This document shows positions 1-64,000 of a stretch of 64,000 nt of DNA, in pieces. A program made the translations under genes and the position numbers. Positions within the stretch are counted from its first letter, which is position 1; every line of letters begins with the position of its first letter. Source of the stretch: Planctomyces sp. SH-PL62 (lineage in GTDB: Bacteria; Planctomycetota; Planctomycetia; Isosphaerales; Isosphaeraceae); assembly GCF_001610895.1 (NCBI RefSeq), contig NZ_CP011273.1, positions 3,596,001 through 3,660,000 of the forward strand. Direction: 5' to 3'. Below the pieces are notes generated by a model. The model was not told where the DNA came from, ran no database searches, and saw nothing but the letters and a program-made list of their open reading frames with translations.

Positions 1-766
1 TCAGGGATCTCGGGTCGACCTCGATCGGCTGGTCCGTCAGCGACCCGTAGACGACCAGCCGGCCCCCTCGGCCCATGGCCTGATAGATCGCCGTCCCGGC
101 CTCGCCGCCGATCGGGTCGAGCGCGAATCGGGGGCCGTCGTCGCCGGTGATCCGCCGGACCTGCTCGGGGACGGGGCCTTCCGATGAGCTGACGACGGCG
201 TCGGCCCCGAGGTCGATCAGCTCGCGCTTGGCCTCGGATCGTCGCACCACGCAGAGGGTCTTGAAGCCGTCGTGCCGGCCGAGCCGGATGATCATCTTGC
301 CCAGCGTCGAGCCGGCCGCGGAGAGGAGCAGCCAGTCCCCCTTGGGGACGGCCAAAACGTGGCGGACCATCGCCAGCGCGGTGGCCGGGTTGACGAAGAA
401 CGTCGCGGCCTGCTCGTCGGAGATGTCGTCGGGGATCGGCCGGGCCTGCTTCCAGGGGATCACGGCGTACTCGGCCCAGTTCCCCCCCTTGTGATTGATG
501 ACCACGACCCGCTTGCCCACCACGAATCGGCCCATCAGGCCCGGCCCGGCCTTGTCGACCACGCCGACCCCCTCGAAGCCGGGGATGGCGGGCAGGGGGG
601 GGAGGACGCCGTAGCGGCCTTCCACGACCATGGTGTCCGACGGGTTGATCGGGCTCGCGATCATCCGGACGCGGACCTCTCCGGGGCCCGGCTCGGGGGT
701 GGGGACGTCTCGGACCTGGAGCCTCTCGGCAGGGTCTCCGAACGAGGAGAAGACGGCGGCTTTCAT
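1..766 (-). CDS. Zinc-type alcohol dehydrogenase/quinone oxidoreductase (MDR superfamily), C-terminus cut by window edge
   Basis: The minus-strand frame starts at the ATG at 766 (MKAAVFSSFGDPAE) and runs off the left edge without a stop, so only the first 255 codons are seen. The N-terminal half is a GroES-like catalytic fold with the usual MDR phrases (PGFEGVGVVDKAGPG, NPSDTMVVEGRYG). It is followed by the start of the Rossmann nucleotide-binding domain (LLLSAAGSTLGKMIIRLGR). No structural zinc-site cysteine cluster is visible, so it resembles zeta-crystallin/enoyl reductase-like NADPH oxidoreductases rather than classical zinc alcohol dehydrogenases. It diverges from the rhodanese gene at 895. 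Substrate unknown. Confidence 0.85.
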   Translation of the reverse strand, partial: MKAAVFSSFGDPAERLQVRDVPTPEPGPGEVRVRMIASPINPSDTMVVEGRYGVLPPLPAIPGFEGVGVVDKAGPGLMGRFVVGKRVVVINHKGGNWAEYAVIPWKQARPIPDDISDEQAATFFVNPATALAMVRHVLAVPKGDWLLLSAAGSTLGKMIIRLGRHDGFKTLCVVRRSEAKRELIDLGADAVVSSSEGPVPEQVRRITGDDGPRFALDPIGGEAGTAIYQAMGRGGRLVVYGSLTDQPIEVDPRSL

Positions 767-894
767 GTCGATTCGCTTCTTTTCCGGCTGGGCGGCGGCG
801 GGGCGGTCGGCCCGGCGCGGGGCTCTTGGGGAAACGTCGGAACCTGATTATCCTAGGATCGAGGCCCAAGAAAAACCCACAAGGGGACGCACTC

Positions 895-1761
895 ATGGCC
901 GAAGACCGATTCCTCGTCACGCCCGAATGGCTCGAAGCCCACTTCGACGACCCCGAGCTGCGCGTCGTCGACATCCGGGGCTACGTCGTCTCCCGTCCCC
1001 TCGCGCCGGGGGTCGAGGACGCCGACTACAAGGGCGCCCCGCAGGAGTACGCTGCCGGCCACATCCCGGGCGCCGTCTACGTCGACTGGACTCGCGACAT
1101 CGTCGACCTGGACGATCCGGTGAAGGCTCAGATCGCCCGTCCCGCCGCCTTCGCCGAGGCGATGGCCATCCGGGGGATCGGCGACGAGACGCACGTCGTC
1201 GCCGTCGACCACATGGGCGCCCAGAACGCCACCCGGCTCTGGTGGGCGCTCTCGTATTACGGCCACGACCGCGTGAGCGTCCTGCAAGGAGGCTGGAATC
1301 GCTGGGTCGAGGAGGGCCGGCCGACGACCACCGAGGTCCCGTCCCCCCCCCGCGCCACGTTCACCCCGAAGGAGCGCCCGGCGCTCCGGCTGACGGTCGA
1401 TCAGCTCGCCGCCAGGTTGGGCGAGCCCGGCCTCCAGCTCGTCGACGCGCGCGACGCCGGCCAGTACACCGGGGCGCGGCGTCGAGGGCCTCGCGGCGGG
1501 CATATCCCGGGCGCCGTCAACGTCCCCCGCGAGCGGTTCATCGCCGAGGGGGGCGGGTTCCTGTCGATGGACGACCTCCGCGCGCTGGCCGAACGCGAGG
1601 GTTTCGATCCCGGTCGGCCGGTCGTGGCGTACTGCAACGGCGGCGTCGCGGCGACGGTGGTCCTGTTCAACCTCGCCCGGCTCGGCTACACGGACCTCGC
1701 CAATTACGACGGCTCGTGGAACGAGTGGAGCGAGCGGTCGGACCTGCCGATCGAGCCCTGA
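895..1761 (+). CDS. Two-domain rhodanese-type sulfurtransferase
   Basis: Predicted thiosulfate or 3-mercaptopyruvate sulfurtransferase, 288 aa, the usual length for tandem rhodaneses. The N-terminal rhodanese domain (about residues 8-140) is non-catalytic: the position of the active cysteine is Asp105 (AVDHMGAQ). The C-terminal domain (about 165-283) carries the catalytic loop YCNGGVAA with Cys247. The CNGG-type loop is not the CRIGERS or CG-S/T-GVT loop of the best-known members, so donor preference is uncertain. I prefer the ATG at 895, preceded by AAGGGGA, over an upstream ATG at 826 that would add a 23-residue non-conserved leader. Likely cytoplasmic: no signal peptide. Confidence 0.88.
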   Translation: MAEDRFLVTPEWLEAHFDDPELRVVDIRGYVVSRPLAPGVEDADYKGAPQEYAAGHIPGAVYVDWTRDIVDLDDPVKAQIARPAAFAEAMAIRGIGDETHVVAVDHMGAQNATRLWWALSYYGHDRVSVLQGGWNRWVEEGRPTTTEVPSPPRATFTPKERPALRLTVDQLAARLGEPGLQLVDARDAGQYTGARRRGPRGGHIPGAVNVPRERFIAEGGGFLSMDDLRALAEREGFDPGRPVVAYCNGGVAATVVLFNLARLGYTDLANYDGSWNEWSERSDLPIEP

Positions 1762-1798
1762 GCGGTCGCCGCGCGACCGGACTTTCGGGCCCGTCCGC

Positions 1799-2041
1799 TC
1801 ACTTCTTGACGAGTCGCTTGAGCTTCTCGGGGGCCTTGACGGCCAATGAGGACGAGCCGCCGACGGATTCCAGCGCGGCGGCTTCGACGTCCAGGTCGTC
1901 GTCGGCCTGCAGGGGATCGGCCTGCTTGATGGCGCACTGGGGATGAATCCCGGCCTTCGAGTAGACCGACTGGCGGCAGACCGGGCAGCGCCGGCGGCGA
2001 TCGTCCGGGAGGGGAGAGTGGGAGTTCCGGGGGTTGATCAT
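1799..2041 (-). CDS. Small zinc-ribbon-like protein, unknown function
   Basis: An 80-aa protein with a putative metal site C19-x2-C22 followed by H33-x2-C36 (CPVC ... HPQC), then an acidic/alanine-rich middle and a basic tail (PEKLKRLVKK). The cysteine/histidine spacing suggests a small zinc-binding finger. It lies convergent to the rhodanese gene, 37 nt away. I do not recognise a family; coding status rests on the Cys/His pattern and an ATG start, so confidence is moderate. Confidence 0.55.
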   Translation of the reverse strand: MINPRNSHSPLPDDRRRRCPVCRQSVYSKAGIHPQCAIKQADPLQADDDLDVEAAALESVGGSSSLAVKAPEKLKRLVKK

Positions 2042-2309
2042 AAGCGTGCCCGCCTTCCTTGGTTGGGTGACGAATGGGGTCGAATCGTAGTGGGGCGTCC
2101 GTACCGGCGGGGGAGCTTAGCAGGATCGCGAAAACTCGGGAAGGCTGATCCGAACGGGTGTGGGGGATTCTGATGGGAATTTCCGCCAAGCACCTTGAAA
2201 TTCATCGATCGGAACGGCATCTTCAGAAGTGTCGCCGCCCCTTCGACGGCGACGCCTCCCCCTTTCCGCCGGGCCGTTCGGTCCATCCATCCGAAGGAGT
2301 GACGCACCC

Positions 2310-2420
2310 ATGAGCGACGCTCGCGACATCGCCAAGAAGAAGAAGGCCGACGAGAAGAAATCGAAAACGGGCAAATCGGCCGCGCCCTCCAAGACCGAGA
2401 CCAAGACGCCGAAGAAATGA
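2310..2420 (+). CDS. Tiny lysine-rich basic protein (36 aa)
   Basis: Starts at the ATG at 2310 with a good Shine-Dalgarno GAAGGAGTG at 2293-2301. The 36-aa product is mostly Lys, Ser, Thr, Ala (DIAKKKKADEKKSK ... KTETKTPKK), highly charged and without predicted fold. Similar short KTE/KSA-rich peptides might act as nucleic-acid-binding or ribosome-associated peptides, but that is speculation. The strong ribosome-binding site is the main support that this is translated. Confidence 0.5.
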   Translation: MSDARDIAKKKKADEKKSKTGKSAAPSKTETKTPKK

Positions 2421-2525
2421 GCCGCCGCTCGCGGCCGTCATCGCCTTGATCCCAACGAAGGCCGGCCGCTGTGCGTCCCCATCAGGAGGCTCGGCACCGG
2501 CCTTTGATCGTCGAGGCGGCCGTTT

Positions 2526-3713
2526 TCAGCGTCGGCGGGGGTCGGCGGGCGTATTCAGGAGCCGCTGGGCCTCGTGCAGGCTTCGGGTGGTGAGGGCCAC
2601 CGTGAAGGGGTGCGCGGGGACGGCGTACTGGGGGTCGCCGAGCTGGTCGGCGAGGACCCCGGCCGCGAGCGACAGGGCGGGCTCGTCGGCCGCGTCCCAG
2701 AAGAAGGCCATCCAGAGGAGCATTCGGCGGTAGAGTTCCAGCCGGTGGAGGATCCGCCGTTCGAACAGGAAGCGGTAGGCTCCGGCGTCGCGCAACGGGT
2801 CGGCGGCGGCCCGGCGCTCGCGGACGGTGATCTCCTCGGCGAGGTCGAACGTCAAAAGCGAGCGGTCCAGCCAGCCCGGACAGGCTTCCAGGACGCGCCA
2901 GGAGCGCTCGGCCAGGGCGGCCGGCTCGGCCGCCGCCGAGGTCCATTCGGGCTTGGCGGCTAGGAAGGCCCCGGCGTGGAAGCCTCGCCCCAGGGTGGCG
3001 TCCAGCCACTCCCGGACCTGGGGGGGCGTCTCGCGCCCGGAGAGCATCAGGCTCCCGGCCAGGAGGCCCGTCGCCAGTTCCGGCACGTCCTCGACGAGCG
3101 GCCCGCGGGCGATTTCCGGGAACCGCTCGAAGAGGTCGATCTCGGCGTCGAAGTCCTCCTCCGCCTCGCCCAGCACCTCGAGGATGCCCCGGCGGACGTC
3201 GCAGAGGAAGGCGGCGGTGGTGGCCCGGCCGCCGCGCACTCCCGACACGACGACCGTCCCCAGGCCTTCGCCGTCGACGGCCGTCGCCAGCGATCGGACC
3301 AATCGCGGCGGCTCGAGGTGGACGGCGGGCAGCGTGGACCCTGGGGGCGGCCCCGGCTTCGGCCCGGGCGCGGGCGTCGGCCCGTTCCGGGGCGAGCCGG
3401 GGGCTCCCCGCTTTTCGGTCCCGAGCGCCTCGCGGACGGTCGCGCGGACGAGGTCGTCTCGGCTGGCCCCGAGCAGGTGCAGGAGCCTCGTCAGGCCTTC
3501 GCTCGGAGGGGCCTTGAGCAGCTCCTCGACGATCGGCCCCCGGATTTCCGGGTCGAGCGATTCCAGGCCCAGGAACGCGTCCCAGCAATCCTCGGGGTCG
3601 AGTCGGAGCCCTTCCAGCAACTCGTCGATCGGGGAGGGGGCCCCGATCGGGTCGTTGGAGAGGGGGGGCGGCTCGGCCGCGAGGGTCTCGATCCGTCGAG
3701 CGGGGGAATCCAT
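2526..3713 (-). CDS. Helical-repeat (HEAT-like) protein, unknown function
   Basis: 395 aa, begins 3 nt after the stop of the upstream secreted protein (3717) and is probably the last gene of the uvrD-like operon. The N-terminal 100 residues look alpha-helical and HEAT-like (LEGLRLDPEDCWDAFLGL, PIVEELLKAPPSEGLTRLL), followed by a Pro/Gly-rich linker (about 105-125). The larger C-terminal part is rich in Leu, Ala, Glu and Arg. No signal peptide, membrane segment or catalytic motif was seen. Planctomycete genomes carry many unassigned proteins of this kind; no specific function can be claimed. Confidence 0.7.
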   Translation of the reverse strand: MDSPARRIETLAAEPPPLSNDPIGAPSPIDELLEGLRLDPEDCWDAFLGLESLDPEIRGPIVEELLKAPPSEGLTRLLHLLGASRDDLVRATVREALGTEKRGAPGSPRNGPTPAPGPKPGPPPGSTLPAVHLEPPRLVRSLATAVDGEGLGTVVVSGVRGGRATTAAFLCDVRRGILEVLGEAEEDFDAEIDLFERFPEIARGPLVEDVPELATGLLAGSLMLSGRETPPQVREWLDATLGRGFHAGAFLAAKPEWTSAAAEPAALAERSWRVLEACPGWLDRSLLTFDLAEEITVRERRAAADPLRDAGAYRFLFERRILHRLELYRRMLLWMAFFWDAADEPALSLAAGVLADQLGDPQYAVPAHPFTVALTTRSLHEAQRLLNTPADPRRR

Positions 3714-3716
3714 TCG

Positions 3717-5669
3717 TCACCAGACCTGCGAGGGCCCCGGGTTCTTCCAGACGCGGCCGACGGGCTCCGGCGAGCGCCGCCACCCCGCCTCCGCGCGGTC
3801 CGGGTCGATGGAGTACTCCCGTCGCGCGGTTCCTTCCCTGGAGTATTCGTAGATCGGCGTCGTTTCCGCAAGCCGGGATTCCGGCGGCAGGAGATAGAAC
3901 CGCGGCGTCGAGCCCTCGGGGGCGGGATTCGCGCCTTCTCCGGCCAGGGCCAGCGTCTTCCCACCCTTTCCGTCAGGGACCTCCACGACCGCGACCCCGG
4001 CCTCGCCGGGGCGATCGGGGGCGTAGAACGCGATCGTCTTGCCCTTCGGGCCGTCGGCCAGCGACGGACCCGTCGCCAGGCCCCCGGTCGCGACCGAGGC
4101 GTCGACCTGGTAGATCGGCTCGGGGAGGCTGAGCCGGGGGTCGGTCAGGTCGAGCCGGTACATGACCTGGTTGTACTCGTAGCGAGGAGTCTGCTCCTTG
4201 GCACCCGAGAAGCTCGCCGTGTACGTCCCCTCGAAGTAGACGACGCGACCGCCGTCCTGGTCGAACATGGGGTGTTGCTTGGGGTTGTAGAATGAATATG
4301 TGTCGTGGGTGGCGATCTTGCGGGCGAACGTCCAGGGGCCTTGCGGCGTGTCGGCCTCGCTGAACCACATCTCGCCCAGCATCGAGGTCCCGCCGATCTC
4401 GACGAACAGCAGGACCCATCGCTTGCGGAAGTCGTTCCAGTAGACCGACCCGCCGTGCGCCGTCACCCGCTTGCCGGTGGTGGCGTCTCGGAGCTGGACG
4501 AGGGCCTCTTCGGGCTTCAGCTTGTCGTCCTTGATGAGCACGTCCTGGCTCCGCTGGTCGACGCGTCGGGCCTTCGTCTTCCAGCCGTAGCGGAGTCGGC
4601 CGTCGGGGTCGCGGTCGACCTTGCCGTCCTCGGGCGCCGTCCCCGGCTCCAGGCAGGTGAAGACCTCCAGGGCGTCCTCGTCGATGATCTTCTCGGGGTC
4701 GGCCGGGACGCGGGTGAAGGGGAGGGGGTTGCAATAGTAGATGTAGTCGCGGTCGCCGTCGCGGTGCTGGAACGTGTGGCCGCTGAGGGTCTCTCCGGGG
4801 TTGGTTTCGGGCGGCCCGGAGTACACGGCGCGCTTGACGAACTCGTTCTTCTCCGGGTCCCATTCGACGGCGCCGCGCTCGTAGGTCGTCATCGGCGGCT
4901 TGATCTTGGCGTAGTTGGCGAACATCCGTTCGCGACCCTCCGCGTCGGTCAGGACGACGAGGCCCGTGACCCAGGTCGGGCCGTCGCCGGGCATCTGGCA
5001 GGTCGGCTTCGCGAACCCCTTCTCGTCGACGTAATACGTCAGGTCGACGCCTTTCGACGGGTCGAGGCCGCCCAGGTCCGGCAGGTCCGAGACCGCCCCC
5101 GGCGTGTGGAAGTTGCCCAGGGGGTAGGCGGGCCGGTTCGTGTCACCCCAGAACCAGTGGACCTTTCCCCGGTAGACGGCGCTGAGGACGCTGTCCTGGC
5201 CGAGGACCTGCCCGTTCAGGAGGGGCTCGCGGATCGGCGCCGGGACGCCCGTCAGCAGACTGTCGCGATAGATCCCGCCGCCGGTGACGCGATAGAGCCG
5301 CTCCGCGATGTTGATGCGTTTGATCTTCAGCCGGGCCTCGCCGCCGGGCTTCGTCTCGACCGCCGAGCCGACGATCCCGAAGCCGTCCTTGGCGTATTCG
5401 TAGCCGTGGCTCTTGATCGAGAAGAAGACGCGACGGCCCATCAACCCCGGCTCGTCGAACGCGACGACGCCGTTGGAGTCGGTGACGTAGAGGATCTGGT
5501 TGACCGTCCGCAGCTCGACCAGCGGCACGCCCCGGCCGGTCTGCTCGTCGACCACCACGATCCGGAACGGCCGCGCGGCCGTCGCCGGCTCCTCTCCGAA
5601 GGCCGTCGCGACGCACGCGAACGCCGCCGCCAGCCATCCCACCCGCGCGTGAATCCGGAAACCTGACAT
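3717..5669 (-). CDS. Secreted beta-propeller-like protein with N-terminal carboxypeptidase-regulatory-like domain
   Basis: 650 aa with an N-terminal signal peptide (FRIHARVGWLAAAFACVATAFGEE) that directs export. Residues about 35-120 resemble a beta-sandwich with the phrase DEQTGRGVPLVELRTVN, like carboxypeptidase-regulatory domains. The rest has repeated Trp/Gly/Asp-rich strands (VHWFWGDTNRPAYPLGNFHTPG, HGGSVYWNDFRKRWVLLF, GEMWFSEADTPQGPWTFA) typical of five-bladed propellers of the GH43/DUF4185 sort. I chose the ATG at 5669, which has GAGGGGG just upstream; an ATG at 5684 that overlaps the uvrD-like stop as ATGA is the alternative. It may bind or cleave polysaccharide, but no catalytic residues can be assigned. 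Confidence 0.75.
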   Translation of the reverse strand: MSGFRIHARVGWLAAAFACVATAFGEEPATAARPFRIVVVDEQTGRGVPLVELRTVNQILYVTDSNGVVAFDEPGLMGRRVFFSIKSHGYEYAKDGFGIVGSAVETKPGGEARLKIKRINIAERLYRVTGGGIYRDSLLTGVPAPIREPLLNGQVLGQDSVLSAVYRGKVHWFWGDTNRPAYPLGNFHTPGAVSDLPDLGGLDPSKGVDLTYYVDEKGFAKPTCQMPGDGPTWVTGLVVLTDAEGRERMFANYAKIKPPMTTYERGAVEWDPEKNEFVKRAVYSGPPETNPGETLSGHTFQHRDGDRDYIYYCNPLPFTRVPADPEKIIDEDALEVFTCLEPGTAPEDGKVDRDPDGRLRYGWKTKARRVDQRSQDVLIKDDKLKPEEALVQLRDATTGKRVTAHGGSVYWNDFRKRWVLLFVEIGGTSMLGEMWFSEADTPQGPWTFARKIATHDTYSFYNPKQHPMFDQDGGRVVYFEGTYTASFSGAKEQTPRYEYNQVMYRLDLTDPRLSLPEPIYQVDASVATGGLATGPSLADGPKGKTIAFYAPDRPGEAGVAVVEVPDGKGGKTLALAGEGANPAPEGSTPRFYLLPPESRLAETTPIYEYSREGTARREYSIDPDRAEAGWRRSPEPVGRVWKNPGPSQVW

Positions 5670-5680
5670 TCCGAGCCCCC

Positions 5681-7729
5681 TCATTTCGTCGGGCGTTCGT
5701 CGTCGCCGTCGCCCGGCTTCGCCTCGATTTCGAGGACCTCGAAGTCGTGTTCCAGCTCGGCGCGTTCGTAGAGTTCGGGGTCGACCTCGGTGATGAAGCG
5801 GCTCGGCGTGGAGAAGACGGTCGGGCCGTATCCGCCCCGGCTGATGGTCGACGGGTACGACAGCATCAACTCGTTCTTGGCGCGGCTGACGGCCACGTAG
5901 AAGATGCGCCGTTCTTCTTCCTCGCCCCCCGGTTCGTCGACGGCGCGGCGGTTGGGGAAGCCGTCGTCGACGAGTCGGATCACGAAGACGTGCGACCATT
6001 CCAGGCCTTTCGCCTGGTGGACCGAGCTGAGGACGAGCAGGTCTGTCGGGTCCTCGCCGCCGGAGGCGTCCACGCCGTAGAGGTCGCCGGCCAGCATGAG
6101 GTCGGCCACCAGCCGCTCCAGGCTCTCGTACTTGGCGGCGAGGACCGCGAACTGCTCCACGTCCTTGAGTCGGTTCTCCGGCTTGTCGTAGCGCTGGCGG
6201 ATCGTGGCGGGATAGCCGCCGGCGAGCACGGCCTGGATGGCGGCGGCCGGACGGTTCTCGGGGTCGGTCGCGCGGATCAGGTTGAGGTCGTTCACGAACG
6301 CGGCGAACAGCCCCCGGCTCTTGGGGGGGACGGCCGCCATCGTCCCGGCGGCGGCCACGGCCGAGAACGGGTCGCCCGACGACGCGAGCTTCTGGTAGAC
6401 GGCCCCCGCCTTGGCCGGGCCGATCCCGGGCAGGAGCAGCAGGAGCCGTCGCCACGACGCCTCGTCGCGGGGGTTGAGGACCACGCGGAGGAACGCCAGC
6501 ACGTCCTTCACGTGGGCCTGCTCGAAGAACCGGATGCCGCTGCGGACGTTGTACGGGATGTTCCTCGCCAGCAGTTCCCCCTGGAGGACGACGCTGTCGT
6601 AATGGTTGCGGTAGAGGACGGCCATCTCGGACAGGGGGACGCCCCGATCGCGCGTCTCCAGGATCTCCTGGCAGACGAGGGCCGCCTCTTCGTAGACGTC
6701 GGCCACGGCGACGACCACCGGCTTGAGGCCGTCCGGGCGCGTCGAGACCAGCGACTTGGGGAACCCCGTCTGGTTGCAGGCGATCGACGCCTGCGTCAGC
6801 GCCACGATCTGGGGCGTCGAGCGGTAGTTGACGTCCAGGCGGAAGATCCTGGAGCCGGGGTGGCGGTCGGGGAACTTCAGGATGTTGTCGTAGTCGGCCC
6901 CTCGGAAACGGTAGATCGACTGGGCGTCGTCGCCGACGGCCGTCAGGTTCCCCGCGCCGGCGGCGGCGAGCTTCTCGACGACCTCGATCTGGAGGGCGTT
7001 GGTGTCCTGCATCTCGTCGACCAGGATGTGGCGGAACATCTTGCCTTGCTCGGCGAGCCGCGCGGGATGCTCGTTCAGCAGCTTCAGCCAGAGGACGAGC
7101 AGGTCGTCGTAGTCCATGCAGTTGCTCGCCAGCTTGCGCGCGGCGTAGGCCTCGGCGACCTGCTGGATCTCGGCGGTCCACTCGACGAGGTCGCCGGCGG
7201 TCTCGGCGACGGCCTCCTCCAGCGACTTCCTGGTGTTGAGGGCGAAGCTGATCAGGTGCTGGACCTGCGAGGGCTTGGGGGCGAGCTTGTTCTTCGACGC
7301 CAGCCCGCCGTCGTCCATCGCCAGCCGGAGGAGGTCGGTCTGGTCCTCGCCGTCGAGGATCGTGAAGTTCGGCTCGAAGCCCAGCTCGCGGGCCGAGCGC
7401 CGGAGCAGGCGGTTGCCGACGTGGTGGAACGTCCCGGCCCAGACCCGCCCGGCCTCGTTGCCGACGAGCCCGCCGAGCCGGCCGACCATCTCCCGAGACG
7501 CCCGTCGCGTGAACGTGACCAGCAGGATCGACTCGGCCGGGACGCCTCGGCCGATCAGCCAGGCGACCCGATACGTGATCACCCGCGTCTTGCCCGACCC
7601 CGGGCCGGCCAGGATCAGGTTGTAACCGTCCGGCGCCGCCGCCGCCTCGCGCTGCGACGGATTCAGGTCCTCCGCCAGTTGCCGGGCCAGCCCCTCGGGC
7701 GGTTTGTGCTTGAGCGTGATCTTGCGCAT
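5681..7729 (-). CDS. UvrD/PcrA-type superfamily 1 DNA helicase
   Basis: 682 aa, the size of a compact SF1A helicase. Visible motifs in order: Q-like LNPSQREAA and Walker A AGPGSGKTR near the N-terminus, Walker B DEMQDT, motif III GDDAQSIYRFRGAD, motif IV YRNH, motif V HQAKGLEWSHVFV, and motif VI EERRIFYVAVSRAK. It should unwind DNA 3'-5' using ATP in repair or replication restart. It is first in a three-gene minus-strand operon with a secreted protein and a helical-repeat protein, an odd pairing that gives no functional hint. Whether it is the genome's main UvrD/PcrA cannot be judged here. Confidence 0.93.
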   Translation of the reverse strand: MRKITLKHKPPEGLARQLAEDLNPSQREAAAAPDGYNLILAGPGSGKTRVITYRVAWLIGRGVPAESILLVTFTRRASREMVGRLGGLVGNEAGRVWAGTFHHVGNRLLRRSARELGFEPNFTILDGEDQTDLLRLAMDDGGLASKNKLAPKPSQVQHLISFALNTRKSLEEAVAETAGDLVEWTAEIQQVAEAYAARKLASNCMDYDDLLVLWLKLLNEHPARLAEQGKMFRHILVDEMQDTNALQIEVVEKLAAAGAGNLTAVGDDAQSIYRFRGADYDNILKFPDRHPGSRIFRLDVNYRSTPQIVALTQASIACNQTGFPKSLVSTRPDGLKPVVVAVADVYEEAALVCQEILETRDRGVPLSEMAVLYRNHYDSVVLQGELLARNIPYNVRSGIRFFEQAHVKDVLAFLRVVLNPRDEASWRRLLLLLPGIGPAKAGAVYQKLASSGDPFSAVAAAGTMAAVPPKSRGLFAAFVNDLNLIRATDPENRPAAAIQAVLAGGYPATIRQRYDKPENRLKDVEQFAVLAAKYESLERLVADLMLAGDLYGVDASGGEDPTDLLVLSSVHQAKGLEWSHVFVIRLVDDGFPNRRAVDEPGGEEEERRIFYVAVSRAKNELMLSYPSTISRGGYGPTVFSTPSRFITEVDPELYERAELEHDFEVLEIEAKPGDGDDERPTK

Positions 7730-7980
7730 GGCGTCCTGGCCGCGGGGGCGAGCGGGAAGGGCCCGTAGACCGTGATCGGCGAACTCCCCCGATTTTAGCA
7801 GGTCCGCGAGCCGACCACACGCCCGCTCGGCGTCCGACCCTCGGGGTTCGGTTTCCCCGCCGGATTCGACCGTTTACAGATGTCACAGGCTGGCTCCGGG
7901 GCCGTTAGTGATGGCGCGGGACCTCCTTTCGTCTCCTTCGGGCCCCCGGAACCTCCCCTTTCACGTCGAGGGTCGTCACG

Positions 7981-9702
7981 ATGATGCCGCTCGAAGCTCG
8001 GCCGGAACGCGCCAGCGCGACGGGTTTCTTTCCTCGTTGGCTGGCCCGCCGGATTTGCACCAGCAATCCGTTCTACATTCTCAGCGCCTGGATGGTCTGT
8101 ATGGGGTTGCGGGTGTCGTTCGGGGCCCACGCCGACGCCTCGCAGACGTGGGCCCTGTTCGGCGGGATGGCCGGTTACACGCTCCTCCTGGCGGTCACGG
8201 CGTGCCTGCTGGTGCGTCGCGTGGGCGTTTGGGACGACGTGCGGACGATCATGCTTCTGGTGGTGCTCCTGATCCTCGCCACGTCGGTGACGTTCGACGA
8301 CGTGTTCACGCGCGACCCGGTCCGAGGGGCGGCCTGCTACCTCCTGGGGTTGCTGTTCGCCGTGGCGGTCAGCGAGGGCCTGCTGCGAGGGACTCGCCTG
8401 GCGCTTCCCGCGCTGTTCCGGGTCCCGTACCACCTGACGCTGGCCCTGTTCTTCCTGTACCCGGTCGCTCTCGCGCCGCTCCTCGACCAGCCCGAGAGCG
8501 AGGCCCTGCAATGGGCGCTCTTCGGCTTCTCGCCCGCGGCCGGGCTCATCGCCTTGACCCTGCTCCCGGCCGTCCGGCGCGGCCGGCGATACGTCGCCGA
8601 CAACGGCAGTCCGTGGCGCTGGGCGTGGTATCCGTGGACGCTGTTCGGCTTGCTCGCGTTCGGGGTCGTCGCGCGGTCGGCGATGCTCTGCTGGTCCATG
8701 CACCACGCCGGGAAGGCTTACGGCGCCGAGCCCTACATCTTCGGCGGCTACTTTCTGGCCCCGTTCCTGCTGGCCGTGGCGGCGGTGCTGATGGAGATCG
8801 GCGTGGTGGAACGGCGGTCCGGCGTGAAGCTCGTCGCTCTCGCCCTGCCGGCGATCGCGACGGTCCTGGCCGCGATCGGGCATCGCCCCGAACTGGCCTA
8901 CCAGGAGTTCCTCGGCCGTTTCGAAGGACGGCTGGGGGGGAGCCCGTTGCACCTCACGCTGGCGATTTCCGGGCTGTTCTACGCCGTCGCGGCCTTGCGA
9001 CGCGTCCCGCTGGCGATCGAGGCCTTGACGGTCGCCCTTGCCGCGCTGGCGTTCGTCGCGACGGAGACTCGCGGCCTGGACGGGCTGGCGGCGCTCCGCC
9101 CGCTGCCGCTCCTGGCGATCGCCGCACTCCAGACGGCCATCGGGCTCCGGGATCGAAGCTCCTGGCGCTGCCTGATCGGGGCGGCCTCCCTCACGGCCGT
9201 GATCGTCGCGCCGTCGGGCGTCGGCATCCCGCTGACAGGCTGGCGTGAGCCGGCCGCCTTCCACCTGATCATGGCGGCCTCGCTCGTCGTCGGAGCGGTG
9301 TTCGACGACGCCTTCGCCCGGCTGGCCCGGGGGCTCGGCGTGGCGATGGCCGTGCTGAGTTGCCTGGTCGCGACGATCGGCTCGATCGAGGCGCCTGCGG
9401 GAATCGCGCCGTGGGCGGTCGCGGCGTACCCGCCGGCCGTCGGGCTCGCGCTGTGCGGTTACGGCCTGATCGTGCGCGACCCCACGCCGCTCTGGGCCGC
9501 CGCCCTGGTCGCCGCTTCGTGGCTGGCGGCGGGCGGCTGGCGGGGCTACGACGCGCTGCGGTCCCACATCCCGGGCCTCGATTACATCGTGATCGGGCTG
9601 GCCTTCTTCGTCGCGGCGGTGCTGACCAGCCTGGCCAAGGCGGGCGTCCCGCTGCGACGGGGGACCTGGACGGGAGGCAAGCCCCGCGACGTCCTCGGCT
9701 GA
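7981..9702 (+). CDS. Polytopic integral membrane protein, unknown function
   Basis: 573 aa with about 14 hydrophobic segments from residue 70 to the end (for example GYTLLLAVTACLLV, TIMLLVVLLILATSV, YIVIGLAFFVAAVLTSLA), separated by short loops. The first 40 residues are basic and cytoplasmic-like. No transporter signature or enzymatic motif is recognised. It diverges from the uvrD-like gene across 251 bp and converges with the Tat-type protein at 9720, leaving only 17 bp between their stops. The start ATG at 7981 is preceded by GAGGGTCG. Confidence 0.8.
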   Translation: MMPLEARPERASATGFFPRWLARRICTSNPFYILSAWMVCMGLRVSFGAHADASQTWALFGGMAGYTLLLAVTACLLVRRVGVWDDVRTIMLLVVLLILATSVTFDDVFTRDPVRGAACYLLGLLFAVAVSEGLLRGTRLALPALFRVPYHLTLALFFLYPVALAPLLDQPESEALQWALFGFSPAAGLIALTLLPAVRRGRRYVADNGSPWRWAWYPWTLFGLLAFGVVARSAMLCWSMHHAGKAYGAEPYIFGGYFLAPFLLAVAAVLMEIGVVERRSGVKLVALALPAIATVLAAIGHRPELAYQEFLGRFEGRLGGSPLHLTLAISGLFYAVAALRRVPLAIEALTVALAALAFVATETRGLDGLAALRPLPLLAIAALQTAIGLRDRSSWRCLIGAASLTAVIVAPSGVGIPLTGWREPAAFHLIMAASLVVGAVFDDAFARLARGLGVAMAVLSCLVATIGSIEAPAGIAPWAVAAYPPAVGLALCGYGLIVRDPTPLWAAALVAASWLAAGGWRGYDALRSHIPGLDYIVIGLAFFVAAVLTSLAKAGVPLRRGTWTGGKPRDVLG

Positions 9703-9719
9703 CCGGGCCGGGATCGAAA

Positions 9720-10970
9720 TCAGGGCTTCGAGTCGGCCTCCCAGATGGCGCGGATGGTCGACTCGTCGCCGAAGCCGTGGGGGACGGCGGGGCTCGCCGC
9801 GTTGGCGTAGTACCAGTGCTTGTCGCCGACGGGGGTGTGGAGGACGCGGTCGCCGGGCATTTGCAGGTGGCCGTTCGGGGCGTGCTCGCGGATCCAGTCC
9901 CAGGCGTACCGGAGCCAGGCGGATCGGCGATCGGCGGGCAGGTGGGCGAACCAGCCGATCTCGTCGTAGCCCCAGCACCACACGCCCCCCTGGCCGGGCT
10001 CGCCCGGCTTGTCGCAGGGGCCCCAGTTGTCCAGTTCGACGAGATACGGCAGGTGCTCGCAGGTCCAGCCGCTGAAGGTCGTTCCGCCCCGGCTGCGGCC
10101 GTAGAAGCTGTCGAGGAAGCCGACTTCCAGCACTCCCTCCATCGGCTTCTCGGGGATCTCCTTGACCCGGAGCGGGAACGAGTGGAAGTCCAGGAGCAGC
10201 TTGCCGTCGCGGACCAGGCCGCCGCCGGGGACGTGGGCGTCGCAGAGGATGATCCCTCGCCGGGCTTTCCTCGCCGCGTGCGCCCGGGCCCGCTCGAAGA
10301 CCTTCGCATAATGCGCCAGGTCGCGGTCGTTGCGGTTCATCAACTCCACCTGGCCGTAGTGGAGCGCCTCGACGCCGATGTCGATGTACGACGCGGCCAG
10401 GAAGTGGAACCAGAGTTGGGTCTCCGTCCGGCTCACGTCCGGGACGATCGTCCCCTTCCCCCACTGATCGCGGAACGCGCCGTCGGGGAAGGCCATGTCG
10501 GCGAATCGGAAGTTGCGGGACTCGGCCGGGAGCCCCAACGCCTCGAAGGCCCAGGCCGGGATCGGCACCCGGTCGACCTCGTGGGAGACGATCTCGAAGA
10601 TGCAGGCCTGGGCGATCATCTCCGGGTCGGCCTCGTGGGCCTTCGGGATCAGCCCCTGAGCCCGCTCCATCTTCGCGAGCAGGTGGGATTCGCCCCCCCA
10701 GAAACAGAGACTCCGTCCCAGGAACTTCGCCCCGACGGAGGTGAGCATGCGCAAGTTGTCGGCGAAGTCCCCCTGACCGATGAACAGATCTTGCGTCGTG
10801 ATCGCTCGCGATAGGTAGTTCTTTAGCACCTCTCGCGAGATCGTGCTGCTGAATCCGTAATCGCGCCCGGCCGCGAAGGCCCGCGCCGGCGCGCCTCCAA
10901 GGGCCGACCACGCGCCGAAACCCAGCGCCAGACGAGCGAAATCACGACGGTTCCAGCTTTGAGAACGCAT
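9720..10970 (-). CDS. Tat-type secreted protein, unknown function
   Basis: 416 aa from the ATG at 10970; a GTG at 10979 would add three residues. The N-terminus holds a twin-arginine motif NRRDFARLALG followed by a hydrophobic stretch and an Ala-rich cleavage region (APARAFAAG), so export of a folded protein is expected. The mature part is rich in Trp, His, Asp and Gly, with blocks such as ILCDAHVPGGG and GVWCWGYDEIGWFAHLPADR, which suggests a metalloprotein or hydrolase fold, though no known site was matched. GAGAGG and AAGGG lie upstream of the start. No operon partner. Confidence 0.75.
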   Translation of the reverse strand: MRSQSWNRRDFARLALGFGAWSALGGAPARAFAAGRDYGFSSTISREVLKNYLSRAITTQDLFIGQGDFADNLRMLTSVGAKFLGRSLCFWGGESHLLAKMERAQGLIPKAHEADPEMIAQACIFEIVSHEVDRVPIPAWAFEALGLPAESRNFRFADMAFPDGAFRDQWGKGTIVPDVSRTETQLWFHFLAASYIDIGVEALHYGQVELMNRNDRDLAHYAKVFERARAHAARKARRGIILCDAHVPGGGLVRDGKLLLDFHSFPLRVKEIPEKPMEGVLEVGFLDSFYGRSRGGTTFSGWTCEHLPYLVELDNWGPCDKPGEPGQGGVWCWGYDEIGWFAHLPADRRSAWLRYAWDWIREHAPNGHLQMPGDRVLHTPVGDKHWYYANAASPAVPHGFGDESTIRAIWEADSKP

Positions 10971-11098
10971 CCCTTGCACCTCTCGCGATCGAACGGGCCC
11001 GCGACGGGCCGACCAGACTCATTTCGCCCAGTTTGGCCCCTCCTCCGCCCCGACGCCAGGGGACGCCGGCCGGTTCTCGCACCTGAGAGGCTTGCTGG

Positions 11099-11887
11099 TC
11101 AAGACGGCCGCCTCTCCCGATCCCGGTTGCGTCGCTTCATCCCCCATCCGGCGGCGGCGGCGAGGGCGAAGACGGCCCACGCGCCGGGCTCGGGCACGCT
11201 GTTCGGCGTCAGGAGGAAGTTCGAGGACACCCCGTCGGGATTATTGCCCATGCCGAGGATCTGGCCCTTGTCGTTGATGTCCAGCAGGCTCAGGTTCTTC
11301 CAGTTCAATCCAGGGGGAAGGAGTTCGGCCAGCCTGTGGATGGTCGTCTCGCCCGCGGCGGCGTAGAAATAGCCCCCATCCTCCCTCCTGCTGTAATCGT
11401 TGACCCGCGAGATCTGGCCGATGATCTCGCCGGCGGCGTTGATTTTGGTTCCTTGGATGGAGTTCCAGTAGTCGTCCGTCAGCATCCTGGTGGTCCAACC
11501 GGTCGGGTTGGGGAGGGAGTTGGGCGTGTGTACGACGGTTTTATACATGTACCGGCCGGGGGAGCCGTTGCCGAGGCTGGTGATCATGAGGCTTCCGTCG
11601 GGGGTGCCGTCTGCGACCTCGGCCCAGGTGGAATGGCCGTAGGACGGCAGATGGAGATTCGATCCTCCGCTCCATCCTTTACCGTCCCGGTACGTCGGCC
11701 CATTGGGAATGGTGCGGATCGGCCGCTCGATGAGGTTGCCGCCGTTGTCGAGCCCTCCCTTCCCACTGTAGGGGCCCAGATTGGTGAAGGTGTAGTTGCG
11801 CAGGGGGGCTGCGGAGACTGCTGGGGCGAGCAGTCCGAAGGCCGCGATGCAATAAAGCGGGAGGAGACGGCCGGTGATGCGAGGCAT
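11099..11887 (-). CDS. PEP-CTERM exosortase-substrate protein
   Basis: 262 aa. It has an N-terminal signal peptide (LPLYCIAAFGLLAPAVSAA) and a complete C-terminal sorting signal: SVPEPGAW, a hydrophobic helix (AVFALAAAAGWGM) and a basic tail (KRRNRDRERR). Such proteins are exported by Sec and then processed by an exosortase at the PEP motif. The body contains repeated HAF-like phrases (GEIIGQISRVNDYS, KGQILGMGNN) of the 'integral to surface' repeat type. No exosortase gene is in this window. It is divergent from the broken gene at 12209. Confidence 0.85.
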   Translation of the reverse strand: MPRITGRLLPLYCIAAFGLLAPAVSAAPLRNYTFTNLGPYSGKGGLDNGGNLIERPIRTIPNGPTYRDGKGWSGGSNLHLPSYGHSTWAEVADGTPDGSLMITSLGNGSPGRYMYKTVVHTPNSLPNPTGWTTRMLTDDYWNSIQGTKINAAGEIIGQISRVNDYSRREDGGYFYAAAGETTIHRLAELLPPGLNWKNLSLLDINDKGQILGMGNNPDGVSSNFLLTPNSVPEPGAWAVFALAAAAGWGMKRRNRDRERRPS

Positions 11888-12077
11888 GGGTTTACGTCCT
11901 TCCTGGAGTGCCTGCGTGGTGTCGCGGGGGGGCGTTCCAACGCCTCCGCTTGTTTAAGCCGCCTGCGGGGACGGTAGCTGGGATGGTCCGATCGGTCAAT
12001 GCCAGTGTCCGGCTCGCCCGAAAGTCTGGTTGAGACGGTCGAGACGGGAATGACCGCCGAAAATGTCCGCCGCACCT

Positions 12078-12106
12078 TTGACAACGGCGGCGTCAAGTCG
12101 TATTTC
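12078..12106 (+). promoter_or_regulatory. Candidate sigma-70 promoter for the large broken surface-protein gene
   Basis: TTGACA at 12078-12083, a 17-bp spacer, then TATTTC at 12101-12106, about 100 nt before the GTG start at 12209. The -35 box is a perfect match, the -10 box moderate. It lies in the 321-bp divergent gap 11888-12208, in which I saw no other gene; a 61-codon open frame at 11999-12184 has no family features. Confidence 0.5.
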
Positions 12107-12208
12107 GTGGGAATGTCGTCGGCGTTCGACGTTTTGGATCGCCGGCTCGGCGCGAACTCGGATTCGCGTGACATTCATCCTTGATGAACACCTTTGGGAG
12201 TATCCACT

Positions 12209-15200
12209 GTGAAGACCCGCGCGTCGCGGCGGCTGCGCGCGCCTTCGATCGAGTTGCTGGAATCGCGTCGCCTGCTGGCCCTTTCGGCCGCCTACCTCGG
12301 TCAGGACGGGCTCGACTACGTGGGGACGGATCGCGGGCCCGACGGCGTGGGGAGGGCCGTCCCCTATCCCAACGATTACCAGGACGTCCACATCCGGCTC
12401 GACGGTCTGGACCCGAACAAGACGGTCGCCAAGGTCCACGTCGCGAAAGAAGGAGGAGGATGGGACTGGACCTGGTGGAACACCGGCAAGGGCCAGTCCG
12501 CCTACTTCACGCGCGACTCGGTCAACAGCACGACCGGCCACGTCTACATCGAGCCGCGCGATCCCTATTCCGCCAACCATCTTTTCCAGGAGATCGCCGT
12601 CTAGTACGTCGGTGATTCGGCGCCGGTCACGACGACCACGAGGGCGACGGCGGCGGTCGACCTGGCCCTGCGGGCGCCAGGCAAGCAACTGCAAGTCACG
12701 TCGCTGGCGCAGGTAGCGCAGGACTGGACGAGCCCTAGCCTCAACGTCGGCCCCGACGGCGTCCAGGACGTGCGTATCCAGTTGGCGAACCTCTCGCCCT
12801 CCGATATCCGCCGGGTCGTTCTGGAGGGGCCTTCAGGAGGCCGAATCTGGGGCTGGGGGTGGAACAAGAATGAAGCCGTCGCCGTGGAAGACCACATGAC
12901 CGCCGAGTTTCGCAATCGAACCGGCGTCACCGGCTCCACGGCCGAGTTGTTCGTCGGGGCGGACGAGAACTTCCTGAATCAGACGTTCACGTTGACCGTG
13001 ACTTACGCCGACGGCAAACCGGGAAACCCAGATGATCCGATCCAATATAATCGGAAGGACAAGCCGCACCGCGTCACATTCACCGTCACCTCGGTGACGA
13101 GCGCGACGGCCGCCATGCCCGCCGTCGCGAACGCGAACCAGCCTCAGTTCCAGGCGTACAGCGAGCCGCAGGATCTGGCCACGGGGAAGAGCCGAATCCG
13201 GATCGTTCCGGGGAGCCTGCCCACGACGTCTGCGATCGTGAAGGCCCGGCTCGGCAACCAGCACGGAACGACCTGGGACATGGACCTGAGCGACGGCAAC
13301 CTTTACCAACTCAAGTACGACGCGGGAGCGGGACGCTTCGACTTCCTCCCCGTCCGCGACGAGCGAGGATCGAACCTCACGCTGGTTCTGACCTTCGCCG
13401 ACGGCAAGAAGGCGTTCGCCCGCTTCGCCGGAGTGGAAAGCGACATCAACCGCCGCTATCCCGATTCGCGAATCGGAGAGACCGCCTGGGACGTCAACAG
13501 CGCGGCGAGTCTGATCTCGGCGTTGAACGCTCAAAAGCCGCTGATCCAGCTTCAGTCGGGCTCCTATACATTCAACGGGCCGCTCACGCTCAACTACCCG
13601 GTTCGCATCAAGGCCGCTCCGGGAGTGACAGTGACTCTGACGTTCGCTCTGAACAACACGAACTACGGCAGCGCCGGAGCCTTCGTCGTGAATTCAAGCC
13701 ACGTCGCGCTCGACGGCTTCGCCATCCGGTTTCAGGGATACACTGACGTTCTGGGTTCGCCGCCGGACGGATGGGCCGTCATCCGGGGGAAAACCGACGA
13801 CCAGGATGTTGATGTGTCGATCACGAATCTGGATGTCGAGGCTCCGCGGCCTGGTCCCAGTGAGCCCCACCAGAAGGCGCTCGATCTGATGCACTTCGAC
13901 GACAAGGACTCAGGGGTCATTTCCGGCAACGTTCTGAAGGGGGGGAGTGTAGTTCTGGGGCACGGCCCCTGGTTGGTGGCCGACAACAAGTATCTAGGGG
14001 CGGTGGCGAGGACGACGGCTCAATCCTTCCTGGCGGGCTATCACCTTCACGACGTGGTCATCCGGGGCAACGATCTGCGACAGGAGGAGGCGGAGGGCTA
14101 CGCGCTGCGGTTCTTCTCGTTCGGCTCGTCGGACCACGGCCGCTGGTTCAACCTCGCCATCGAGAACAACAAGGTTCGCGCGGGGATCGGCAACCCCCCG
14201 ACAATTACGCCCCGCTCGGGGGAAATAGCCCCGAGATCATGTTGTTCGAGCAGTATCTGCCGCGATTCGAGGGGAAGCCGTCGGCGATCTCCCCGGATGG
14301 CTACGTGGTCCGGGTTCCCTACGTCCAGGGGGCCGTCTCGGAAGCCGGCGACGTCGTCTCGATTTTGACTGGAGTCCACGCCGGCCAGTGGCGGATGATC
14401 GCGGCGAAGTTCAGCGACACGGAGTATCTGCTTACCGAGCCGTTGCCGCTGGGCGATTACGTGATCTCGATCGGACGAGGGCTGGTCAACGCGACCATCC
14501 GCGGCAACGAGATCGACACGACGGGGCGGCACAACGAGACCGTCGGCCTCGTCATCACGAACAACGCCTGGGGGACCCGCGTCCTCGACAACACCTTCGT
14601 CGGCAACAACAGCCTTCGAATCCAGGCCGACGCAACCCAGGAATATCCGCCGGGCTCGAATCCCTCCCAGGTGATCTGGGGGAAGATGCTGATGCCCGTC
14701 TTCGACCTGACGGTCGACGGCAACACGTTCCGGGGGAACACGGGGGTCATCGGGGTTTCGCACGACAAGGCGTCGACGGTCGGACGCACCTACCTCACGG
14801 GGAGGTTCACGAACAACAAGTTCATCCGGGAGGGAGGCTCCGGGACCGGGATGCAGATCGGCCTTAAGGATTATGCCCAGAGCGCCCATCCCTGGATCAC
14901 TCCGGGCGCCTTGCGGCTGACCACGCAAAACAACTGGTGGGCGGACGCCTCGGCGGGGGGCGAGGGGACGATCCTGGTGACGGCGGCGCTGGTCGACGGC
15001 GTGGGGTCTCCATTGCGGACGATCAACCTGCCCGGCGCGTCCCTCGTCACCGGGCTCTCTCGGGGGCAGGACGGGCGCGACTTCATCGGCTCGGGCTCGA
15101 GTTCGACGGGCCCGGACGGTTTCCAGGATGTCCATCTGGTGCTCTCGGGGCTTCCGGAGGGGAAGACGATCTCGAAGGTCAAGATCGATGGCCAGGGCGG

Positions 15201-16713
15201 TGGCACCTGGTGGTTCGGCGACACGGGGACGACGGACAAGGCAGTTCTGGTCCGCAACGGAACCACGGCCGACCTGTACATCCAGCCCTACCAGAACGAG
15301 ACCGGACGCTACTTCACGATCAACATCACCTACACCGACGCGCCGACGCCGCCCCCGGTGGTGATAAGCTCGATCCACGCGATGGCGAAGCTTCCGATGC
15401 TCGCGAATCGGGTGGTTCCGTCTGGGATCGTCACCGCTCGCGGCAGCAACCCCGGCGGCGGCGAGGGGGCCGCGCAGGCGTTCGACGGCACGGCCCAGAC
15501 CAAGTGGCTGGACTTCGCCGGTTCGAGCTGGATCCAGTATCAGTTCGCGGCGGGGGCGGCGCACGTGGTCACGCAGTACACGATCACCAGCGCGAACGAC
15601 ACGGCCACATTTCCCACTCGGGCCCCGGAGAGTTGGATTCTCAAGGGGTCGAACGATGGCGCGAACTGGACGATCCTCGATTCGCGTCGCGGCGAGGCGA
15701 TCACGGCGAACTTCACGTCGCGGACGTATCGCTTCTCGAACACCACGGCGTTCAAATACTACAAATTCGACGACATCCTCGCCGGCAAGGACGCCAACGG
15801 CGACCGAGGCTCGGTCATCCAGGTGGGTGAGATCGCTCTCCAGACCTCTCGGGTCCTCGCGGTCAAGGCCGGCTCGGCGACGGTCGCGGGGTGGGGCGAC
15901 GACGCGGCCCACGCGAGCGGCGGCAACTTCTATTCCACCGGACAGTTCATCGACGTGAGCGCCGTCGTCGACCCCGCCCCCCAGTCGATCTATCAGAACG
16001 AGCGAAACGGGAACTTCACGTACACGATCTCGGGGCTGGCACCCGGCGGCAAGTACAAGGTGCGTCTCCACTTCGCCGAGAACTATTGGACGGCGCCCGG
16101 CCAGCGCACGTTCAACGTTGCCGTCAATGGATCGCTCGCGCTCGATCATTTCGACATCCTCGCCGCGGCTGGGGGCCAATACAAGGCGGTCGTGCGCGAG
16201 ATCGACGCGACGGCCGATTCCCTCGGCAGGATCGTCGTGAACTTCGACGGCACCGGTCAACCCGACCAACCCAAGGTCGGGGGCGTCGAGGTCGTGATCC
16301 CGAATATCGACCTCGCCCGCGGCAAGAGCGTCACGTCGTTGATCAATGAAAGCTCCTCGTTCGGCCCCGGCAACGTCGTGGACGGCGACGAGACGACTCG
16401 CTGGTCCAGTGGGCAGTGGTCCCGGAACAATCAGATCGCGTGGCTCGTGATCGACCTCGGTGCCCGATTCGACATCGACCGCGTCAGACTCAATTGGGAG
16501 GCCGCCTTCGGCGTCGACTACCAGATCCAGGTGAGCGACGACGGAAGCGACTGGACGATGGTTCGGGACGTCGTTGGGGCCACGACGGGGGGCGTCGTGG
16601 AACACGCGAATCTCAAGGCGGGAGGACGGTATGTGCGAATCTATATGACCCGATCTCGCATCAATCCGACGAACAACTTCTCGATCTACAGCGTGAACGT
16701 TCACGGTGCCTGA
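12209..16713 (+). pseudogene. Large secreted multi-domain carbohydrate-binding/beta-helix protein, broken by an in-frame TAG and a frameshift
   Basis: Read as one gene this would give about 1500 aa. It starts at GTG 12209, with GGGAG 8 nt upstream, and an N-terminal planctomycete motif LLESRRLLAL. Domains in order: a GPDG-QDV module (about 12280-12640), a second copy (12700-13010), a right-handed beta-helix (13480-14960), a third module copy (15040-15350), an F5/8-type C domain (15370-15850), a malectin domain (15855-16305), and a final F5/8-type C domain (16310-16713). The reading is interrupted by TAG at 12602-12604, with the same frame continuing perfectly afterward. A second break is a -1 frameshift at the C6 run near 14192-14198, where adding one C joins GIGNP to PDNYAPLGG. 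Both could be real decay or sequence errors. If intact it would bind sugars at the cell surface. Confidence 0.85.
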
Positions 16714-16755
16714 GCGTGGAAAACCGACCGGATGCGGAGGCCGGCCCATGCATCA

Positions 16756-16796
16756 TCGCCTCGGCCCCTTCGTCGTTTATTGGAGTCGGGGCCGAG
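16756..16796 (+). terminator. Hairpin after the broken surface-protein gene
   Basis: An 11-bp perfect inverted repeat, GCCTCGGCCCC at 16756-16766 and its complement at 16786-16796, around a 19-nt loop, 43 nt downstream of the stop at 16713. There is no T-run, so it would be an inefficient intrinsic terminator or a simple structured 3' end. It lies in the 446-bp gap 16714-17159, whose other content is the feo promoter and operator. Confidence 0.35.
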
Positions 16797-17005
16797 GCGG
16801 GGGGCCTCGGCGGCAGGCGTTGTAGTTAGGCTCAAGTCCTGACCGGCCCGCGTCTGGCGGATGCTCGGTGGAAGGCCGTCCGGGACGGCGTCTGTCTCCC
16901 GGCTTCGGGTGGCCCCACACGCCTGGAGTTCGGACTTTGAGTGCCGTGGGTCGTCTTCGGCCCGTGTCGCGAGGACCCACGATCCGCACTGGGTTCCGAA
17001 ACCGA

Positions 17006-17034
17006 TTGTCATCCGTCGTCGTCGCGGTTATAAT
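17006..17034 (+). promoter_or_regulatory. Sigma-70 promoter of the feo operon
   Basis: TTGTCA at 17006-17011, a 17-bp spacer, and a perfect TATAAT at 17029-17034. Transcription would begin near 17041, about 120 nt before feoA. The AT-rich -10 box stands out in very GC-rich surroundings. The palindrome at 17041-17057 sits exactly at the expected start site. Confidence 0.75.
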
Positions 17035-17040
17035 CTGTTG

Positions 17041-17057
17041 TTGAGATTCAATCTCAA
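17041..17057. promoter_or_regulatory. 17-nt palindromic operator, probable Fur-family site
   Basis: TTGAGATTCAATCTCAA is a perfect 8-1-8 inverted repeat. Its core TGAGATTCAATCTCA has the 7-1-7 symmetry of Fur boxes (TGA...N...TCA), although the inner ATT/AAT pairs are swapped relative to the usual AAT/ATT. Position over the start site fits a repressor that blocks feo transcription when iron is plentiful. A Fur-family gene is at 30316-30708; whether it binds here is inference. Confidence 0.65.
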
Positions 17058-17159
17058 TGTCGAGGTCGATTCTGAGCAGGTCTTCTCCCGTTCGGCGCAC
17101 GCGTTGGGGCGGGATCCGGGGCGAGTCTTCTTCCGCATCCTGTGGGTCGAGGTCCAAGC

Positions 17160-17435
17160 ATGAAGGCGCAGACGCTTGCGGTTCAGGGAGAGGAGACGGG
17201 GGAGATGGTTCCCTTGTCGTTGCTCCGGGTCGGCGAGACCGGGTGCGTCGGCGAGGTGCTCGGCCACGTCGATCTGGTCCATCGACTCCGCGAGATGGGG
17301 TTTTATGACGGAGCGAAGGTCAAGATGATCCGCAAGGGGAGCCCCTGCATCATCGGCCTGGCCGGCCAGCGGCTGGGCTTCCGGTGCGACGACCTCGCCC
17401 GCGTCCTGGTCCGCATCCCGGCGATGGCCTCCTGA
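17160..17435 (+). CDS. feoA: Ferrous iron transport protein FeoA
   Basis: 91 aa, an SH3-like FeoA domain that modulates FeoB. Typical phrases are LSLLRVGETGCVGEVLG, HRLREMGFYDGAKVKMIRKGSPCIIGLAGQRLGFR and the final ARVLVRIP. The ATG at 17160 is preferred to one at 17142; GAGG lies 10 nt before it. It is the first gene of feoA-feoB-small Cys-rich protein, 84 nt ahead of feoB, behind a strong promoter with a palindromic operator, so iron regulation is likely. Confidence 0.93.
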   Translation: MKAQTLAVQGEETGEMVPLSLLRVGETGCVGEVLGHVDLVHRLREMGFYDGAKVKMIRKGSPCIIGLAGQRLGFRCDDLARVLVRIPAMAS

Positions 17436-17519
17436 GCCCTCGCCCCGCGCCCGCCTTCTCGGGCGGCGAGACGCCGTCTCGTCGTCCTTCCCTCCCCTTT
17501 GGACCCAAATCAACCTGCC

Positions 17520-19775
17520 ATGGCGGTCGCCTCGGACAAGACAACCTGGACGATTGCGCTGGTGGGCAATCCCAACACCGGCAAGTCGACGCTCTTCGGG
17601 GCGCTCTCGGGCGTCGCCCAGCGGGTGGGGAACTATCCGGGGGTGACGGTCGAGAAGCGGACGGGCGAGGTCGCCCACGACGGCCGGCGGTGGTCGCTGG
17701 TCGACCTTCCGGGCACCTATAGCCTGGCCCCACGCTCGCCCGACGAGATGGTCACGGTCGACGTCCTGCTGGGGCGTCGGGCCGACGTCCCGCCGCCCGA
17801 CGTCATCATCTGCGTCGCGTCGGCCGTCAATCTGGACCGGAATCTCTACCTGGTCAGCCAGGCGATGGAGATGGGCCGTCCGGTCGTCCTCGCCCTGACG
17901 ATGAACGACCTGGCCGAGGCCGAGGGGACGAAGGTCGACGCCCAGGCCCTGTCGCGACGGCTCGGCATCCCGGTCGTCGCCGTCCAGGCCCAGCGCCGGG
18001 TGGGGCTCGACGCCCTCAAGGATGCGGTGGAGCGGGCGGGGGTGAGCGACCCACCGACGATCGACGGCCTGTTCCCCGAGCCGTTCCAGTGCGAGATCGA
18101 CAGGTTGGCCGCGGATCTGGACGGCCGGCTCGGGGCGAACCTCACCGGCGCCCACTCGACGCGATATCTGGTCGAACGCCTGGTCCTGGACGCCGGCTCG
18201 TACGTCGAGGAGGCGCTGGGGCTCCCGGAGGCCGAGCGGCAGGAACTTCGAGGCCGCGTCCAGGAGGTCCGGGACCGGCTCGCCGAGGCCGGCTGCCGCA
18301 CGCCCGAGGTGGAGACGACCTCGCGATACGCCTGGATCGCCGACGCGACCGAGGGGGTCGTCGTCCACGGCGTCGAGGCGGGCCCTCGAGTCGCCGACCG
18401 CCTCGATTCGGTCCTCACGCACTGGTTCTGGGGCTCGCTGATCCTGATCGCCGTCCTGCTGCTGACCTTCAGCGCGGTCTTCGCCTGGGCGACGATCCCC
18501 ATGGACTGGATCGACGCCGGGATCGGGGCCGTCGGGGCCGCGATCGAAGGGGCGATGCCCGAAGGGCCGATCCGCAGCCTGCTCGTCGACGGGATCGTCG
18601 GCGGCATCGGCGCCGTGGTCATCTTCCTGCCCCAGATCATGATCCTCATCGGCATCCTCGCCGTCCTGGAAGAGTGCGGCTACCTGTCCCGCGCGGCCTA
18701 CCTGATGGACCGGATCATGGTCCACGTCGGCCTGAGCGGCAAGTCGTTCATCCCGCTCCTCTCCTCGTTCGCCTGCGCCATCCCCGGCGTTATGGCGACG
18801 CGGGTGATCGAGAACCGTCGCGACCGACTGACGACCATCCTGATCGCCCCGCTGATGAGCTGCAGCGCCCGCCTGCCGGTCTACGTCCTGATGATCGGCG
18901 CGTTCATCCCGAAGCGGGCGTACCTGGGGGGCTGGGTCCAGCTCCAGGGGCTGACCATGGTCGGGATGTATCTCGTGGGGGTGGTCGTGGCCGCGGCCGT
19001 GGCCCTGATCCTCAAGCGGACGTTCCTCCGCGGCGCCACTCCCATCTTCCTGATGGAGATGCCCGCCTACCAGTGGCCCTCGCCGGTCGTCGTCGTGAAA
19101 CGGATGCTCGAACGGGGCTGGGACTTCCTCTACAACGCCGGCACGATCATCTTCGCCGTCTCCATCGTGATGTGGGGCCTGCTGTATTACCCCCGGCTCT
19201 CCGACGCCGACCTGGCGCCGATGCTCGCCGTGAAGGAGCAGGCCGGGCGCGAGCTGGACGCGGCGCGGTCGGCGGGCGACGAGGCGCAGGCCGCCGACGC
19301 CGAGGAGGCCGTGCAGGCCGCCGACGACCACATCGCCGGGGCCCAGCAGCGGCAGAGCCTGCTCGGCCGGATGGGGAGGGTCATCGAGCCGGTCGTCCGC
19401 CCGCTGGGCTGGGACTGGCGGATCGGCAGCGCGGCGATCGCCTCGTTCCCGGCCCGCGAGGTCGTCGTGGCGACCCTCGGCGTCATCTTCGACGTCGGCG
19501 AGGACGTGGCCGAAGGGGAGGGGGAGCAGCGGCTCACCCAGGCCCTCCAGGCGGCGACCTGGCCGGACTCCGGCAAGCCCCTGTTCACGATCCCGGTCGC
19601 GCTCTCGATCATGGTCTTCTTCGCCCTCTGCGCCCAGTGCGTCTCCACGCTGGCGGTCGTCTGGCGCGAGACCGGGAGCTGGATCTGGCCGGCGCTCTCA
19701 TTCTCTTACATGACGATCCTGGCCTACATCGGGGCCTTCCTGACCTATCAAGTGGGGACGTGGCTCGGCTCGTGA
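17520..19775 (+). CDS. feoB: Ferrous iron transporter FeoB
   Basis: 751 aa inner-membrane Fe(II) permease with an N-terminal G domain: G1 GNPNTGKST, G2 region GNYPGVTVEKRTG, G3 DLPGTYSL, G4 LTMNDLAE. The membrane part shows the FeoB core GLSGKSFIPLLSSFACAIPG and RRDRLTTILIAPLMSCSARLP, and a second gate-like half (FPAREVVVATLGVIFD). Between the halves, about residues 565-620, is a charged Ala/Glu/Asp-rich loop (GRELDAARSAGDEAQAADAEE), longer than in enterobacterial FeoB. The ATG at 17520 is preferred over a TTG at 17499. It works with FeoA and the small protein encoded next. Confidence 0.95.
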   Translation: MAVASDKTTWTIALVGNPNTGKSTLFGALSGVAQRVGNYPGVTVEKRTGEVAHDGRRWSLVDLPGTYSLAPRSPDEMVTVDVLLGRRADVPPPDVIICVASAVNLDRNLYLVSQAMEMGRPVVLALTMNDLAEAEGTKVDAQALSRRLGIPVVAVQAQRRVGLDALKDAVERAGVSDPPTIDGLFPEPFQCEIDRLAADLDGRLGANLTGAHSTRYLVERLVLDAGSYVEEALGLPEAERQELRGRVQEVRDRLAEAGCRTPEVETTSRYAWIADATEGVVVHGVEAGPRVADRLDSVLTHWFWGSLILIAVLLLTFSAVFAWATIPMDWIDAGIGAVGAAIEGAMPEGPIRSLLVDGIVGGIGAVVIFLPQIMILIGILAVLEECGYLSRAAYLMDRIMVHVGLSGKSFIPLLSSFACAIPGVMATRVIENRRDRLTTILIAPLMSCSARLPVYVLMIGAFIPKRAYLGGWVQLQGLTMVGMYLVGVVVAAAVALILKRTFLRGATPIFLMEMPAYQWPSPVVVVKRMLERGWDFLYNAGTIIFAVSIVMWGLLYYPRLSDADLAPMLAVKEQAGRELDAARSAGDEAQAADAEEAVQAADDHIAGAQQRQSLLGRMGRVIEPVVRPLGWDWRIGSAAIASFPAREVVVATLGVIFDVGEDVAEGEGEQRLTQALQAATWPDSGKPLFTIPVALSIMVFFALCAQCVSTLAVVWRETGSWIWPALSFSYMTILAYIGAFLTYQVGTWLGS

Positions 19776-19797
19776 GGGCCCGGCGAGGAGGCGCGGA

Positions 19798-20022
19798 ATG
19801 GGCTGGCAAGACGCGGTCGCGATCGGCGTGGTCCTGGGCGCCTCCCTCTACCTGATCAGCCTCGTCTGGCGCGGCGTCGCCGGCGAGAAGTCGGCCGGCT
19901 GCGGCGCCGCCTGCGGCAAGTGCTCGGCGGGCGGAGGCCGCGAGCCCGCGCAGGTCGTCTCGATCGGCCCGGCCCCCGCCGCGAAGGCTTCGGGCCGCTC
20001 CCAGCCCTCGGGGCCGCTCTGA
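19798..20022 (+). CDS. Small FeoB-associated Cys-rich membrane protein
   Basis: 74 aa, 22 nt after feoB. It has a single N-terminal membrane segment (VAIGVVLGASLYLISLVW) followed by a cysteine cluster CGAACGKC (Cys35, Cys39, Cys42) and a Pro/Ala-rich tail. This matches the short FeoB-associated Cys-rich proteins that replace classical FeoC in many bacteria. The cysteines may bind iron or an Fe-S cluster and tune FeoB; that role is known only by association. Confidence 0.85.
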   Translation: MGWQDAVAIGVVLGASLYLISLVWRGVAGEKSAGCGAACGKCSAGGGREPAQVVSIGPAPAAKASGRSQPSGPL

Positions 20023-20064
20023 ATTCCTTCGTCCTGAAAACGCGACGAAATCTCGACTTGCGCC

Positions 20065-20092
20065 TTGAACTAACCTGTCGTCGGGATATAGA
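20065..20092 (+). promoter_or_regulatory. Candidate promoter for the small secreted protein at 20184
   Basis: TTGAAC at 20065-20070, a 16-bp spacer, then TATAGA at 20087-20092, about 90 nt upstream of the start at 20184. The local AT-rich patch supports a promoter between the feo operon and the next unit. Confidence 0.45.
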
Positions 20093-20183
20093 TTAAGTTC
20101 GCAGAACGGTTCGATCCGGTCAGGCCCCGCCCGTCTCCCTTCCATGACGGGGCCGCAAACCCGCGAGCGACGATCCCGAATAC

Positions 20184-20612
20184 ATGACGCACCGACGCGC
20201 CAGCCTATCCCTGTTCGCGCTCCGCCTGGGAGTGTTCCTGGCCGCCGGGGCCCTCGCCCTGGCCTCGCCGTCGAACGCTCGCGCGGGCTGCGTGGGACTG
20301 GCGCATCGGGGGAGCGACCAGACGACGGACGTTCTCGGGCTTTCGCCCGATCTCATCGACGCGGCCCGCGCGGCCGCCGAGTTCGGCGACGCCCCCCTGA
20401 AGCCCGGCGGCTGCACCGGGGCTTTCTGCTCCAAGCCGATCAACTCCGGCGGCATGGATTTCAGCGGCGGCGTCGACCTCCGCGTCGAACTCTGGGCCCA
20501 CGCCGTCGACCGGGCCGATCTCCTCGGCCCCGGCCGCTCGCGGACGATCCTTGCTTCGGTCGAACTCCACCCGATCCTCCGCCGCGATCTCATCTTCCAC
20601 CCCCCCCGCTGA
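20184..20612 (+). CDS. Small secreted protein, unknown function
   Basis: 142 aa with a clear signal peptide (SLFALRLGVFLAAGALALASPSNARAG). The mature part has three cysteines (GCVGLAH, GGCTGAFCSKP) and the phrase SGGMDFSGGVDLRVELW, suggesting a small disulfide-stabilised exported protein. No family recognised. A promoter-like element lies 90 nt upstream, and the AhpD-like gene follows after 260 nt. Coding status is supported by the signal peptide and ATG, not by homology. Confidence 0.6.
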   Translation: MTHRRASLSLFALRLGVFLAAGALALASPSNARAGCVGLAHRGSDQTTDVLGLSPDLIDAARAAAEFGDAPLKPGGCTGAFCSKPINSGGMDFSGGVDLRVELWAHAVDRADLLGPGRSRTILASVELHPILRRDLIFHPPR

Positions 20613-20872
20613 CCGTCGCCGATCCCTCGGCCCCCTCACGCCCGGATCGCGCCCCGCGCCCTCTCGAGTCGGGAGATGCAACGCGCGGGCCGACCACCGC
20701 GTCCCGTCGCGTCGCCCCCGCCCGTTCGCAGTCCACGCCCTCGCGGCGTCGCGGCGAACCGGCTCGACGATGCGCCTGAGGACCGGCCCCGACGACGCCC
20801 CGTCGCGCCCCAAGAAGCGTGCGCGACCGCCGTTCCCCGAATCCCCGAACATTCCGATTGAAAGGTCTTCTC

Positions 20873-22288
20873 ATGATCACGAGACGACTCATGGCCGCGT
20901 CGTCGGTCCTGGCGGCGCTGTCGACCTTGCACGCGACGGCCGGCGACGAATCGCCCTCCGCTCCCTCGCCGGTGGCGGTCACGCGGCCCGGCTTGAAGCA
21001 GGTGCTCGAAGGTTCCAAGCAGAGCAAGCCCCGGCTGCCGCTCCCCCCCTTGACCGAGGAGGACAAGGCCCGCGCCGAGAAGGCCGCCGCCGACCCCAAG
21101 CGCGGCGTGTTCGCGGGGATCGTCAACAACGGCCGGATGCGCAATTATTATCTCGCCCCCGAGTTCCGAAGCGAGTTCTACGTGCGGCCGTCGGACGTGG
21201 GAAAGACCGACCCCAAATCGATCCTCCGCATGGGCGCGGGCGACCCGGCGATGCCGCTCGACCCGACGGTGCGGATCATGTTCTTCTGGCTCGTCGCGAG
21301 GGCGAACAACTGCTACTACTGCCTCGGCCATCAGGAGGTCAAACTGAAGGCGGCCGGCGTCACCGACGACCAGCTCGCGGCGCTCGACACGGACTGGTCG
21401 GCGTTCCCACAGGCCGACGCTGCGGCGTTCGCGTTCGTGAAGACGCTGGCGAAGGCTCCCCAGGAAATCGCCGACGCCGACCTCGACGCGCTGCGCGGCC
21501 ATCATGACGACCTCGCGATCCTCGACATGATCTTCTCGACCGGCAACTACTGCGCGATGACCCGCTGGACCGGCGGCCTGGCGATCCCCCAGGAGGACCA
21601 TCGCGACTACCTGACCCCGACCGCCGCGGCCTATCGCGAGCTCCCCAGCCTGGTCGCGCCGCTGGACCCGGGTCGGGCGGCGGCGCAGGCCGTCTGCAAG
21701 CCCTCGGCCGCGAACCGCCCGGCGCTGGAGTCGCGGTCGGACGTGGAGGCCCGCCTGGCCGCGGCCCGCGATCGGAAGCCCCGCCTGCCGCTGGTCGAAG
21801 AGGAGAAGGCCCGCAAGATCCTCCCCGACGACTGGTCCGCCGCCCCGCTGCCGAACTGGGTCCGCCTCCTCGCGAACTTCCCCGAGGCCGGCAAGGCCCG
21901 CATCGTGAGCCTCGCCGCCGGGGCCTCGGCCGACAAGGGCGTCCTCGACCCGACGCTTCGCGCCCAGATCGCCTGGATCGCCGCCCGCCAGGACCGAGCC
22001 TGGTACGCGCTCGGGCACGCCAAGAAGCGGCTCCAGGAACTCGGCCAGTCGGACGACGCGATCTTCGCCCTCGACGCCCCGGACGACCGCTTCACGCCGG
22101 GCCAGAAGGCCGCATTCCACCTGGCGAGGAAGCTGACCGTCGACCCGGCCATGGTCACCGACGCCGACGTCGAAGCCGTCCGCAAGCATTACAACGACCG
22201 CGAGACCGCCGAGGTCGTCTACTTCGTGACCGTCGCCTCGTTCTTCGGCCGCGTCACCGAGGCCGCCGGACTCCCCCTGGAGTTCTGA
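20873..22288 (+). CDS. Exported tandem carboxymuconolactone decarboxylase/AhpD-like protein
   Basis: 471 aa with a short signal peptide ([19 protein letters not shown]). It has two AhpD-like helical domains, about residues 60-270 and 300-471. The first keeps the redox motif C147-x2-C150-x2-H153 (NNCYYCLGH) and could act as a thiol peroxidase or disulfide reductase in the cell envelope. The second has the matching helix ([14 protein letters not shown]) but has lost both cysteines, so it is probably structural. The ATG at 20873 has AAAGGTCT upstream; longer frames give no signal peptide. The DUF1559 gene follows after 61 nt. Confidence 0.85.
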
Positions 22289-22349
22289 CGAGACCTTGAA
22301 TCCGAATCATTTCATCCCTTCATCAGAACCTAGACCGGAGGCTCCACGC

Positions 22350-23375
22350 ATGACGACCGCTCTCGCAACGTCTCGCCGCCGTGGTTTCACGCTGATCGAG
22401 CTGCTGGTGGTGATCGCCATCATCGCCGTCCTCATCGCCCTGCTGCTGCCGGCCGTCCAGGCGGCGCGCGAGGCCGCCCGCCGCGCCCAGTGCGTCAACA
22501 ACCTGAAGCAGATCGGCCTGGCGGTCCACAACTACCACGACACCCACCAGAAGTTCCCGCTGGGTCGGGTGGTGGAGGTCGCCGGCTCTGCCGTGAGCAT
22601 CAACAAAGCCTATTCGCCCCACAGCCAGATCCTGCCGTTCGTCGAGCAGTCGCCGCTGTATCAGGCGATCAACTTCAACCTGACCTGGAACCCCGACCCG
22701 AACAACGGCGGCTACGACGGCAACAAGACCGCGAGGGCCACGCTGGTCTCGGCGTTCCTCTGCCCGTCCGACGCCGTGACGACCGTGCCCCAGGGCTACG
22801 CCGGGACCAACTACCGCGCCAGCGAAGGGTCGAACTTCCTGTTCGGCCACGGCAAGTCCGACCCGACCGGCGTGAACGCCGCCCTCCGCGGCCCCGACGG
22901 CGTCTTCTTCGCCAACGAGGCGAAGGGGATGGCCGAACTCAGCGACGGCACGTCCAACACCGCGATGTTCAGCGAGCACATCCTGGGCGACTTCAGCCAG
23001 GCCATCGCCAGCGAGCACGGCGACACGTTCAACCCCGGCGCCTATCCGGCCACCCAGGACGAGGCCGTGCAGGCCTGCCGCGAGATGAACTGGAAGGACC
23101 TCTCCAAGCAGGGCTTTTCCGACGTCGGCGCCCCCTGGCTCTACGGCTACCACTCGACGACCTCGTACTACCACGTCGGCCCGCCCCAGAGCCGGTCTTG
23201 CATGTTCCCGCCGCTGCGGATCGCCACCACGGCCAACAGCAAGCACCCCGGCGGCGTCAACGTCCTGCTGGGGGACGGCTCGGTCAAGTTCGTCAAGGAT
23301 TCGGTCAACATCCAGACCTGGCGCGCGATGGGCTCTCGCAACATGGGCGAGATCATCAGCAGCGACGCCCTGTGA
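22350..23375 (+). CDS. DUF1559 domain protein with type IV pilin-like N-terminus
   Basis: 341 aa. It has a prepilin-type leader [20 protein letters not shown], cleaved after Gly and methylated on Phe in type II/IV secretion-related pseudopilins, followed by the DUF1559 body ([21 protein letters not shown]). The C-terminal signature [20 protein letters not shown] is also present. Planctomycetes carry many such paralogs, thought to be surface pseudopilins; their role is unknown. GGAGG at 22337-22341 supports the ATG at 22350. A small lipoprotein gene follows by 21 nt, a pairing common for this family. Confidence 0.92.
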
Positions 23376-23396
23376 TTCGGCCGGAGGATTCTTGAT

Positions 23397-23798
23397 ATGA
23401 AGGTTCGACGAATCGTCCGATCCTCCTGGGCCGTCGCCCTGGTCGCCGCCGCCTGGGGCGCGGCGGGATGCGGCGACGCGGCCCCGTCGCCCACCGACCC
23501 GGCCGCCTCCCGCGTCCACCTCGCCGCCGCGCTCGACGCCTGGAAGGCCGGCGGCGCGCAGGCCGACCTCTCCGCGAAGTCCCCGCCGGTCCAGGTCCTC
23601 GACCGAGACTGGCAGAAGGGGACCAAGGTCACGGACTACCGGATCGAGGGCGAGGGCCAACCCCTCGGCGCGGGCGTCCAGTGGCCGGTCGAGTTGACCC
23701 TCGTCAACGAGAAGGGGAAGAGCGCGAAAAAGCGGGTCGTCTACGTCGTCAACGACGGCGACGTCGTCTCCATCGCCCGCCAGGACGTCGATTTCTAG
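23397..23798 (+). CDS. Small lipoprotein, partner of DUF1559 protein
   Basis: 133 aa with a lipoprotein signal (AVALVAAAWGAAGCGD), acylation at the Cys of GAAGC. The rest is a compact alpha/beta sequence (VQVLDRDWQKGTKVTDYRIE, VELTLVNEKGKSAKKRVVYVV). It lies 21 nt after the DUF1559 gene and probably shares its transcript. Its stop overlaps the stop of folA on the other strand within the palindrome CTAG at 23795-23798. Function unknown. Confidence 0.82.
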   Translation: MKVRRIVRSSWAVALVAAAWGAAGCGDAAPSPTDPAASRVHLAAALDAWKAGGAQADLSAKSPPVQVLDRDWQKGTKVTDYRIEGEGQPLGAGVQWPVELTLVNEKGKSAKKRVVYVVNDGDVVSIARQDVDF

Positions 23799-24319
23799 GC
23801 GTCGGCCGAACCGGCCGGGCCCGAGCCGCGTTCGAGGACCAGGTACGACGCATCGAACGGATTCGATGCGTCGGCCTCCCATCGTTCGTCGTGGACGGCC
23901 CGCCAGTCGGGCGCGGCGAGCGGGTCGAACGGGAAGTACGTGTCGCCGGGAAAGTCGCCTTCCACGAGCGTGAGGTGGATCCGCGTGGCGAGGGCGTGGA
24001 ATGCCTCGTAGACCTGGCCGCCGCCGATGATCATGGCTTCCTCGGCCCCCGCGAGCCGGGCCTGCTCCAGGGCCTGTTCGACCGAATGCGCGACCTGGAT
24101 TTCCGCCGTGTGCGGGAACGAGCCTCGCGACAGGACGATGTTCAACCGGCCCGGCAGGGCTCGGCCGAGGGATTCGTGGGTCTTGCGGCCCATGATGATC
24201 GGCTTGCCCCAGGTCAGGGCGCGGAAGTGCCGCAGGTCGCGCGGGAGCCGCCAGGGGAGGGCCCCGTCGCGGCCGATCACGCGGTTCCGGGCCATGGCGA
24301 CCACGAAGGAAACGTCCAT
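23795..24319 (-). CDS. folA: Dihydrofolate reductase
   Basis: 174 aa, typical DHFR length. Reduces dihydrofolate to tetrahydrofolate with NADPH. Visible motifs: VVAMARNRVIGRDGALPWRLPRD (loop 1 with the substrate-binding acid), WGKPIIMGRKTHESLGR, and AMIIGGGQVYEAFHA. The ATG at 24319 has GAAGGAG just upstream and is preferred over the GTG at 24322. It lies 16 nt after thyA, an operon that regenerates the folate oxidised by thymidylate synthase. Confidence 0.95.
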   Translation of the reverse strand: MDVSFVVAMARNRVIGRDGALPWRLPRDLRHFRALTWGKPIIMGRKTHESLGRALPGRLNIVLSRGSFPHTAEIQVAHSVEQALEQARLAGAEEAMIIGGGQVYEAFHALATRIHLTLVEGDFPGDTYFPFDPLAAPDWRAVHDERWEADASNPFDASYLVLERGSGPAGSADA

Positions 24320-24335
24320 CACGGCTCCTTCGCGG

Positions 24336-25169
24336 TCAGACCGCGACCTCTCCCCGCAGGGCCGGCCACGATTGGTATCCGACCAGCCGGATCTGGGACC
24401 GCTCGACGGTCGCCAGGTCGCGGACGCCGGCGTCGATCTCCAGCCGGGGCGGGGGCAGGGGATCGCGCCCGAGCTGTTCGTCGACCTGATCTAGATGGTT
24501 GGTGTAGATGTGAGCGTCGCCGAACGTGTGGATGAATTCGCCGGGCTCCAATCCCGTGACGTGGGCCGTCAGGTGGGTGAGCAGGGCGTAGCTGGCGATG
24601 TTGAACGGGACCCCCAGGAACAGGTCGGCGGAGCGCTGGTAGAGCTGGCAGGAGAGCCGACCGGCGGCGACGCTGAACTGGAAGAGGGTGTGGCAGGGGG
24701 GGAGGGCCATCTCGGCGATCTCGGCCGGGTTCCAGGCGGAGACGATCAGCCGCCGTCCCACCGAGGCGGTCGGGTCGGCGATCACGGCCTTGATCCCGGC
24801 GACGAGTTCGGCGATCTGGTCGATGTCGCGACCGTCCGGGGCCTGCCACGACCGCCACTGCCGGCCGTACACCGGACCCAGTTCGCCCTCCTCGTCGGCC
24901 CATTCGTCCCAGATGGTGACGCCATGTTCGCGGAGGTAGGCGATGTTCGTCGACCCCCGCAGGAACCAGATCAGCTCGTGGGCGATCGCGTTGAACGCCG
25001 TCTTCTTGGTCGTGACCAGGGGGAAGCCGTCGGCCAGGTCGAACCGGATCTGGCGGCCGAAGACGCTCAGGGCGTCGACCTTCTCGCCCGTCGAGCGCAG
25101 GACGGCCCGAGTCGGCTTGCGCAGGCCGTTCTCGCGCACGTCCTTCAACAGATCCAGATACGGGCGCAT
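24336..25169 (-). CDS. thyA: Thymidylate synthase
   Basis: 277 aa, classical ThyA that methylates dUMP with methylene-tetrahydrofolate. Landmarks: [27 protein letters not shown], the catalytic Cys159 in [12 protein letters not shown], and the dUMP-binding stretch [20 protein letters not shown], followed by GDAHIYTNH. First gene of a thyA-folA operon. Nothing unusual. Confidence 0.97.
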
Positions 25170-25216
25170 GTCGAGGCTTCTCGCCGGTCGGGGACGCTAG
25201 GTCGGAGCAGATAAGA

Positions 25217-26128
25217 TTATTCGGCGCCGGGCAAGGCCTTCGCTGAGGACTTCTCGGGCGGCGTGGGCGCGGAGGGTTCGGTCGCGACGACGGCTTCGGG
25301 GCGCGCGGTGACGACGATCAGGCGCTCCTCGTAATGCTTGCGGCCGACTCCTCTGACACCGAGGGAATGCGGGCCCAGGCTGACGACCAGGCCCCCCTGG
25401 GAGGGTATCATCCAGTCTCCCTCGATGCGTCGCGTGGAGACTTCGGGGACTTGGATCGTGCCGGCGATGGCGGTCTTGTCGGCGGCTTCGGGCCGGAGCT
25501 TGCCCAGGAGCGACGTCTTGACGACCTCGGGGTCGGCCTCCGGGTTCGTCACGCTCTCCTTGTAGCTCGTGGTGACGAAGCCGAGGAGCTTGTTGTGCTG
25601 GACGATCATGTGGGCGAAGAGGACCGGGCCCTTCATCCGGGTCCGGGAGAGCTCGACGCGGACGCCGTCGTGGATCTGGTCGACGACGGGCTGGAAGGCG
25701 ATGTGGGTCCCCTCGTTCGGCGGGCCGTCGGAGACCCGGTTCAGGTGGGCGACGTAGTGGGTCTCGTCCTCGTTCGACATCCGCACGGGGTCGCCCAGCC
25801 GGGCGACCATGCGAGGGGCCTGGAGGACGCGGGCCTGGGGGTCGGACTGGCAGGTCGCGACCAGCTCGCGGACGCCGTCGGCGTCGAGCGCCCAGACGGC
25901 GACGCCGTCCCGCCGCGCGATCGGCTGGAGTTTGGCCAGCATCTTCCCGCGCCAGTCGGGGTTCGCGGCCGTGAGGTCGTGGATCTCGAATGCGATGTGC
26001 GGAGGCTCGGCGGCCGCGGTGGTCTTCGAGGAGAGTTCGGCGACGGCCGCCTCGGCGAGCTTGCTGGGGGTGTGGGCCTGTCCGATCCCGACGCCTGCGG
26101 CCATGAGCATTGCGGTCAAGAGCGGCAT
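25217..26128 (-). CDS. Exported protein with secretin-like C-terminal segment
   Basis: 303 aa with a signal peptide (LLTAMLMAAGVGIGQAHT) and GGAGG 7 nt before the ATG. The middle to end resembles the beta-domain of type II/III secretins: a phrase like the conserved ILSAPRV (VLQAPRMVARLGDPVRM, about 93-110), followed by GTHIAFQPVVDQIHDGVRVELSR. A GGL-type turn SQGGLVVSLGPH comes near 245. It is much shorter than a true secretin and has no clear N0-N3 domains, so it may be a pilotin-like or degenerate relative. The secretin match is my reading of motifs and is tentative. Confidence 0.65.
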   Translation of the reverse strand: MPLLTAMLMAAGVGIGQAHTPSKLAEAAVAELSSKTTAAAEPPHIAFEIHDLTAANPDWRGKMLAKLQPIARRDGVAVWALDADGVRELVATCQSDPQARVLQAPRMVARLGDPVRMSNEDETHYVAHLNRVSDGPPNEGTHIAFQPVVDQIHDGVRVELSRTRMKGPVLFAHMIVQHNKLLGFVTTSYKESVTNPEADPEVVKTSLLGKLRPEAADKTAIAGTIQVPEVSTRRIEGDWMIPSQGGLVVSLGPHSLGVRGVGRKHYEERLIVVTARPEAVVATEPSAPTPPEKSSAKALPGAE

Positions 26129-26252
26129 CCGTGAACCTCCTTGCGACCACCGGGCGAGATCGACTGCGATCGGCGCGGATCCTCCACGCGGCGGCGATCG
26201 TGGTCGAACGCCCGGGATCGGTCAAGGCGAAGGTTCGGATCCTGCAGTCGCG

Positions 26253-27224
26253 TCACTGCGACCAGGAGGTCGGCGTCCGATCCCATCGGTGCTTGCGAAG
26301 CTCGGCCAGCAGGTCGTCCGGGAGCCGTCGGCCGTCGCTCGCGCCGAGATTGGCTTCCACGTTGCGGACCTTCCGCATGCCCGGAATGATCGTCGAGACG
26401 GTCGGTTCCTGGAGGATGAACCGCAGGGCGAGTTCCGGCATCGTCATTCCGGCCGGGACCAGGGGACGCAAGGCCTCCGCGCGGTCGACGCTCCGCGACA
26501 GGTTCTCGGGGACGAAGTACGTGTTCCGCCAATCCCCCTCGGGCCACTTCGTCTCCCTGGTGAGGGTGCCGGTGAGCGTCCCCTCGTCGAACGGGACGCG
26601 GGCGATCACGGCGACGTCCCGCTCGCGGCAGAGGGGGAACAGCTCGTCCTCGGGGGCCTGGTCGAAGATGTTGTAGATCACCTGGACCGCGTCGATGGCG
26701 TCGGTGCGCAGGGTGCGCAGGACGTTGGTCGGCTCCCAGCGATTGACGCTCACGCCGAAGCCCCGGACCAGCCCCTCGCGCTTGAGGTCTTCGACGGTGC
26801 GGAGCCAGCGGTCGTCGTCGGCCCAGGCGTCTTCCCAGACGTGGAACTGCTGGAGGTCAATCGTCGAGACGCCGAGGTTGGTCAACGACTTCTCGGTGTA
26901 CTCGCGGATATGGTCCGGCGGGAAGCACTCGTCGAGCGTCATCCCCCGGCGCGACGGCCACTGGAAGTTCTTGGGGGGGATCTTGGTGGCGACGTAGAGC
27001 CGCTTCTCGGAATGCCGCTTGAGCAGGTCGCCGAGGATCCGCTCGCTTCGGCCCTCGCCGTATCCCCAGGCGGTGTCGAAGAAATTGCAGCCCAGGGCGA
27101 CGGACCGCTCCAGGGCTGCGGTGGTCTCCTGGTCGTCGTTGCCGGTCCAGCCGGCCAGCCCCCACATGCCGTATCCGACCTCGCTGACTCGCCATCCCAG
27201 CCGCCCGAACCTTCGCTCTTGCAT
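26253..27224 (-). CDS. Aldo/keto reductase
   Basis: 323 aa, TIM-barrel NADPH-dependent oxidoreductase family. Catalytic tetrad region visible: FFDTAWGYGEGRSERILG (Asp and Tyr), YVATKIPP (Lys), QQFHVWEDAW (His). The C-terminal NADPH-binding segment reads PTVSTIIPGMRKVRNVEANL. The ATG at 27224 (GAGGTCC upstream) starts exactly at the conserved RRFGRLGWRVSEVGYGMW; longer frames add non-conserved residues. Substrate unknown. Confidence 0.92.
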   Translation of the reverse strand: MQERRFGRLGWRVSEVGYGMWGLAGWTGNDDQETTAALERSVALGCNFFDTAWGYGEGRSERILGDLLKRHSEKRLYVATKIPPKNFQWPSRRGMTLDECFPPDHIREYTEKSLTNLGVSTIDLQQFHVWEDAWADDDRWLRTVEDLKREGLVRGFGVSVNRWEPTNVLRTLRTDAIDAVQVIYNIFDQAPEDELFPLCRERDVAVIARVPFDEGTLTGTLTRETKWPEGDWRNTYFVPENLSRSVDRAEALRPLVPAGMTMPELALRFILQEPTVSTIIPGMRKVRNVEANLGASDGRRLPDDLLAELRKHRWDRTPTSWSQ

Positions 27225-27402
27225 GGACCTCGCCTCCCGTCGTCGGATCGATCGATGGCCCATTCTACCACCGAGGTCCGAAGCGACGCGGCCCGAACTC
27301 CCGTGGAGTCCCGCGATTCCGCCTGTCACGCGTGGCCGTCACGGAGTAGGCTTGAGGAATCCCCAATTCCTCTCCCGGACGATTACCAGGGAACCCCGGA
27401 TC

Positions 27403-29196
27403 ATGAACGGCGACGCACCGGACGAATACGATCTGGCCGACGTTCCGGAGCCGGATCGGCTCGATTCCGAGCCGCCGCCTCCGCCGAAGCCCACGGCCCC
27501 GCGAGTCCCGGGACAGCCGCTGCCTCGGATGTGGAAGTCCGAACCCGACGACGCACCCGTACGCCCGGCGGCGAGCCCGAAACCCAGGGCCGCCGAGCCC
27601 CCGCCGCCGCCGTCGCGGAGGGGCGCACCCGCCGCCGAAGGGGGATCGACCCGGAAGACCGGGCTGAAACCCAAGCCCGACCTGAACGAGAAGGGGGAGA
27701 AGAAAGTCCTGATCGAGGACACCCCTGTCTTCGATACGTACGAGACCCGCCAGCGGGTCCGGCTGGCCACGGGCGGGATGCTCGTCTTCGTCGTCGGCCT
27801 GGCGGTCTACATCGTCTACAGCCTCTTCCTTTACGACCCGTTCCCGATGGACGACCTCCCCCCCGACGACGGCTACGTCGTCGAGGCGGCCCCCCCGCCG
27901 ACCAAGCCGGACCTGGACTTCGAGGCCCGCGCCATGCTCTCGCGGGCGCGGGAGTCCGCCAGGAACGGCCGCACCGATGAGGCGATCGCCCTCCTGGAGC
28001 AGCTCAAGAAGGCGTATCCCAAGACCCGGACCGCCGCCCAGGCGCAGGAGGCCCTGGAGCGGCCCTCGCAGAACCTGCCCCTGTTCCTGGACGGCCCGAC
28101 CGTCAAGGCCGATGCGCCTGCGCCCCAGCCCCCCGCCGCGCCCGAGCCTCCGCCGGCCGTCGTGGACGCCCGACCGCCGAACGCCCAGGTCGGCGGCGAC
28201 GCCCGGCTCGCGCCGCCGGTCAATCCGGCCGAGACCCTCGTCGTTCCTCCCGCCCCCGGCGAGGTCGCGGTCCAGCCCGCATCGCCCGGCGAGGCTCCCG
28301 ATCGGAGGCTCCCGCCCGGCTTCGCGGCCCGTCCCGAGGCCGGCGTCGATCCCAGCGGCTGGCCCCTGGCGATCGTCGGCGACCGCGACGGCGCGATCAT
28401 GGTCTTCGTCCCCGGCGGCGTCTTCCTGATGGGCGAGGAACGCGACCCGCAGTTCGCCTCGCCCGAGCACAAGGTCCGCCTCGGGGCCTACTACATCGAC
28501 CGCCACGAGGTGACCGTCGGCCAGTTCCGCCGCTTCGTCTCCGAGACCCGCTATCGCGGGAACTGGCCCGCGATCGACGAGAAGGACGAGGCGAAGGCCA
28601 GGGCGGCCGAGGCGATGCCCATGGTCCTGGTCAGCCAGGCCGACGCGATGGCCTTCGCCGAGTGGGCCGGCAAGGCGCTGCCGACCGAGGCGCAGTGGGA
28701 AGCCGCGGCGCGGACCACCGACGGCCGCCTCTATCCCTGGGGCGACGAGCCGCCGAACTACTCCAGGAAGCGCGTCCCGCGCCAGGTCGACGCGGTGATG
28801 TCGTTCCCGGAGGATCGCTCGCCCTACGACGTGTTCGACCTCGCGGGCAACGTCCTGGAATGGACGGCCGACGCCTTCGACCGCAACTACTATCGCTCGC
28901 TGGCCGGGCGGGTGGTCGACGACCCCGCCGGCGCCGCTCCTCCTCGGACGGGTCGTTACGACGTGGTGGTGAAGGGGGGCAAGCTCGGCGCGGCGTCGAG
29001 CCGCGAACCGATCGCGCCGGACAAGCGGCTCACCTACGTCGGATTCCGCTGCGCCTTGCAGGTCGAACGGCTCGCCCCCGCGCCGGAGATCGCGGTCCCG
29101 GTCCCGGCTAGCGCTCCGCCGTCGTCGCCGTCGCGGCCGGCGTCGAATCCGGCGAGCCCGGCGACGAAGTCGGCCGCTCCGGTCGTGCCGTTCTGA
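27403..29196 (+). CDS. Membrane-anchored formylglycine-generating-enzyme (FGE/SUMF1)-domain protein
   Basis: 597 aa. Residues 1-120 are Pro-rich and cytoplasmic-like, a single membrane segment lies at about 123-144 (GGMLVFVVGLAVYIVYSLFL), and residues 160-205 look like a TPR-type helical pair. A second Pro-rich linker leads to an FGE-sulfatase domain at about 325-560 with MVFVPGGVFLMG, YYIDRHEVTVGQFRRFV, LPTEAQWEAAAR and DLAGNVLEWTADAF. The active-site cysteines of true FGE are not evident, so it may be a binding or kinase-associated version. The last 89 nt overlap the 3' end of the opposing SDR gene. Confidence 0.87.
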   Translation: MNGDAPDEYDLADVPEPDRLDSEPPPPPKPTAPRVPGQPLPRMWKSEPDDAPVRPAASPKPRAAEPPPPPSRRGAPAAEGGSTRKTGLKPKPDLNEKGEKKVLIEDTPVFDTYETRQRVRLATGGMLVFVVGLAVYIVYSLFLYDPFPMDDLPPDDGYVVEAAPPPTKPDLDFEARAMLSRARESARNGRTDEAIALLEQLKKAYPKTRTAAQAQEALERPSQNLPLFLDGPTVKADAPAPQPPAAPEPPPAVVDARPPNAQVGGDARLAPPVNPAETLVVPPAPGEVAVQPASPGEAPDRRLPPGFAARPEAGVDPSGWPLAIVGDRDGAIMVFVPGGVFLMGEERDPQFASPEHKVRLGAYYIDRHEVTVGQFRRFVSETRYRGNWPAIDEKDEAKARAAEAMPMVLVSQADAMAFAEWAGKALPTEAQWEAAARTTDGRLYPWGDEPPNYSRKRVPRQVDAVMSFPEDRSPYDVFDLAGNVLEWTADAFDRNYYRSLAGRVVDDPAGAAPPRTGRYDVVVKGGKLGAASSREPIAPDKRLTYVGFRCALQVERLAPAPEIAVPVPASAPPSSPSRPASNPASPATKSAAPVVPF

Positions 29197-30283
29197 TTCC
29201 CCCCGGCGACAGGGCGCGACGGATCGCCACCAGGGTCGGCGTGCGACGGCGGGGGATGCGCGCCTCCTCGTCGTCGAGGAACCAGCGAACCGTGCGCTCA
29301 ATGGCTTCCTGATAGGTCAGGGCGGGCGTCCAGCCCAGCATTCGTCGGGCCTTCTCCGTGCTGTAGCTCAGTCGGCGCCCCAGCAGCCAGGCGCCGTACC
29401 GCGTCACGCGGGGGGGCTTCGGGTTCCGCAGGAGGCGCTCCCGCAGTTCCAGGGCGTAGCCGCCGTAGAAGGCGTACCAGTACGGATAGCGCCAGGTGAC
29501 GCGGGGGACGCCGACCGCGTCGGCCAGCATGTCGAGGAATTCGCGCTGGGTGATTTCCGAATGGCTGGTGACGTTGTACGCCTCGCCGACCGAGCCCGGG
29601 TCGTCGGCCGCCAGGATCATGGCGTCGGCGACCACGCCGGCGTACACGGCGCTCAGGGGGTTGTCCCCCTTGCCGACGATCGAGACCCGGCCCCAGCGGA
29701 ACTCCCGGATCAGCCTGGGAATGGTCGTGCGATCGCGCTCGCCGAAGATCCAGCTCGGCCGGACGACGGTCAGCGGGAGTCCGTCGGTCTCGGCCATCCT
29801 CCAGAGGAGCCGCTCGCACTCAACTTTGCTCCGGGTGTAGTAGTCGAGCGCCCAGATGTTCTCGCCGAGCGGGTGGGACTCGAGGATCGGCTCCTCGCGG
29901 TCGTGGGGATGGCCGTAGGCGCTGGTGGAACTGACGTGGACGAACCGACCGACGCCGGCCTTCGCCGACGCCTCGGCGAGCACGCGCGTGGCGTCGATGC
30001 AGCCGACCTGGAACTCGCTCCAGCTTCCCCAGTCGCCCACCTTCGCCGCGCAGTGGTAGACGACGTCCACGGCGTCGAGGGCTCGCTCCACGGCGCGGAC
30101 GTCGAGCAGGTCGCCCTGGGACGGCTCCACTCCCTGTTCGTCCAGGAAGGTCGTGTCGCTGGACGCACGGACGAGGGCGCGGACGTGGTCGCCCCGGGCG
30201 CGCAGCCTGGCGACGAGGTGGCTGCCCAGCAAGCCGGTGGCCCCGGTGACGAGGGCGCGTCGGGGTCCTTCGAATCGGCTCAT
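29108..30283 (-). CDS. NAD-dependent epimerase/3-beta-HSD-type SDR
   Basis: 391 aa extended short-chain dehydrogenase. Rossmann motif TGATGLLGSHLV near the N-terminus, catalytic Ser-Tyr-x3-Lys as VSSTSAYG and DYYTRSKVECE, and downstream PSWIFGERDRTTIPRLI. The C-terminal 35 residues (TARPERPTSSPGSPDSTPAA) are a low-complexity tail that overlaps the end of the opposing gene. The ATG at 30283 is chosen because MSRFEGPRRALVTGATG is the natural N-terminus. It follows the Fur-family gene by 32 nt. Probably modifies a nucleotide sugar or sterol-like substrate. Confidence 0.9.
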   Translation of the reverse strand: MSRFEGPRRALVTGATGLLGSHLVARLRARGDHVRALVRASSDTTFLDEQGVEPSQGDLLDVRAVERALDAVDVVYHCAAKVGDWGSWSEFQVGCIDATRVLAEASAKAGVGRFVHVSSTSAYGHPHDREEPILESHPLGENIWALDYYTRSKVECERLLWRMAETDGLPLTVVRPSWIFGERDRTTIPRLIREFRWGRVSIVGKGDNPLSAVYAGVVADAMILAADDPGSVGEAYNVTSHSEITQREFLDMLADAVGVPRVTWRYPYWYAFYGGYALELRERLLRNPKPPRVTRYGAWLLGRRLSYSTEKARRMLGWTPALTYQEAIERTVRWFLDDEEARIPRRRTPTLVAIRRALSPGGIRTARPERPTSSPGSPDSTPAATATTAER

Positions 30284-30315
30284 AGGGTCGGCCTCGATCG
30301 CTTTCGGGGGATGTA

Positions 30316-30708
30316 TTAGAAGTCGTACGCCGGCGCAGGGCACCGATCGCAGCAGCCGTAGAGTACCACGTCATGGCTGCCGACGACGAATCCCGGCGGC
30401 GTCAGGATCTGGAAGCCCACCGAGGAGCCTGGAACGTCGAAGGAGCGGCCGCAGGCGCTGCAGATGAAGTGATGGTGGTGTTTCGAGGCGGCGTCCCGGA
30501 GATCGTATCGGTCGGCCGCGCCCGGGATCCGGACGGGAATCAGGGTTCCTTCTTCAAGCAGGCTCTCGATGACCTGCTGGACCGTCGCCGCGTCCAGGCC
30601 GGGGACGTCCCTCCGGGCCAGTTCCAGGATTTCCACGGCGCTCAGGGAACGGCCCGCTTCGAGGATGGATCGCCGGATCGCCTCATGCGGCTCGGTGTTT
30701 CGGCTCAA
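30316..30708 (-). CDS. Fur-family metal-dependent transcriptional regulator
   Basis: 130 aa. Winged-helix N-terminal half (RRSILEAGRSLSAVEILELAR, AATVQQVIESLLEEGTLIPV), then the metal-binding hinge HHHHFICSACGRSF (His77-80, Cys83, Cys86) and a C-terminal Cys pair region (GCCDRCPAPAYDF). This is the Fur/PerR/Zur fold; which metal or peroxide it senses cannot be told from sequence alone. It could be the factor acting on the palindrome before feoA at 17041, but Planctomycetes often have several Fur paralogs. Followed by the SDR gene. Confidence 0.9.
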   Translation of the reverse strand: MSRNTEPHEAIRRSILEAGRSLSAVEILELARRDVPGLDAATVQQVIESLLEEGTLIPVRIPGAADRYDLRDAASKHHHHFICSACGRSFDVPGSSVGFQILTPPGFVVGSHDVVLYGCCDRCPAPAYDF

Positions 30709-30839
30709 CGGCGTCTTCCTCGTGATCGAGGCGCGACGGGGCGGCTCCGAGACGCCCGTCGCCGGCCTCAGGCACTTGAATTATCGGATAACCATCCGAA
30801 AGCACAAGCGGCAACCTTGGGGCCGGCCCCCGGGCGGGG

Positions 30840-32480
30840 TCAGTAATAGAGCTGGCCGCGGATCCAGAACAGGTCGTTGATCCGGCTGTGGAGATGGGGG
30901 TTGAGCTCGACGGGTGAGTCGTAGTAGGAGCGTTGCCAGTCGAGATAGATCTTGAGGTAGCTGGTGAGGTACCAGTTCAGGCCGATGTCGGTCAGGGCCA
31001 GGCCGTTCGTCCATTTCTCGCGGTCGGCAAGCCCGGCGCGGAAGACCTCGTCGCTGAGGCGAAGCTCGCTGAACCGGGCGAACAGCTCGACGGCTCCGGG
31101 ACCCCAGGAGTTCCGCGTCGGATCGAACGGGCGGAGCGGGTCGACCCGGCTTCGATCCCGGACCTTCTCGCCGGTGAGGAAGTAGGCGAGCGTGATATGG
31201 CTGCCGGTCGCCGGCACCGAGAACAGCCGGAACGGCATCCCGCTTCGGGTGTAGTGGTCGCGGCTCCCCTGCCATTCGGCCTCGAACGACATCCCGCCGA
31301 CGTACCAGGCGAGATGCGCGGCGATCGCGCTATGGTCGCCGCTGAGGTAGGCGTCCTCCTCGAAATCCAGGAACAGCGAGGTCGCGCGGCGGGCGGCCTC
31401 GTCGTTCTCGGAAGACTGGAGCGAGGTCCGCAAGGGGAGCGGCCGTTGGGGGACGACCTGCTCTCCCAGATATCCGGAGAAGCCGAAATTGAAGTCGCGA
31501 AGCAGGGGGAACCGTTCGGTCTTCAGGAACGGCTTGAAGTTGAGGTAGGAGACGGCGTCTCGGGTGGTGTTCTCGTCCGCCAGGCCGGTCAGGTGGCCGT
31601 CGAAGCCGCCGACGGCGTACTCCATGCGGTCGTCGAACAGCAGGCCGTGGGCCATCAGCCCCGCCGACCGAGAGAGCCCGAAATTGAGCGGGAAGAGGGA
31701 ACGCTCCGGGGTGATGAAGTACTGCTCCAGGTGGTCGTACCAATCATAGCTGTACGGGACCAGGGTACGGCCGAACCGGATCCGGAATCGAGGGTCGATG
31801 TTGACGTCGACGTTGCCGTCCAGCAGGTCCCAGACTCCCTCGACGCTCCTCTGGATGGACACCTCGTAGTCGAAGAGGCGGGTCAGCCTGCCTTCGAAGT
31901 AGATGCGGACGCGGGGGATGTACAGGCCGCTGGACGCGGGGATCTGGTCGCCCGGCGAGAAGAGCTTGAAGTCGGTCTGATCCAGGATGCGGAAGCGGAG
32001 CTGGTACTCGTCGTCGAACGACCGCAGGGCGACCCCTTCCTCGCCGAAGGCCGCGCGGAGGGGAAGCTCCGGGAACGTCGGCCTGTCCGACGCCTCGTCC
32101 GCCTGGTCGCCCGTCGATTCGTCGTGGTCCGAGGGCGAATCCCGGAATCCCTCCGAGCCGAGCAGGGGTTCGAGGTCCGTCGCCGGCGACCCCTCGTCCG
32201 CGTTCCGCCCGTCCTGGCGTTCAAGGCGGTCTCGCAGCTCCTCGTACTTCGACTCCAGCGAGCGATAGCGCTCGTCGGCGGCCCGGCGGTCGCGCTCGGA
32301 CCGGTCGAGACGTTCCAGGATGGCCCGGTTCATCGACTCGAGGTCGCGGAAGCGGGCGTCGAGCGAGCCGGCGGGAGCCTCGGCGCGCGAGGGGGCTGGA
32401 TCGGTCGGGGGTCCGTCGGCCGCGACGCCTCCGACCGGGATGGAAAGCGCCGCGAGTGTGAGGATCGCCCTGGGCTTCAT
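30840..32480 (-). CDS. Outer-membrane porin of the phosphate-selective (OprO/OprP) type
   Basis: 546 aa. Signal peptide (ILTLAALSIPVGGVAADG), then a coiled coil at about 45-95 (SLESKYEELRDRLERQ) as in many planctomycete porins that reach toward the cell wall. An acidic linker follows, then a beta-barrel of about 16 strands ending in an aromatic C-terminus (LFWIRGQLYY). The barrel has typical phrases YIPRVRIYFEGRLTRLFDYE and GRTLVPYSYDW. Start at ATG 32480 keeps a compact signal peptide. It faces the HlyD/M50 cluster across 346 bp and may be its outer-membrane component (inference). Confidence 0.85.
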   Translation of the reverse strand: MKPRAILTLAALSIPVGGVAADGPPTDPAPSRAEAPAGSLDARFRDLESMNRAILERLDRSERDRRAADERYRSLESKYEELRDRLERQDGRNADEGSPATDLEPLLGSEGFRDSPSDHDESTGDQADEASDRPTFPELPLRAAFGEEGVALRSFDDEYQLRFRILDQTDFKLFSPGDQIPASSGLYIPRVRIYFEGRLTRLFDYEVSIQRSVEGVWDLLDGNVDVNIDPRFRIRFGRTLVPYSYDWYDHLEQYFITPERSLFPLNFGLSRSAGLMAHGLLFDDRMEYAVGGFDGHLTGLADENTTRDAVSYLNFKPFLKTERFPLLRDFNFGFSGYLGEQVVPQRPLPLRTSLQSSENDEAARRATSLFLDFEEDAYLSGDHSAIAAHLAWYVGGMSFEAEWQGSRDHYTRSGMPFRLFSVPATGSHITLAYFLTGEKVRDRSRVDPLRPFDPTRNSWGPGAVELFARFSELRLSDEVFRAGLADREKWTNGLALTDIGLNWYLTSYLKIYLDWQRSYYDSPVELNPHLHSRINDLFWIRGQLYY

Positions 32481-32826
32481 CCGTTTCGCAGCCCGCCTCT
32501 TTCGCCTGCCTTCGCGAGATCGCCGCATCGCACGGCGGCGCGACGGATCACGGCCCAAATGCATGAGCCGGCATGGGCTTTATCGACCCTGCGGAGGACG
32601 GTCTTGATTCCCCGATCGTTGAAGTCGGAACCCGCCGGGAGACGCCCGCGCGGATTTTCGACGGGAACGTCAGGAATGTGCCGGGAGTCGCCGTCCCGTT
32701 GTCCATGTCAAGCTGCGTCGCGCGCCGGTTCGGGAGCTTTGGAGGTCGGGGCGCGGCCGTCGCCGAGTGGACATGGATCCCGCCGGGGTGCGAGACGACC
32801 CCGGTCCTCAACGAACTGGTACCACC
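32481..32826. other. 346-bp divergent regulatory gap between porin and export-like cluster
   Basis: No gene seen. It separates the porin (minus) from the GAF-HlyD gene (plus). No clear -35/-10 pair is recognised on either strand, and only weak Shine-Dalgarno matches precede the two starts. Confidence 0.5.
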
Positions 32827-34923
32827 ATGCCGGAAGAAACCATCGACGCCGGTCTGCTCGAGCAGACGAAGAATCAGATCCGCAAGCTGGTGGCCGAGAT
32901 CGCCGATCTGGCCGAGTCGGACGTCCAGCCCGGCGAATTCTATGGGGAATTCCTGAACCGGGCCGTGGCGGCGACCGCCGCGTCCGGCGGCGCGTTCTGG
33001 CTGCTGGACGGTCGGGGCGGGCTCCGGCTCCAGTATCAGCTCGACTTCGCCCAGACCGGCCTCATGGACGGGCGGGTGAAGACCGCCTCCCACGACGCGC
33101 TGCTCGGCTGCATGGTCCAGGCCTCGCAGCCCCAGGTGATCCCCCCCGGCGCGGTGATCGAGGGGATGCCACAGGCGTTCAACCCGACCCACCTGACGAT
33201 CATCCTCGCCCCCCTGATCGTCGATAAGCAGGTGGTCGGCCTGCTCGAAATCCTGATGGACCCGAACCGCCGGGCCGCCCAGCAGAAGAGCACGCTGCGG
33301 TTCGTCGGCGACCTCACCGACCTGGCCGCGAACTATCTGAAGAACCGCCAGATGCGGCAGATGGTCTCGCAGCAGCGGATGTGGAATCAGCTGGAGACCT
33401 TCACCCACCAGATCCACCACACGCTGGACTTCAAGGAGACCACCTACGCCGTCGTCAACGACGGCAAGCGACTGGTCGGCTGCGACCGCCTGAGCGTGGC
33501 CATGAAGATCTCGGGCCGGACCCTGGTCGAGGCGATCAGCGGCCAGGAGGTCGTCGAGCAGCGGTCGAACCAGGTCCGCGAGCTGACCAAGCTCTGCAAG
33601 GCGGTGCTCCGCTCCGGCGAGGACCTCGTCTACACCGGCCACACCGAGGGGTTCGCCCCGGACATCCGCGACGCCCTGGAACTCTACGTCGACGAGTCGG
33701 GCTCGAAGGCCGTCGCCGTCGTCCTCCTCTACAAGCCCGAGAAGGAGGAGGGGCCGGAGCGCAAGGAGAAGGTCGCCTACGGCTGCCTGGTCGCCGAGCA
33801 GATCGGCGACGAGATCGCCCCGACCGACATGCACGCCCGGACCGAGGTGGTCTCGCGGCACGCCTCGACGGCCCTCTGGAACGCCCAGGAGCACCACCGG
33901 ATCTTCCTCCGGCCCGTCCTCAAGGCGATGGGCTCCCCCTGGCGGCTCCTGCGGGGCCGGACCCTGGCCAAGATCCTGGCCGTGCTGGCCCTGATCGTCG
34001 CCCTGATCGGCGCGCTCACCTTCGTCCCCTGGAACCTCCGCATCGAGGGCCGAGGCTCGCTCCTCCCCGAAGAGCGGCACACCGTCTACGCCCCCAACCC
34101 GGGCATCATCGTCGAGGCCCCCGTCGAGCACGGCGACCGCGTCAAGAAGGGGGACGTGATCGCCCGCCTGGACAGCCGCGAGCTGGAGAAGGAGCTCAAG
34201 AAGCTCACCGCCGAGTACAACAAGGCCAACACCCAGGGCCTGATCCTCCGCCAGCAGGAGGAGTCGGCCAACGAGCGCGAGCGGAACCGGCAGGAAGGCC
34301 TGCAGCTCCAGGCCCAGCTCACCGAGGCCCAGATCACCGCCCGGAGCACCAAGGAGCAGATCGACATCACCAAGGAGCAGATCGACGAGATGTCGATCCG
34401 CGCCCCGCACGACGGCCTCATCACCACCTGGGACGTCAAGAAGACGCTGCTAGGCCGCCCGGTCGACATCGGCACCGACCTGCTCCAGCTCGCCGAGACC
34501 GAGGGCGAATGGGTGCTCGAGGTCGAGGTGCCGGACGACGACATGGGCCCGGTCCTGGCCGCCCAGGCCCGGCTCGACGCCGAGGTCGCCGCCGGGACCA
34601 AGCCCGCCGGGTCCACCCTGGCGGCCTACTTCGTGGTGATGACCGAGCCCGAGCACCGCTACCAGGGCTACGTCCGCCGGATCGCCGCCAAGGCCGAGAC
34701 CAAGACCGAGAGCGCCGAACAGCGGCACACCGTCAAGGTCACCGTCGGCTTCAGCGACGCGGTCCGCGCCGAGTTCCTCCAGCGCAACCAGGAGTTCCGC
34801 CCCGGCGCCGAGGTCCGCGCCCGGATCGACTGCGGCGACGCCCGCCTGGCCTACGTCCTCTTCCGCAAGGTCGTCCAGGTCTGGCACGAGTCGGTCCTCT
34901 TCCGCTGGCCGTTCCTCCAGTGA
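32827..34923 (+). CDS. GAF-domain/HlyD-type membrane fusion protein
   Basis: 698 aa. Two GAF-like sensor domains, about residues 35-175 and 195-355 (VNDGKRLVGCDRLSVAM), are followed by one membrane helix at about 379-400 (LAKILAVLALIVALIGALTFV). A lipoyl/biotinyl-like half-motif follows (YAPNPGIIVEAPVEHGDRVKKGDVIARLDS, about 420-450), then a coiled-coil hairpin (450-535) and a second barrel half (APHDGLITTWDVKK). The adaptor is thus tethered in the inner membrane with cytoplasmic GAF domains. First of three clustered genes encoding HlyD-type parts; the ATG at 32827 is chosen at MPEETIDAG. Confidence 0.85.
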   Translation: MPEETIDAGLLEQTKNQIRKLVAEIADLAESDVQPGEFYGEFLNRAVAATAASGGAFWLLDGRGGLRLQYQLDFAQTGLMDGRVKTASHDALLGCMVQASQPQVIPPGAVIEGMPQAFNPTHLTIILAPLIVDKQVVGLLEILMDPNRRAAQQKSTLRFVGDLTDLAANYLKNRQMRQMVSQQRMWNQLETFTHQIHHTLDFKETTYAVVNDGKRLVGCDRLSVAMKISGRTLVEAISGQEVVEQRSNQVRELTKLCKAVLRSGEDLVYTGHTEGFAPDIRDALELYVDESGSKAVAVVLLYKPEKEEGPERKEKVAYGCLVAEQIGDEIAPTDMHARTEVVSRHASTALWNAQEHHRIFLRPVLKAMGSPWRLLRGRTLAKILAVLALIVALIGALTFVPWNLRIEGRGSLLPEERHTVYAPNPGIIVEAPVEHGDRVKKGDVIARLDSRELEKELKKLTAEYNKANTQGLILRQQEESANERERNRQEGLQLQAQLTEAQITARSTKEQIDITKEQIDEMSIRAPHDGLITTWDVKKTLLGRPVDIGTDLLQLAETEGEWVLEVEVPDDDMGPVLAAQARLDAEVAAGTKPAGSTLAAYFVVMTEPEHRYQGYVRRIAAKAETKTESAEQRHTVKVTVGFSDAVRAEFLQRNQEFRPGAEVRARIDCGDARLAYVLFRKVVQVWHESVLFRWPFLQ

Positions 34924-35024
34924 GACGAGGCCGTCGAGAACCCCGAATCCGCGAGCCCGGCGCGTCGGCCGGGCCGCCTCCCCCACACCGCCATCGATCA
35001 TCCCGAGTGGAGGTCCGCCGACCC

Positions 35025-35972
35025 ATGTCCCCCCTGAAGACCGCCGCATCCGTCGCCCTCGGAGCCCTCGCGACCCTCTCCGTCGCCGCGTTCGGCCAGA
35101 ACGGGCCCGCCACGGCCCCGGCCTCGGCGCCGACCGCCACCCTGGTCCTCGACTCGCACGACCAGCTCGCCACCATCGCCTGGATCGAGAAGTCGGACGT
35201 CGCCGCCCTCCGCGAAGGGGTCATGGAGAAGATGGAGCTGCGGCTCGGCGACGCGGCCCAGGCGGGCGCCGAGATCGGCTCGCTCCACAAGGAGATCGCC
35301 GAGCTGAGCGTCGCCAAGAGCAAGCTCACGGCCGAGAGCCGGGGGTCCGTCGAGAAGGCCAAGGCCGCCAGCGAGGTCGCCGAGGCGGCCGTCGCCCGCA
35401 ACCGCCGCCTCGTCGCCCGCAAGGCCGACCTGGTCTCCCAGGAAGAGATGACCAAGTCCGAGGGCGAGTTCAAGGTCGCCGTCGCCCAGGTCAAGGAGGC
35501 CGAGGAGCAGATCGCGATCAACATGGCCGAGCTCGCCCTGGCCGAGCAGATGCTCCGCGAGCACACGATCTACGCGCCGTTCTCCGGCATGATCATCAAG
35601 CGCTACAAGGAGCCGGGCGAGAGCGTCCAGGCCAACGAGGCCGTCGTCCAGATGGGCAACCTCTCCCGGCTCGCGGCCACGGCGTTCGTCCCGCTCGACT
35701 ACGCCTACCGCGTCAAGGTCGGCCAGGTCGTCGAGCTTCAGCCCCGCCTCGACGGCAGCCGCGGCGACCAGTCCATCGAGCGGAAGACCTTCCGGGGCGT
35801 CATCAAGTTCGTCGACCCCGAGGTCCAGGCGATCGCCGAGAGCGCCGTCCGCATCCGCGCCGAGTTCGAGAACCCCGACCTCGAGCTGCGTCCCGGCCTC
35901 AAGGCGGCCATGACCATCTACCTCAACGACGAGGAGGTCGCCGCCCGGCCCTCGTCGCGACCGGCCCGCTGA
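35025..35972 (+). CDS. Periplasmic adaptor (HlyD/RND-type membrane fusion protein)
   Basis: 315 aa with a signal peptide (AASVALGALATLSVAAFGQ). A coiled-coil hairpin (LHKEIAELSVAKSKLTAES, SEVAEAAVARNRRLVARKAD) is flanked by a lipoyl-like half (IYAPFSGMIIKRYKEPGESV) and a beta-barrel (GNLSRLAATAFVPLDYAYRVKVGQVVELQP). It is short, lacking a long membrane-proximal domain. Second in the cluster, 101 nt after the GAF-HlyD gene, with GGAGG before the ATG. Likely bridges inner-membrane and outer-membrane parts of the same machine. Confidence 0.87.
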   Translation: MSPLKTAASVALGALATLSVAAFGQNGPATAPASAPTATLVLDSHDQLATIAWIEKSDVAALREGVMEKMELRLGDAAQAGAEIGSLHKEIAELSVAKSKLTAESRGSVEKAKAASEVAEAAVARNRRLVARKADLVSQEEMTKSEGEFKVAVAQVKEAEEQIAINMAELALAEQMLREHTIYAPFSGMIIKRYKEPGESVQANEAVVQMGNLSRLAATAFVPLDYAYRVKVGQVVELQPRLDGSRGDQSIERKTFRGVIKFVDPEVQAIAESAVRIRAEFENPDLELRPGLKAAMTIYLNDEEVAARPSSRPAR

Positions 35973-36076
35973 CCTGACGCGACGCGGGCCCGATCGACCC
36001 GGCCTCGACGGCCGGGGAGGGCCCGCAACCCCCCCACGAAGACGCCCCGCACGGCCCTGCCGAGGATCGCCGATCG

Positions 36077-38263
36077 ATGAGCGCAGCACCCTCCACCACC
36101 CCGGCGCCCTTCGGACAGGCCGCCGAACATCTCAGGGTCAAGCTCCGCCGGGACCTGGTGGTCCAGCCCCAGTTCTATGAGGGGATGACCCACTACGTCA
36201 TCAAGGACCCGCTGGCCCTCAAGTACTTCCGGTTCAAGATCGAGGAATACTTCCTCCTCCAGCAGTTCGACGGCAAGAACAACCTCCAGGACGTCAAGCG
36301 GGCCTTCGAACGCAAGTACCGGCCCCAGACGATCTCGATCGAGGACCTCACCCGGTTCGTGGCCCAGCTCCACGAGGCCGGCGTCGTCCAGATCGACAGC
36401 CCGGAACAGGCCGCCGCGCTGATCCGCCGCCGTCGCAAGAACAAGTGGAAGAAGGTCTGGGGCTTCCTCGCCAACATCCTGTTCATCAAGATCCCGGTCA
36501 TCGACCCCGAGCGGCTCCTGACCTGGATGTACCCCTATTTCCGCTGGCTCTTCACCCGCGCGTTCGTCGCCGGCAGCGTCTTCCTGATGCTCGCCGCGGT
36601 GACCCTGGTGGTCAGCCAGTGGAGCCAGTTCTACGCCAAGCTCCCCGAGTTCCAGAGCTTCTTCAACTGGTGGACGATCTTCACCTTCTGGATCAGCCTC
36701 GCCGTCGTGAAGATCATCCACGAGTTCGGCCACGGCCTCACCGCCAAGCACTTCGGCGGCGAGGTCCACGAGATGGGGATGCTCTTCCTCGTCCTCACCC
36801 CGGCCCTCTACTGCGACGTCACCGACAGCTGGCTCCTGCCCAACAAGTGGCATCGGATCTGGATCTCGGCCGCCGGCATCTACGTGGAGCTGTTCCTCGC
36901 CAGCATCGCCACCTTCGTCTGGTTCAACACCGAGCAGGGGCTCCTCAACAGCCTCGCGATGGCCGTCATGTTCATCTGCTCGGTCAACACCGTGTTGTTC
37001 AACGCCAACCCGCTGCTGCGGTACGACGGCTACTACGTCATGTCGGACTGGCTGGAGATCCCCAATCTGCGGATCAAGAGCACCCAGTTCTTCACCTACC
37101 TGATCCAGGAGAAGGTGCTCGGCCTGGAGATCCCCGTCCAGAGCTACATGCCGCGGTCGCGGCGGAGCCTGTTCGTCACCTACGCCATCGCCAGCTACCT
37201 GTACCGCTGGGTCGTCACCTTCAGCATCCTGTTCTTCCTGTCCCAGGTCCTCAAGCCGTACAAGCTCCAGGCGCTCAGCTACATGCTGGCCCTCGGCTCG
37301 CTGGTCCCGCTGTTGGGGATGCCCATCTACCAGATCGGTAAATTCCTACGCACCCCCGGGAGGATGCGCAAAGTGAAGAAAGCTCGCGCGGCCGCCTTCG
37401 CCGCGGCGTTCGTCGCCCTCGTGGCCGGCGTCCTGCTGATCCCCACCCCGCTGCGCATCCAGGGGACGCTCGTCCTCTCGCCGGCCAAGCCCACCGAGAT
37501 CTATTCGGAGGTCGAGGGCCGGCTCGTCGAGCTGGCCGTGCTCGACGGCCAGTGGGTCAAGGAAGGCGACGTGATCGCCAAGCTCGTCAACCACGAGAAG
37601 CAGAAGGAGCTGATCCAGCGCCAGTCCGAGCACGACGCCTACTGGTTCAAGGCCCTCTGGTACGGCCGCAGCCCCGAGAACGAGGGCCGCGCCCAGGCCC
37701 GCCAGAGCGTGCAGATGGCCGAGGAGCTGGAGCCCACGCTCGCCAAGATCAACGAGCAGCTCGGCAAGCTGGTCCTCACCGCCCCCCGCGACGGCCAGGT
37801 CATCGGCGTCCCCCACCCCGAGACGGTCGGCCAGTGGGTCAAGCCCGGCAAGCCCTTCTGCGAGGTCGCCGACCCCCACCACCTCGAAGCCCACCTGATC
37901 ATCGACCAGTCCGACATCGAGCTGATCCGCCTCTCGCCCCCGCCCCAGGCCTGGGTCAAGGTCTACGGCCGCTCCGAGATCACCCTCAAGAGCACCGTCG
38001 CCCAGATCGCCAAGCGGAACCGCGAGGAGATCCCCATCGAGCTCTCCAACACCGCCGGAGGTGAGATCGCCGCCTCCCCCGACCCCAAGACCGGCCAGAT
38101 CAAGCCTCAGTCCGCCGTCTACGAGGTCGTCATCCCCATCGAGAACCCCAACCTCGAGTTCCACCCCGGCCAGCGCGGGTTCGCCAAGATCGACGCCGGC
38201 ACCCACACCTTCGGCTGGTGGCTCTGGCGGCTCCTTACCAAGACCTTCCACTTCACCATCTGA
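36077..38263 (+). CDS. M50 (site-2-protease-like) metalloprotease fused to HlyD-type domain
   Basis: 728 aa. N-terminal PqqD-like winged helix (about 40-110, YFRFKIEEYFLLQQFDG), then a polytopic M50 core: zinc motif HEFGH at 215-219 (VVKIIHEFGHGLTAKHFGG), second motif NPLLRYDGYY at 311-320, and about six membrane helices (165-450). A lipoyl/barrel adaptor follows (475-728; EIYSEVEGRLVELAVLDGQWV, LVLTAPRDGQVIGV). Known M50 proteases cut within membranes, and PqqD-like domains bind peptides, so this fusion could process and export a peptide. Third gene of the cluster, 104 nt after the adaptor. Confidence 0.9.
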   Translation: MSAAPSTTPAPFGQAAEHLRVKLRRDLVVQPQFYEGMTHYVIKDPLALKYFRFKIEEYFLLQQFDGKNNLQDVKRAFERKYRPQTISIEDLTRFVAQLHEAGVVQIDSPEQAAALIRRRRKNKWKKVWGFLANILFIKIPVIDPERLLTWMYPYFRWLFTRAFVAGSVFLMLAAVTLVVSQWSQFYAKLPEFQSFFNWWTIFTFWISLAVVKIIHEFGHGLTAKHFGGEVHEMGMLFLVLTPALYCDVTDSWLLPNKWHRIWISAAGIYVELFLASIATFVWFNTEQGLLNSLAMAVMFICSVNTVLFNANPLLRYDGYYVMSDWLEIPNLRIKSTQFFTYLIQEKVLGLEIPVQSYMPRSRRSLFVTYAIASYLYRWVVTFSILFFLSQVLKPYKLQALSYMLALGSLVPLLGMPIYQIGKFLRTPGRMRKVKKARAAAFAAAFVALVAGVLLIPTPLRIQGTLVLSPAKPTEIYSEVEGRLVELAVLDGQWVKEGDVIAKLVNHEKQKELIQRQSEHDAYWFKALWYGRSPENEGRAQARQSVQMAEELEPTLAKINEQLGKLVLTAPRDGQVIGVPHPETVGQWVKPGKPFCEVADPHHLEAHLIIDQSDIELIRLSPPPQAWVKVYGRSEITLKSTVAQIAKRNREEIPIELSNTAGGEIAASPDPKTGQIKPQSAVYEVVIPIENPNLEFHPGQRGFAKIDAGTHTFGWWLWRLLTKTFHFTI

Positions 38264-38292
38264 CGCCGGCGCCGAAGCCGTCGCAAACCCCC

Positions 38293-38330
38293 GAGGCCCG
38301 GCCGCGATCCAACGATCGCCGTCGGGCCTC
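38293..38330 (+). terminator. Two-tier hairpin after the M50-HlyD gene
   Basis: Outer 8-bp stem GAGGCCCG/CGGGCCTC (38293-38300 and 38323-38330) enclosing an inner 6-bp stem GCGATC/GATCGC (38304-38309 and 38314-38319), 30 nt after the stop. It is followed by a weak T-containing stretch, so it likely ends the export-like operon, possibly with help from Rho. Confidence 0.5.
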
Positions 38331-38547
38331 GTCGCTTTCGAATGAACGGACCGCCCGAGGAGCGGCGACGTCCCGTACGGGCTGCAGGATGGTCGTCGGA
38401 CCGATCCCCGACAGGCCGGACGTCGTACCCAGGGGCCGTCTCGACGGAGACGATCCGCCCCTTGTCGAACCGCCCTCGGTCTCCTACTCTCATTTCGATG
38501 CGACGAGAAGTCCGGCGCGTTTCCATCCGTACAGGACGGCGGCGATC

Positions 38548-39108
38548 ATGGAGTCCATGACGACGAGACTACCCGTGACGTTGGTTTTCGTGTCCGGCGA
38601 CGTCCTGGCGGGGGAGTTCCTGCTCTCGACCGTGGACGGCGATCAAGTCCAGGGCCATCGCCTGGTGCTGAGGTTCGACGGAGAGGAAATCGCGGTCGCC
38701 GATTGCGAGTATTTCTCGGCCCTCGCCGCGATCCGGTCGGCTCTCGAACCGCGAGGCCTCGCTCCCCGCTGCTACGGCGCCAGTCGAAACGTGTACCCGT
38801 CCCGATTGACTCGGGATTGGGGCGGCATGCGCGCTTATCGTATGTTTCTGGGGCGTCCGGGGGCCGTTGAGGACCTCGTCTCCATCTTCGACGACGGGCC
38901 CGACGTGGACCCGGTCTCCGTCCAGGTCCAGGAGGAGTTCTACCTGGAGTGGACGCGAAGCCTGGATCCGACCCGGAGAGTGGCGGCGGAGGCTGCGGCG
39001 GCCAGGCCTTCGCGTCGCTTCCGGTGGCTCCCGATTTTCAATACGAGGAAAGGGCTGACCGTCCCGGACCCTGGGGCGGACGTCGCATCGGCGGAAGCCC
39101 CGCGATGA
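38548..39108 (+). CDS. Unknown protein, has a degraded partial copy downstream
   Basis: 186 aa from the ATG at 38548; a second ATG at 38557 is possible. N-terminal beta-rich part (LPVTLVFVSGDVLAGEFLLS) and a C-terminal acidic/aromatic region (DLVSIFDDGPDVDPVSVQVQ) followed by a basic Arg-rich tail. No family recognised. The region SIFDDGPDVDPVSVQVQEEF recurs in diverged form at 39927, so the locus has had a local duplication. No signal peptide. Confidence 0.6.
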   Translation: MESMTTRLPVTLVFVSGDVLAGEFLLSTVDGDQVQGHRLVLRFDGEEIAVADCEYFSALAAIRSALEPRGLAPRCYGASRNVYPSRLTRDWGGMRAYRMFLGRPGAVEDLVSIFDDGPDVDPVSVQVQEEFYLEWTRSLDPTRRVAAEAAAARPSRRFRWLPIFNTRKGLTVPDPGADVASAEAPR

Positions 39109-39349
39109 TGCGGAGATCCGAAGGTTCCGGAGCCGGTCGCCATGGTGGCGGCGCCCACCGCCGCGCGGTCGCCGGCCGTCGTCGAAGCGGCGGGGCGTCA
39201 GGGCCCTCACCCGGCCCATCAAGGCAATCCCCGCCCCTCCTCCCATCTCATCACCATCCCCACTCGTTCCCCACCGTTGCCCCCGCCCGAATCCTGGGCG
39301 GTCGGTCTTTCGCGGACCCCCGGGGTCGGCCATCACAAAAGAGGCTGTC

Positions 39350-39847
39350 ATGAGTTCACCGCTGTTCCCCGGCGCCGATGTGCGGTACGGCGCGATGTCT
39401 GATGACGCGACGGCCCGTCATGAAGCGATCGTCGACCTGTTCGGTCGTTATCTGATGTGGCTGCGGCGAAGGAATCACGAATCGACGAGGACGCTGACGG
39501 AGGATTCCGTCGCCAGATCGAAGCTGGGGGCCATCCAGCGGCGTCCGTTCGACGGGGCTTCGGAGTTGGCCGACGACGAGCGCGAGGTCGCAATCCTCCT
39601 GGCGGAGGCCTCGGCTGACAGGTTCATACGATCGTTTTTTCATTTTCTGAACCATCAGGGGACGGACTTCCCCCTGGGCGAGGGGCATCACCTCCGATTC
39701 CGCCTTGAGGTCGAGGTCTCTCGGAATCGCGACGGCGAGATCGTCGAGCGCGACGTCATCAATCGGGGTGGGGCAAGGTGCCTGCACGACTATTGGGGGA
39801 GGTGGATCAATCGGGCCGGCGACGAGATCGCCCCCGCATCGGAATGA
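39350..39847 (+). CDS. Unknown protein (165 aa)
   Basis: Start ATG at 39350 with GAGG 5 nt upstream. The sequence is charged, with phrases AIVDLFGRYLMWLRRRNHES, FIRSFFHFLNHQGTDFPLGE and ARCLHDYWGRWINRAGDEI, predicted mixed alpha/beta and cytoplasmic. No known family. It sits between the intact 186-aa gene and its degraded partial copy. Local base composition is slightly less GC-rich than neighbours, which might reflect recent arrival. Confidence 0.6.
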   Translation: MSSPLFPGADVRYGAMSDDATARHEAIVDLFGRYLMWLRRRNHESTRTLTEDSVARSKLGAIQRRPFDGASELADDEREVAILLAEASADRFIRSFFHFLNHQGTDFPLGEGHHLRFRLEVEVSRNRDGEIVERDVINRGGARCLHDYWGRWINRAGDEIAPASE

Positions 39848-39926
39848 GGAGCCGATTCCGACCCGGCGGGGATGCGTGATGGAGCGTTGGCCCCGGAGCG
39901 GAGTGCCGTGACCCAGGCTGGGTCGC

Positions 39927-40040
39927 ATGGCCGATTCCGTCGACATCTTCGAGGAGGGACGGGGTGTCGATCCGGCCTCGGTCGAGGACCACGAGGCCTT
40001 CCTTCCGGAGTGGCTCGGCCGTCTCGGCGGTAGACGGGAA
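39927..40040 (+). pseudogene. Degraded partial paralog of the 186-aa gene
   Basis: The frame from 39927 (DSVDIFEEGRGVDPASVEDH ... LPEWLGRLGG) aligns to the C-terminal part of the 186-aa protein (DLVSIFDDGPDVDPVSVQVQ ... LEWTRSLDP). Everything N-terminal to this is missing, and downstream the frame runs into a terminator. It is most likely a remnant of a tandem duplication, not a functional gene. Confidence 0.55.
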
Positions 40041-40064
40041 TCGGGGGCGGGTCGCAACGGAAAA

Positions 40065-40108
40065 CGGCCGTCCCCGATCCGGCAGGGATCGGGGACGGCC
40101 GCGTTTTT
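40065..40108. terminator. Strong bidirectional intrinsic terminator
   Basis: A perfect 16-bp stem (CGGCCGTCCCCGATCC at 40065-40080 and its complement at 40086-40101) with a 5-nt loop. TTTTT follows at 40104-40108 on the plus strand, and AAAA at 40061-40064 gives TTTT on the minus strand. It ends the convergent subtilase gene and the small genes at 38548-40040. Confidence 0.85.
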
Positions 40109-40131
40109 CACGACGATTCAGCCGTTCGGGA

Positions 40132-43100
40132 TCAGGTGAACGGGTTCTTGATGTCGTCCCAGAGCTTCTCGAGGGCGCTCTTCTTGCCGGCTTCGGCCTT
40201 GGCGGCCTTCTGGGCCGCGGCCTTGGCGGCCTGGGCCTGGGCGGCGGCCTGCTGCTGGGCGGCCAGCTCGGCCGCGGCGGTCTTGGCGGCGGCCGACGGG
40301 TCGGGGGTCGTCGGCGTCGTCGGGACTTCGGTGGAGACCGCGGCCGTCGACACGGGCGTCGCGGCGGCGGCCGGATCGGTCGTCTGGTCGGCGACCAGGG
40401 GCGTGGCCGTCGGCAGCGTGGTGCTCGGCTTGCCGGTCTGCTGGTTCTGGTTCGCCAGGTTGACCAGGGCGGCCACGATCTGGTTCGACTGGTCGCCGGT
40501 CGCGGCCGGAGTCGTGGTCGTCGGGGTCGGGGTCGGCGTCGGGGTCGGCGTCGGGGTCGGGGTGGGCGCCGGGATCGGCGTCGGGGTCTGATTCTGAGAG
40601 ATCACCCCGCCCTGGACGACGCTGATGAGGTTGACCTTTTGGCCGTTGACCACCTTGGTGGTCGAGATGGCCCTGGACTCCCTTTGCTGGTGCTGCGGGG
40701 AGTTCTGGAACAGCGTGTAGACCGGGAACGACGTGCCGGGGGCCTCGTTGCGGTCGATCTTGAACCGGGCCGGCGACATGCCGCGATAGCGGGCGACGGC
40801 GGCCTTGGGGACCCACATGAAGTTCGGCAGCTTGTGCTGCAGGGCCGTGGTGTTCCGCTGGGCCGTGGGGTCGACGAGGAAGCCGTTGACCGAAGCCCGC
40901 TGGCGGTCGACGACCACATAGTCGTCCGGCTTGGGGAGGAGGGTCTGCGAGAGCATCTTGAGGCTCTCGAGGCTGACCCCGCCCTTGAGCTGGCCGTTGG
41001 CGATGAAGTCGAAGAAGTTGAACCGCCGCTGGAGGACCGCGGGCTGGTCCGGATTCTCGTTGAAGAGGAGGTTGTTGATGCCTCCCTCGGGCTGGGCGTA
41101 GGTGGCGGTGCCGCCGAGGAACCGGGCCATGGCGCCGGCCTCGGGCATGCCCTTGGTGGCGGCCGTGTCGGTGAAGTCCTGGACCTCCTGGGCCGTCAGG
41201 ACGCCGTCGTTGTTGGCGTCGATGATCGGCAGGATGTTGTGGCTGATCAGGTAGTTCAGGGCGATCGTGCCTTCGATCGCGGCGACGGCGTTGCTGACCG
41301 AGACGCGGGCGTAGGCCGGCGGCTCGTTGGCCCCCACGAACTTGTTCTGCTTGTCGGTCGAGCTGACCAGGGCCGGGGTGGCGAGGCTGCCGCCGTCGTT
41401 GAGGTCGAAGGCGGGGACGGCCGTCCAGGCGAGGATGCCGTTGATCCCGTCGGGCGAGTTGTAGGCCGAGAGGTCGCCGATCGCGTGCTGGCCGAAGTTC
41501 AGCGTGCGGACGCCGACCGGGGTGGTCAGGTAGGCGTCCGAGGTGATCCCCTGGTCCTTGTTGATGTTGGTCCAGTAGTCCAGGGCCGAGGCCACCATGG
41601 CGTAGGCGCCGGTCAGGATGCCGGTGGACATCGAGGTCCCGACCTGGGTGAAGGTCAGGCGGTTGGCGGCGTCGCCGGTGCTGTCGGCGGTGGTCCCGCC
41701 GGTGGTGCTCCCGGCCTGGATCTCGGAGAACCGCCTGCGGAACGTCGGCACGTCGATCGCCGGGGCGGCGAAGTCGGTGGCGATGCCGCGGTTGACGGCC
41801 CCCGGGATGCGGTCGTTCCAGATGTTGAAGTCGGCCCCGGCGAAGATGTCGACGTTCCCCGCGACGTTGGTGTCGGTCCCGCCGCCGCCGGTCCCGCCGC
41901 CGCCGGCGTTGGTCCCGCCCGCGGTGGCCGTCCCGCCGATCGAGATGGCGTTGCCGAAGACCAGGATCGGGCCGCGCGGGTTGGGGATCGCCCCCACGGG
42001 GACGTTGTTCGGCGTCGTGTTGACGTCCCCGGCGTACGGGAACGGATAGACGCCCGTCACCGAGATCGTCTCGTTGAGGATGGCCGGCAGCGACATGCCA
42101 TTGGTGTCGCCCAGCGAGGGATCGTCGGCGTTGCTCCGGAACTGGCCGGTGTTCGTGCTGCCGGTGGTGGTGCCGCCGCCGGTGCCGCCGCCGGTCCCGC
42201 CGCCGGTGGTCCCGCCGCCCGAGCCCAACCCGAGCGGAGAGCCGAACTGGCCGGCCGCCGCGATCGGCGCGATCCCGAGCTGGCGGAACTTCTTGAGCTG
42301 GAGCTTCAGGGCGATGACGATCTGGGGGTAGTTGCGGTACGCCTGGGCCTCGCTGGTCCAGGTCTGGGTAGTGCCGAAGGCCATCGTCGAGGCGATGACG
42401 CGGGACACCTGGCCCGGCCGCACCGGGTCGTTGACGTAGGGCCGCGAGGCGACGTAGGCCAGGCCGTTGTAGACGCCGTTGGTGGTCGTCAGGGCGTTGG
42501 CCGCCGCGGTCAGGCTGGTGGTCCCGCCGGTGTTGCCGCCGGTGCCGCCCCCGGTGCCGCCCCCGGTCCCGCCGCCGCCGGTGGTCCCGCCGATGGAGAT
42601 GGTCCGGTTGCCGAAGTAGGGGGAGAAGATCGACACCGGGTCCAGGGTCGCCTGGGGCACGAACTGGGCGACCACGCCCGCCACCGGCGTGCCGTGGCCG
42701 TCGAAGCTGTTGGCGAGGACGGTGCCGGTGGTGGTGGTGCCGCCGCCGGTGCCGCCTCCGGTGCCGCCGCCGCCGGTGGTCGTGGTGCTCGTGTCGAGCG
42801 AGGCGACGTCGATGTTGCCGTTGCCCCCGGTGTAGAGGTTTTTGCCGGCCCCGACGCGTCCCCGGAAGGGGGAGGAGAGGGAGTCGACGCCCGTGTCGAC
42901 GACCGCCACCGCACTGCCGCGGCCGTCATACGGCACGCCCAGGGTGCGGAGGTCGTTCAGGCCGATCAGCGAGCCGGAGGTCGAGCCGGCGAGGCTGGAG
43001 CTCGTCTTGAACTGCCAGATGCCGTCGCCGTCCGAGGCGTAGAAGGTCGTGCCGTCGGCGGAGAAGGTGATGCTCAGGGTCGAATCCATGAAGCTGGTCG

Positions 43101-44688
43101 AGTCCTGGGCGCCCGAGGTGTTGAAACCCTGGGCGAACACCGAGATGACGCCGCCCGGCGTGATCCGGATGACCCGGCCGCCGACGTTGCTGCCGCCGGT
43201 CGTGTTGCCGTTGCGGACGATCGGCACCAGCGGGTTGGTCGCGGCGTTGTAGGGCTGCGTCGGGTCGGCCTTCTCGATGCCGATGAAGCCGCTCCCCTGC
43301 ACCGGCACGTTCACGATGACGCCGGCCGGGATGTCCCCTTCCTCGACCGAGGTGACGGGCACGAACAGGCCCGACGCCAGGTCGCTGACGAACAGGTTGC
43401 CGGCGTAGGTCGGCTGGCCGGTGATCGTTAGGCCGGTGGTGGTCCCGGTCGTGGTGGCGGCGTCGGCGGCCTCCAGGCCGATCGATTGGGCGAAGTAGCT
43501 GTACTGGTCGAAGGCGATGTCCTGGAACCGCCGGAACGGCGTGCTCAGGATCGACGACTCGTCGACCACCAGGGTCTCGGCGGTCGTCGCGTCGGTCACC
43601 ACCGTCGCGCCGATCAGGAAGTCGCCGTTGGAGCCCTGGACGCCGCTGAACCCCGGCGTCGCCGGGATCCCGCCGCCCGAGGGCGTGCCGAAGTCGGTGA
43701 AGGCGGAGTAGACCGGCGAGAAGTAGTCGATGTTCGCCTGGGTCATGCCCACGATCGGCCCGAACGACATCCCGGTCTCCGAGACTCCCTTCGGGAGGCT
43801 CGCGGCGTTCGAGATGACCTGGCCCGGCGAGTACTGGTTGGCGTCGAAGAACAGGGCCGCCATGGTCCCGCCCGTCGAGCTGACGCCGCTGCCGGCGATC
43901 ACCCCGCGGAGGAACTTCTGGAACTCCGGTCCCGGCACGACGACGGCCGTCGGGTTGATGTTGAACTTGGTCGCCGCCTGGCCGTCGGTCAGGGTGACGA
44001 AGGCCCCCATGAACGAGCCGTCGGCGCCGATCCGGTAGATCGCGTTCTTGGCCGGGTCGGAGCGGTCCGCCGTGGTGACCAGCATCGACGCCTTGCCGTC
44101 GATGTAGCCCTCGGAGTCGAACGCGATGTCGTACCAGTTGGTGAGACCGGTCGCGTCGACCGCATCCCCGGTCGCCCCGCCCAGCGAGTTCGCCGCCGGG
44201 TTGCTCCCGTCAGTGTTCAGGGCGTTGGGATCGATCTGGCTCATCACCGTGTTCAGGTCGAAGAACACGCTGGCCTTGCCCGTCGCCGGGTCGATCCGGT
44301 AGATCACGCCCGGGCGGTCCACGGCCCCTTCGACGTCGCCGCCGCCGCGGGAGACGGCGTAGAGGCCGTTGCCGAAGATCCCGCCCGGCCCGGCCTGGAT
44401 CCGGACCATGTCGCCGCCGAACGACGACAGCGGGGTCAGCTCGGCCACCGACGTGATCGGCGCGGGGCTGGTGAGCGTGTCGGCCTCGGTGTTCGAGCTG
44501 ACGACGACCGTCCCCAGGAAATTGTTGGTCGGCGTTTCCGCCGCCGTGAACACGGCCTGCGTCGGAAAGATCGGCACCACCGGGGCGAGCAGGGCGCGCT
44601 GCTCCAGGGGGGTGGGGCCTTCGAGCTTGATGTTGCGATGACGCCGCTTCGCTGGGCCCTGAGCCCGCGGTCGGGATGGCTGAGACAT
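40132..44688 (-). CDS. Giant secreted subtilase (S8) with Gly-Thr tracts, EF-hand and Pro-Thr linker
   Basis: 1518 aa from the ATG at 44688, with AGGAGA upstream. The N-terminus carries the planctomycete export motif PLEQRALLAPV. Residues 60-560 resemble a beta-propeller of NHL/PEP type. The subtilisin domain has Asp598 (AVVDTGVD), His665 (DGHGTPVAGVVA) and Ser1019 (VGTSMSTG). The usual oxyanion Asn segment reads AAAGQFGS, with Gln in place of Asn. Four Gly-Thr tracts (about 636-655, 700-725, 823-845, 915-938) sit between core elements. A perfect EF-hand is at 1157-1168 (DANNDGVLTAQE), and a Pro-Thr tract (1368-1393) precedes an Ala/Gln-rich helical tail. Probably a surface protease; activity unproven given the Asn change. 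Confidence 0.9.
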   Translation of the reverse strand: MSQPSRPRAQGPAKRRHRNIKLEGPTPLEQRALLAPVVPIFPTQAVFTAAETPTNNFLGTVVVSSNTEADTLTSPAPITSVAELTPLSSFGGDMVRIQAGPGGIFGNGLYAVSRGGGDVEGAVDRPGVIYRIDPATGKASVFFDLNTVMSQIDPNALNTDGSNPAANSLGGATGDAVDATGLTNWYDIAFDSEGYIDGKASMLVTTADRSDPAKNAIYRIGADGSFMGAFVTLTDGQAATKFNINPTAVVVPGPEFQKFLRGVIAGSGVSSTGGTMAALFFDANQYSPGQVISNAASLPKGVSETGMSFGPIVGMTQANIDYFSPVYSAFTDFGTPSGGGIPATPGFSGVQGSNGDFLIGATVVTDATTAETLVVDESSILSTPFRRFQDIAFDQYSYFAQSIGLEAADAATTTGTTTGLTITGQPTYAGNLFVSDLASGLFVPVTSVEEGDIPAGVIVNVPVQGSGFIGIEKADPTQPYNAATNPLVPIVRNGNTTGGSNVGGRVIRITPGGVISVFAQGFNTSGAQDSTSFMDSTLSITFSADGTTFYASDGDGIWQFKTSSSLAGSTSGSLIGLNDLRTLGVPYDGRGSAVAVVDTGVDSLSSPFRGRVGAGKNLYTGGNGNIDVASLDTSTTTTGGGGTGGGTGGGTTTTGTVLANSFDGHGTPVAGVVAQFVPQATLDPVSIFSPYFGNRTISIGGTTGGGGTGGGTGGGTGGNTGGTTSLTAAANALTTTNGVYNGLAYVASRPYVNDPVRPGQVSRVIASTMAFGTTQTWTSEAQAYRNYPQIVIALKLQLKKFRQLGIAPIAAAGQFGSPLGLGSGGGTTGGGTGGGTGGGTTTGSTNTGQFRSNADDPSLGDTNGMSLPAILNETISVTGVYPFPYAGDVNTTPNNVPVGAIPNPRGPILVFGNAISIGGTATAGGTNAGGGGTGGGGTDTNVAGNVDIFAGADFNIWNDRIPGAVNRGIATDFAAPAIDVPTFRRRFSEIQAGSTTGGTTADSTGDAANRLTFTQVGTSMSTGILTGAYAMVASALDYWTNINKDQGITSDAYLTTPVGVRTLNFGQHAIGDLSAYNSPDGINGILAWTAVPAFDLNDGGSLATPALVSSTDKQNKFVGANEPPAYARVSVSNAVAAIEGTIALNYLISHNILPIIDANNDGVLTAQEVQDFTDTAATKGMPEAGAMARFLGGTATYAQPEGGINNLLFNENPDQPAVLQRRFNFFDFIANGQLKGGVSLESLKMLSQTLLPKPDDYVVVDRQRASVNGFLVDPTAQRNTTALQHKLPNFMWVPKAAVARYRGMSPARFKIDRNEAPGTSFPVYTLFQNSPQHQQRESRAISTTKVVNGQKVNLISVVQGGVISQNQTPTPIPAPTPTPTPTPTPTPTPTTTTPAATGDQSNQIVAALVNLANQNQQTGKPSTTLPTATPLVADQTTDPAAAATPVSTAAVSTEVPTTPTTPDPSAAAKTAAAELAAQQQAAAQAQAAKAAAQKAAKAEAGKKSALEKLWDDIKNPFT

Positions 44689-44982
44689 TCCATGATCTCC
44701 TAACGCTGGACTCGTCCGTCCTGAACCGAGGCCGAGACGCCCGGCAATCCTCAGTATCGGCGCACCTGGCGTTTGACGATGAGTCGAAACATCCGGCAAG
44801 ACCCGGACTCGGGTTGCAACCCGCGCACTCGGATCTTTTCTCACCTTCTGAATCGGTCGGCGACGGCGGCGTCGATCAGCGAAAGGGGCTTCGCAAGCGG
44901 AAAAATCGCTATTTCCGGGCCGTGGGGCGGGCGGCGAGGCCGAGGACCGGCCGGAGGGGGGCGGGGAGGGGCCGAACGCAAC

Positions 44983-45025
44983 GCGGGAGATCGCGAGGAG
45001 CGGACGGCTCCTCGCGATCTCCCGC
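44983..45025. terminator. 18-bp hairpin downstream of the DUF3467 gene
   Basis: Perfect 18-bp stem (44983-45000 paired with 45008-45025, beginning GCGGGAGATCGCGAGGAG) with a 7-nt loop, 37 nt beyond the DUF3467 stop on the minus strand. No clean T-run. It lies in the 374-bp gap 44689-45062, which also holds the subtilase upstream region; no gene or convincing promoter pair was seen there. Confidence 0.55.
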
Positions 45026-45062
45026 GATTGGATTTCCGGGATTCGATCGGGGGTCGGTCGAC

Positions 45063-45440
45063 TTACTCGACGACGCCCTTGGGGCCGGCCGGGGCGCCGC
45101 CGGACTGGGCCTGCTGCGGGACGTGGGCGCGGCGGCGGACGTCGAGCTCGATCGAGCCGAAGGTCCCCTCGTGCCGCTGGATCGTCATACCCAGCGCGGT
45201 CAGGAGCCGCTTGGCCGTGTAGAAGTTCATCACGAGCCGCTGGTTCGCCTTGACGTCCTGCCGGCCCTGAGCGAACGGCTGGGGATTGAGGCCGAAGTCG
45301 AGGATGACCTCCTCCGGCGTCGCCGTCACGCGGCAGAAGTTCGAGTACGACGGCACCGTGGCCGAATCGTCGACGACGACTTCGGTGGTCACCTGCTGCT
45401 GCTGCGTGGGGTTCTCAGGCTCGCTCATTTCCAGATCCAT
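45063..45440 (-). CDS. DUF3467 domain protein
   Basis: 125 aa. The body has the DUF3467 pattern VPSYSNFCRVTATPEEVILDFG and LVMNFYTAKRLLTALGMTIQRHE. The family is small, cytoplasmic and uncharacterised, with mostly beta structure. The start could be the ATG at 45440 or 45428 (MSEPEN); the second is equally plausible. A Gln-rich stretch near the N-terminus and a Gly/Pro-rich tail are probably disordered. It follows waaA after 121 nt in the same direction. Confidence 0.88.
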   Translation of the reverse strand: MDLEMSEPENPTQQQQVTTEVVVDDSATVPSYSNFCRVTATPEEVILDFGLNPQPFAQGRQDVKANQRLVMNFYTAKRLLTALGMTIQRHEGTFGSIELDVRRRAHVPQQAQSGGAPAGPKGVVE

Positions 45441-45561
45441 CCTATTCTTGCTTGGGCCGCCGTGCGGTTCCTGGACCGTGTCCGGGAGAGGAGTCCACGG
45501 CGAGTTCTCGGTCCCGGGTCCACGATATCAGGTGCAGACTATCGCGAAACGAAAAAATCGA

Positions 45562-46872
45562 TCAAGCCGATTTTTGCGCGCCGGAGGATTCGACCAGCCG
45601 GTCCAGCTCGGACAGGGTCCGCCCCGAGGCGCCGTGCTGGGCGAGCACGAACCGACGGCCCGCCTCGCCCCGCGCCGCGGCCTTCTCGGGATCGTCGAGA
45701 TCTTCGCGAAGGAGGATCGCCATCTCGCGGGGGCCGGCCACCCGTCGGGCGGCGTCGCGCGCCAGGAGCTGGGCCACCGTCTCGCGGAAGTTGGCCGTGT
45801 GCGGGCCGAACATCACGGAGGCGCCGTAGGCGGCCGGCTCCATCATGTTCTGGCCCCCCCGCCCGGGCAGGAGGCTGCCGCCCACGAACGCCACGTCGGC
45901 CAGGCCCCAGACCGCCCCGAGTTCGCCGAGGGTGTCGATCAGGACGATCGGCGCCGGCTTGCCGGCCGGAGAAGGCGTCACGGGGCCGCGACTGCGGCGC
46001 ACCACCGTCTCCCCCTCGGACTCAAGCCAACGGGCCACCGCCTCGAACCGCTCGGCGTGGCGGGGGACCAGGACGAGCCGGAGCCGGGGGTGGTCGCGAC
46101 GCGCCCCGCGGTAGGCGGCGAGCGCCGCTTCCTCTTCCCCGTCCATCGTGCTCCCGGCCACGAACACGAGGTCCGCGGCCATGAGCCCCAACTCCGCGCG
46201 GAGTTCCCGGGTGCGGGCATTGTTGCGATCGCTCTCCAGGCCGTCGAATTTCACCGAGCCGGTGACGCTCACGCGGTCGACGGGGACGCCCAGGTCGACG
46301 AACCGGCGGGCGTAGTCCTCGTCCTGCGCCGCGACGGCGTCGATCCGGTGGAGCGTGGGGCCGAGCGGGCGGCGGATCCGCCGGTAACCGCGATGGCTCC
46401 GCTCGCTCAGGCGGGCGTTGATGACCGCCACCTTGGCCCCGGACCGCTTGGCCGACCTGATCAGGTTGGGCCACAGCTCCAACTCGACGAGCGCCAGCAC
46501 CGTCGGCCGGACGCGGGTCATCGCCCGCCGGGTCGCCCAGCTGAAGTCGAAGGGGGCGTAGAACGTGATCAGCTCGGGGAAGGTCCGCCGGGCCACGGCC
46601 AGGCCGGTCGGGGTGGTCGTTGAGATCACGACCTCCCAGTTCGGCCGTCGGCGGGCCATCTCGCGGACCAGGGGGCGCAGCAGCAAGACCTCGCCGACGC
46701 TCACGGCGTGGAACCAGAGGCAGGGGCCTCCCCCCATCCGGTTGGGCGCATCCCCCGAGAATTTCTCCCAGAGCCCGTCGCGATACTTGCCCGAGCGCAC
46801 CATTCGGAATACGAGGATCGGCGACAGCACGATCAACGTCGCGGCATAGATCAGGTTCAAAACCAGCGGCAT
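45562..46872 (-). CDS. waaA: 3-deoxy-D-manno-octulosonic-acid (Kdo) transferase
   Basis: 436 aa, usual WaaA length. Inner-membrane-anchored GT-B glycosyltransferase that adds Kdo to lipid A. N-terminal anchor LIYAATLIVLSPILVFRMV, then WFHAVSVGEV, VVISTTTPTGLAVARR, FYAPFDFSWATRRAM, ELELWPNLI, GSVKFDGL, and late VGGSLLPGRGGQNMMEPAAYG, all characteristic. The ATG at 46872 with AAAGGA 9 nt upstream is preferred; a longer frame to 47061 would put the membrane anchor internal. Its presence implies lipid A-Kdo is made, as in many Planctomycetes. Confidence 0.93.
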   Translation of the reverse strand: MPLVLNLIYAATLIVLSPILVFRMVRSGKYRDGLWEKFSGDAPNRMGGGPCLWFHAVSVGEVLLLRPLVREMARRRPNWEVVISTTTPTGLAVARRTFPELITFYAPFDFSWATRRAMTRVRPTVLALVELELWPNLIRSAKRSGAKVAVINARLSERSHRGYRRIRRPLGPTLHRIDAVAAQDEDYARRFVDLGVPVDRVSVTGSVKFDGLESDRNNARTRELRAELGLMAADLVFVAGSTMDGEEEAALAAYRGARRDHPRLRLVLVPRHAERFEAVARWLESEGETVVRRSRGPVTPSPAGKPAPIVLIDTLGELGAVWGLADVAFVGGSLLPGRGGQNMMEPAAYGASVMFGPHTANFRETVAQLLARDAARRVAGPREMAILLREDLDDPEKAAARGEAGRRFVLAQHGASGRTLSELDRLVESSGAQKSA

Positions 46873-47187
46873 CCCGGGGAATCCTTTCCCGATAGAGAGC
46901 GAGTGGTCCGCTCGACGAGACGCGAATTGATCAAGCAATCGCCGTGCCCGCCGCCGTTCGAGACCCCTGACCGACCTTTCGCGAACCGTCGCGGCGTCCG
47001 AGCCCTCGCTTGCCACCGCCGGCATGGGAAAACCCACGACGGCCAGCGGATGTCGACTCAAACGCTTGATCCGAAAGGGATAGGGGCGTCGCTCGGGACG
47101 CCCCGAGGCCGCGGGCGGCCCCGGACGCCCGGCCCCTCCGGGGGTCGTCCCGGGGGGCTGGGGGGTCGGCGGGGATGCAACGAATGC
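46873..47187. other. 315-bp gap between secA and waaA
   Basis: No gene seen. It has a weak 8-bp hairpin (GGGGCGTC at 47083-47090 and its complement at 47097-47104, 6-nt loop) that may act at the secA 3' end, and very G/C-rich runs at 47100-47175. No clear promoter for waaA was recognised. Confidence 0.4.
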
Positions 47188-50832
<3,645 letters not shown>

Positions 50833-50886
50833 TGCCGCGTGGTCCCCGTGCGAATGATACGTTGCAGCAAGTCATTGCAATACTGC

Positions 50887-50916
50887 ATCTTACAACGGAC
50901 TTACGGATTTCGTCAA
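50887..50916 (-). promoter_or_regulatory. Sigma-70 promoter of secA
   Basis: On the minus strand TTGACG (50916-50911), an 18-bp spacer, then TAAGAT (50892-50887), giving a leader of roughly 50 nt before the ATG at 50832. The surrounding AT-rich patch supports it. It lies in the 467-bp divergent gap 50833-51299; the rest of that gap, upstream of the Uma2 gene, shows no gene. Confidence 0.65.
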
Positions 50917-51299
50917 CCGCGACGGTGGGTCTCCCCACGCCGGCCTTTCGGCTTTCACGATCCACTTAATGGGACGGCCGACCGCCAGGTTTTCGCCGCG
51001 AGCTCGGATCGCGGGCCAGCTTCCCGGCGTCGACGAGAGCCCGACTTCCCTCGACAGCGAAGGCCGACCGGAGCGCCGACTCTCGAAATTCTACGTCGAT
51101 CCCATCGGCACAGGTCGGATTATCGGCGGTTTTTCGCTTTCAGGTCGCCTTTTCGCTCACATTCCCCGCGAGCGATCTTCCCATGCCGCCCCGACCGCCG
51201 ATTTTCCGCCCGCGCTTCCTCTCGCCGCCCCTTGTCTTCCGAGTCCACCTGGGCGCAGAATCCAGGAGAGCGCCCCGCCACCCCCCACGAGGAACGTCC

Positions 51300-51959
51300 A
51301 TGTCCGTCAAGACCGAGACGTCGCCCCCCGAGACCGTGGCCGATCTCCTCGAACGCCTCGGAGACGTCCCCGCCTTCCGCGTTCGCCTGGACCCACCCCT
51401 CGGCACCGCCACCGAGCGCGACGTGGTGGAAGCCCACGATCGCGAAAACCGACTCTTCGAACTCGTCGACGGCGTCCTGGTGGAGAAGACCATGGGGTTC
51501 GAGGAATCTCGTTATGCGATCCTCCTGGCGAGCTATCTGATCGCCTTCCTCCGCGATACCGACCTCGGCGTCGTCCTGGGTGCCGACGGCACGGTGAAGC
51601 TGCTCCCCGGCCTCGTCCGCATCCCCGACGTGTCGTTCATCTCGTGGGGGCGTTATCCGAAGGGGCTGCGACCGGGCGAGATCCCCGCCGTGGCCCCCGA
51701 TTTGGCCGTTGAGATCCTGAGCAAGTCCAACACCCGCAAGGAGATGGCCCGGAAGCTCGACGAATATTTCCAGGCCGGCGTGCGGCTGGTCTGGTACGTC
51801 GACCCCAAGGCCCGCGAGGTCCGAGTCTATGAGTCCCCCGCCGACCCCGTCACCCTGACAGCCGCCGACGTCCTTGACGGCGGTGCGGTCCTCCCCGGCT
51901 TCCGCCTCCCGCTCGCCGAATGGTTCGACCAGGCCGAACGCACAGGGCCGGCCGTCTGA
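51300..51959 (+). CDS. Uma2-family (DUF820) restriction-endonuclease-fold protein
   Basis: 219 aa. Uma2/DUF820 proteins have a PD-(D/E)xK nuclease fold; seen here are ENRLFELVDGVLVEKTMG, the catalytic-type IPDVSFISWGR, and the E-x-K-like AVEILSKSNTRKEMARKLDEY followed by GVRLVWYVDPKAREVRVYE. The family is very abundant in cyanobacteria and planctomycetes, and its biological role is unknown. ATG at 51300 has GAGGA upstream. Converges with the GDPD gene, 16 bp apart. Confidence 0.9.
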   Translation: MSVKTETSPPETVADLLERLGDVPAFRVRLDPPLGTATERDVVEAHDRENRLFELVDGVLVEKTMGFEESRYAILLASYLIAFLRDTDLGVVLGADGTVKLLPGLVRIPDVSFISWGRYPKGLRPGEIPAVAPDLAVEILSKSNTRKEMARKLDEYFQAGVRLVWYVDPKAREVRVYESPADPVTLTAADVLDGGAVLPGFRLPLAEWFDQAERTGPAV

Positions 51960-51975
51960 AACGCGGCACGCCGCG

Positions 51976-52905
51976 TCAGTCCACCTGGTAATACCGGCGT
52001 ACGGCTTCCCAGGTCGCTTTCGGGTGGTCGGTGGCGAAGGACATGAAGCCGAGGTCCAGGAGCTTGGCGTAGACGTCGGGGGTAGAGCCTCCCCACGGCA
52101 GGGTCTGGTAGAGGACGCCGTGGCGGCGCAGTTCCTCGCCGCGAGCGATCAGGAACGCGTCGGACTCCTTGAACGGGTCCCGAGAGTCCCGGCGAATCTC
52201 GGCGACCGGACGCGCGAGGTTGGTGTGGATCTGGAGCTGATCGACGTCGGCGAAGTCGGTCGCGCGAAGTTCCTCGAACCGCCTGAGCAAGGCGTCCTCG
52301 CTTCCTCCCATCCAGAGCAGCGTCTTCGACTCCGGCGAAAGCGCCTTCCAGCGCCGGATCAGCGGGTAGTTGGTGGACGCCAGGATGACGCGAGACGCGA
52401 CGCCGGCCTCGGCCGCTTCCTTCGCGAGTTGGGGCAGGTCCACCTGCTTGATGTCCAGGTAGAGCCGACGCGCCGGATCGGAACCCATCGCCGCGAAGAC
52501 GTCGCGCAGCGGGCCGACGCGACGGCCCGAGAACCGTTCCCCTTTCCAGGCGCCGACGTCGAGCTTGCTCAACTCCTCGAAGGTGACGTCCCCGACCCCC
52601 TTCTTCGCCGTCTCCGCGTCCACGCCCCGCACGACGCGAGCGAACGTCGCGTCGTGGAACGGGACGATGACGCCGTCCTTGGTGGTGCGGACGTCGGCCT
52701 CCGGGATGCAGCCGAGCGACCAGCCCAGTTCGAACGCCTCGATCGTATTCTCTTCCGCCAGTTCGCCCGCTCCGCGATGCGCCTGGACGATGAACTCGCC
52801 CGGCGGGATGTGCTCGCGCACGGTCCAGGGCGGTTCGGCCCGGACGGAATGCCCGACGGCGGAAACGGCCAGCCAGAGGGGGAAACTCAGCAAGAAGCGG
52901 TGCAT
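51976..52905 (-). CDS. Secreted glycerophosphodiester phosphodiesterase
   Basis: 309 aa with a signal peptide (FLLSFPLWLAVSAVGHSVRAE). TIM-barrel GDPD motifs: VQAHRGAGELAEENTIEAFE (catalytic His-Arg and Glu), EADVRTTKDGVIVPFHD (metal ligand EAD and second His), YLDIKQ, and the C-terminal GFMSFATDHP. It hydrolyses glycerophosphodiesters to glycerol-3-phosphate and an alcohol. Downstream of a secreted GH99-like gene by 31 nt, probably the same transcript. Confidence 0.93.
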   Translation of the reverse strand: MHRFLLSFPLWLAVSAVGHSVRAEPPWTVREHIPPGEFIVQAHRGAGELAEENTIEAFELGWSLGCIPEADVRTTKDGVIVPFHDATFARVVRGVDAETAKKGVGDVTFEELSKLDVGAWKGERFSGRRVGPLRDVFAAMGSDPARRLYLDIKQVDLPQLAKEAAEAGVASRVILASTNYPLIRRWKALSPESKTLLWMGGSEDALLRRFEELRATDFADVDQLQIHTNLARPVAEIRRDSRDPFKESDAFLIARGEELRRHGVLYQTLPWGGSTPDVYAKLLDLGFMSFATDHPKATWEAVRRYYQVD

Positions 52906-52936
52906 GGGGTCGGTCCTGGGAGGAGCCGGATCGGGG

Positions 52937-54706
52937 TCATTCGGCCCACGTCGCCCGGTAGTTGAATCGGTCGTTGGGAGCGGCGTCGCCGTCGAGGGTG
53001 AAGGTCGAGGCGTCGCCGCCGATCGGGACGTTGTCGAGCCACTTGAAGTCGAAGGCGACTCGCCTGGAGCCGTCGCCGGGGAAGTCCAAGCCCAGGGCGG
53101 AGCGGGGAAGGGCCAGTTCCAGCTCGTTCCCGTCGAAGGCGACCGCGGCGGCGGCGTCCAGCGGCTCGGTCGCGCCGTCGGGCTTGAGGCGCTCGACGGT
53201 CGCCATGCCGTCGACGATCTGCTCGCGGTTGACGACGAGGTCGTAGCCCAGCCAGCCGGTCTTCGGGTCGTGGTCCGCGTCGATGCAGAGCGTCATCCAG
53301 CGCTCGGCGGGCGCGGTGAGGGGTTCGCGAGTCCTGATGTAAAAAAAGACGAATTCGTCGCCGGGCGCGACCTTCGCAGCCATCAGGTCGTTGCGGCCGG
53401 TCTCGTTGACGAAGTCGGGCTCGCCTTTCCAGCCGGGGTGCCGGCGTCGGGCCGGATCGCCGATCGTGTCGCGGAATTCGGGGGCGGCGGCCTTCCAGTC
53501 GCCGAACGCGCCGTCGACCCGGACCTTGGCCTTCGCCACGTCGGCCGGCTTGCGCACCCCCTTGTAGCGCCGGACCTCGGAGACGAGCTGGTAATAGTAC
53601 GCGTCGCCGAAGCCCCCCTTCACCGGCTCGATGTCGCGCGAGTACTCCGGCGTGTACTGGTCGACGAAGAACGTGCCGCCCGGCTTGAGCCGGACGCCCC
53701 CCATCGACATCTCCCCCTTGGGGTCGATGAACCGCTGGGCGATCCATTCGTTCCAGCCGGTGATGAAGACGAACGGAGGATCGACCTCGCGGGCCCGCTT
53801 CCACTGCTCGGCGAAGTAGAGCCCGCGCTCGGGGTGGCGTTCCTCGGGCGGCGGCTGCTTGCCGTCGTGGAAGCTCCGGCCGATGTTCCCCGTGGGGTGC
53901 TGCGCGACGGTCACGGAGATCTGCTCGGGCTTGTCGGGTGCCTCATGCCAGCCGGGGGTCTGGGGCGAGTTGTCGAGCCAGGGCCAACGGTCGCGGCCGT
54001 CGCCGAACCAGGAATGCCCCTTCGTCCAGGCCCAGGAGCGGCGGATCGTGAAGAAGTCCTTGACCTCGTCGCTCAGGCCGTCGGTCGGCGCGAGGATCAG
54101 GGGCTTGCCGCCCCAGGCGAACCAGTGCTCACGGCCCTTCCCCGGCTTGTAAAAAGTCTTGTAGAGATGTTCGACCGTCCTGGCGCTCGCCGAGTTCGTC
54201 AGGAACGCGATCCGGGGCGTCCGCTGGCCGGACGCGCGGAACTCGTCGAGGACCTTCAGCACGGCGTCGCGCACCGAGTCGTACGTCAGGGCGTTGGTGA
54301 CGTCGAAGAACAGGACGTCGACGTCGGCGTCGTTGAGCATCTGAATATGCTTTCGGATGACGTACGCATCGTCGTCCCGATAGTAGCCGAACAGCGGCTC
54401 GGCCCAGTGGTGGAACGCCTGGTTGGGCCCGAACTTCGGGTCGTCCGGGTTCGCCGCCAGGATCTTGGAGAGGTCGTAGACGGGGTTCTGCCCCTCGCTC
54501 CAGAGGAAGTAGAAGATCCCCGTGGTCCGATCCGCGCGGGGCGGCCCCGCCTCGTCGAACCCCGGCGTCGTCCGCCCGAGCCCGTCCGTGGCCGTCCAGG
54601 TGTCGGCCATCACGTCCCAGACGAGGTCGTCGGCCCCTCTCACCATCTGCGACGAGACGAAGGCGAGCGCCGCCGCCAGGGCGGGCGCGATCTGGAGGAA
54701 TCTCAT
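52937..54706 (-). CDS. Secreted GH71/GH99-like glycoside hydrolase with C-terminal beta-sandwich
   Basis: 589 aa from the ATG at 54706, with a signal peptide (LQIAPALAAALAFVSSQMVRGA). The catalytic-like part resembles GH99/GH71 barrels (GIFYFLWSEGQNPVYDLSK, YVIRKHIQMLNDADVDVLFF, FITGWNEWIAQRF); these families cleave alpha-mannan or alpha-1,3-glucan. The C-terminal part (about 400-589) resembles a family-9-type carbohydrate-binding sandwich (VRVDGAFGDWKAAAPEFRD, WMTLCIDADHDPKTGWLGYD). First gene of a pair with GDPD. Substrate not predictable. Confidence 0.8.
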   Translation of the reverse strand: MRFLQIAPALAAALAFVSSQMVRGADDLVWDVMADTWTATDGLGRTTPGFDEAGPPRADRTTGIFYFLWSEGQNPVYDLSKILAANPDDPKFGPNQAFHHWAEPLFGYYRDDDAYVIRKHIQMLNDADVDVLFFDVTNALTYDSVRDAVLKVLDEFRASGQRTPRIAFLTNSASARTVEHLYKTFYKPGKGREHWFAWGGKPLILAPTDGLSDEVKDFFTIRRSWAWTKGHSWFGDGRDRWPWLDNSPQTPGWHEAPDKPEQISVTVAQHPTGNIGRSFHDGKQPPPEERHPERGLYFAEQWKRAREVDPPFVFITGWNEWIAQRFIDPKGEMSMGGVRLKPGGTFFVDQYTPEYSRDIEPVKGGFGDAYYYQLVSEVRRYKGVRKPADVAKAKVRVDGAFGDWKAAAPEFRDTIGDPARRRHPGWKGEPDFVNETGRNDLMAAKVAPGDEFVFFYIRTREPLTAPAERWMTLCIDADHDPKTGWLGYDLVVNREQIVDGMATVERLKPDGATEPLDAAAAVAFDGNELELALPRSALGLDFPGDGSRRVAFDFKWLDNVPIGGDASTFTLDGDAAPNDRFNYRATWAE

Positions 54707-55298
54707 GGGGGCATCCTCATGCGGCGGGGGAGGGCGTCGGTGCGAAATCGGGCGGGAAGGGGGCGTTTCGTGCGCGGGAGCCGCTCCAATCGAGCGAAGC
54801 GTCGCATTGTCAGCTTGGAGGACTCCGTCCCCGGCCTGTTCCTTGGCAATGTAGTCTCGGTTCCTTCGGCGATCAAGCGCCCGACGCCCCGCGCGCCGGG
54901 CGTGACCCGCCGAGAAGTGCCATTTCGGACGATCAGTCCCTCGGACGGGAAAGCGGCCGTTCGGCGGCGGATGGGGGCGACGAGCACGCAAGCCGACGCA
55001 TCTTCCCTTCGTCCGCGATGAAGGTCCCCCTCATCCGGCCTGCGGCCACCCCCACCAGGGGGGAAGGCATGATCGCGCCAGCATTCCTTCCTTCCCTCGC
55101 GGCGGACGAGGTGGACCTCGTCCAGGCTTCGGCCGCCTCCTACGCAGATCGCGCGAGGCGTCGAAAGCGCACGAACGAACCCAATTTTCTCGAGGCGTGC
55201 GGAGGGGGATTCTCGCTTCCTGGAGCGGCCGGGCACGTCCGGAGAGGTCCGTTGCGGCCTGGGTTGGTTCGCGCGAACGAACCCAATACCGGCTCGTC
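54707..55298. other. 592-bp intergenic region with repeat-like elements
   Basis: No convincing gene. It holds a REP-like phrase (CCCCTCATCCGGCCTGCGG at 55028-55046). It also has a 26-nt near-palindrome at 55260-55285, and the 14-mer CGAACGAACCCAAT twice (55172-55185 and 55274-55287). Upstream of the GH99-like gene and downstream of ruvC. Confidence 0.5.
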
Positions 55299-55877
55299 CT
55301 ACATCCCCTTGAGGCTCCGCAGGGTGCGGCCGATCTGGAAGTGGCAGAGGGCCAGGGCGCAGGCGTCGGCGACGTCGTGGGGCTCGGGGAGTTCGTCCAG
55401 GCCCAGTTCGGTCTGGATGGCGCGCTGCATCTGTTCCTTGGGGGCGCGGCCGCTGCCGGTGAGGGTCTTCTTGACCCGGGCCGCGGCGTAGCCGAAGACG
55501 GGGATGCCCCGCGAGGCGGCGGCCAGGACGATGACGCCCCGGGCGTGGCCCATCAGGATCGCCGTGCGCGGGAACTTCACGTGGCTGTGCACCTGCTCCA
55601 GCGCCAGGGCGCCGGGCGGGTACGCGGCCAGCAGCTCGACGACGTTGCGATGGAGGTAGTCCAGACGTTGCCCCATGGCCCGGCTCGACGAGCCGGGACG
55701 GATCACGCCGGCCTCGACCACGACCGGCCCGCGCGGGCCGGGGTCGACGACCGCGTAGCCCGTCACGTTGAGGCCCGGGTCGATGCCGACGACCCGGCTC
55801 CAGACCGGCGGGCTCGCGCCGTCGCCGGGCTTGACGGCGTCGAGGCTCCCTTCGGACTCGCACGATCGGGACGTCAT
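55299..55877 (-). CDS. ruvC: Holliday junction resolvase RuvC
   Basis: 192 aa. RNase H-fold nuclease that cuts Holliday junctions with RuvAB. Catalytic Asp33 in VVGIDPGLNVTGYAVV, Glu in LALEQVHSHVKFPRTAILMG, and the C-terminal acids in HDVADACALALCH. The ATG at 55877 has a strong GGAGGAG; it adds a 28-residue leader relative to E. coli RuvC, so a start nearer residue 28 is possible. Last of ispF-cysS-ruvC, 58 nt after cysS. Confidence 0.93.
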   Translation of the reverse strand: MTSRSCESEGSLDAVKPGDGASPPVWSRVVGIDPGLNVTGYAVVDPGPRGPVVVEAGVIRPGSSSRAMGQRLDYLHRNVVELLAAYPPGALALEQVHSHVKFPRTAILMGHARGVIVLAAASRGIPVFGYAAARVKKTLTGSGRAPKEQMQRAIQTELGLDELPEPHDVADACALALCHFQIGRTLRSLKGM

Positions 55878-55935
55878 CGGGGCGACTCCTCCGTCGGGAG
55901 ACGAGGCGGTTCTGGGCCGCCCCCGGGCTCTCAAC

Positions 55936-57405
<1,470 letters not shown>

Positions 57406-57462
57406 GGGATTCGCGTGCTCTCGCGGGGAAGGAAGGGGGCAGGGGGGCCGCGGTCCGGGGCG

Positions 57463-57948
57463 TCAACGCCCGGGGTCGATCGGCTCGATCAGGACGACGG
57501 CGTGACAGGAGATCGCCTCGGCCCGGCCGACCGGCCCGACGTGCTCGCCGGTCTTGGCCTTGACGTTGACGGCCCCGTCGGGGAGCCCGAGGAGCCTCGC
57601 CAGGTTGGCGCGAAGCATCGCCTTGTGGGGGCCGAGCTTGGGAGCCTGGGCGTGGACGATGACGTCGCAGTTCACCGGCTTCCAGCCCTCGGCGGCGATC
57701 AGGGCGACGACCTCGGCGAGGAGCCGGGTGCTGTCCAGGTCGCGCCATTCGGGGGCGGTGTCGGGGTAATGCTCGCCGATGTCTCCCAGGGCGGCGGCGC
57801 CGAGGAGGGCGTCGGCCACGGCGTGACAGACGACGTCGGCGTCGGAATGCCCGGCCAGGCCCAGCGGGTGCTCGATCCGGAGGCCCCCCAGGATCAGCGG
57901 CCGACCTTCCACCAGGCGATGCGTGTCGTGACCGATTCCTACGCGCAC
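57463..57948 (-). CDS. ispF: 2-C-methyl-D-erythritol 2,4-cyclodiphosphate synthase
   Basis: 161 aa from a GTG at 57948 with GGGAAG upstream, which matches the family length; longer frames to 58035 add a non-conserved Gly/Arg-rich leader. Makes MEcPP in the MEP isoprenoid pathway. Zinc ligands Asp8, His10 and His42 in GIGHDTHRL and HSDADVVCHAV, plus the CDP-binding GDIGEHYPDTAPEW and the C-terminal KAKTGEHVGPVGR. First gene of the ispF-cysS-ruvC operon. Confidence 0.94.
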   Translation of the reverse strand: MRVGIGHDTHRLVEGRPLILGGLRIEHPLGLAGHSDADVVCHAVADALLGAAALGDIGEHYPDTAPEWRDLDSTRLLAEVVALIAAEGWKPVNCDVIVHAQAPKLGPHKAMLRANLARLLGLPDGAVNVKAKTGEHVGPVGRAEAISCHAVVLIEPIDPGR

Positions 57949-58245
57949 GGGTCCGCTTCCCAACCTCTCTTCGCCGGGGCGGCCCAGCCCCCGGAGGGTG
58001 CCGGCCCGCCCCGACAGGGATTCGACGCCCCTCACGCCGTCGGCGGTCGGGACGCATCGCGATGCGCACGAGATGGTACCCGGTGCGCCCAGTGCTGACT
58101 ATCCCAACGGGACCCTCGGCCGACCGTTCCCATTTTGAAGGTTTGCCCATTCGAGCTGGGAATTTTGGGAAGAGAAGGTTCAGGTCCTGTACTTTTGATT
58201 AGACCATCGGCAATCCGCGTCGGGATCCTTAAATAAAATCAAGGC

Positions 58246-58274
58246 TAGTCAATCAAAGGGTTTGCGGCTATTCT
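58246..58274 (+). promoter_or_regulatory. Candidate promoter of csrA
   Basis: TAGTCA at 58246-58251, a 17-bp spacer, then TATTCT at 58269-58274; leader of about 165 nt before csrA. The -35 box is identical to that of the rpsU candidate promoter. It lies in the 496-bp gap 57949-58444, which is AT-rich around 58150-58290 and holds no gene I can support. Confidence 0.5.
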
Positions 58275-58444
58275 CAGGATAATCCGAGGTGACTTCGGCA
58301 TCCCGGCTGCTTAGAGTGAACCGTGTCAAGGGCGACCCAGGCTGGGGGTTCGAGACACGAAACCGGAAAGGCTTCGTAAGGAACCCGGCGAAGGACGCTA
58401 ACTCAATCGCAAGACGCTACAGCCATCGAGCAAGGAGGAACGTG

Positions 58445-58639
58445 ATGCTGGTTCTCAGCCGCAAGGTCAATGAGAAGATCGTCATCGACGGTGGAATCGT
58501 GCTGACGGTGGTCAAGATCGAGGGCGGCCAGGTCCGCATCGGCATCGAAGCCCCTGGCCACGTGAAGATCTACCGCGAAGAGCTGCTCGTCAAGCAGACC
58601 GCGGATCGCCACGCCGAGCCGGCCCTGGCCGGGGTCTGA
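58445..58639 (+). CDS. csrA: Carbon storage regulator CsrA
   Basis: 64 aa, typical CsrA. RNA-binding dimer that represses or stabilises target mRNAs at GGA sites. The full canonical beginning LVLSRKVNEKIVIDGGI and IGIEAPGHVKIYREEL are present. A very strong AAGGAGG lies 8 nt before the ATG; since CsrA binds GGA, the leader (GGAGGA) could allow self-repression. Not linked to flagellar genes here; rpsU is the next gene in the same direction. Confidence 0.96.
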   Translation: MLVLSRKVNEKIVIDGGIVLTVVKIEGGQVRIGIEAPGHVKIYREELLVKQTADRHAEPALAGV

Positions 58640-58820
58640 GTCTTCCCTCGGACCCCCCACCTGACGACGGTTGGAGTTGGATCGGCGATCCAGGTCGGCG
58701 GACATGAGCCCGCCTCCGAGTTTCCGGCGCCGGGGACGCCCCTGGCCAGACCTCGCCGCGGCCGGAAAACCTCGCCTCGAGATCCGACGCGAATTCGCGT
58801 GGAAGGACCGAAGCTGAAGC

Positions 58821-58849
58821 TAGTCAAAGGCGACCCCCCTGGGTATACT
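58821..58849 (+). promoter_or_regulatory. Promoter of rpsU
   Basis: TAGTCA at 58821-58826, a 17-bp spacer, then TATACT at 58844-58849, giving a leader of about 210 nt before rpsU. It lies in the 424-bp gap 58640-59063. An 80-codon open frame there (58799-59041) overlaps the promoter itself and shows no family features, so I do not call it a gene. Confidence 0.6.
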
Positions 58850-59063
58850 TTGGATTTCTCGCCGGTACCTGCGACCCGCGACGCCGAAGGCGGAGCCCCG
58901 GGCCCCCAGCCCGAAGTCGGCTCCCGACCTGGCCTGGAGGCCGCGTCGAAGCCCGGAGTGCGGTCGATTCGCAAGGCTCGCGGGTGTTTGAGTTCCTCGG
59001 GGCCGCCGGTTTGGAAGGCGCTACCGGTCCGATCCAACTGAAGGGAAATGAGGGAAGATCAAC

Positions 59064-59258
59064 GTGGTGAAGTTACGGGTTCGCGCGGGAGAGTCGATCC
59101 AGGAAGCAGTCCGACGGTTCCGCAAGCTCTGCGAGCGGAGCGGGCTCCGCAAAGAGATGCGCCGGAAGGCGTACTATGAGAAGCCCAGCGAGCGGCGCCG
59201 TCGCGAGGAACTGAAGCGACTCCGCAAGGCTCGCCAGCACCAGAGCTCCCGGGTCTGA
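59064..59258 (+). CDS. rpsU: 30S ribosomal protein S21
   Basis: 64 aa, very basic, with the bS21 pattern [23 protein letters not shown] and [22 protein letters not shown]. Binds the 30S platform near the anti-Shine-Dalgarno end of 16S rRNA. Starts at GTG 59064 or the adjacent GTG 59067; GAGGGAAG lies upstream. Preceded by its own promoter and a roughly 210-nt leader. Confidence 0.95.
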
Positions 59259-59294
59259 CCCGCGACGATCCGGCCTGACGATCCCGTCTCGCCC

Positions 59295-59369
59295 TTCGAA
59301 CGAATCAGGACCGCCCGGCGGCGCCAGGAGTTTCGTCTCCTCGCGCCGCCGGGCGGTGCTTCGTTCGAA
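59295..59369 (+). terminator. 75-nt two-part hairpin after rpsU
   Basis: Outer arms TTCGAACGAA/TTCGTTCGAA (59295-59304 and 59360-59369) and inner 15-bp arms ACCGCCCGGCGGCGC/GCGCCGCCGGGCGGT (59310-59324 and 59343-59357), with a further AGGAG/CTCCT pairing in the loop. No T-run follows. It is 37 nt after the rpsU stop and should strongly slow or end transcription. Confidence 0.6.
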
Positions 59370-59375
59370 TCCGCC

Positions 59376-59407
59376 CGGCTCGGCTCGAATGCGGTCGAGC
59401 CGAGCCG
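59376..59407. terminator. 13-bp hairpin between rpsU and purB ends
   Basis: CGGCTCGGCTCGA (59376-59388) pairs perfectly with 59395-59407 around a 6-nt loop. It lies just past the purB stop codon on the minus strand, so it likely marks the purB 3' end; T-runs are lacking on both sides. Confidence 0.45.
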
Positions 59408-59425
59408 AAGCTCATGCCGAGGCTC

Positions 59426-60856
59426 TCAGACGTGGACCTCGGCCGTGGTCGCGGCGCGGCCGGCGTAGCGTCGGCGGATCGGCTCGATCTCGGCTTCCAG
59501 GAACTCGTCGACCTGGGCGGACGAGCGGCCCGTGAAGCGGACCGGGTCCATGATCCCTTCGAAGTCCAGTTTCGGGAACGCCGAGTCGTTGCGAAGACGG
59601 TCGACCAGGTCGTTCACGCCGGCCCCAACCTTCATCCGCGCCGCGGCCTCCAGTGAGTGAACCCGGATCCGCTCGTGGAGCGCCTGGCGGTCGCCCCCGG
59701 CCTGGACGGCCGCCATAAGCAGGTTCTCGGTCGCCATGAACGGCAGTTGCTCGGCCAGGTGCCTGGCGATGACCGGCGGGTGGACCACCAGCCCGGGGAC
59801 GACGTTGTTATAGAGCGTGAGGACCGCGTCGATCCCCAGGAACGCCTGGGGCATGATCAGCCGCCGGATGGCGCTGTCGTCGAGGGTCCGCTCCAGCCAC
59901 TGGGTCGCCGCCGTGTCGGCGATGCCCGGGACCTGGCTCATGACGTACCGGGCGAGCGAGCACATCCGCTCGGCTCGCATCGGGTTCCGCTTGTAGGCCA
60001 TGGCCGACGAGCCGATCTGTTCGGCCTCGAAGGGCTCCTCGACTTCCTGTTCATGGGCCAAAAGCCGGAGGTCCATGCCGAAGCGGTGCGCCGATTCGGC
60101 GATCGAGGCCAGGGAGGCGACGGTCAGCGAGTCCACCTTGCGGGAGTACGTCTGGCCCGACACCGCGTACGTCTTGTCGAAATCGAAGGCGGCCGCGACC
60201 CGGGCGTCCAGCTCGCGGACCTTGGCGTGGTCGCCGTCGAACAGGGCGAGGAAGCTCGCCTGCGTCCCGGTGGTCCCCTTGACGCCCAGGAACCGCAGGT
60301 CGTCCAGCCGACGCTCGATCTCGCCGAGGTCGAGGACCAGTTCATAGCACCAGAGGGTCGCCCGCTTGCCGACCGTCACCAGCTGGGCGGGCTGGAAGTG
60401 GGTGTAACCGAGGCAGGGGAGGTCTTTCCAGCGAGCGGCGAAGTCGGCCAGGGCTTCGATCGCCCCCACGAGCTGGTCGCGGACCAGGGTCAGGGCCGAT
60501 CGGGTGAGGATGAGGTCGGTGTTGTCGGTGACGTAGCAGCTCGTCGCGCCCAGGTGGATGATCGCCCGTGCGGCCGGGGCGGCGTCGCCGAAGGCGTGGA
60601 CGTGGGCCATCACGTCGTGGCGGAACCGCCGCTCGTAGGCCTCGGCGGCGGGGAAGTCGATCGCCTCGACCGCGGCCCGCATCGCCGCGATCTGATCCTC
60701 GGAGATGTTCAGGCCGAGGGCGCGTTCGGCCTCGGCGAGGGCCACCCAGAGACGACGCCAGGTCGAGAACTTGACCTGCGGCGACCACAGGTGGGCCATC
60801 TCGCGACTGGCGTAGCGCTGGATCAGGGGGTTGTCGTAGGTCTGATAGTCTTTCAT
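59426..60856 (-). CDS. purB: Adenylosuccinate lyase, animal-type
   Basis: 476 aa. Acts twice in purine synthesis (SAICAR to AICAR, adenylosuccinate to AMP). Fumarase-superfamily signature [20 protein letters not shown] (about 282-301), catalytic His in YTHFQPAQ (His153), and QTYSRKVD. The stretches [31 protein letters not shown] and ELPFMATEN agree closely with the animal ADSL sequence as I remember it, more than with E. coli or Bacillus PurB. ATG at 60856 chosen; a TTG five codons earlier is possible. Follows the dehydrogenase gene by 90 nt. Confidence 0.95.
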
Positions 60857-60946
60857 GGGCCGATCGATCAATGGAAGGGGGGCGAAGGGGGGGATCGGGC
60901 GAGGGCGAACGTCGACGTCTCGGCTCGCCCGCGAGTCCGGGTCGGG

Positions 60947-62176
60947 TCAGATGCCGGCCAGGGCGTGGGCCCGGCCGACCCGGGCGATGGCCCGGTAGAA
61001 GGCGGCCGTCCGCATCGGGATGTTCTTGCGGACGGCCAGGTCGTGCATGTCGTGGAACGCGGTGACCAGCTTGGCCTCTTGCTCGCGCTGGATCTGCTCC
61101 AGGGGCCATTTGAAGTTCTGGAGGTTCTGGACCCATTCAAAGTAGCTGACGATGACGCCGCCGGCGTTGGCGAGGATGTCCGGGACGACGGGGATGCCCC
61201 GGGCGTTGAAGACCGCGTCGGCCTCTGGCCAGGTGGGGCCGTTGGCGGCCTCGACCACGAGCCGGGCGCGGACGGCCTCGGCGGTCGCCTTGTCGAACAC
61301 GCCCCCCAGGGCCGCGGGGATCAGGACGTCGACGTCGGCCCTCAGCAACTCCTCGTTGGTCGAGGCCTGGGCGCCCTCGAAGCCGACGACCTTGCGGGTG
61401 ACGGCGACGTGGCGGTCGAGCGCGGCGACGTCGATCCCGTCGGGGTTGAAGACGGCGCCGTAAGCGTCGGAGATGGCGACGATCTTCGCCCCCTCCTTGG
61501 CCAGGAACCGCGCGGTGTGGCCGCCGACGTTGCCGAAGCCCTGGATGGCGACCGTCGAGCCGCCGATGGTCCGGCCCATGTTGCCGAGCATCTCGCGAGC
61601 GACGATCGCGACGCCGTAGCCGGTGGCGGCCTCGCGCCCGGCCGAGCCGTGCAGCTCGACCGGCTTGCCGGTCACCACGGCCGGATTGAACCCGGCGTAC
61701 TTGCCGTACTCGTTCATGATCCAGGCCATCACCTGGGCGTCGGTCCCCATGTCGGGCGCGGGGATGTCCTTGACGGGGCCGATGACGTCCTGGATCTTCT
61801 CGGTGAATCGGCGGGTCAGGCGCTCGAGCTCCCCCCGAGAGAGGTTCGACGGGTCGCAGTTGACCCCCCCCTTGGCGCCGCCGAACGGGAGGTCGACCAG
61901 GGCCGTCTTCCAGGTCATCAGGCTGGCGAGCGAGCGGGCCTCGTCCTGATCGACCAACGGATGATAGCGCAGGCCTCCCTTGAACGGCCCCCGGGAGTTG
62001 TCGTGCTGGACCCGGTAGCCGATGAAGTTGCCGATCCGGCCCGAATCCATCTCGATGACGACCTCGACGCGGACCTCGCGGTCGGGCGTGACGAGCAGCG
62101 TCCGGATGTTGTCGGACAGGTCGAGCAGCCTGGCGGCCTGGTCGAAATAGAAGCTGGTGGCCTCGAACGCTTGCAT
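60947..62176 (-). CDS. Glu/Leu/Phe/Val-type amino acid dehydrogenase
   Basis: 409 aa from the ATG at 62176. Reversible oxidative deamination, most like NAD(P)-glutamate dehydrogenase. Catalytic region KGGLRYHPLVDQDEARSLASLMTWKTALVDLP with the conserved lysines, then GGAKGGVNCDP, IPAPDMGTD, and Rossmann motif AIQGFGNVGGHTARFL. The C-terminal part includes VVEAANGPTWPEAD and ILANAGGVIVSYFEWVQN. Upstream of purB, likely co-transcribed. A longer frame to 62275 adds a non-conserved leader. Confidence 0.95.
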   Translation of the reverse strand: MQAFEATSFYFDQAARLLDLSDNIRTLLVTPDREVRVEVVIEMDSGRIGNFIGYRVQHDNSRGPFKGGLRYHPLVDQDEARSLASLMTWKTALVDLPFGGAKGGVNCDPSNLSRGELERLTRRFTEKIQDVIGPVKDIPAPDMGTDAQVMAWIMNEYGKYAGFNPAVVTGKPVELHGSAGREAATGYGVAIVAREMLGNMGRTIGGSTVAIQGFGNVGGHTARFLAKEGAKIVAISDAYGAVFNPDGIDVAALDRHVAVTRKVVGFEGAQASTNEELLRADVDVLIPAALGGVFDKATAEAVRARLVVEAANGPTWPEADAVFNARGIPVVPDILANAGGVIVSYFEWVQNLQNFKWPLEQIQREQEAKLVTAFHDMHDLAVRKNIPMRTAAFYRAIARVGRAHALAGI

Positions 62177-62361
62177 CGCGACGCCGATCCAAGGATAACG
62201 GAGCAGAGAGGTCCCGCCATGACGGATGGCCCGACGACCCGGTCCGATCGTACCGGACCTCCCCCCCACCCGCAAGGCGATCGCGCGACCGGCCCACCCC
62301 CGTCGAGGCCGGCGTCGCCCGCCGCCCGGATCCGACTTCCCCCCGAGAAGGTACCCGCGCG

Positions 62362-63144
62362 ATGTCCTCCTGGAAGCTCGCCGAGATCACTTATGGACAG
62401 GTCAAGGCCGGACCCCCGTTCCAGGCGGCCGTCCTCCCCCTGGGAGCGACCGAGCCCCACAACCTCCACCTCCCCTACGGCACCGACACCTTCCAGGTCG
62501 ACGTGATCGCCGCCCGCGCCTGCGAGCACGCCGCGGCCCGGGGCGCCAGGGTCCTCCAGCTCCCCTCGATCCCCTACGGGACCGAGACCAACCAGATGGA
62601 GTTCCCCCTGGCGATGAACCTCAACCCCTCGACCCTCGCCCGGGTGATCGCCGACCTCGTCGCCTCGCTCGCCAAGCACGGCGTCCACAAGCTCCTGCTG
62701 CTCAACGGCCACGGAGGCAACGACCTCAAGTGGATCCTCCGCGAACTCCACGGCACGACCCCGGTCCACCTGTTCCTGTGCAACTGGTACAAGGTCGGCG
62801 CCGACCGCTCGGCCGCGATCTTCGACGTGCCCGAGGACCACGCCGGCGAGATGGAGACCAGCATGGGCCTGGCGTTCTTCCCCGGACTCGTGACGCTCGA
62901 CCAGGCCGACGAAGGGGCCGTGCGGCCCTCCCGGTTCGACGCCGTCGCCCGGGGATGGGTCGAGCTCACCCGCCCCTGGCATCTGCTCACCACCAACTCC
63001 GGCTCCGGCGACCCCCGCGCCGCCACCGCCGCCAAGGGGGAGGAGTACGCGGAACTCGTCGCCGACCGCGTCGGGGCGTTCCTGGCCGAACTCGCCGCCG
63101 CTCCCCTCGACGCCGACTTCCCGTTCCGACCCGCCTCGGAATAA
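62362..63144 (+). CDS. Creatininase/MftE-family amidohydrolase
   Basis: 260 aa. Zinc- or manganese-dependent fold with AVLPLGATEPHNLHLPYGTDTFQ (metal ligands Glu, His, Asp), LLLLNGHGGNDL, and EDHAGEMETSMGLAFFPGLV (catalytic Glu/His). The family includes creatinine amidohydrolase, mycofactocin peptidase MftE and formamide hydrolases; the actual substrate is not known. No neighbouring radical-SAM peptide genes, so mycofactocin maturation is unlikely. ATG at 62362. Confidence 0.9.
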   Translation: MSSWKLAEITYGQVKAGPPFQAAVLPLGATEPHNLHLPYGTDTFQVDVIAARACEHAAARGARVLQLPSIPYGTETNQMEFPLAMNLNPSTLARVIADLVASLAKHGVHKLLLLNGHGGNDLKWILRELHGTTPVHLFLCNWYKVGADRSAAIFDVPEDHAGEMETSMGLAFFPGLVTLDQADEGAVRPSRFDAVARGWVELTRPWHLLTTNSGSGDPRAATAAKGEEYAELVADRVGAFLAELAAAPLDADFPFRPASE

Positions 63145-63204
63145 GCCGACGGGTCGCCGTAACGCGATTAGGAATGCTCAAGTGTCCTGCTTGGAGATCG
63201 GAAC

Positions 63205-64000
63205 ATGACCACGCGAGTCGGCATGTCGGAACTCGGCGTCGGCGTTCGGCTGGGCCTGATGCTCGTTGTGTTCGCGACGGCCGCATGTTCGCCCCGGCCG
63301 GCCGACCCCGCCGCGTCTTCGAAAGCCGATGGGTCGTCCAAGAAAACCGAGCCCCCGACCGAGACGAAGGATTACGCGCTCCGTGGCGAGGTCCGTAAGG
63401 TCGACGCCGGGGCTCGCGAGCTCCAGATCCGCCACGAGGCGATCCCCGGCTTCATGCCGGCCATGACGATGCCGTTCAAGATGCCCGAGGGGACCGACTT
63501 CGACGAATTCCGGGCCGGCGACGTCGTCGAGGGGAAGCTCCGGGTCCTCTCCCGCAACGGCGAGACGGTCGACTACGACCTGGTCGACCTGGAAGTCACG
63601 AAGCCGGCGATCGGCTCGCCCCTGCTGCTCGAGGTGACGAAGGGGATCCCGAAGCTCGTCGCCCAGCCCGCGCGGCTCCAACCGGGGGACGAGGTGCCCG
63701 ACTTCACGATGACCGACCAGGCCGGCGAGTCGCGGAAGCTGTCCGACCTCCGTGGGTTCGTGGTCGTGCTGACCTTCATCTACACCCGCTGCCCGCTGCC
63801 GGAATTCTGCCCGATGATGGATCGCAAGTTTTCCGAACTATCCGGATCGATCTCGGCGACTTCGAGCCGGTCGTCCCGGGTGCGGCTGGTCTCGCTCTCG
63901 TTCGACCCCGACCACGACACGCCCGAAGTCTTGCGCGAACATGCGCGGATCCGGGGGGCCGAGCCGCCGGTCTGGACCTTCGCGACCGCGTCGCACGAGG
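63205..64000 (+). CDS. CusF-like copper-binding domain fused to Sco1/SenC thioredoxin-fold lipoprotein, C-terminus outside window
   Basis: Starts at ATG 63205 with GGAG upstream and runs off the right edge. A probable lipoprotein signal (LMLVVFATAACSPRP) anchors it. Residues about 50-115 match a CusF-like copper domain with Met-rich loop GFMPAMTMPFKMP. From about 150 on is a Sco1/PrrC domain (PGDEVPDFTMTDQAGESRKL) with the redox/copper pair TRCPLPEFCPMM and SLSFDPDHDTPEVL. Sco1 loads copper into cytochrome oxidase CuA. The usual C-x3-C is C-x5-C here, unusual spacing. Confidence 0.88.
   Translation, partial: MTTRVGMSELGVGVRLGLMLVVFATAACSPRPADPAASSKADGSSKKTEPPTETKDYALRGEVRKVDAGARELQIRHEAIPGFMPAMTMPFKMPEGTDFDEFRAGDVVEGKLRVLSRNGETVDYDLVDLEVTKPAIGSPLLLEVTKGIPKLVAQPARLQPGDEVPDFTMTDQAGESRKLSDLRGFVVVLTFIYTRCPLPEFCPMMDRKFSELSGSISATSSRSSRVRLVSLSFDPDHDTPEVLREHARIRGAEPPVWTFATASHE

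Follow-up and report, generated by a model that had tools for sequence, protein, structure and literature searches.

Three adjacent genes in the window (the whole stretch of 64,000 nucleotides analysed here, from Planctomyces sp. SH-PL62) each encode a protein with an HlyD-type adaptor part, as the original prediction had claimed and as Pfam matches and predicted models bear out. What do these adaptors move, and with which partners? The gene set is already known, whereas the likely cargo that we propose for it looks new.

Three adaptor proteins, one joined to a membrane protease

The first gene, GAF-HlyD (32827..34923, forward strand), encodes 698 residues from an ATG, with an earlier GTG at 32767 as a possible alternative start. 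Its product combines tandem GAF domains, one transmembrane helix and a MacA-like adaptor. The first GAF domain exceeds the Pfam cut-off (PF01590, 32.5 bits versus 22.4), and HlyD_3 also matched. The second GAF domain, which had been predicted together with the first, falls below its cut-off by sequence (20.2 bits versus 27.0) but is clear in the predicted structure (pLDDT 88.1). In structure searches, residues 16-367 resembled the tandem GAF domains of PDE5A (Z 19.6, rmsd 9.4) and residues 378-680 resembled MacA (Z 16.1); these searches were run with whole models, so that weaker domain matches may escape them. The second gene (35025..35972, forward strand) encodes a short HlyD/RND-type adaptor of 315 residues that matches HlyD_D23 (59.6 bits, cut-off 30) and the RND adaptor model TIGR01730 (110.3 bits, cut-off 94.9).

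The third gene, M50-HlyD (36077..38263, forward strand, 728 residues), joins an RRE-like domain, a site-2 protease of family M50 and a MacA-like adaptor, with Pfam matches to M50 (35.5 bits, cut-off 27.2) and HlyD_3 (45.2 bits, cut-off 22.2). The N-terminal domain (36131..36409, forward strand, residues 19-111) had been called PqqD-like. The PqqD model TIGR03859 scores only 12.6 bits on the protein (cut-off 46), and the predicted model of residues 19-111 has the winged-helix fold of an RRE domain, resembling TbiB1 with its leader peptide (5v1v; Z 11.2, rmsd 2.8, 87 residues aligned) and 6jx3 (Z 11.0). This upholds the domain as a leader-peptide-binding fold, with peptide binding itself a prediction. 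The claim of a complete M50 core also held, with a HEFGH zinc motif at residues 215-219 (36719..36733, forward strand) and the second motif, NPLLRYDG, at residues 311-318 (37007..37030, forward strand). H215, E216, H219, N311, P312, R315, D317 and G318 do not vary among 46 aligned sequences, the one from the window included, and H215, E216 and H219 are invariant too in 17 sequences that include proteobacterial ones. In the predicted model, residues 193-327 are RseP-like (7w6y; Z 10.4, rmsd 3.7, 24% identity) and residues 457-709 MacA-like (Z 17.3). Its RseP-like fold in the membrane and its two motifs, of HExxH and NPxxxxDG type, classify this core as an M50 site-2 protease. The resemblance to RseP would also suit regulated intramembrane proteolysis, in which the M50 part cleaves a membrane-bound regulator, the GAF protein is the sensor and export is not involved. 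We consider this very unlikely, as it leaves the HlyD adaptors, TolC and the giant proteins co-encoded on plasmids (see below) unexplained.

Extent of the set and its possible energy source

The three adaptor genes are kept together in relatives, which answers the question of gene-order conservation that the original prediction had raised. They are contiguous in 18/18 Isosphaeraceae loci (of which L181 and L295 are, by their length, one contig). Of the 54 loci whose upstream sequence extends for 5 kb or more, 47 have GAF-HlyD on the strand of M50-HlyD and no more than 6 kb upstream of it. As the best 80 matches of the contig scan for relatives were planctomycete records (one titled only 'bacterium'), evidence from outside the planctomycetes rests on plasmid records.

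The divergent porin gene (30840..32564, reverse strand), proposed as a fourth member, is real (Porin_O_P, 50.9 bits, cut-off 20.9) and is found at the same place in 5/5 loci of the same genus. In none of the nine loci fetched from other genera does it occupy that place, and the best 80 loci of the contig scan, many of which are short, gave no porin match. We therefore reject its membership outside the genus and regard it as a neighbour only.

The eight ORFs scanned, which lie between 30316 and 44844, include no pump or ABC ATPase. There is no TolC/OEP gene in the locus; the nearest OEP match (C1:3661245) lies shortly beyond the end of the window, at a distance of about 27 kb. The genome has many OEP matches. 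These matches, the resemblance to MacA/MexA of the adaptors in the M50 and GAF proteins and the fit of the short adaptor to the RND model would all be expected if the adaptors served unlinked RND or ABC pumps, with regulatory roles for the M50 and GAF parts. One adaptor shares a single polypeptide with a membrane protease and an RRE fold, which argues against such an efflux role, as do the giant proteins and SecA-like ATPases among the linked genes in proteobacteria, and we find it quite unlikely.

The statement that no ATPase is present holds for the eight scanned ORFs but not for the genome, which encodes a secondary SecA_DEAD protein about 1 Mb from the set (C1:4669876-4671051, 655 residues; PF07517, 359.6 bits) with intact Walker A and DEAD motifs. 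The canonical SecA (47188..50832, reverse strand, 1,214 residues) is a neighbour within the window. In some relatives, the secondary SecA gene is found beside the M50 gene or within about 4 kb of it; the SecA2 profile used over the phylum matches canonical SecA too, and the SecA2 genes of relatives were taken among the matches listed. The annotated stretches of the beta/gamma-type plasmid sets contain no SecA gene, which counts against the explanation that we prefer.

The LExRxLL signal tends to accompany the set

LEPR-XLL, or "LExRxLL", is an N-terminal export signal of planctomycetes (PF07595, Planc_extracel; Studholme 2004, as given in PMC8567305). Facing the M50 gene is a large ORF (40132..44688, reverse strand, 1,518 residues) with subtilase-like triad motifs, our proposed cargo. 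It carries the signal core LEQRALL (44587..44607, reverse strand) 27 residues after a likely ATG at 44688. A second ORF (12194..12604, forward strand) contains LLESRRLLA and is apparently a gene start that continues in other frames to 16713. The signal considered here has the N-terminal RR..E.LE.R.LL motif of PF07595 and NF012209 (LEPR-8K), and two sites of this genome (C1:5859341 and C1:2730808, among seven matches at E<=0.01) pass the PF07595 cut-off. The signal proteins of the window, however, fail the curated models where tried: both for 40132-44688 and the one tried for 12194-12604. Tried on the N-termini of eight planctomycete proteins, the LEPR-8K model gave a single weak match that stayed below its cut-off, and profiles A1 and A2 were thus built in this work. 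Both contained the 40132-44688 protein, which they detect at E 8e-7 and 0.0018, respectively. A motif scan of 41 stretches around M50 or SecA2 genes or in the window, which served only to seed the signal profile, gave 9 hits for LE.R.LL and 1-6 for each of eight altered patterns.

Of 14 Isosphaeraceae loci, six have an orthologue of the 40132-44688 protein adjacent to the set, and all six orthologues were read directly. A regular expression for the signal found nothing near the set in 18 Isosphaeraceae loci; it required an acidic residue (E or D) at the second position ahead of the core, which window-type signals do not have. The signal N-termini are rich in Arg and Lys and mostly without a Sec-like hydrophobic stretch, which only 2 of 29 from this genome contain, that of 40132-44688 being one of the two. 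Just one of the approximately 29 signal genes of this genome is near the set, which counts against our explanation, as do the hydrophobic stretch of 40132-44688 and the distance of 1 Mb to the secondary SecA gene.

Across 294 Planctomycetota genomes, the signal (E<=0.01) was detected in at least 31 of 67 genomes with the set and at least 12 of 227 without it (Fisher p 4e-14, a test that counts related genomes as independent); up to 29 candidates per genome were scored, making the counts lower bounds in both groups. Most of the 12 set-negative genomes appear artefact-like by eye. Outside the class to which the window belongs, 40 of 44 set-positive matches were fetched, and each of the 40 looked like an N-terminal signal (judged by eye, not blind), 34 of them being preceded by an in-frame stop within the sequence fetched. 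The 14 set-negative matches outside this class included one convincing and two ambiguous signals, with an upstream in-frame stop in four. The independent model PF07595 showed the same tendency at E<=0.003, with 11 set-positive genomes among at least 14 (p 9e-6). In the 14 control genomes it gave one match, in Deinobacterium chartae, with a score below cut-off. Signal and set are moreover linked, as 14 of 121 signal genes have an M50-HlyD or SecA2 gene no more than 10 kb away, where 1.65 are expected. The signal profile was partly built from sequences beside the set; without five such sites, a hand count leaves 9 of 116 (Poisson 4.5e-5 at an assumed 1.6).

Several observations count against a link between signal and set. 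Among the candidates scored, 36 of the 67 set-positive genomes have no signal at E<=0.01; PF07595 at E<=0.01 is absent from 12 of 59 near genomes, all of which matched M50-HlyD; four of the 14 linked sites come from a single genus (g27); and a set-negative genome with 6% contamination (G235) carries a convincing signal (L131). Signal and set are also both abundant in one class, and related genomes are not independent, so that the LExRxLL proteins might leave by Sec while the set serves another task in the same lineages or lifestyle. We judge such association without function quite improbable. In five families seen to contain genomes with and without the set (f11, f22, f36, f73 and f81), the genome with a convincing signal is in each case set-positive, f36 having one ambiguous set-negative site (L130). 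In addition, the signal N-termini are mostly not Sec-like, and sets on plasmids adjoin a giant gene with the signal.

In 8 of 12 plasmid records searched, all eight alphaproteobacterial, a frame of 4,054-12,957 residues adjoining the set opens with the best match to LEPR (E 7e-8 to 0.03). Frames with the signal thus encode proteins of up to about 13,000 residues. A giant gene is located upstream of the set in 11 of 13 annotated plasmid stretches, and on several plasmids a TolC gene is next to the set. Two Azospirillum giants have no signal at their annotated start, which counts against our explanation. In beta/gamma-type sets the signal would have the variant form LExRx(L/M)FD(G/A)A, and on alphaproteobacterial plasmids a small protein, DUF3467, is linked to the set.

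The original prediction had called for a search for a linked small peptide; the cargo candidates linked to the set are large LExRxLL proteins instead. Generalised, that prediction amounts to RiPP-like maturation, with the RRE-M50 protein cutting a small modified peptide and the adaptors exporting the product. The RRE fold does match lasso-peptide leader binders, and the M50 core scores 185.1 bits against the daptide HExxH protease model NF041824 and 47.8 bits against the YydH/LiaK model NF058609. Both scores are below the curated cut-offs (300 and 225), the gene upstream on plasmids is mostly a giant, and the 13 annotated plasmid stretches, whose gene tables are incomplete, list no radical SAM or other peptide-modifying enzyme beside the set. 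RiPP-like maturation is thus unlikely.

A proposed export pathway and its relation to known systems

Based on sequence and predicted models, we propose, with a probability of roughly 60%, that the three adaptor genes and the unlinked secondary SecA make up a machine dedicated to exporting and processing proteins that carry an N-terminal LExRxLL signal, many of them very large surface proteins. The observations behind this proposal are a conserved set, intact catalytic residues, modelled folds, SecA motifs, the association of signal and machine, and the signal N-termini themselves. The RRE domain would bind the signal in the cytoplasm and SecA would supply ATP-driven pushing. The membrane protease core may be the entry site and cut the signal, and the three MacA-like adaptors could lead the protein through the periplasm to an outer membrane channel of the TolC type. 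Gating of the machine would fall to the tandem GAF domains in the cytoplasm. An envelope-spanning export/processing system, as originally predicted, thus seems the right kind of reading once the porin is dropped, a secondary SecA ATPase is added and large LExRxLL proteins replace the small peptide as cargo candidates.

Chances are about even that this pathway, in which an RRE domain reads the signal, a SecA-like motor drives, an S2P-MacA-like fusion cuts and a TolC-type channel exports, is distinct from Sec, Tat and type I secretion and is also the missing exporter of planctomycete surface giants, present as well in Alpha-, Beta- and Gammaproteobacteria, including E. coli plasmids. Two orphans, the export signal of 2004 and the cargo-less SecA/M50/HlyD set of 2015, appear to be the signal and the machine of one pathway. 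If true, this would explain how many very large proteins are placed on the planctomycete surface, and protein export would be a new task for an RRE domain and for a site-2 protease.

The set itself corresponds to that of Kamneva, Poudel and Ward (2015), who described GAF-HlyD, M50-HlyD, HlyD and a secondary SecA ATPase whose role was "completely unknown" (PMC4452313, accessible passages). They proposed that the M50 protein forms a pore and SecA supplies ATPase activity, reported cases with an unlinked secondary SecA, and named the operon META1p2402-2399 of Methylobacterium extorquens AM1. The genome studied here has the same three protein types, including HlyD/biotin_lipoyl, and a secondary SecA_DEAD. 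It differs in the distance to SecA (about 1 Mb, rather than the same locus, which is not decisive) and in having no OEP in the locus. Those passages name neither a cargo nor an RRE domain. The literature searched, with subscription papers and preprints outside its scope, yielded no exporter for the LExRxLL signal in the parts seen, and no prior link between signal and set, including in passages of PMC10952558, PMC9430717, PMC7730722, PMC5177795, PMC10868602, PMC2754498 and PMC8277102.

The RiPP metalloproteases of the daptide and YydH-LiaK kinds have a homologous HExxH membrane core; the protein described here scores below both of their cut-offs and has an extra adaptor domain, and no peptide locus was seen. 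The set shares the MacA kind of adaptor fold with type I secretion and MacAB-TolC, and has TolC beside it on several plasmids. Here, however, the adaptor is fused to a protease, and we do not class the set as a type I system, as the eight scanned ORFs include no ABC (HlyB-like) protein and the locus no TolC/OEP. Type I secretion signals are C-terminal, whereas the LExRxLL signal is N-terminal. The signal of the PEP-CTERM/EpsH system is likewise C-terminal and its machine is another one, but there too, according to the accessible passages of PMC1569441, phylogenetic profiles served to pair a sorting signal with its machinery, much as the LExRxLL signal is connected to the adaptor set here.

Adaptor genes, porin and candidate partners

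The GAF-HlyD (32827-34923, + strand), HlyD (35025-35972, +) and M50-HlyD (36077-38263, +) genes, with a Porin_O_P porin gene divergent from them, lie in the window G000:C1:3596001-3660000 of a 6.78 Mb genome; the closest matches of the window among named records are Isosphaeraceae-type planctomycetes, including Singulisphaera and Tautonia. The GAF-HlyD, HlyD, M50-HlyD and porin labels are each backed by Pfam; the second GAF domain of GAF-HlyD falls under the Pfam cut-off from sequence and is plain in the structure model. The M50-HlyD protein was matched in 59/59 near genomes, G000 counted, with a fragment only in G012 and G034. The adaptor gene order, which was to be checked, proved conserved: the three genes were contiguous in all 18 Isosphaeraceae loci examined (including L181 and L295, taken as the same contig). 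Among the 80 best genome_contigs loci, 54 had at least 5 kb of sequence upstream of the M50 gene; in 47 of these, a GAF-HlyD gene lay on the same strand within 6 kb upstream, and in 21 of the 54 a short HlyD match lay between the two. The set, a description of which, with a secondary SecA, appears in Kamneva et al. 2015 (PMC4452313), is real, conserved and already listed in the literature. The porin, proposed as a fourth part, was rejected as a member: it occupied the same place in 5/5 same-genus loci versus 0/9 other fetched Isosphaeraceae loci, and no porin match was found in the 80 best genome_contigs loci, many of them short. One distant porin copy was present elsewhere in the Isosphaeraceae locus L294.

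The proposal that the system has no ATPase holds in that none is linked to the set here among the eight ORFs scanned around it. However, the genome encodes a secondary SecA of 655 aa (C1:4669876-4671051), which turns the missing ATPase into a question of linkage. Judged by open-frame lengths, a secondary SecA was present in 57/59 near genomes, seen only as fragments in G008 and a few others, while G019 and G037 showed canonical SecA only. The Walker A (GEGKT) and DEAD residues of the secondary SecA were invariant in 16 sequences, and its gene was located within the set locus in some relatives and in 7 of the 47 genome_contigs loci whose upstream sequence reached 8 kb or more. Canonical SecA is encoded in the window at 47188-50832 (-), a few kb past the LExRxLL neighbour gene of the set; as G003, G028 and G022 likewise have a canonical SecA match at the border of this stretch, the neighbourhood is partly syntenic within the family. 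No outer-membrane partner was linked to the set here; the genome contains 17 OEP matches. One TolC-like OEP frame (575 aa, G000:C1:3661245-3662420) lies just beyond the window end, ~27 kb from the set.

The LExRxLL signal and its association with the set

RRLxxExLExRxLLA (Pfam PF07595), a motif known from the literature, is regarded as a probable N-terminal export signal; 52 Tuwongella genes are reported to carry it, among them those of 8 of the 10 longest Tuwongella proteins (PMC8567305). In G000, our signal profile A1 had 37 matches at E<=10. We inspected the best 30 and judged 29 to be N-terminal by eye, two of these being in A1 itself. In these 29, the motif lies 14-58 residues past the script-chosen start codon, and the residues ahead of it are 28% Arg+Lys and 4% Asp+Glu. 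A 10-residue stretch with a mean hydropathy of at least 2.0, as three conventional signal peptides encoded in the window have, was found in only two of the 29 N-termini. One of the two belongs to the 1,518 aa window protein at 40132-44688 (-), which faces the M50 gene and has subtilase-like DTG, GHGT and GTS motifs and no Pfam match. Its orthologue adjoins the set in 6/14 Isosphaeraceae loci, five with an LExRx(L/M/V)(L/M/F) core and one with the variant LEDRKLP. A second signal ORF (12194-12604, +) is the apparent start of a large gene that seems to run through three frames to 16713 (12194-12604, 12770-14368 and 14239-16713); this may be a surface-protein gene with frameshifts or in decay, or the sequence may contain errors. 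A small secreted protein at 11099-11887 (-) ends in the tail VPEPGAWAVFALAAAAGWGMKRRNRDR, which we take to resemble a PEP-CTERM sorting tail.

We then compared set and signal in 294 evenly drawn Planctomycetota genomes, using an M50-HlyD profile (E<=1e-30) and signal profile A2 (E<=0.01, best 29 candidates per genome). M50-HlyD matched 67 genomes and the signal at least 43, at least 31 set-positive and at least 12 set-negative (Fisher p 4e-14); as at most 29 candidates were scored per genome, absence is unproven in either group. Outside the window's class, the signal was found in at least 17/47 set-positive versus at least 12/226 set-negative genomes (p 8e-8). There, a reader aware of the group throughout inspected 40 of 44 set-positive matches (omitting both of G149 and one each of G221 and G290) and all 14 set-negative ones. 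Each of the 40 had the appearance of an LExRxLL start, and for 34 the retrieved sequence included an upstream in-frame stop. Such a stop was present in 4/14 set-negative matches, of which one was convincing (L131, from G235, with 6% contamination) and two were ambiguous (L125, L130); the others appear to be wrong-strand or internal frames. With only three set-negative genomes retained, p was 5e-12. The independent model PF07595 (E<=0.003) matched at least 14 genomes, at least 11 of them set-positive (p 9e-6); the three set-negative ones were G110 and G280, with artefact-like sites, and again G235. In the five families where both kinds of genome were seen (f11, f22, f36, f73, f81), a convincing signal was always in a set-positive genome. 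Among the best 29 candidates per genome, no signal at E<=0.01 was seen in 36/67 set-positive genomes, and 12/59 near genomes had no PF07595 match at E<=0.01. Signals may have been missed by a weak 24-residue profile, some of the sets may be distant paralogues, and some signals may be of other types.

In set-positive genomes, 14/121 signal matches had an M50-HlyD gene or a secondary SecA gene no more than 10 kb away, versus 1.65 expected under random placement; the largest count in 100,000 simulations was 10. Five of the 14 had gone into the profile, and without them 9/116 were linked (hand count; Poisson 4.5e-5, assuming that 1.6 were expected). Four of the 14 come from one genus and are not independent (two in G042 and a single one in both G046 and G286). 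Most signal genes of G000 are unlinked to the set.

Giant genes beside plasmid sets

A tblastn search against plasmids yielded 80 records, 40 of them listed, and 16 loci were examined; three (L257, L258, L261) had no gene table at the set position, leaving 13 annotated loci. A gene of 6.2-48.7 kb lay upstream of the set in 11/13; in the remaining two, the position was cut off by the record start (L081) or carried no annotation (L264). Three giants are annotated 'LEPR-XLL domain-containing protein', and NCBIfam LEPR-8K scored over its cut-off in 4/6 tested (Thalassospira, Pseudosulfitobacter, Methylosinus and Pontibrevibacter). We searched 12 of these 16 records with A2, which was built from plasmid-giant and planctomycete N-termini; the remaining four were omitted for size. 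In eight records, each of them alphaproteobacterial, the best A2 match (E 7e-8 to 0.03) begins a set-adjoining frame of 4,054-12,957 aa; four of these N-termini were in A2 itself (W01, W04, W06, W08), the giant-set adjacency spans the record start in W03, and it is read from coordinates in the unannotated W09. A2 did not match the set-adjoining gene in the E. coli, Azospirillum thermophilum, Cupriavidus and Variovorax records. Near giant N-termini, LESRQLFDGA (E. coli), LEARYMFDAA (Variovorax) and LEPRMLFDGA (Kosakonia) are, judged by sequence, a variant of the LExRxLL core. The two Azospirillum giants whose N-termini were inspected had no signal at the annotated start.

E. coli plasmid pABWA45_1 (L083, L091) and a Kosakonia plasmid (L263, L283) contain a giant Ig-like gene, TolC, HlyD, HlyD and M50-HlyD in a row, with LExRx(L/M)FDGA close to the N-terminal end of both giants. 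The M50-HlyD plasmid search matched 18 Escherichia and 8 Citrobacter records; one E. coli record was examined. In several alphaproteobacterial plasmids, a small DUF3467 protein, possibly a chaperone or secretion factor, separates the adaptors from the giant gene or from the position of that gene (L082 6663-6959; L079 6699-7019; L086 6818-7099; L260 4748-5053; L264 5709-6053). In L089 (NZ_CP123586.1 near 183237), an LEPRLLL signal lies in frame upstream of the deposited start of a giant calcium-binding protein.

Protein models and the proposed machine

The explanation that fits the set best is a machine that exports and processes LExRxLL proteins. Within the limited coverage of our literature search, we found no test of any transport or cleavage step; as far as our searches reach, the pairing of signal with machine and the RRE assignment are new, and both are open to direct test. 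Several genomes of the class (G042, G046, G055, G243, G264, G286 and others) contain two or three M50-HlyD paralogues, which suggests parallel machines.

In the GAF-HlyD model (pLDDT 88.1, pTM 0.43), a tandem GAF similar to PDE5A (Z 19.6, rmsd 9.4) is joined to a hydrophobic helix (residues 383-401) and a MacA-like part (Z 16.1). The M50-HlyD AlphaFold model was built with 46 sequences (mean pLDDT 82.3, pTM 0.60). The HExxH and NPLLRYDG residues show little or no variation across 46 sequences; the same holds for HExxH in 17 sequences, proteobacterial ones among them. Residues 19-111 resemble proteins that bind lasso-peptide leaders and were solved in complex with them (5v1v, Z 11.2, rmsd 2.8, 87 aligned; also 5v1u, Z 11.1, and 6jx3, Z 11.0), residues 193-327 the site-2 protease RseP (7w6y, Z 10.4, rmsd 3.7) and residues 457-709 MacA (9qgy, Z 17.3, rmsd 3.4). 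Together, these matches predict that M50-HlyD is a single chain joining a leader-reading (RRE) fold to a membrane protease and an adaptor. Among curated models, the protein scores best against a daptide RiPP protease, though below the cut-off.
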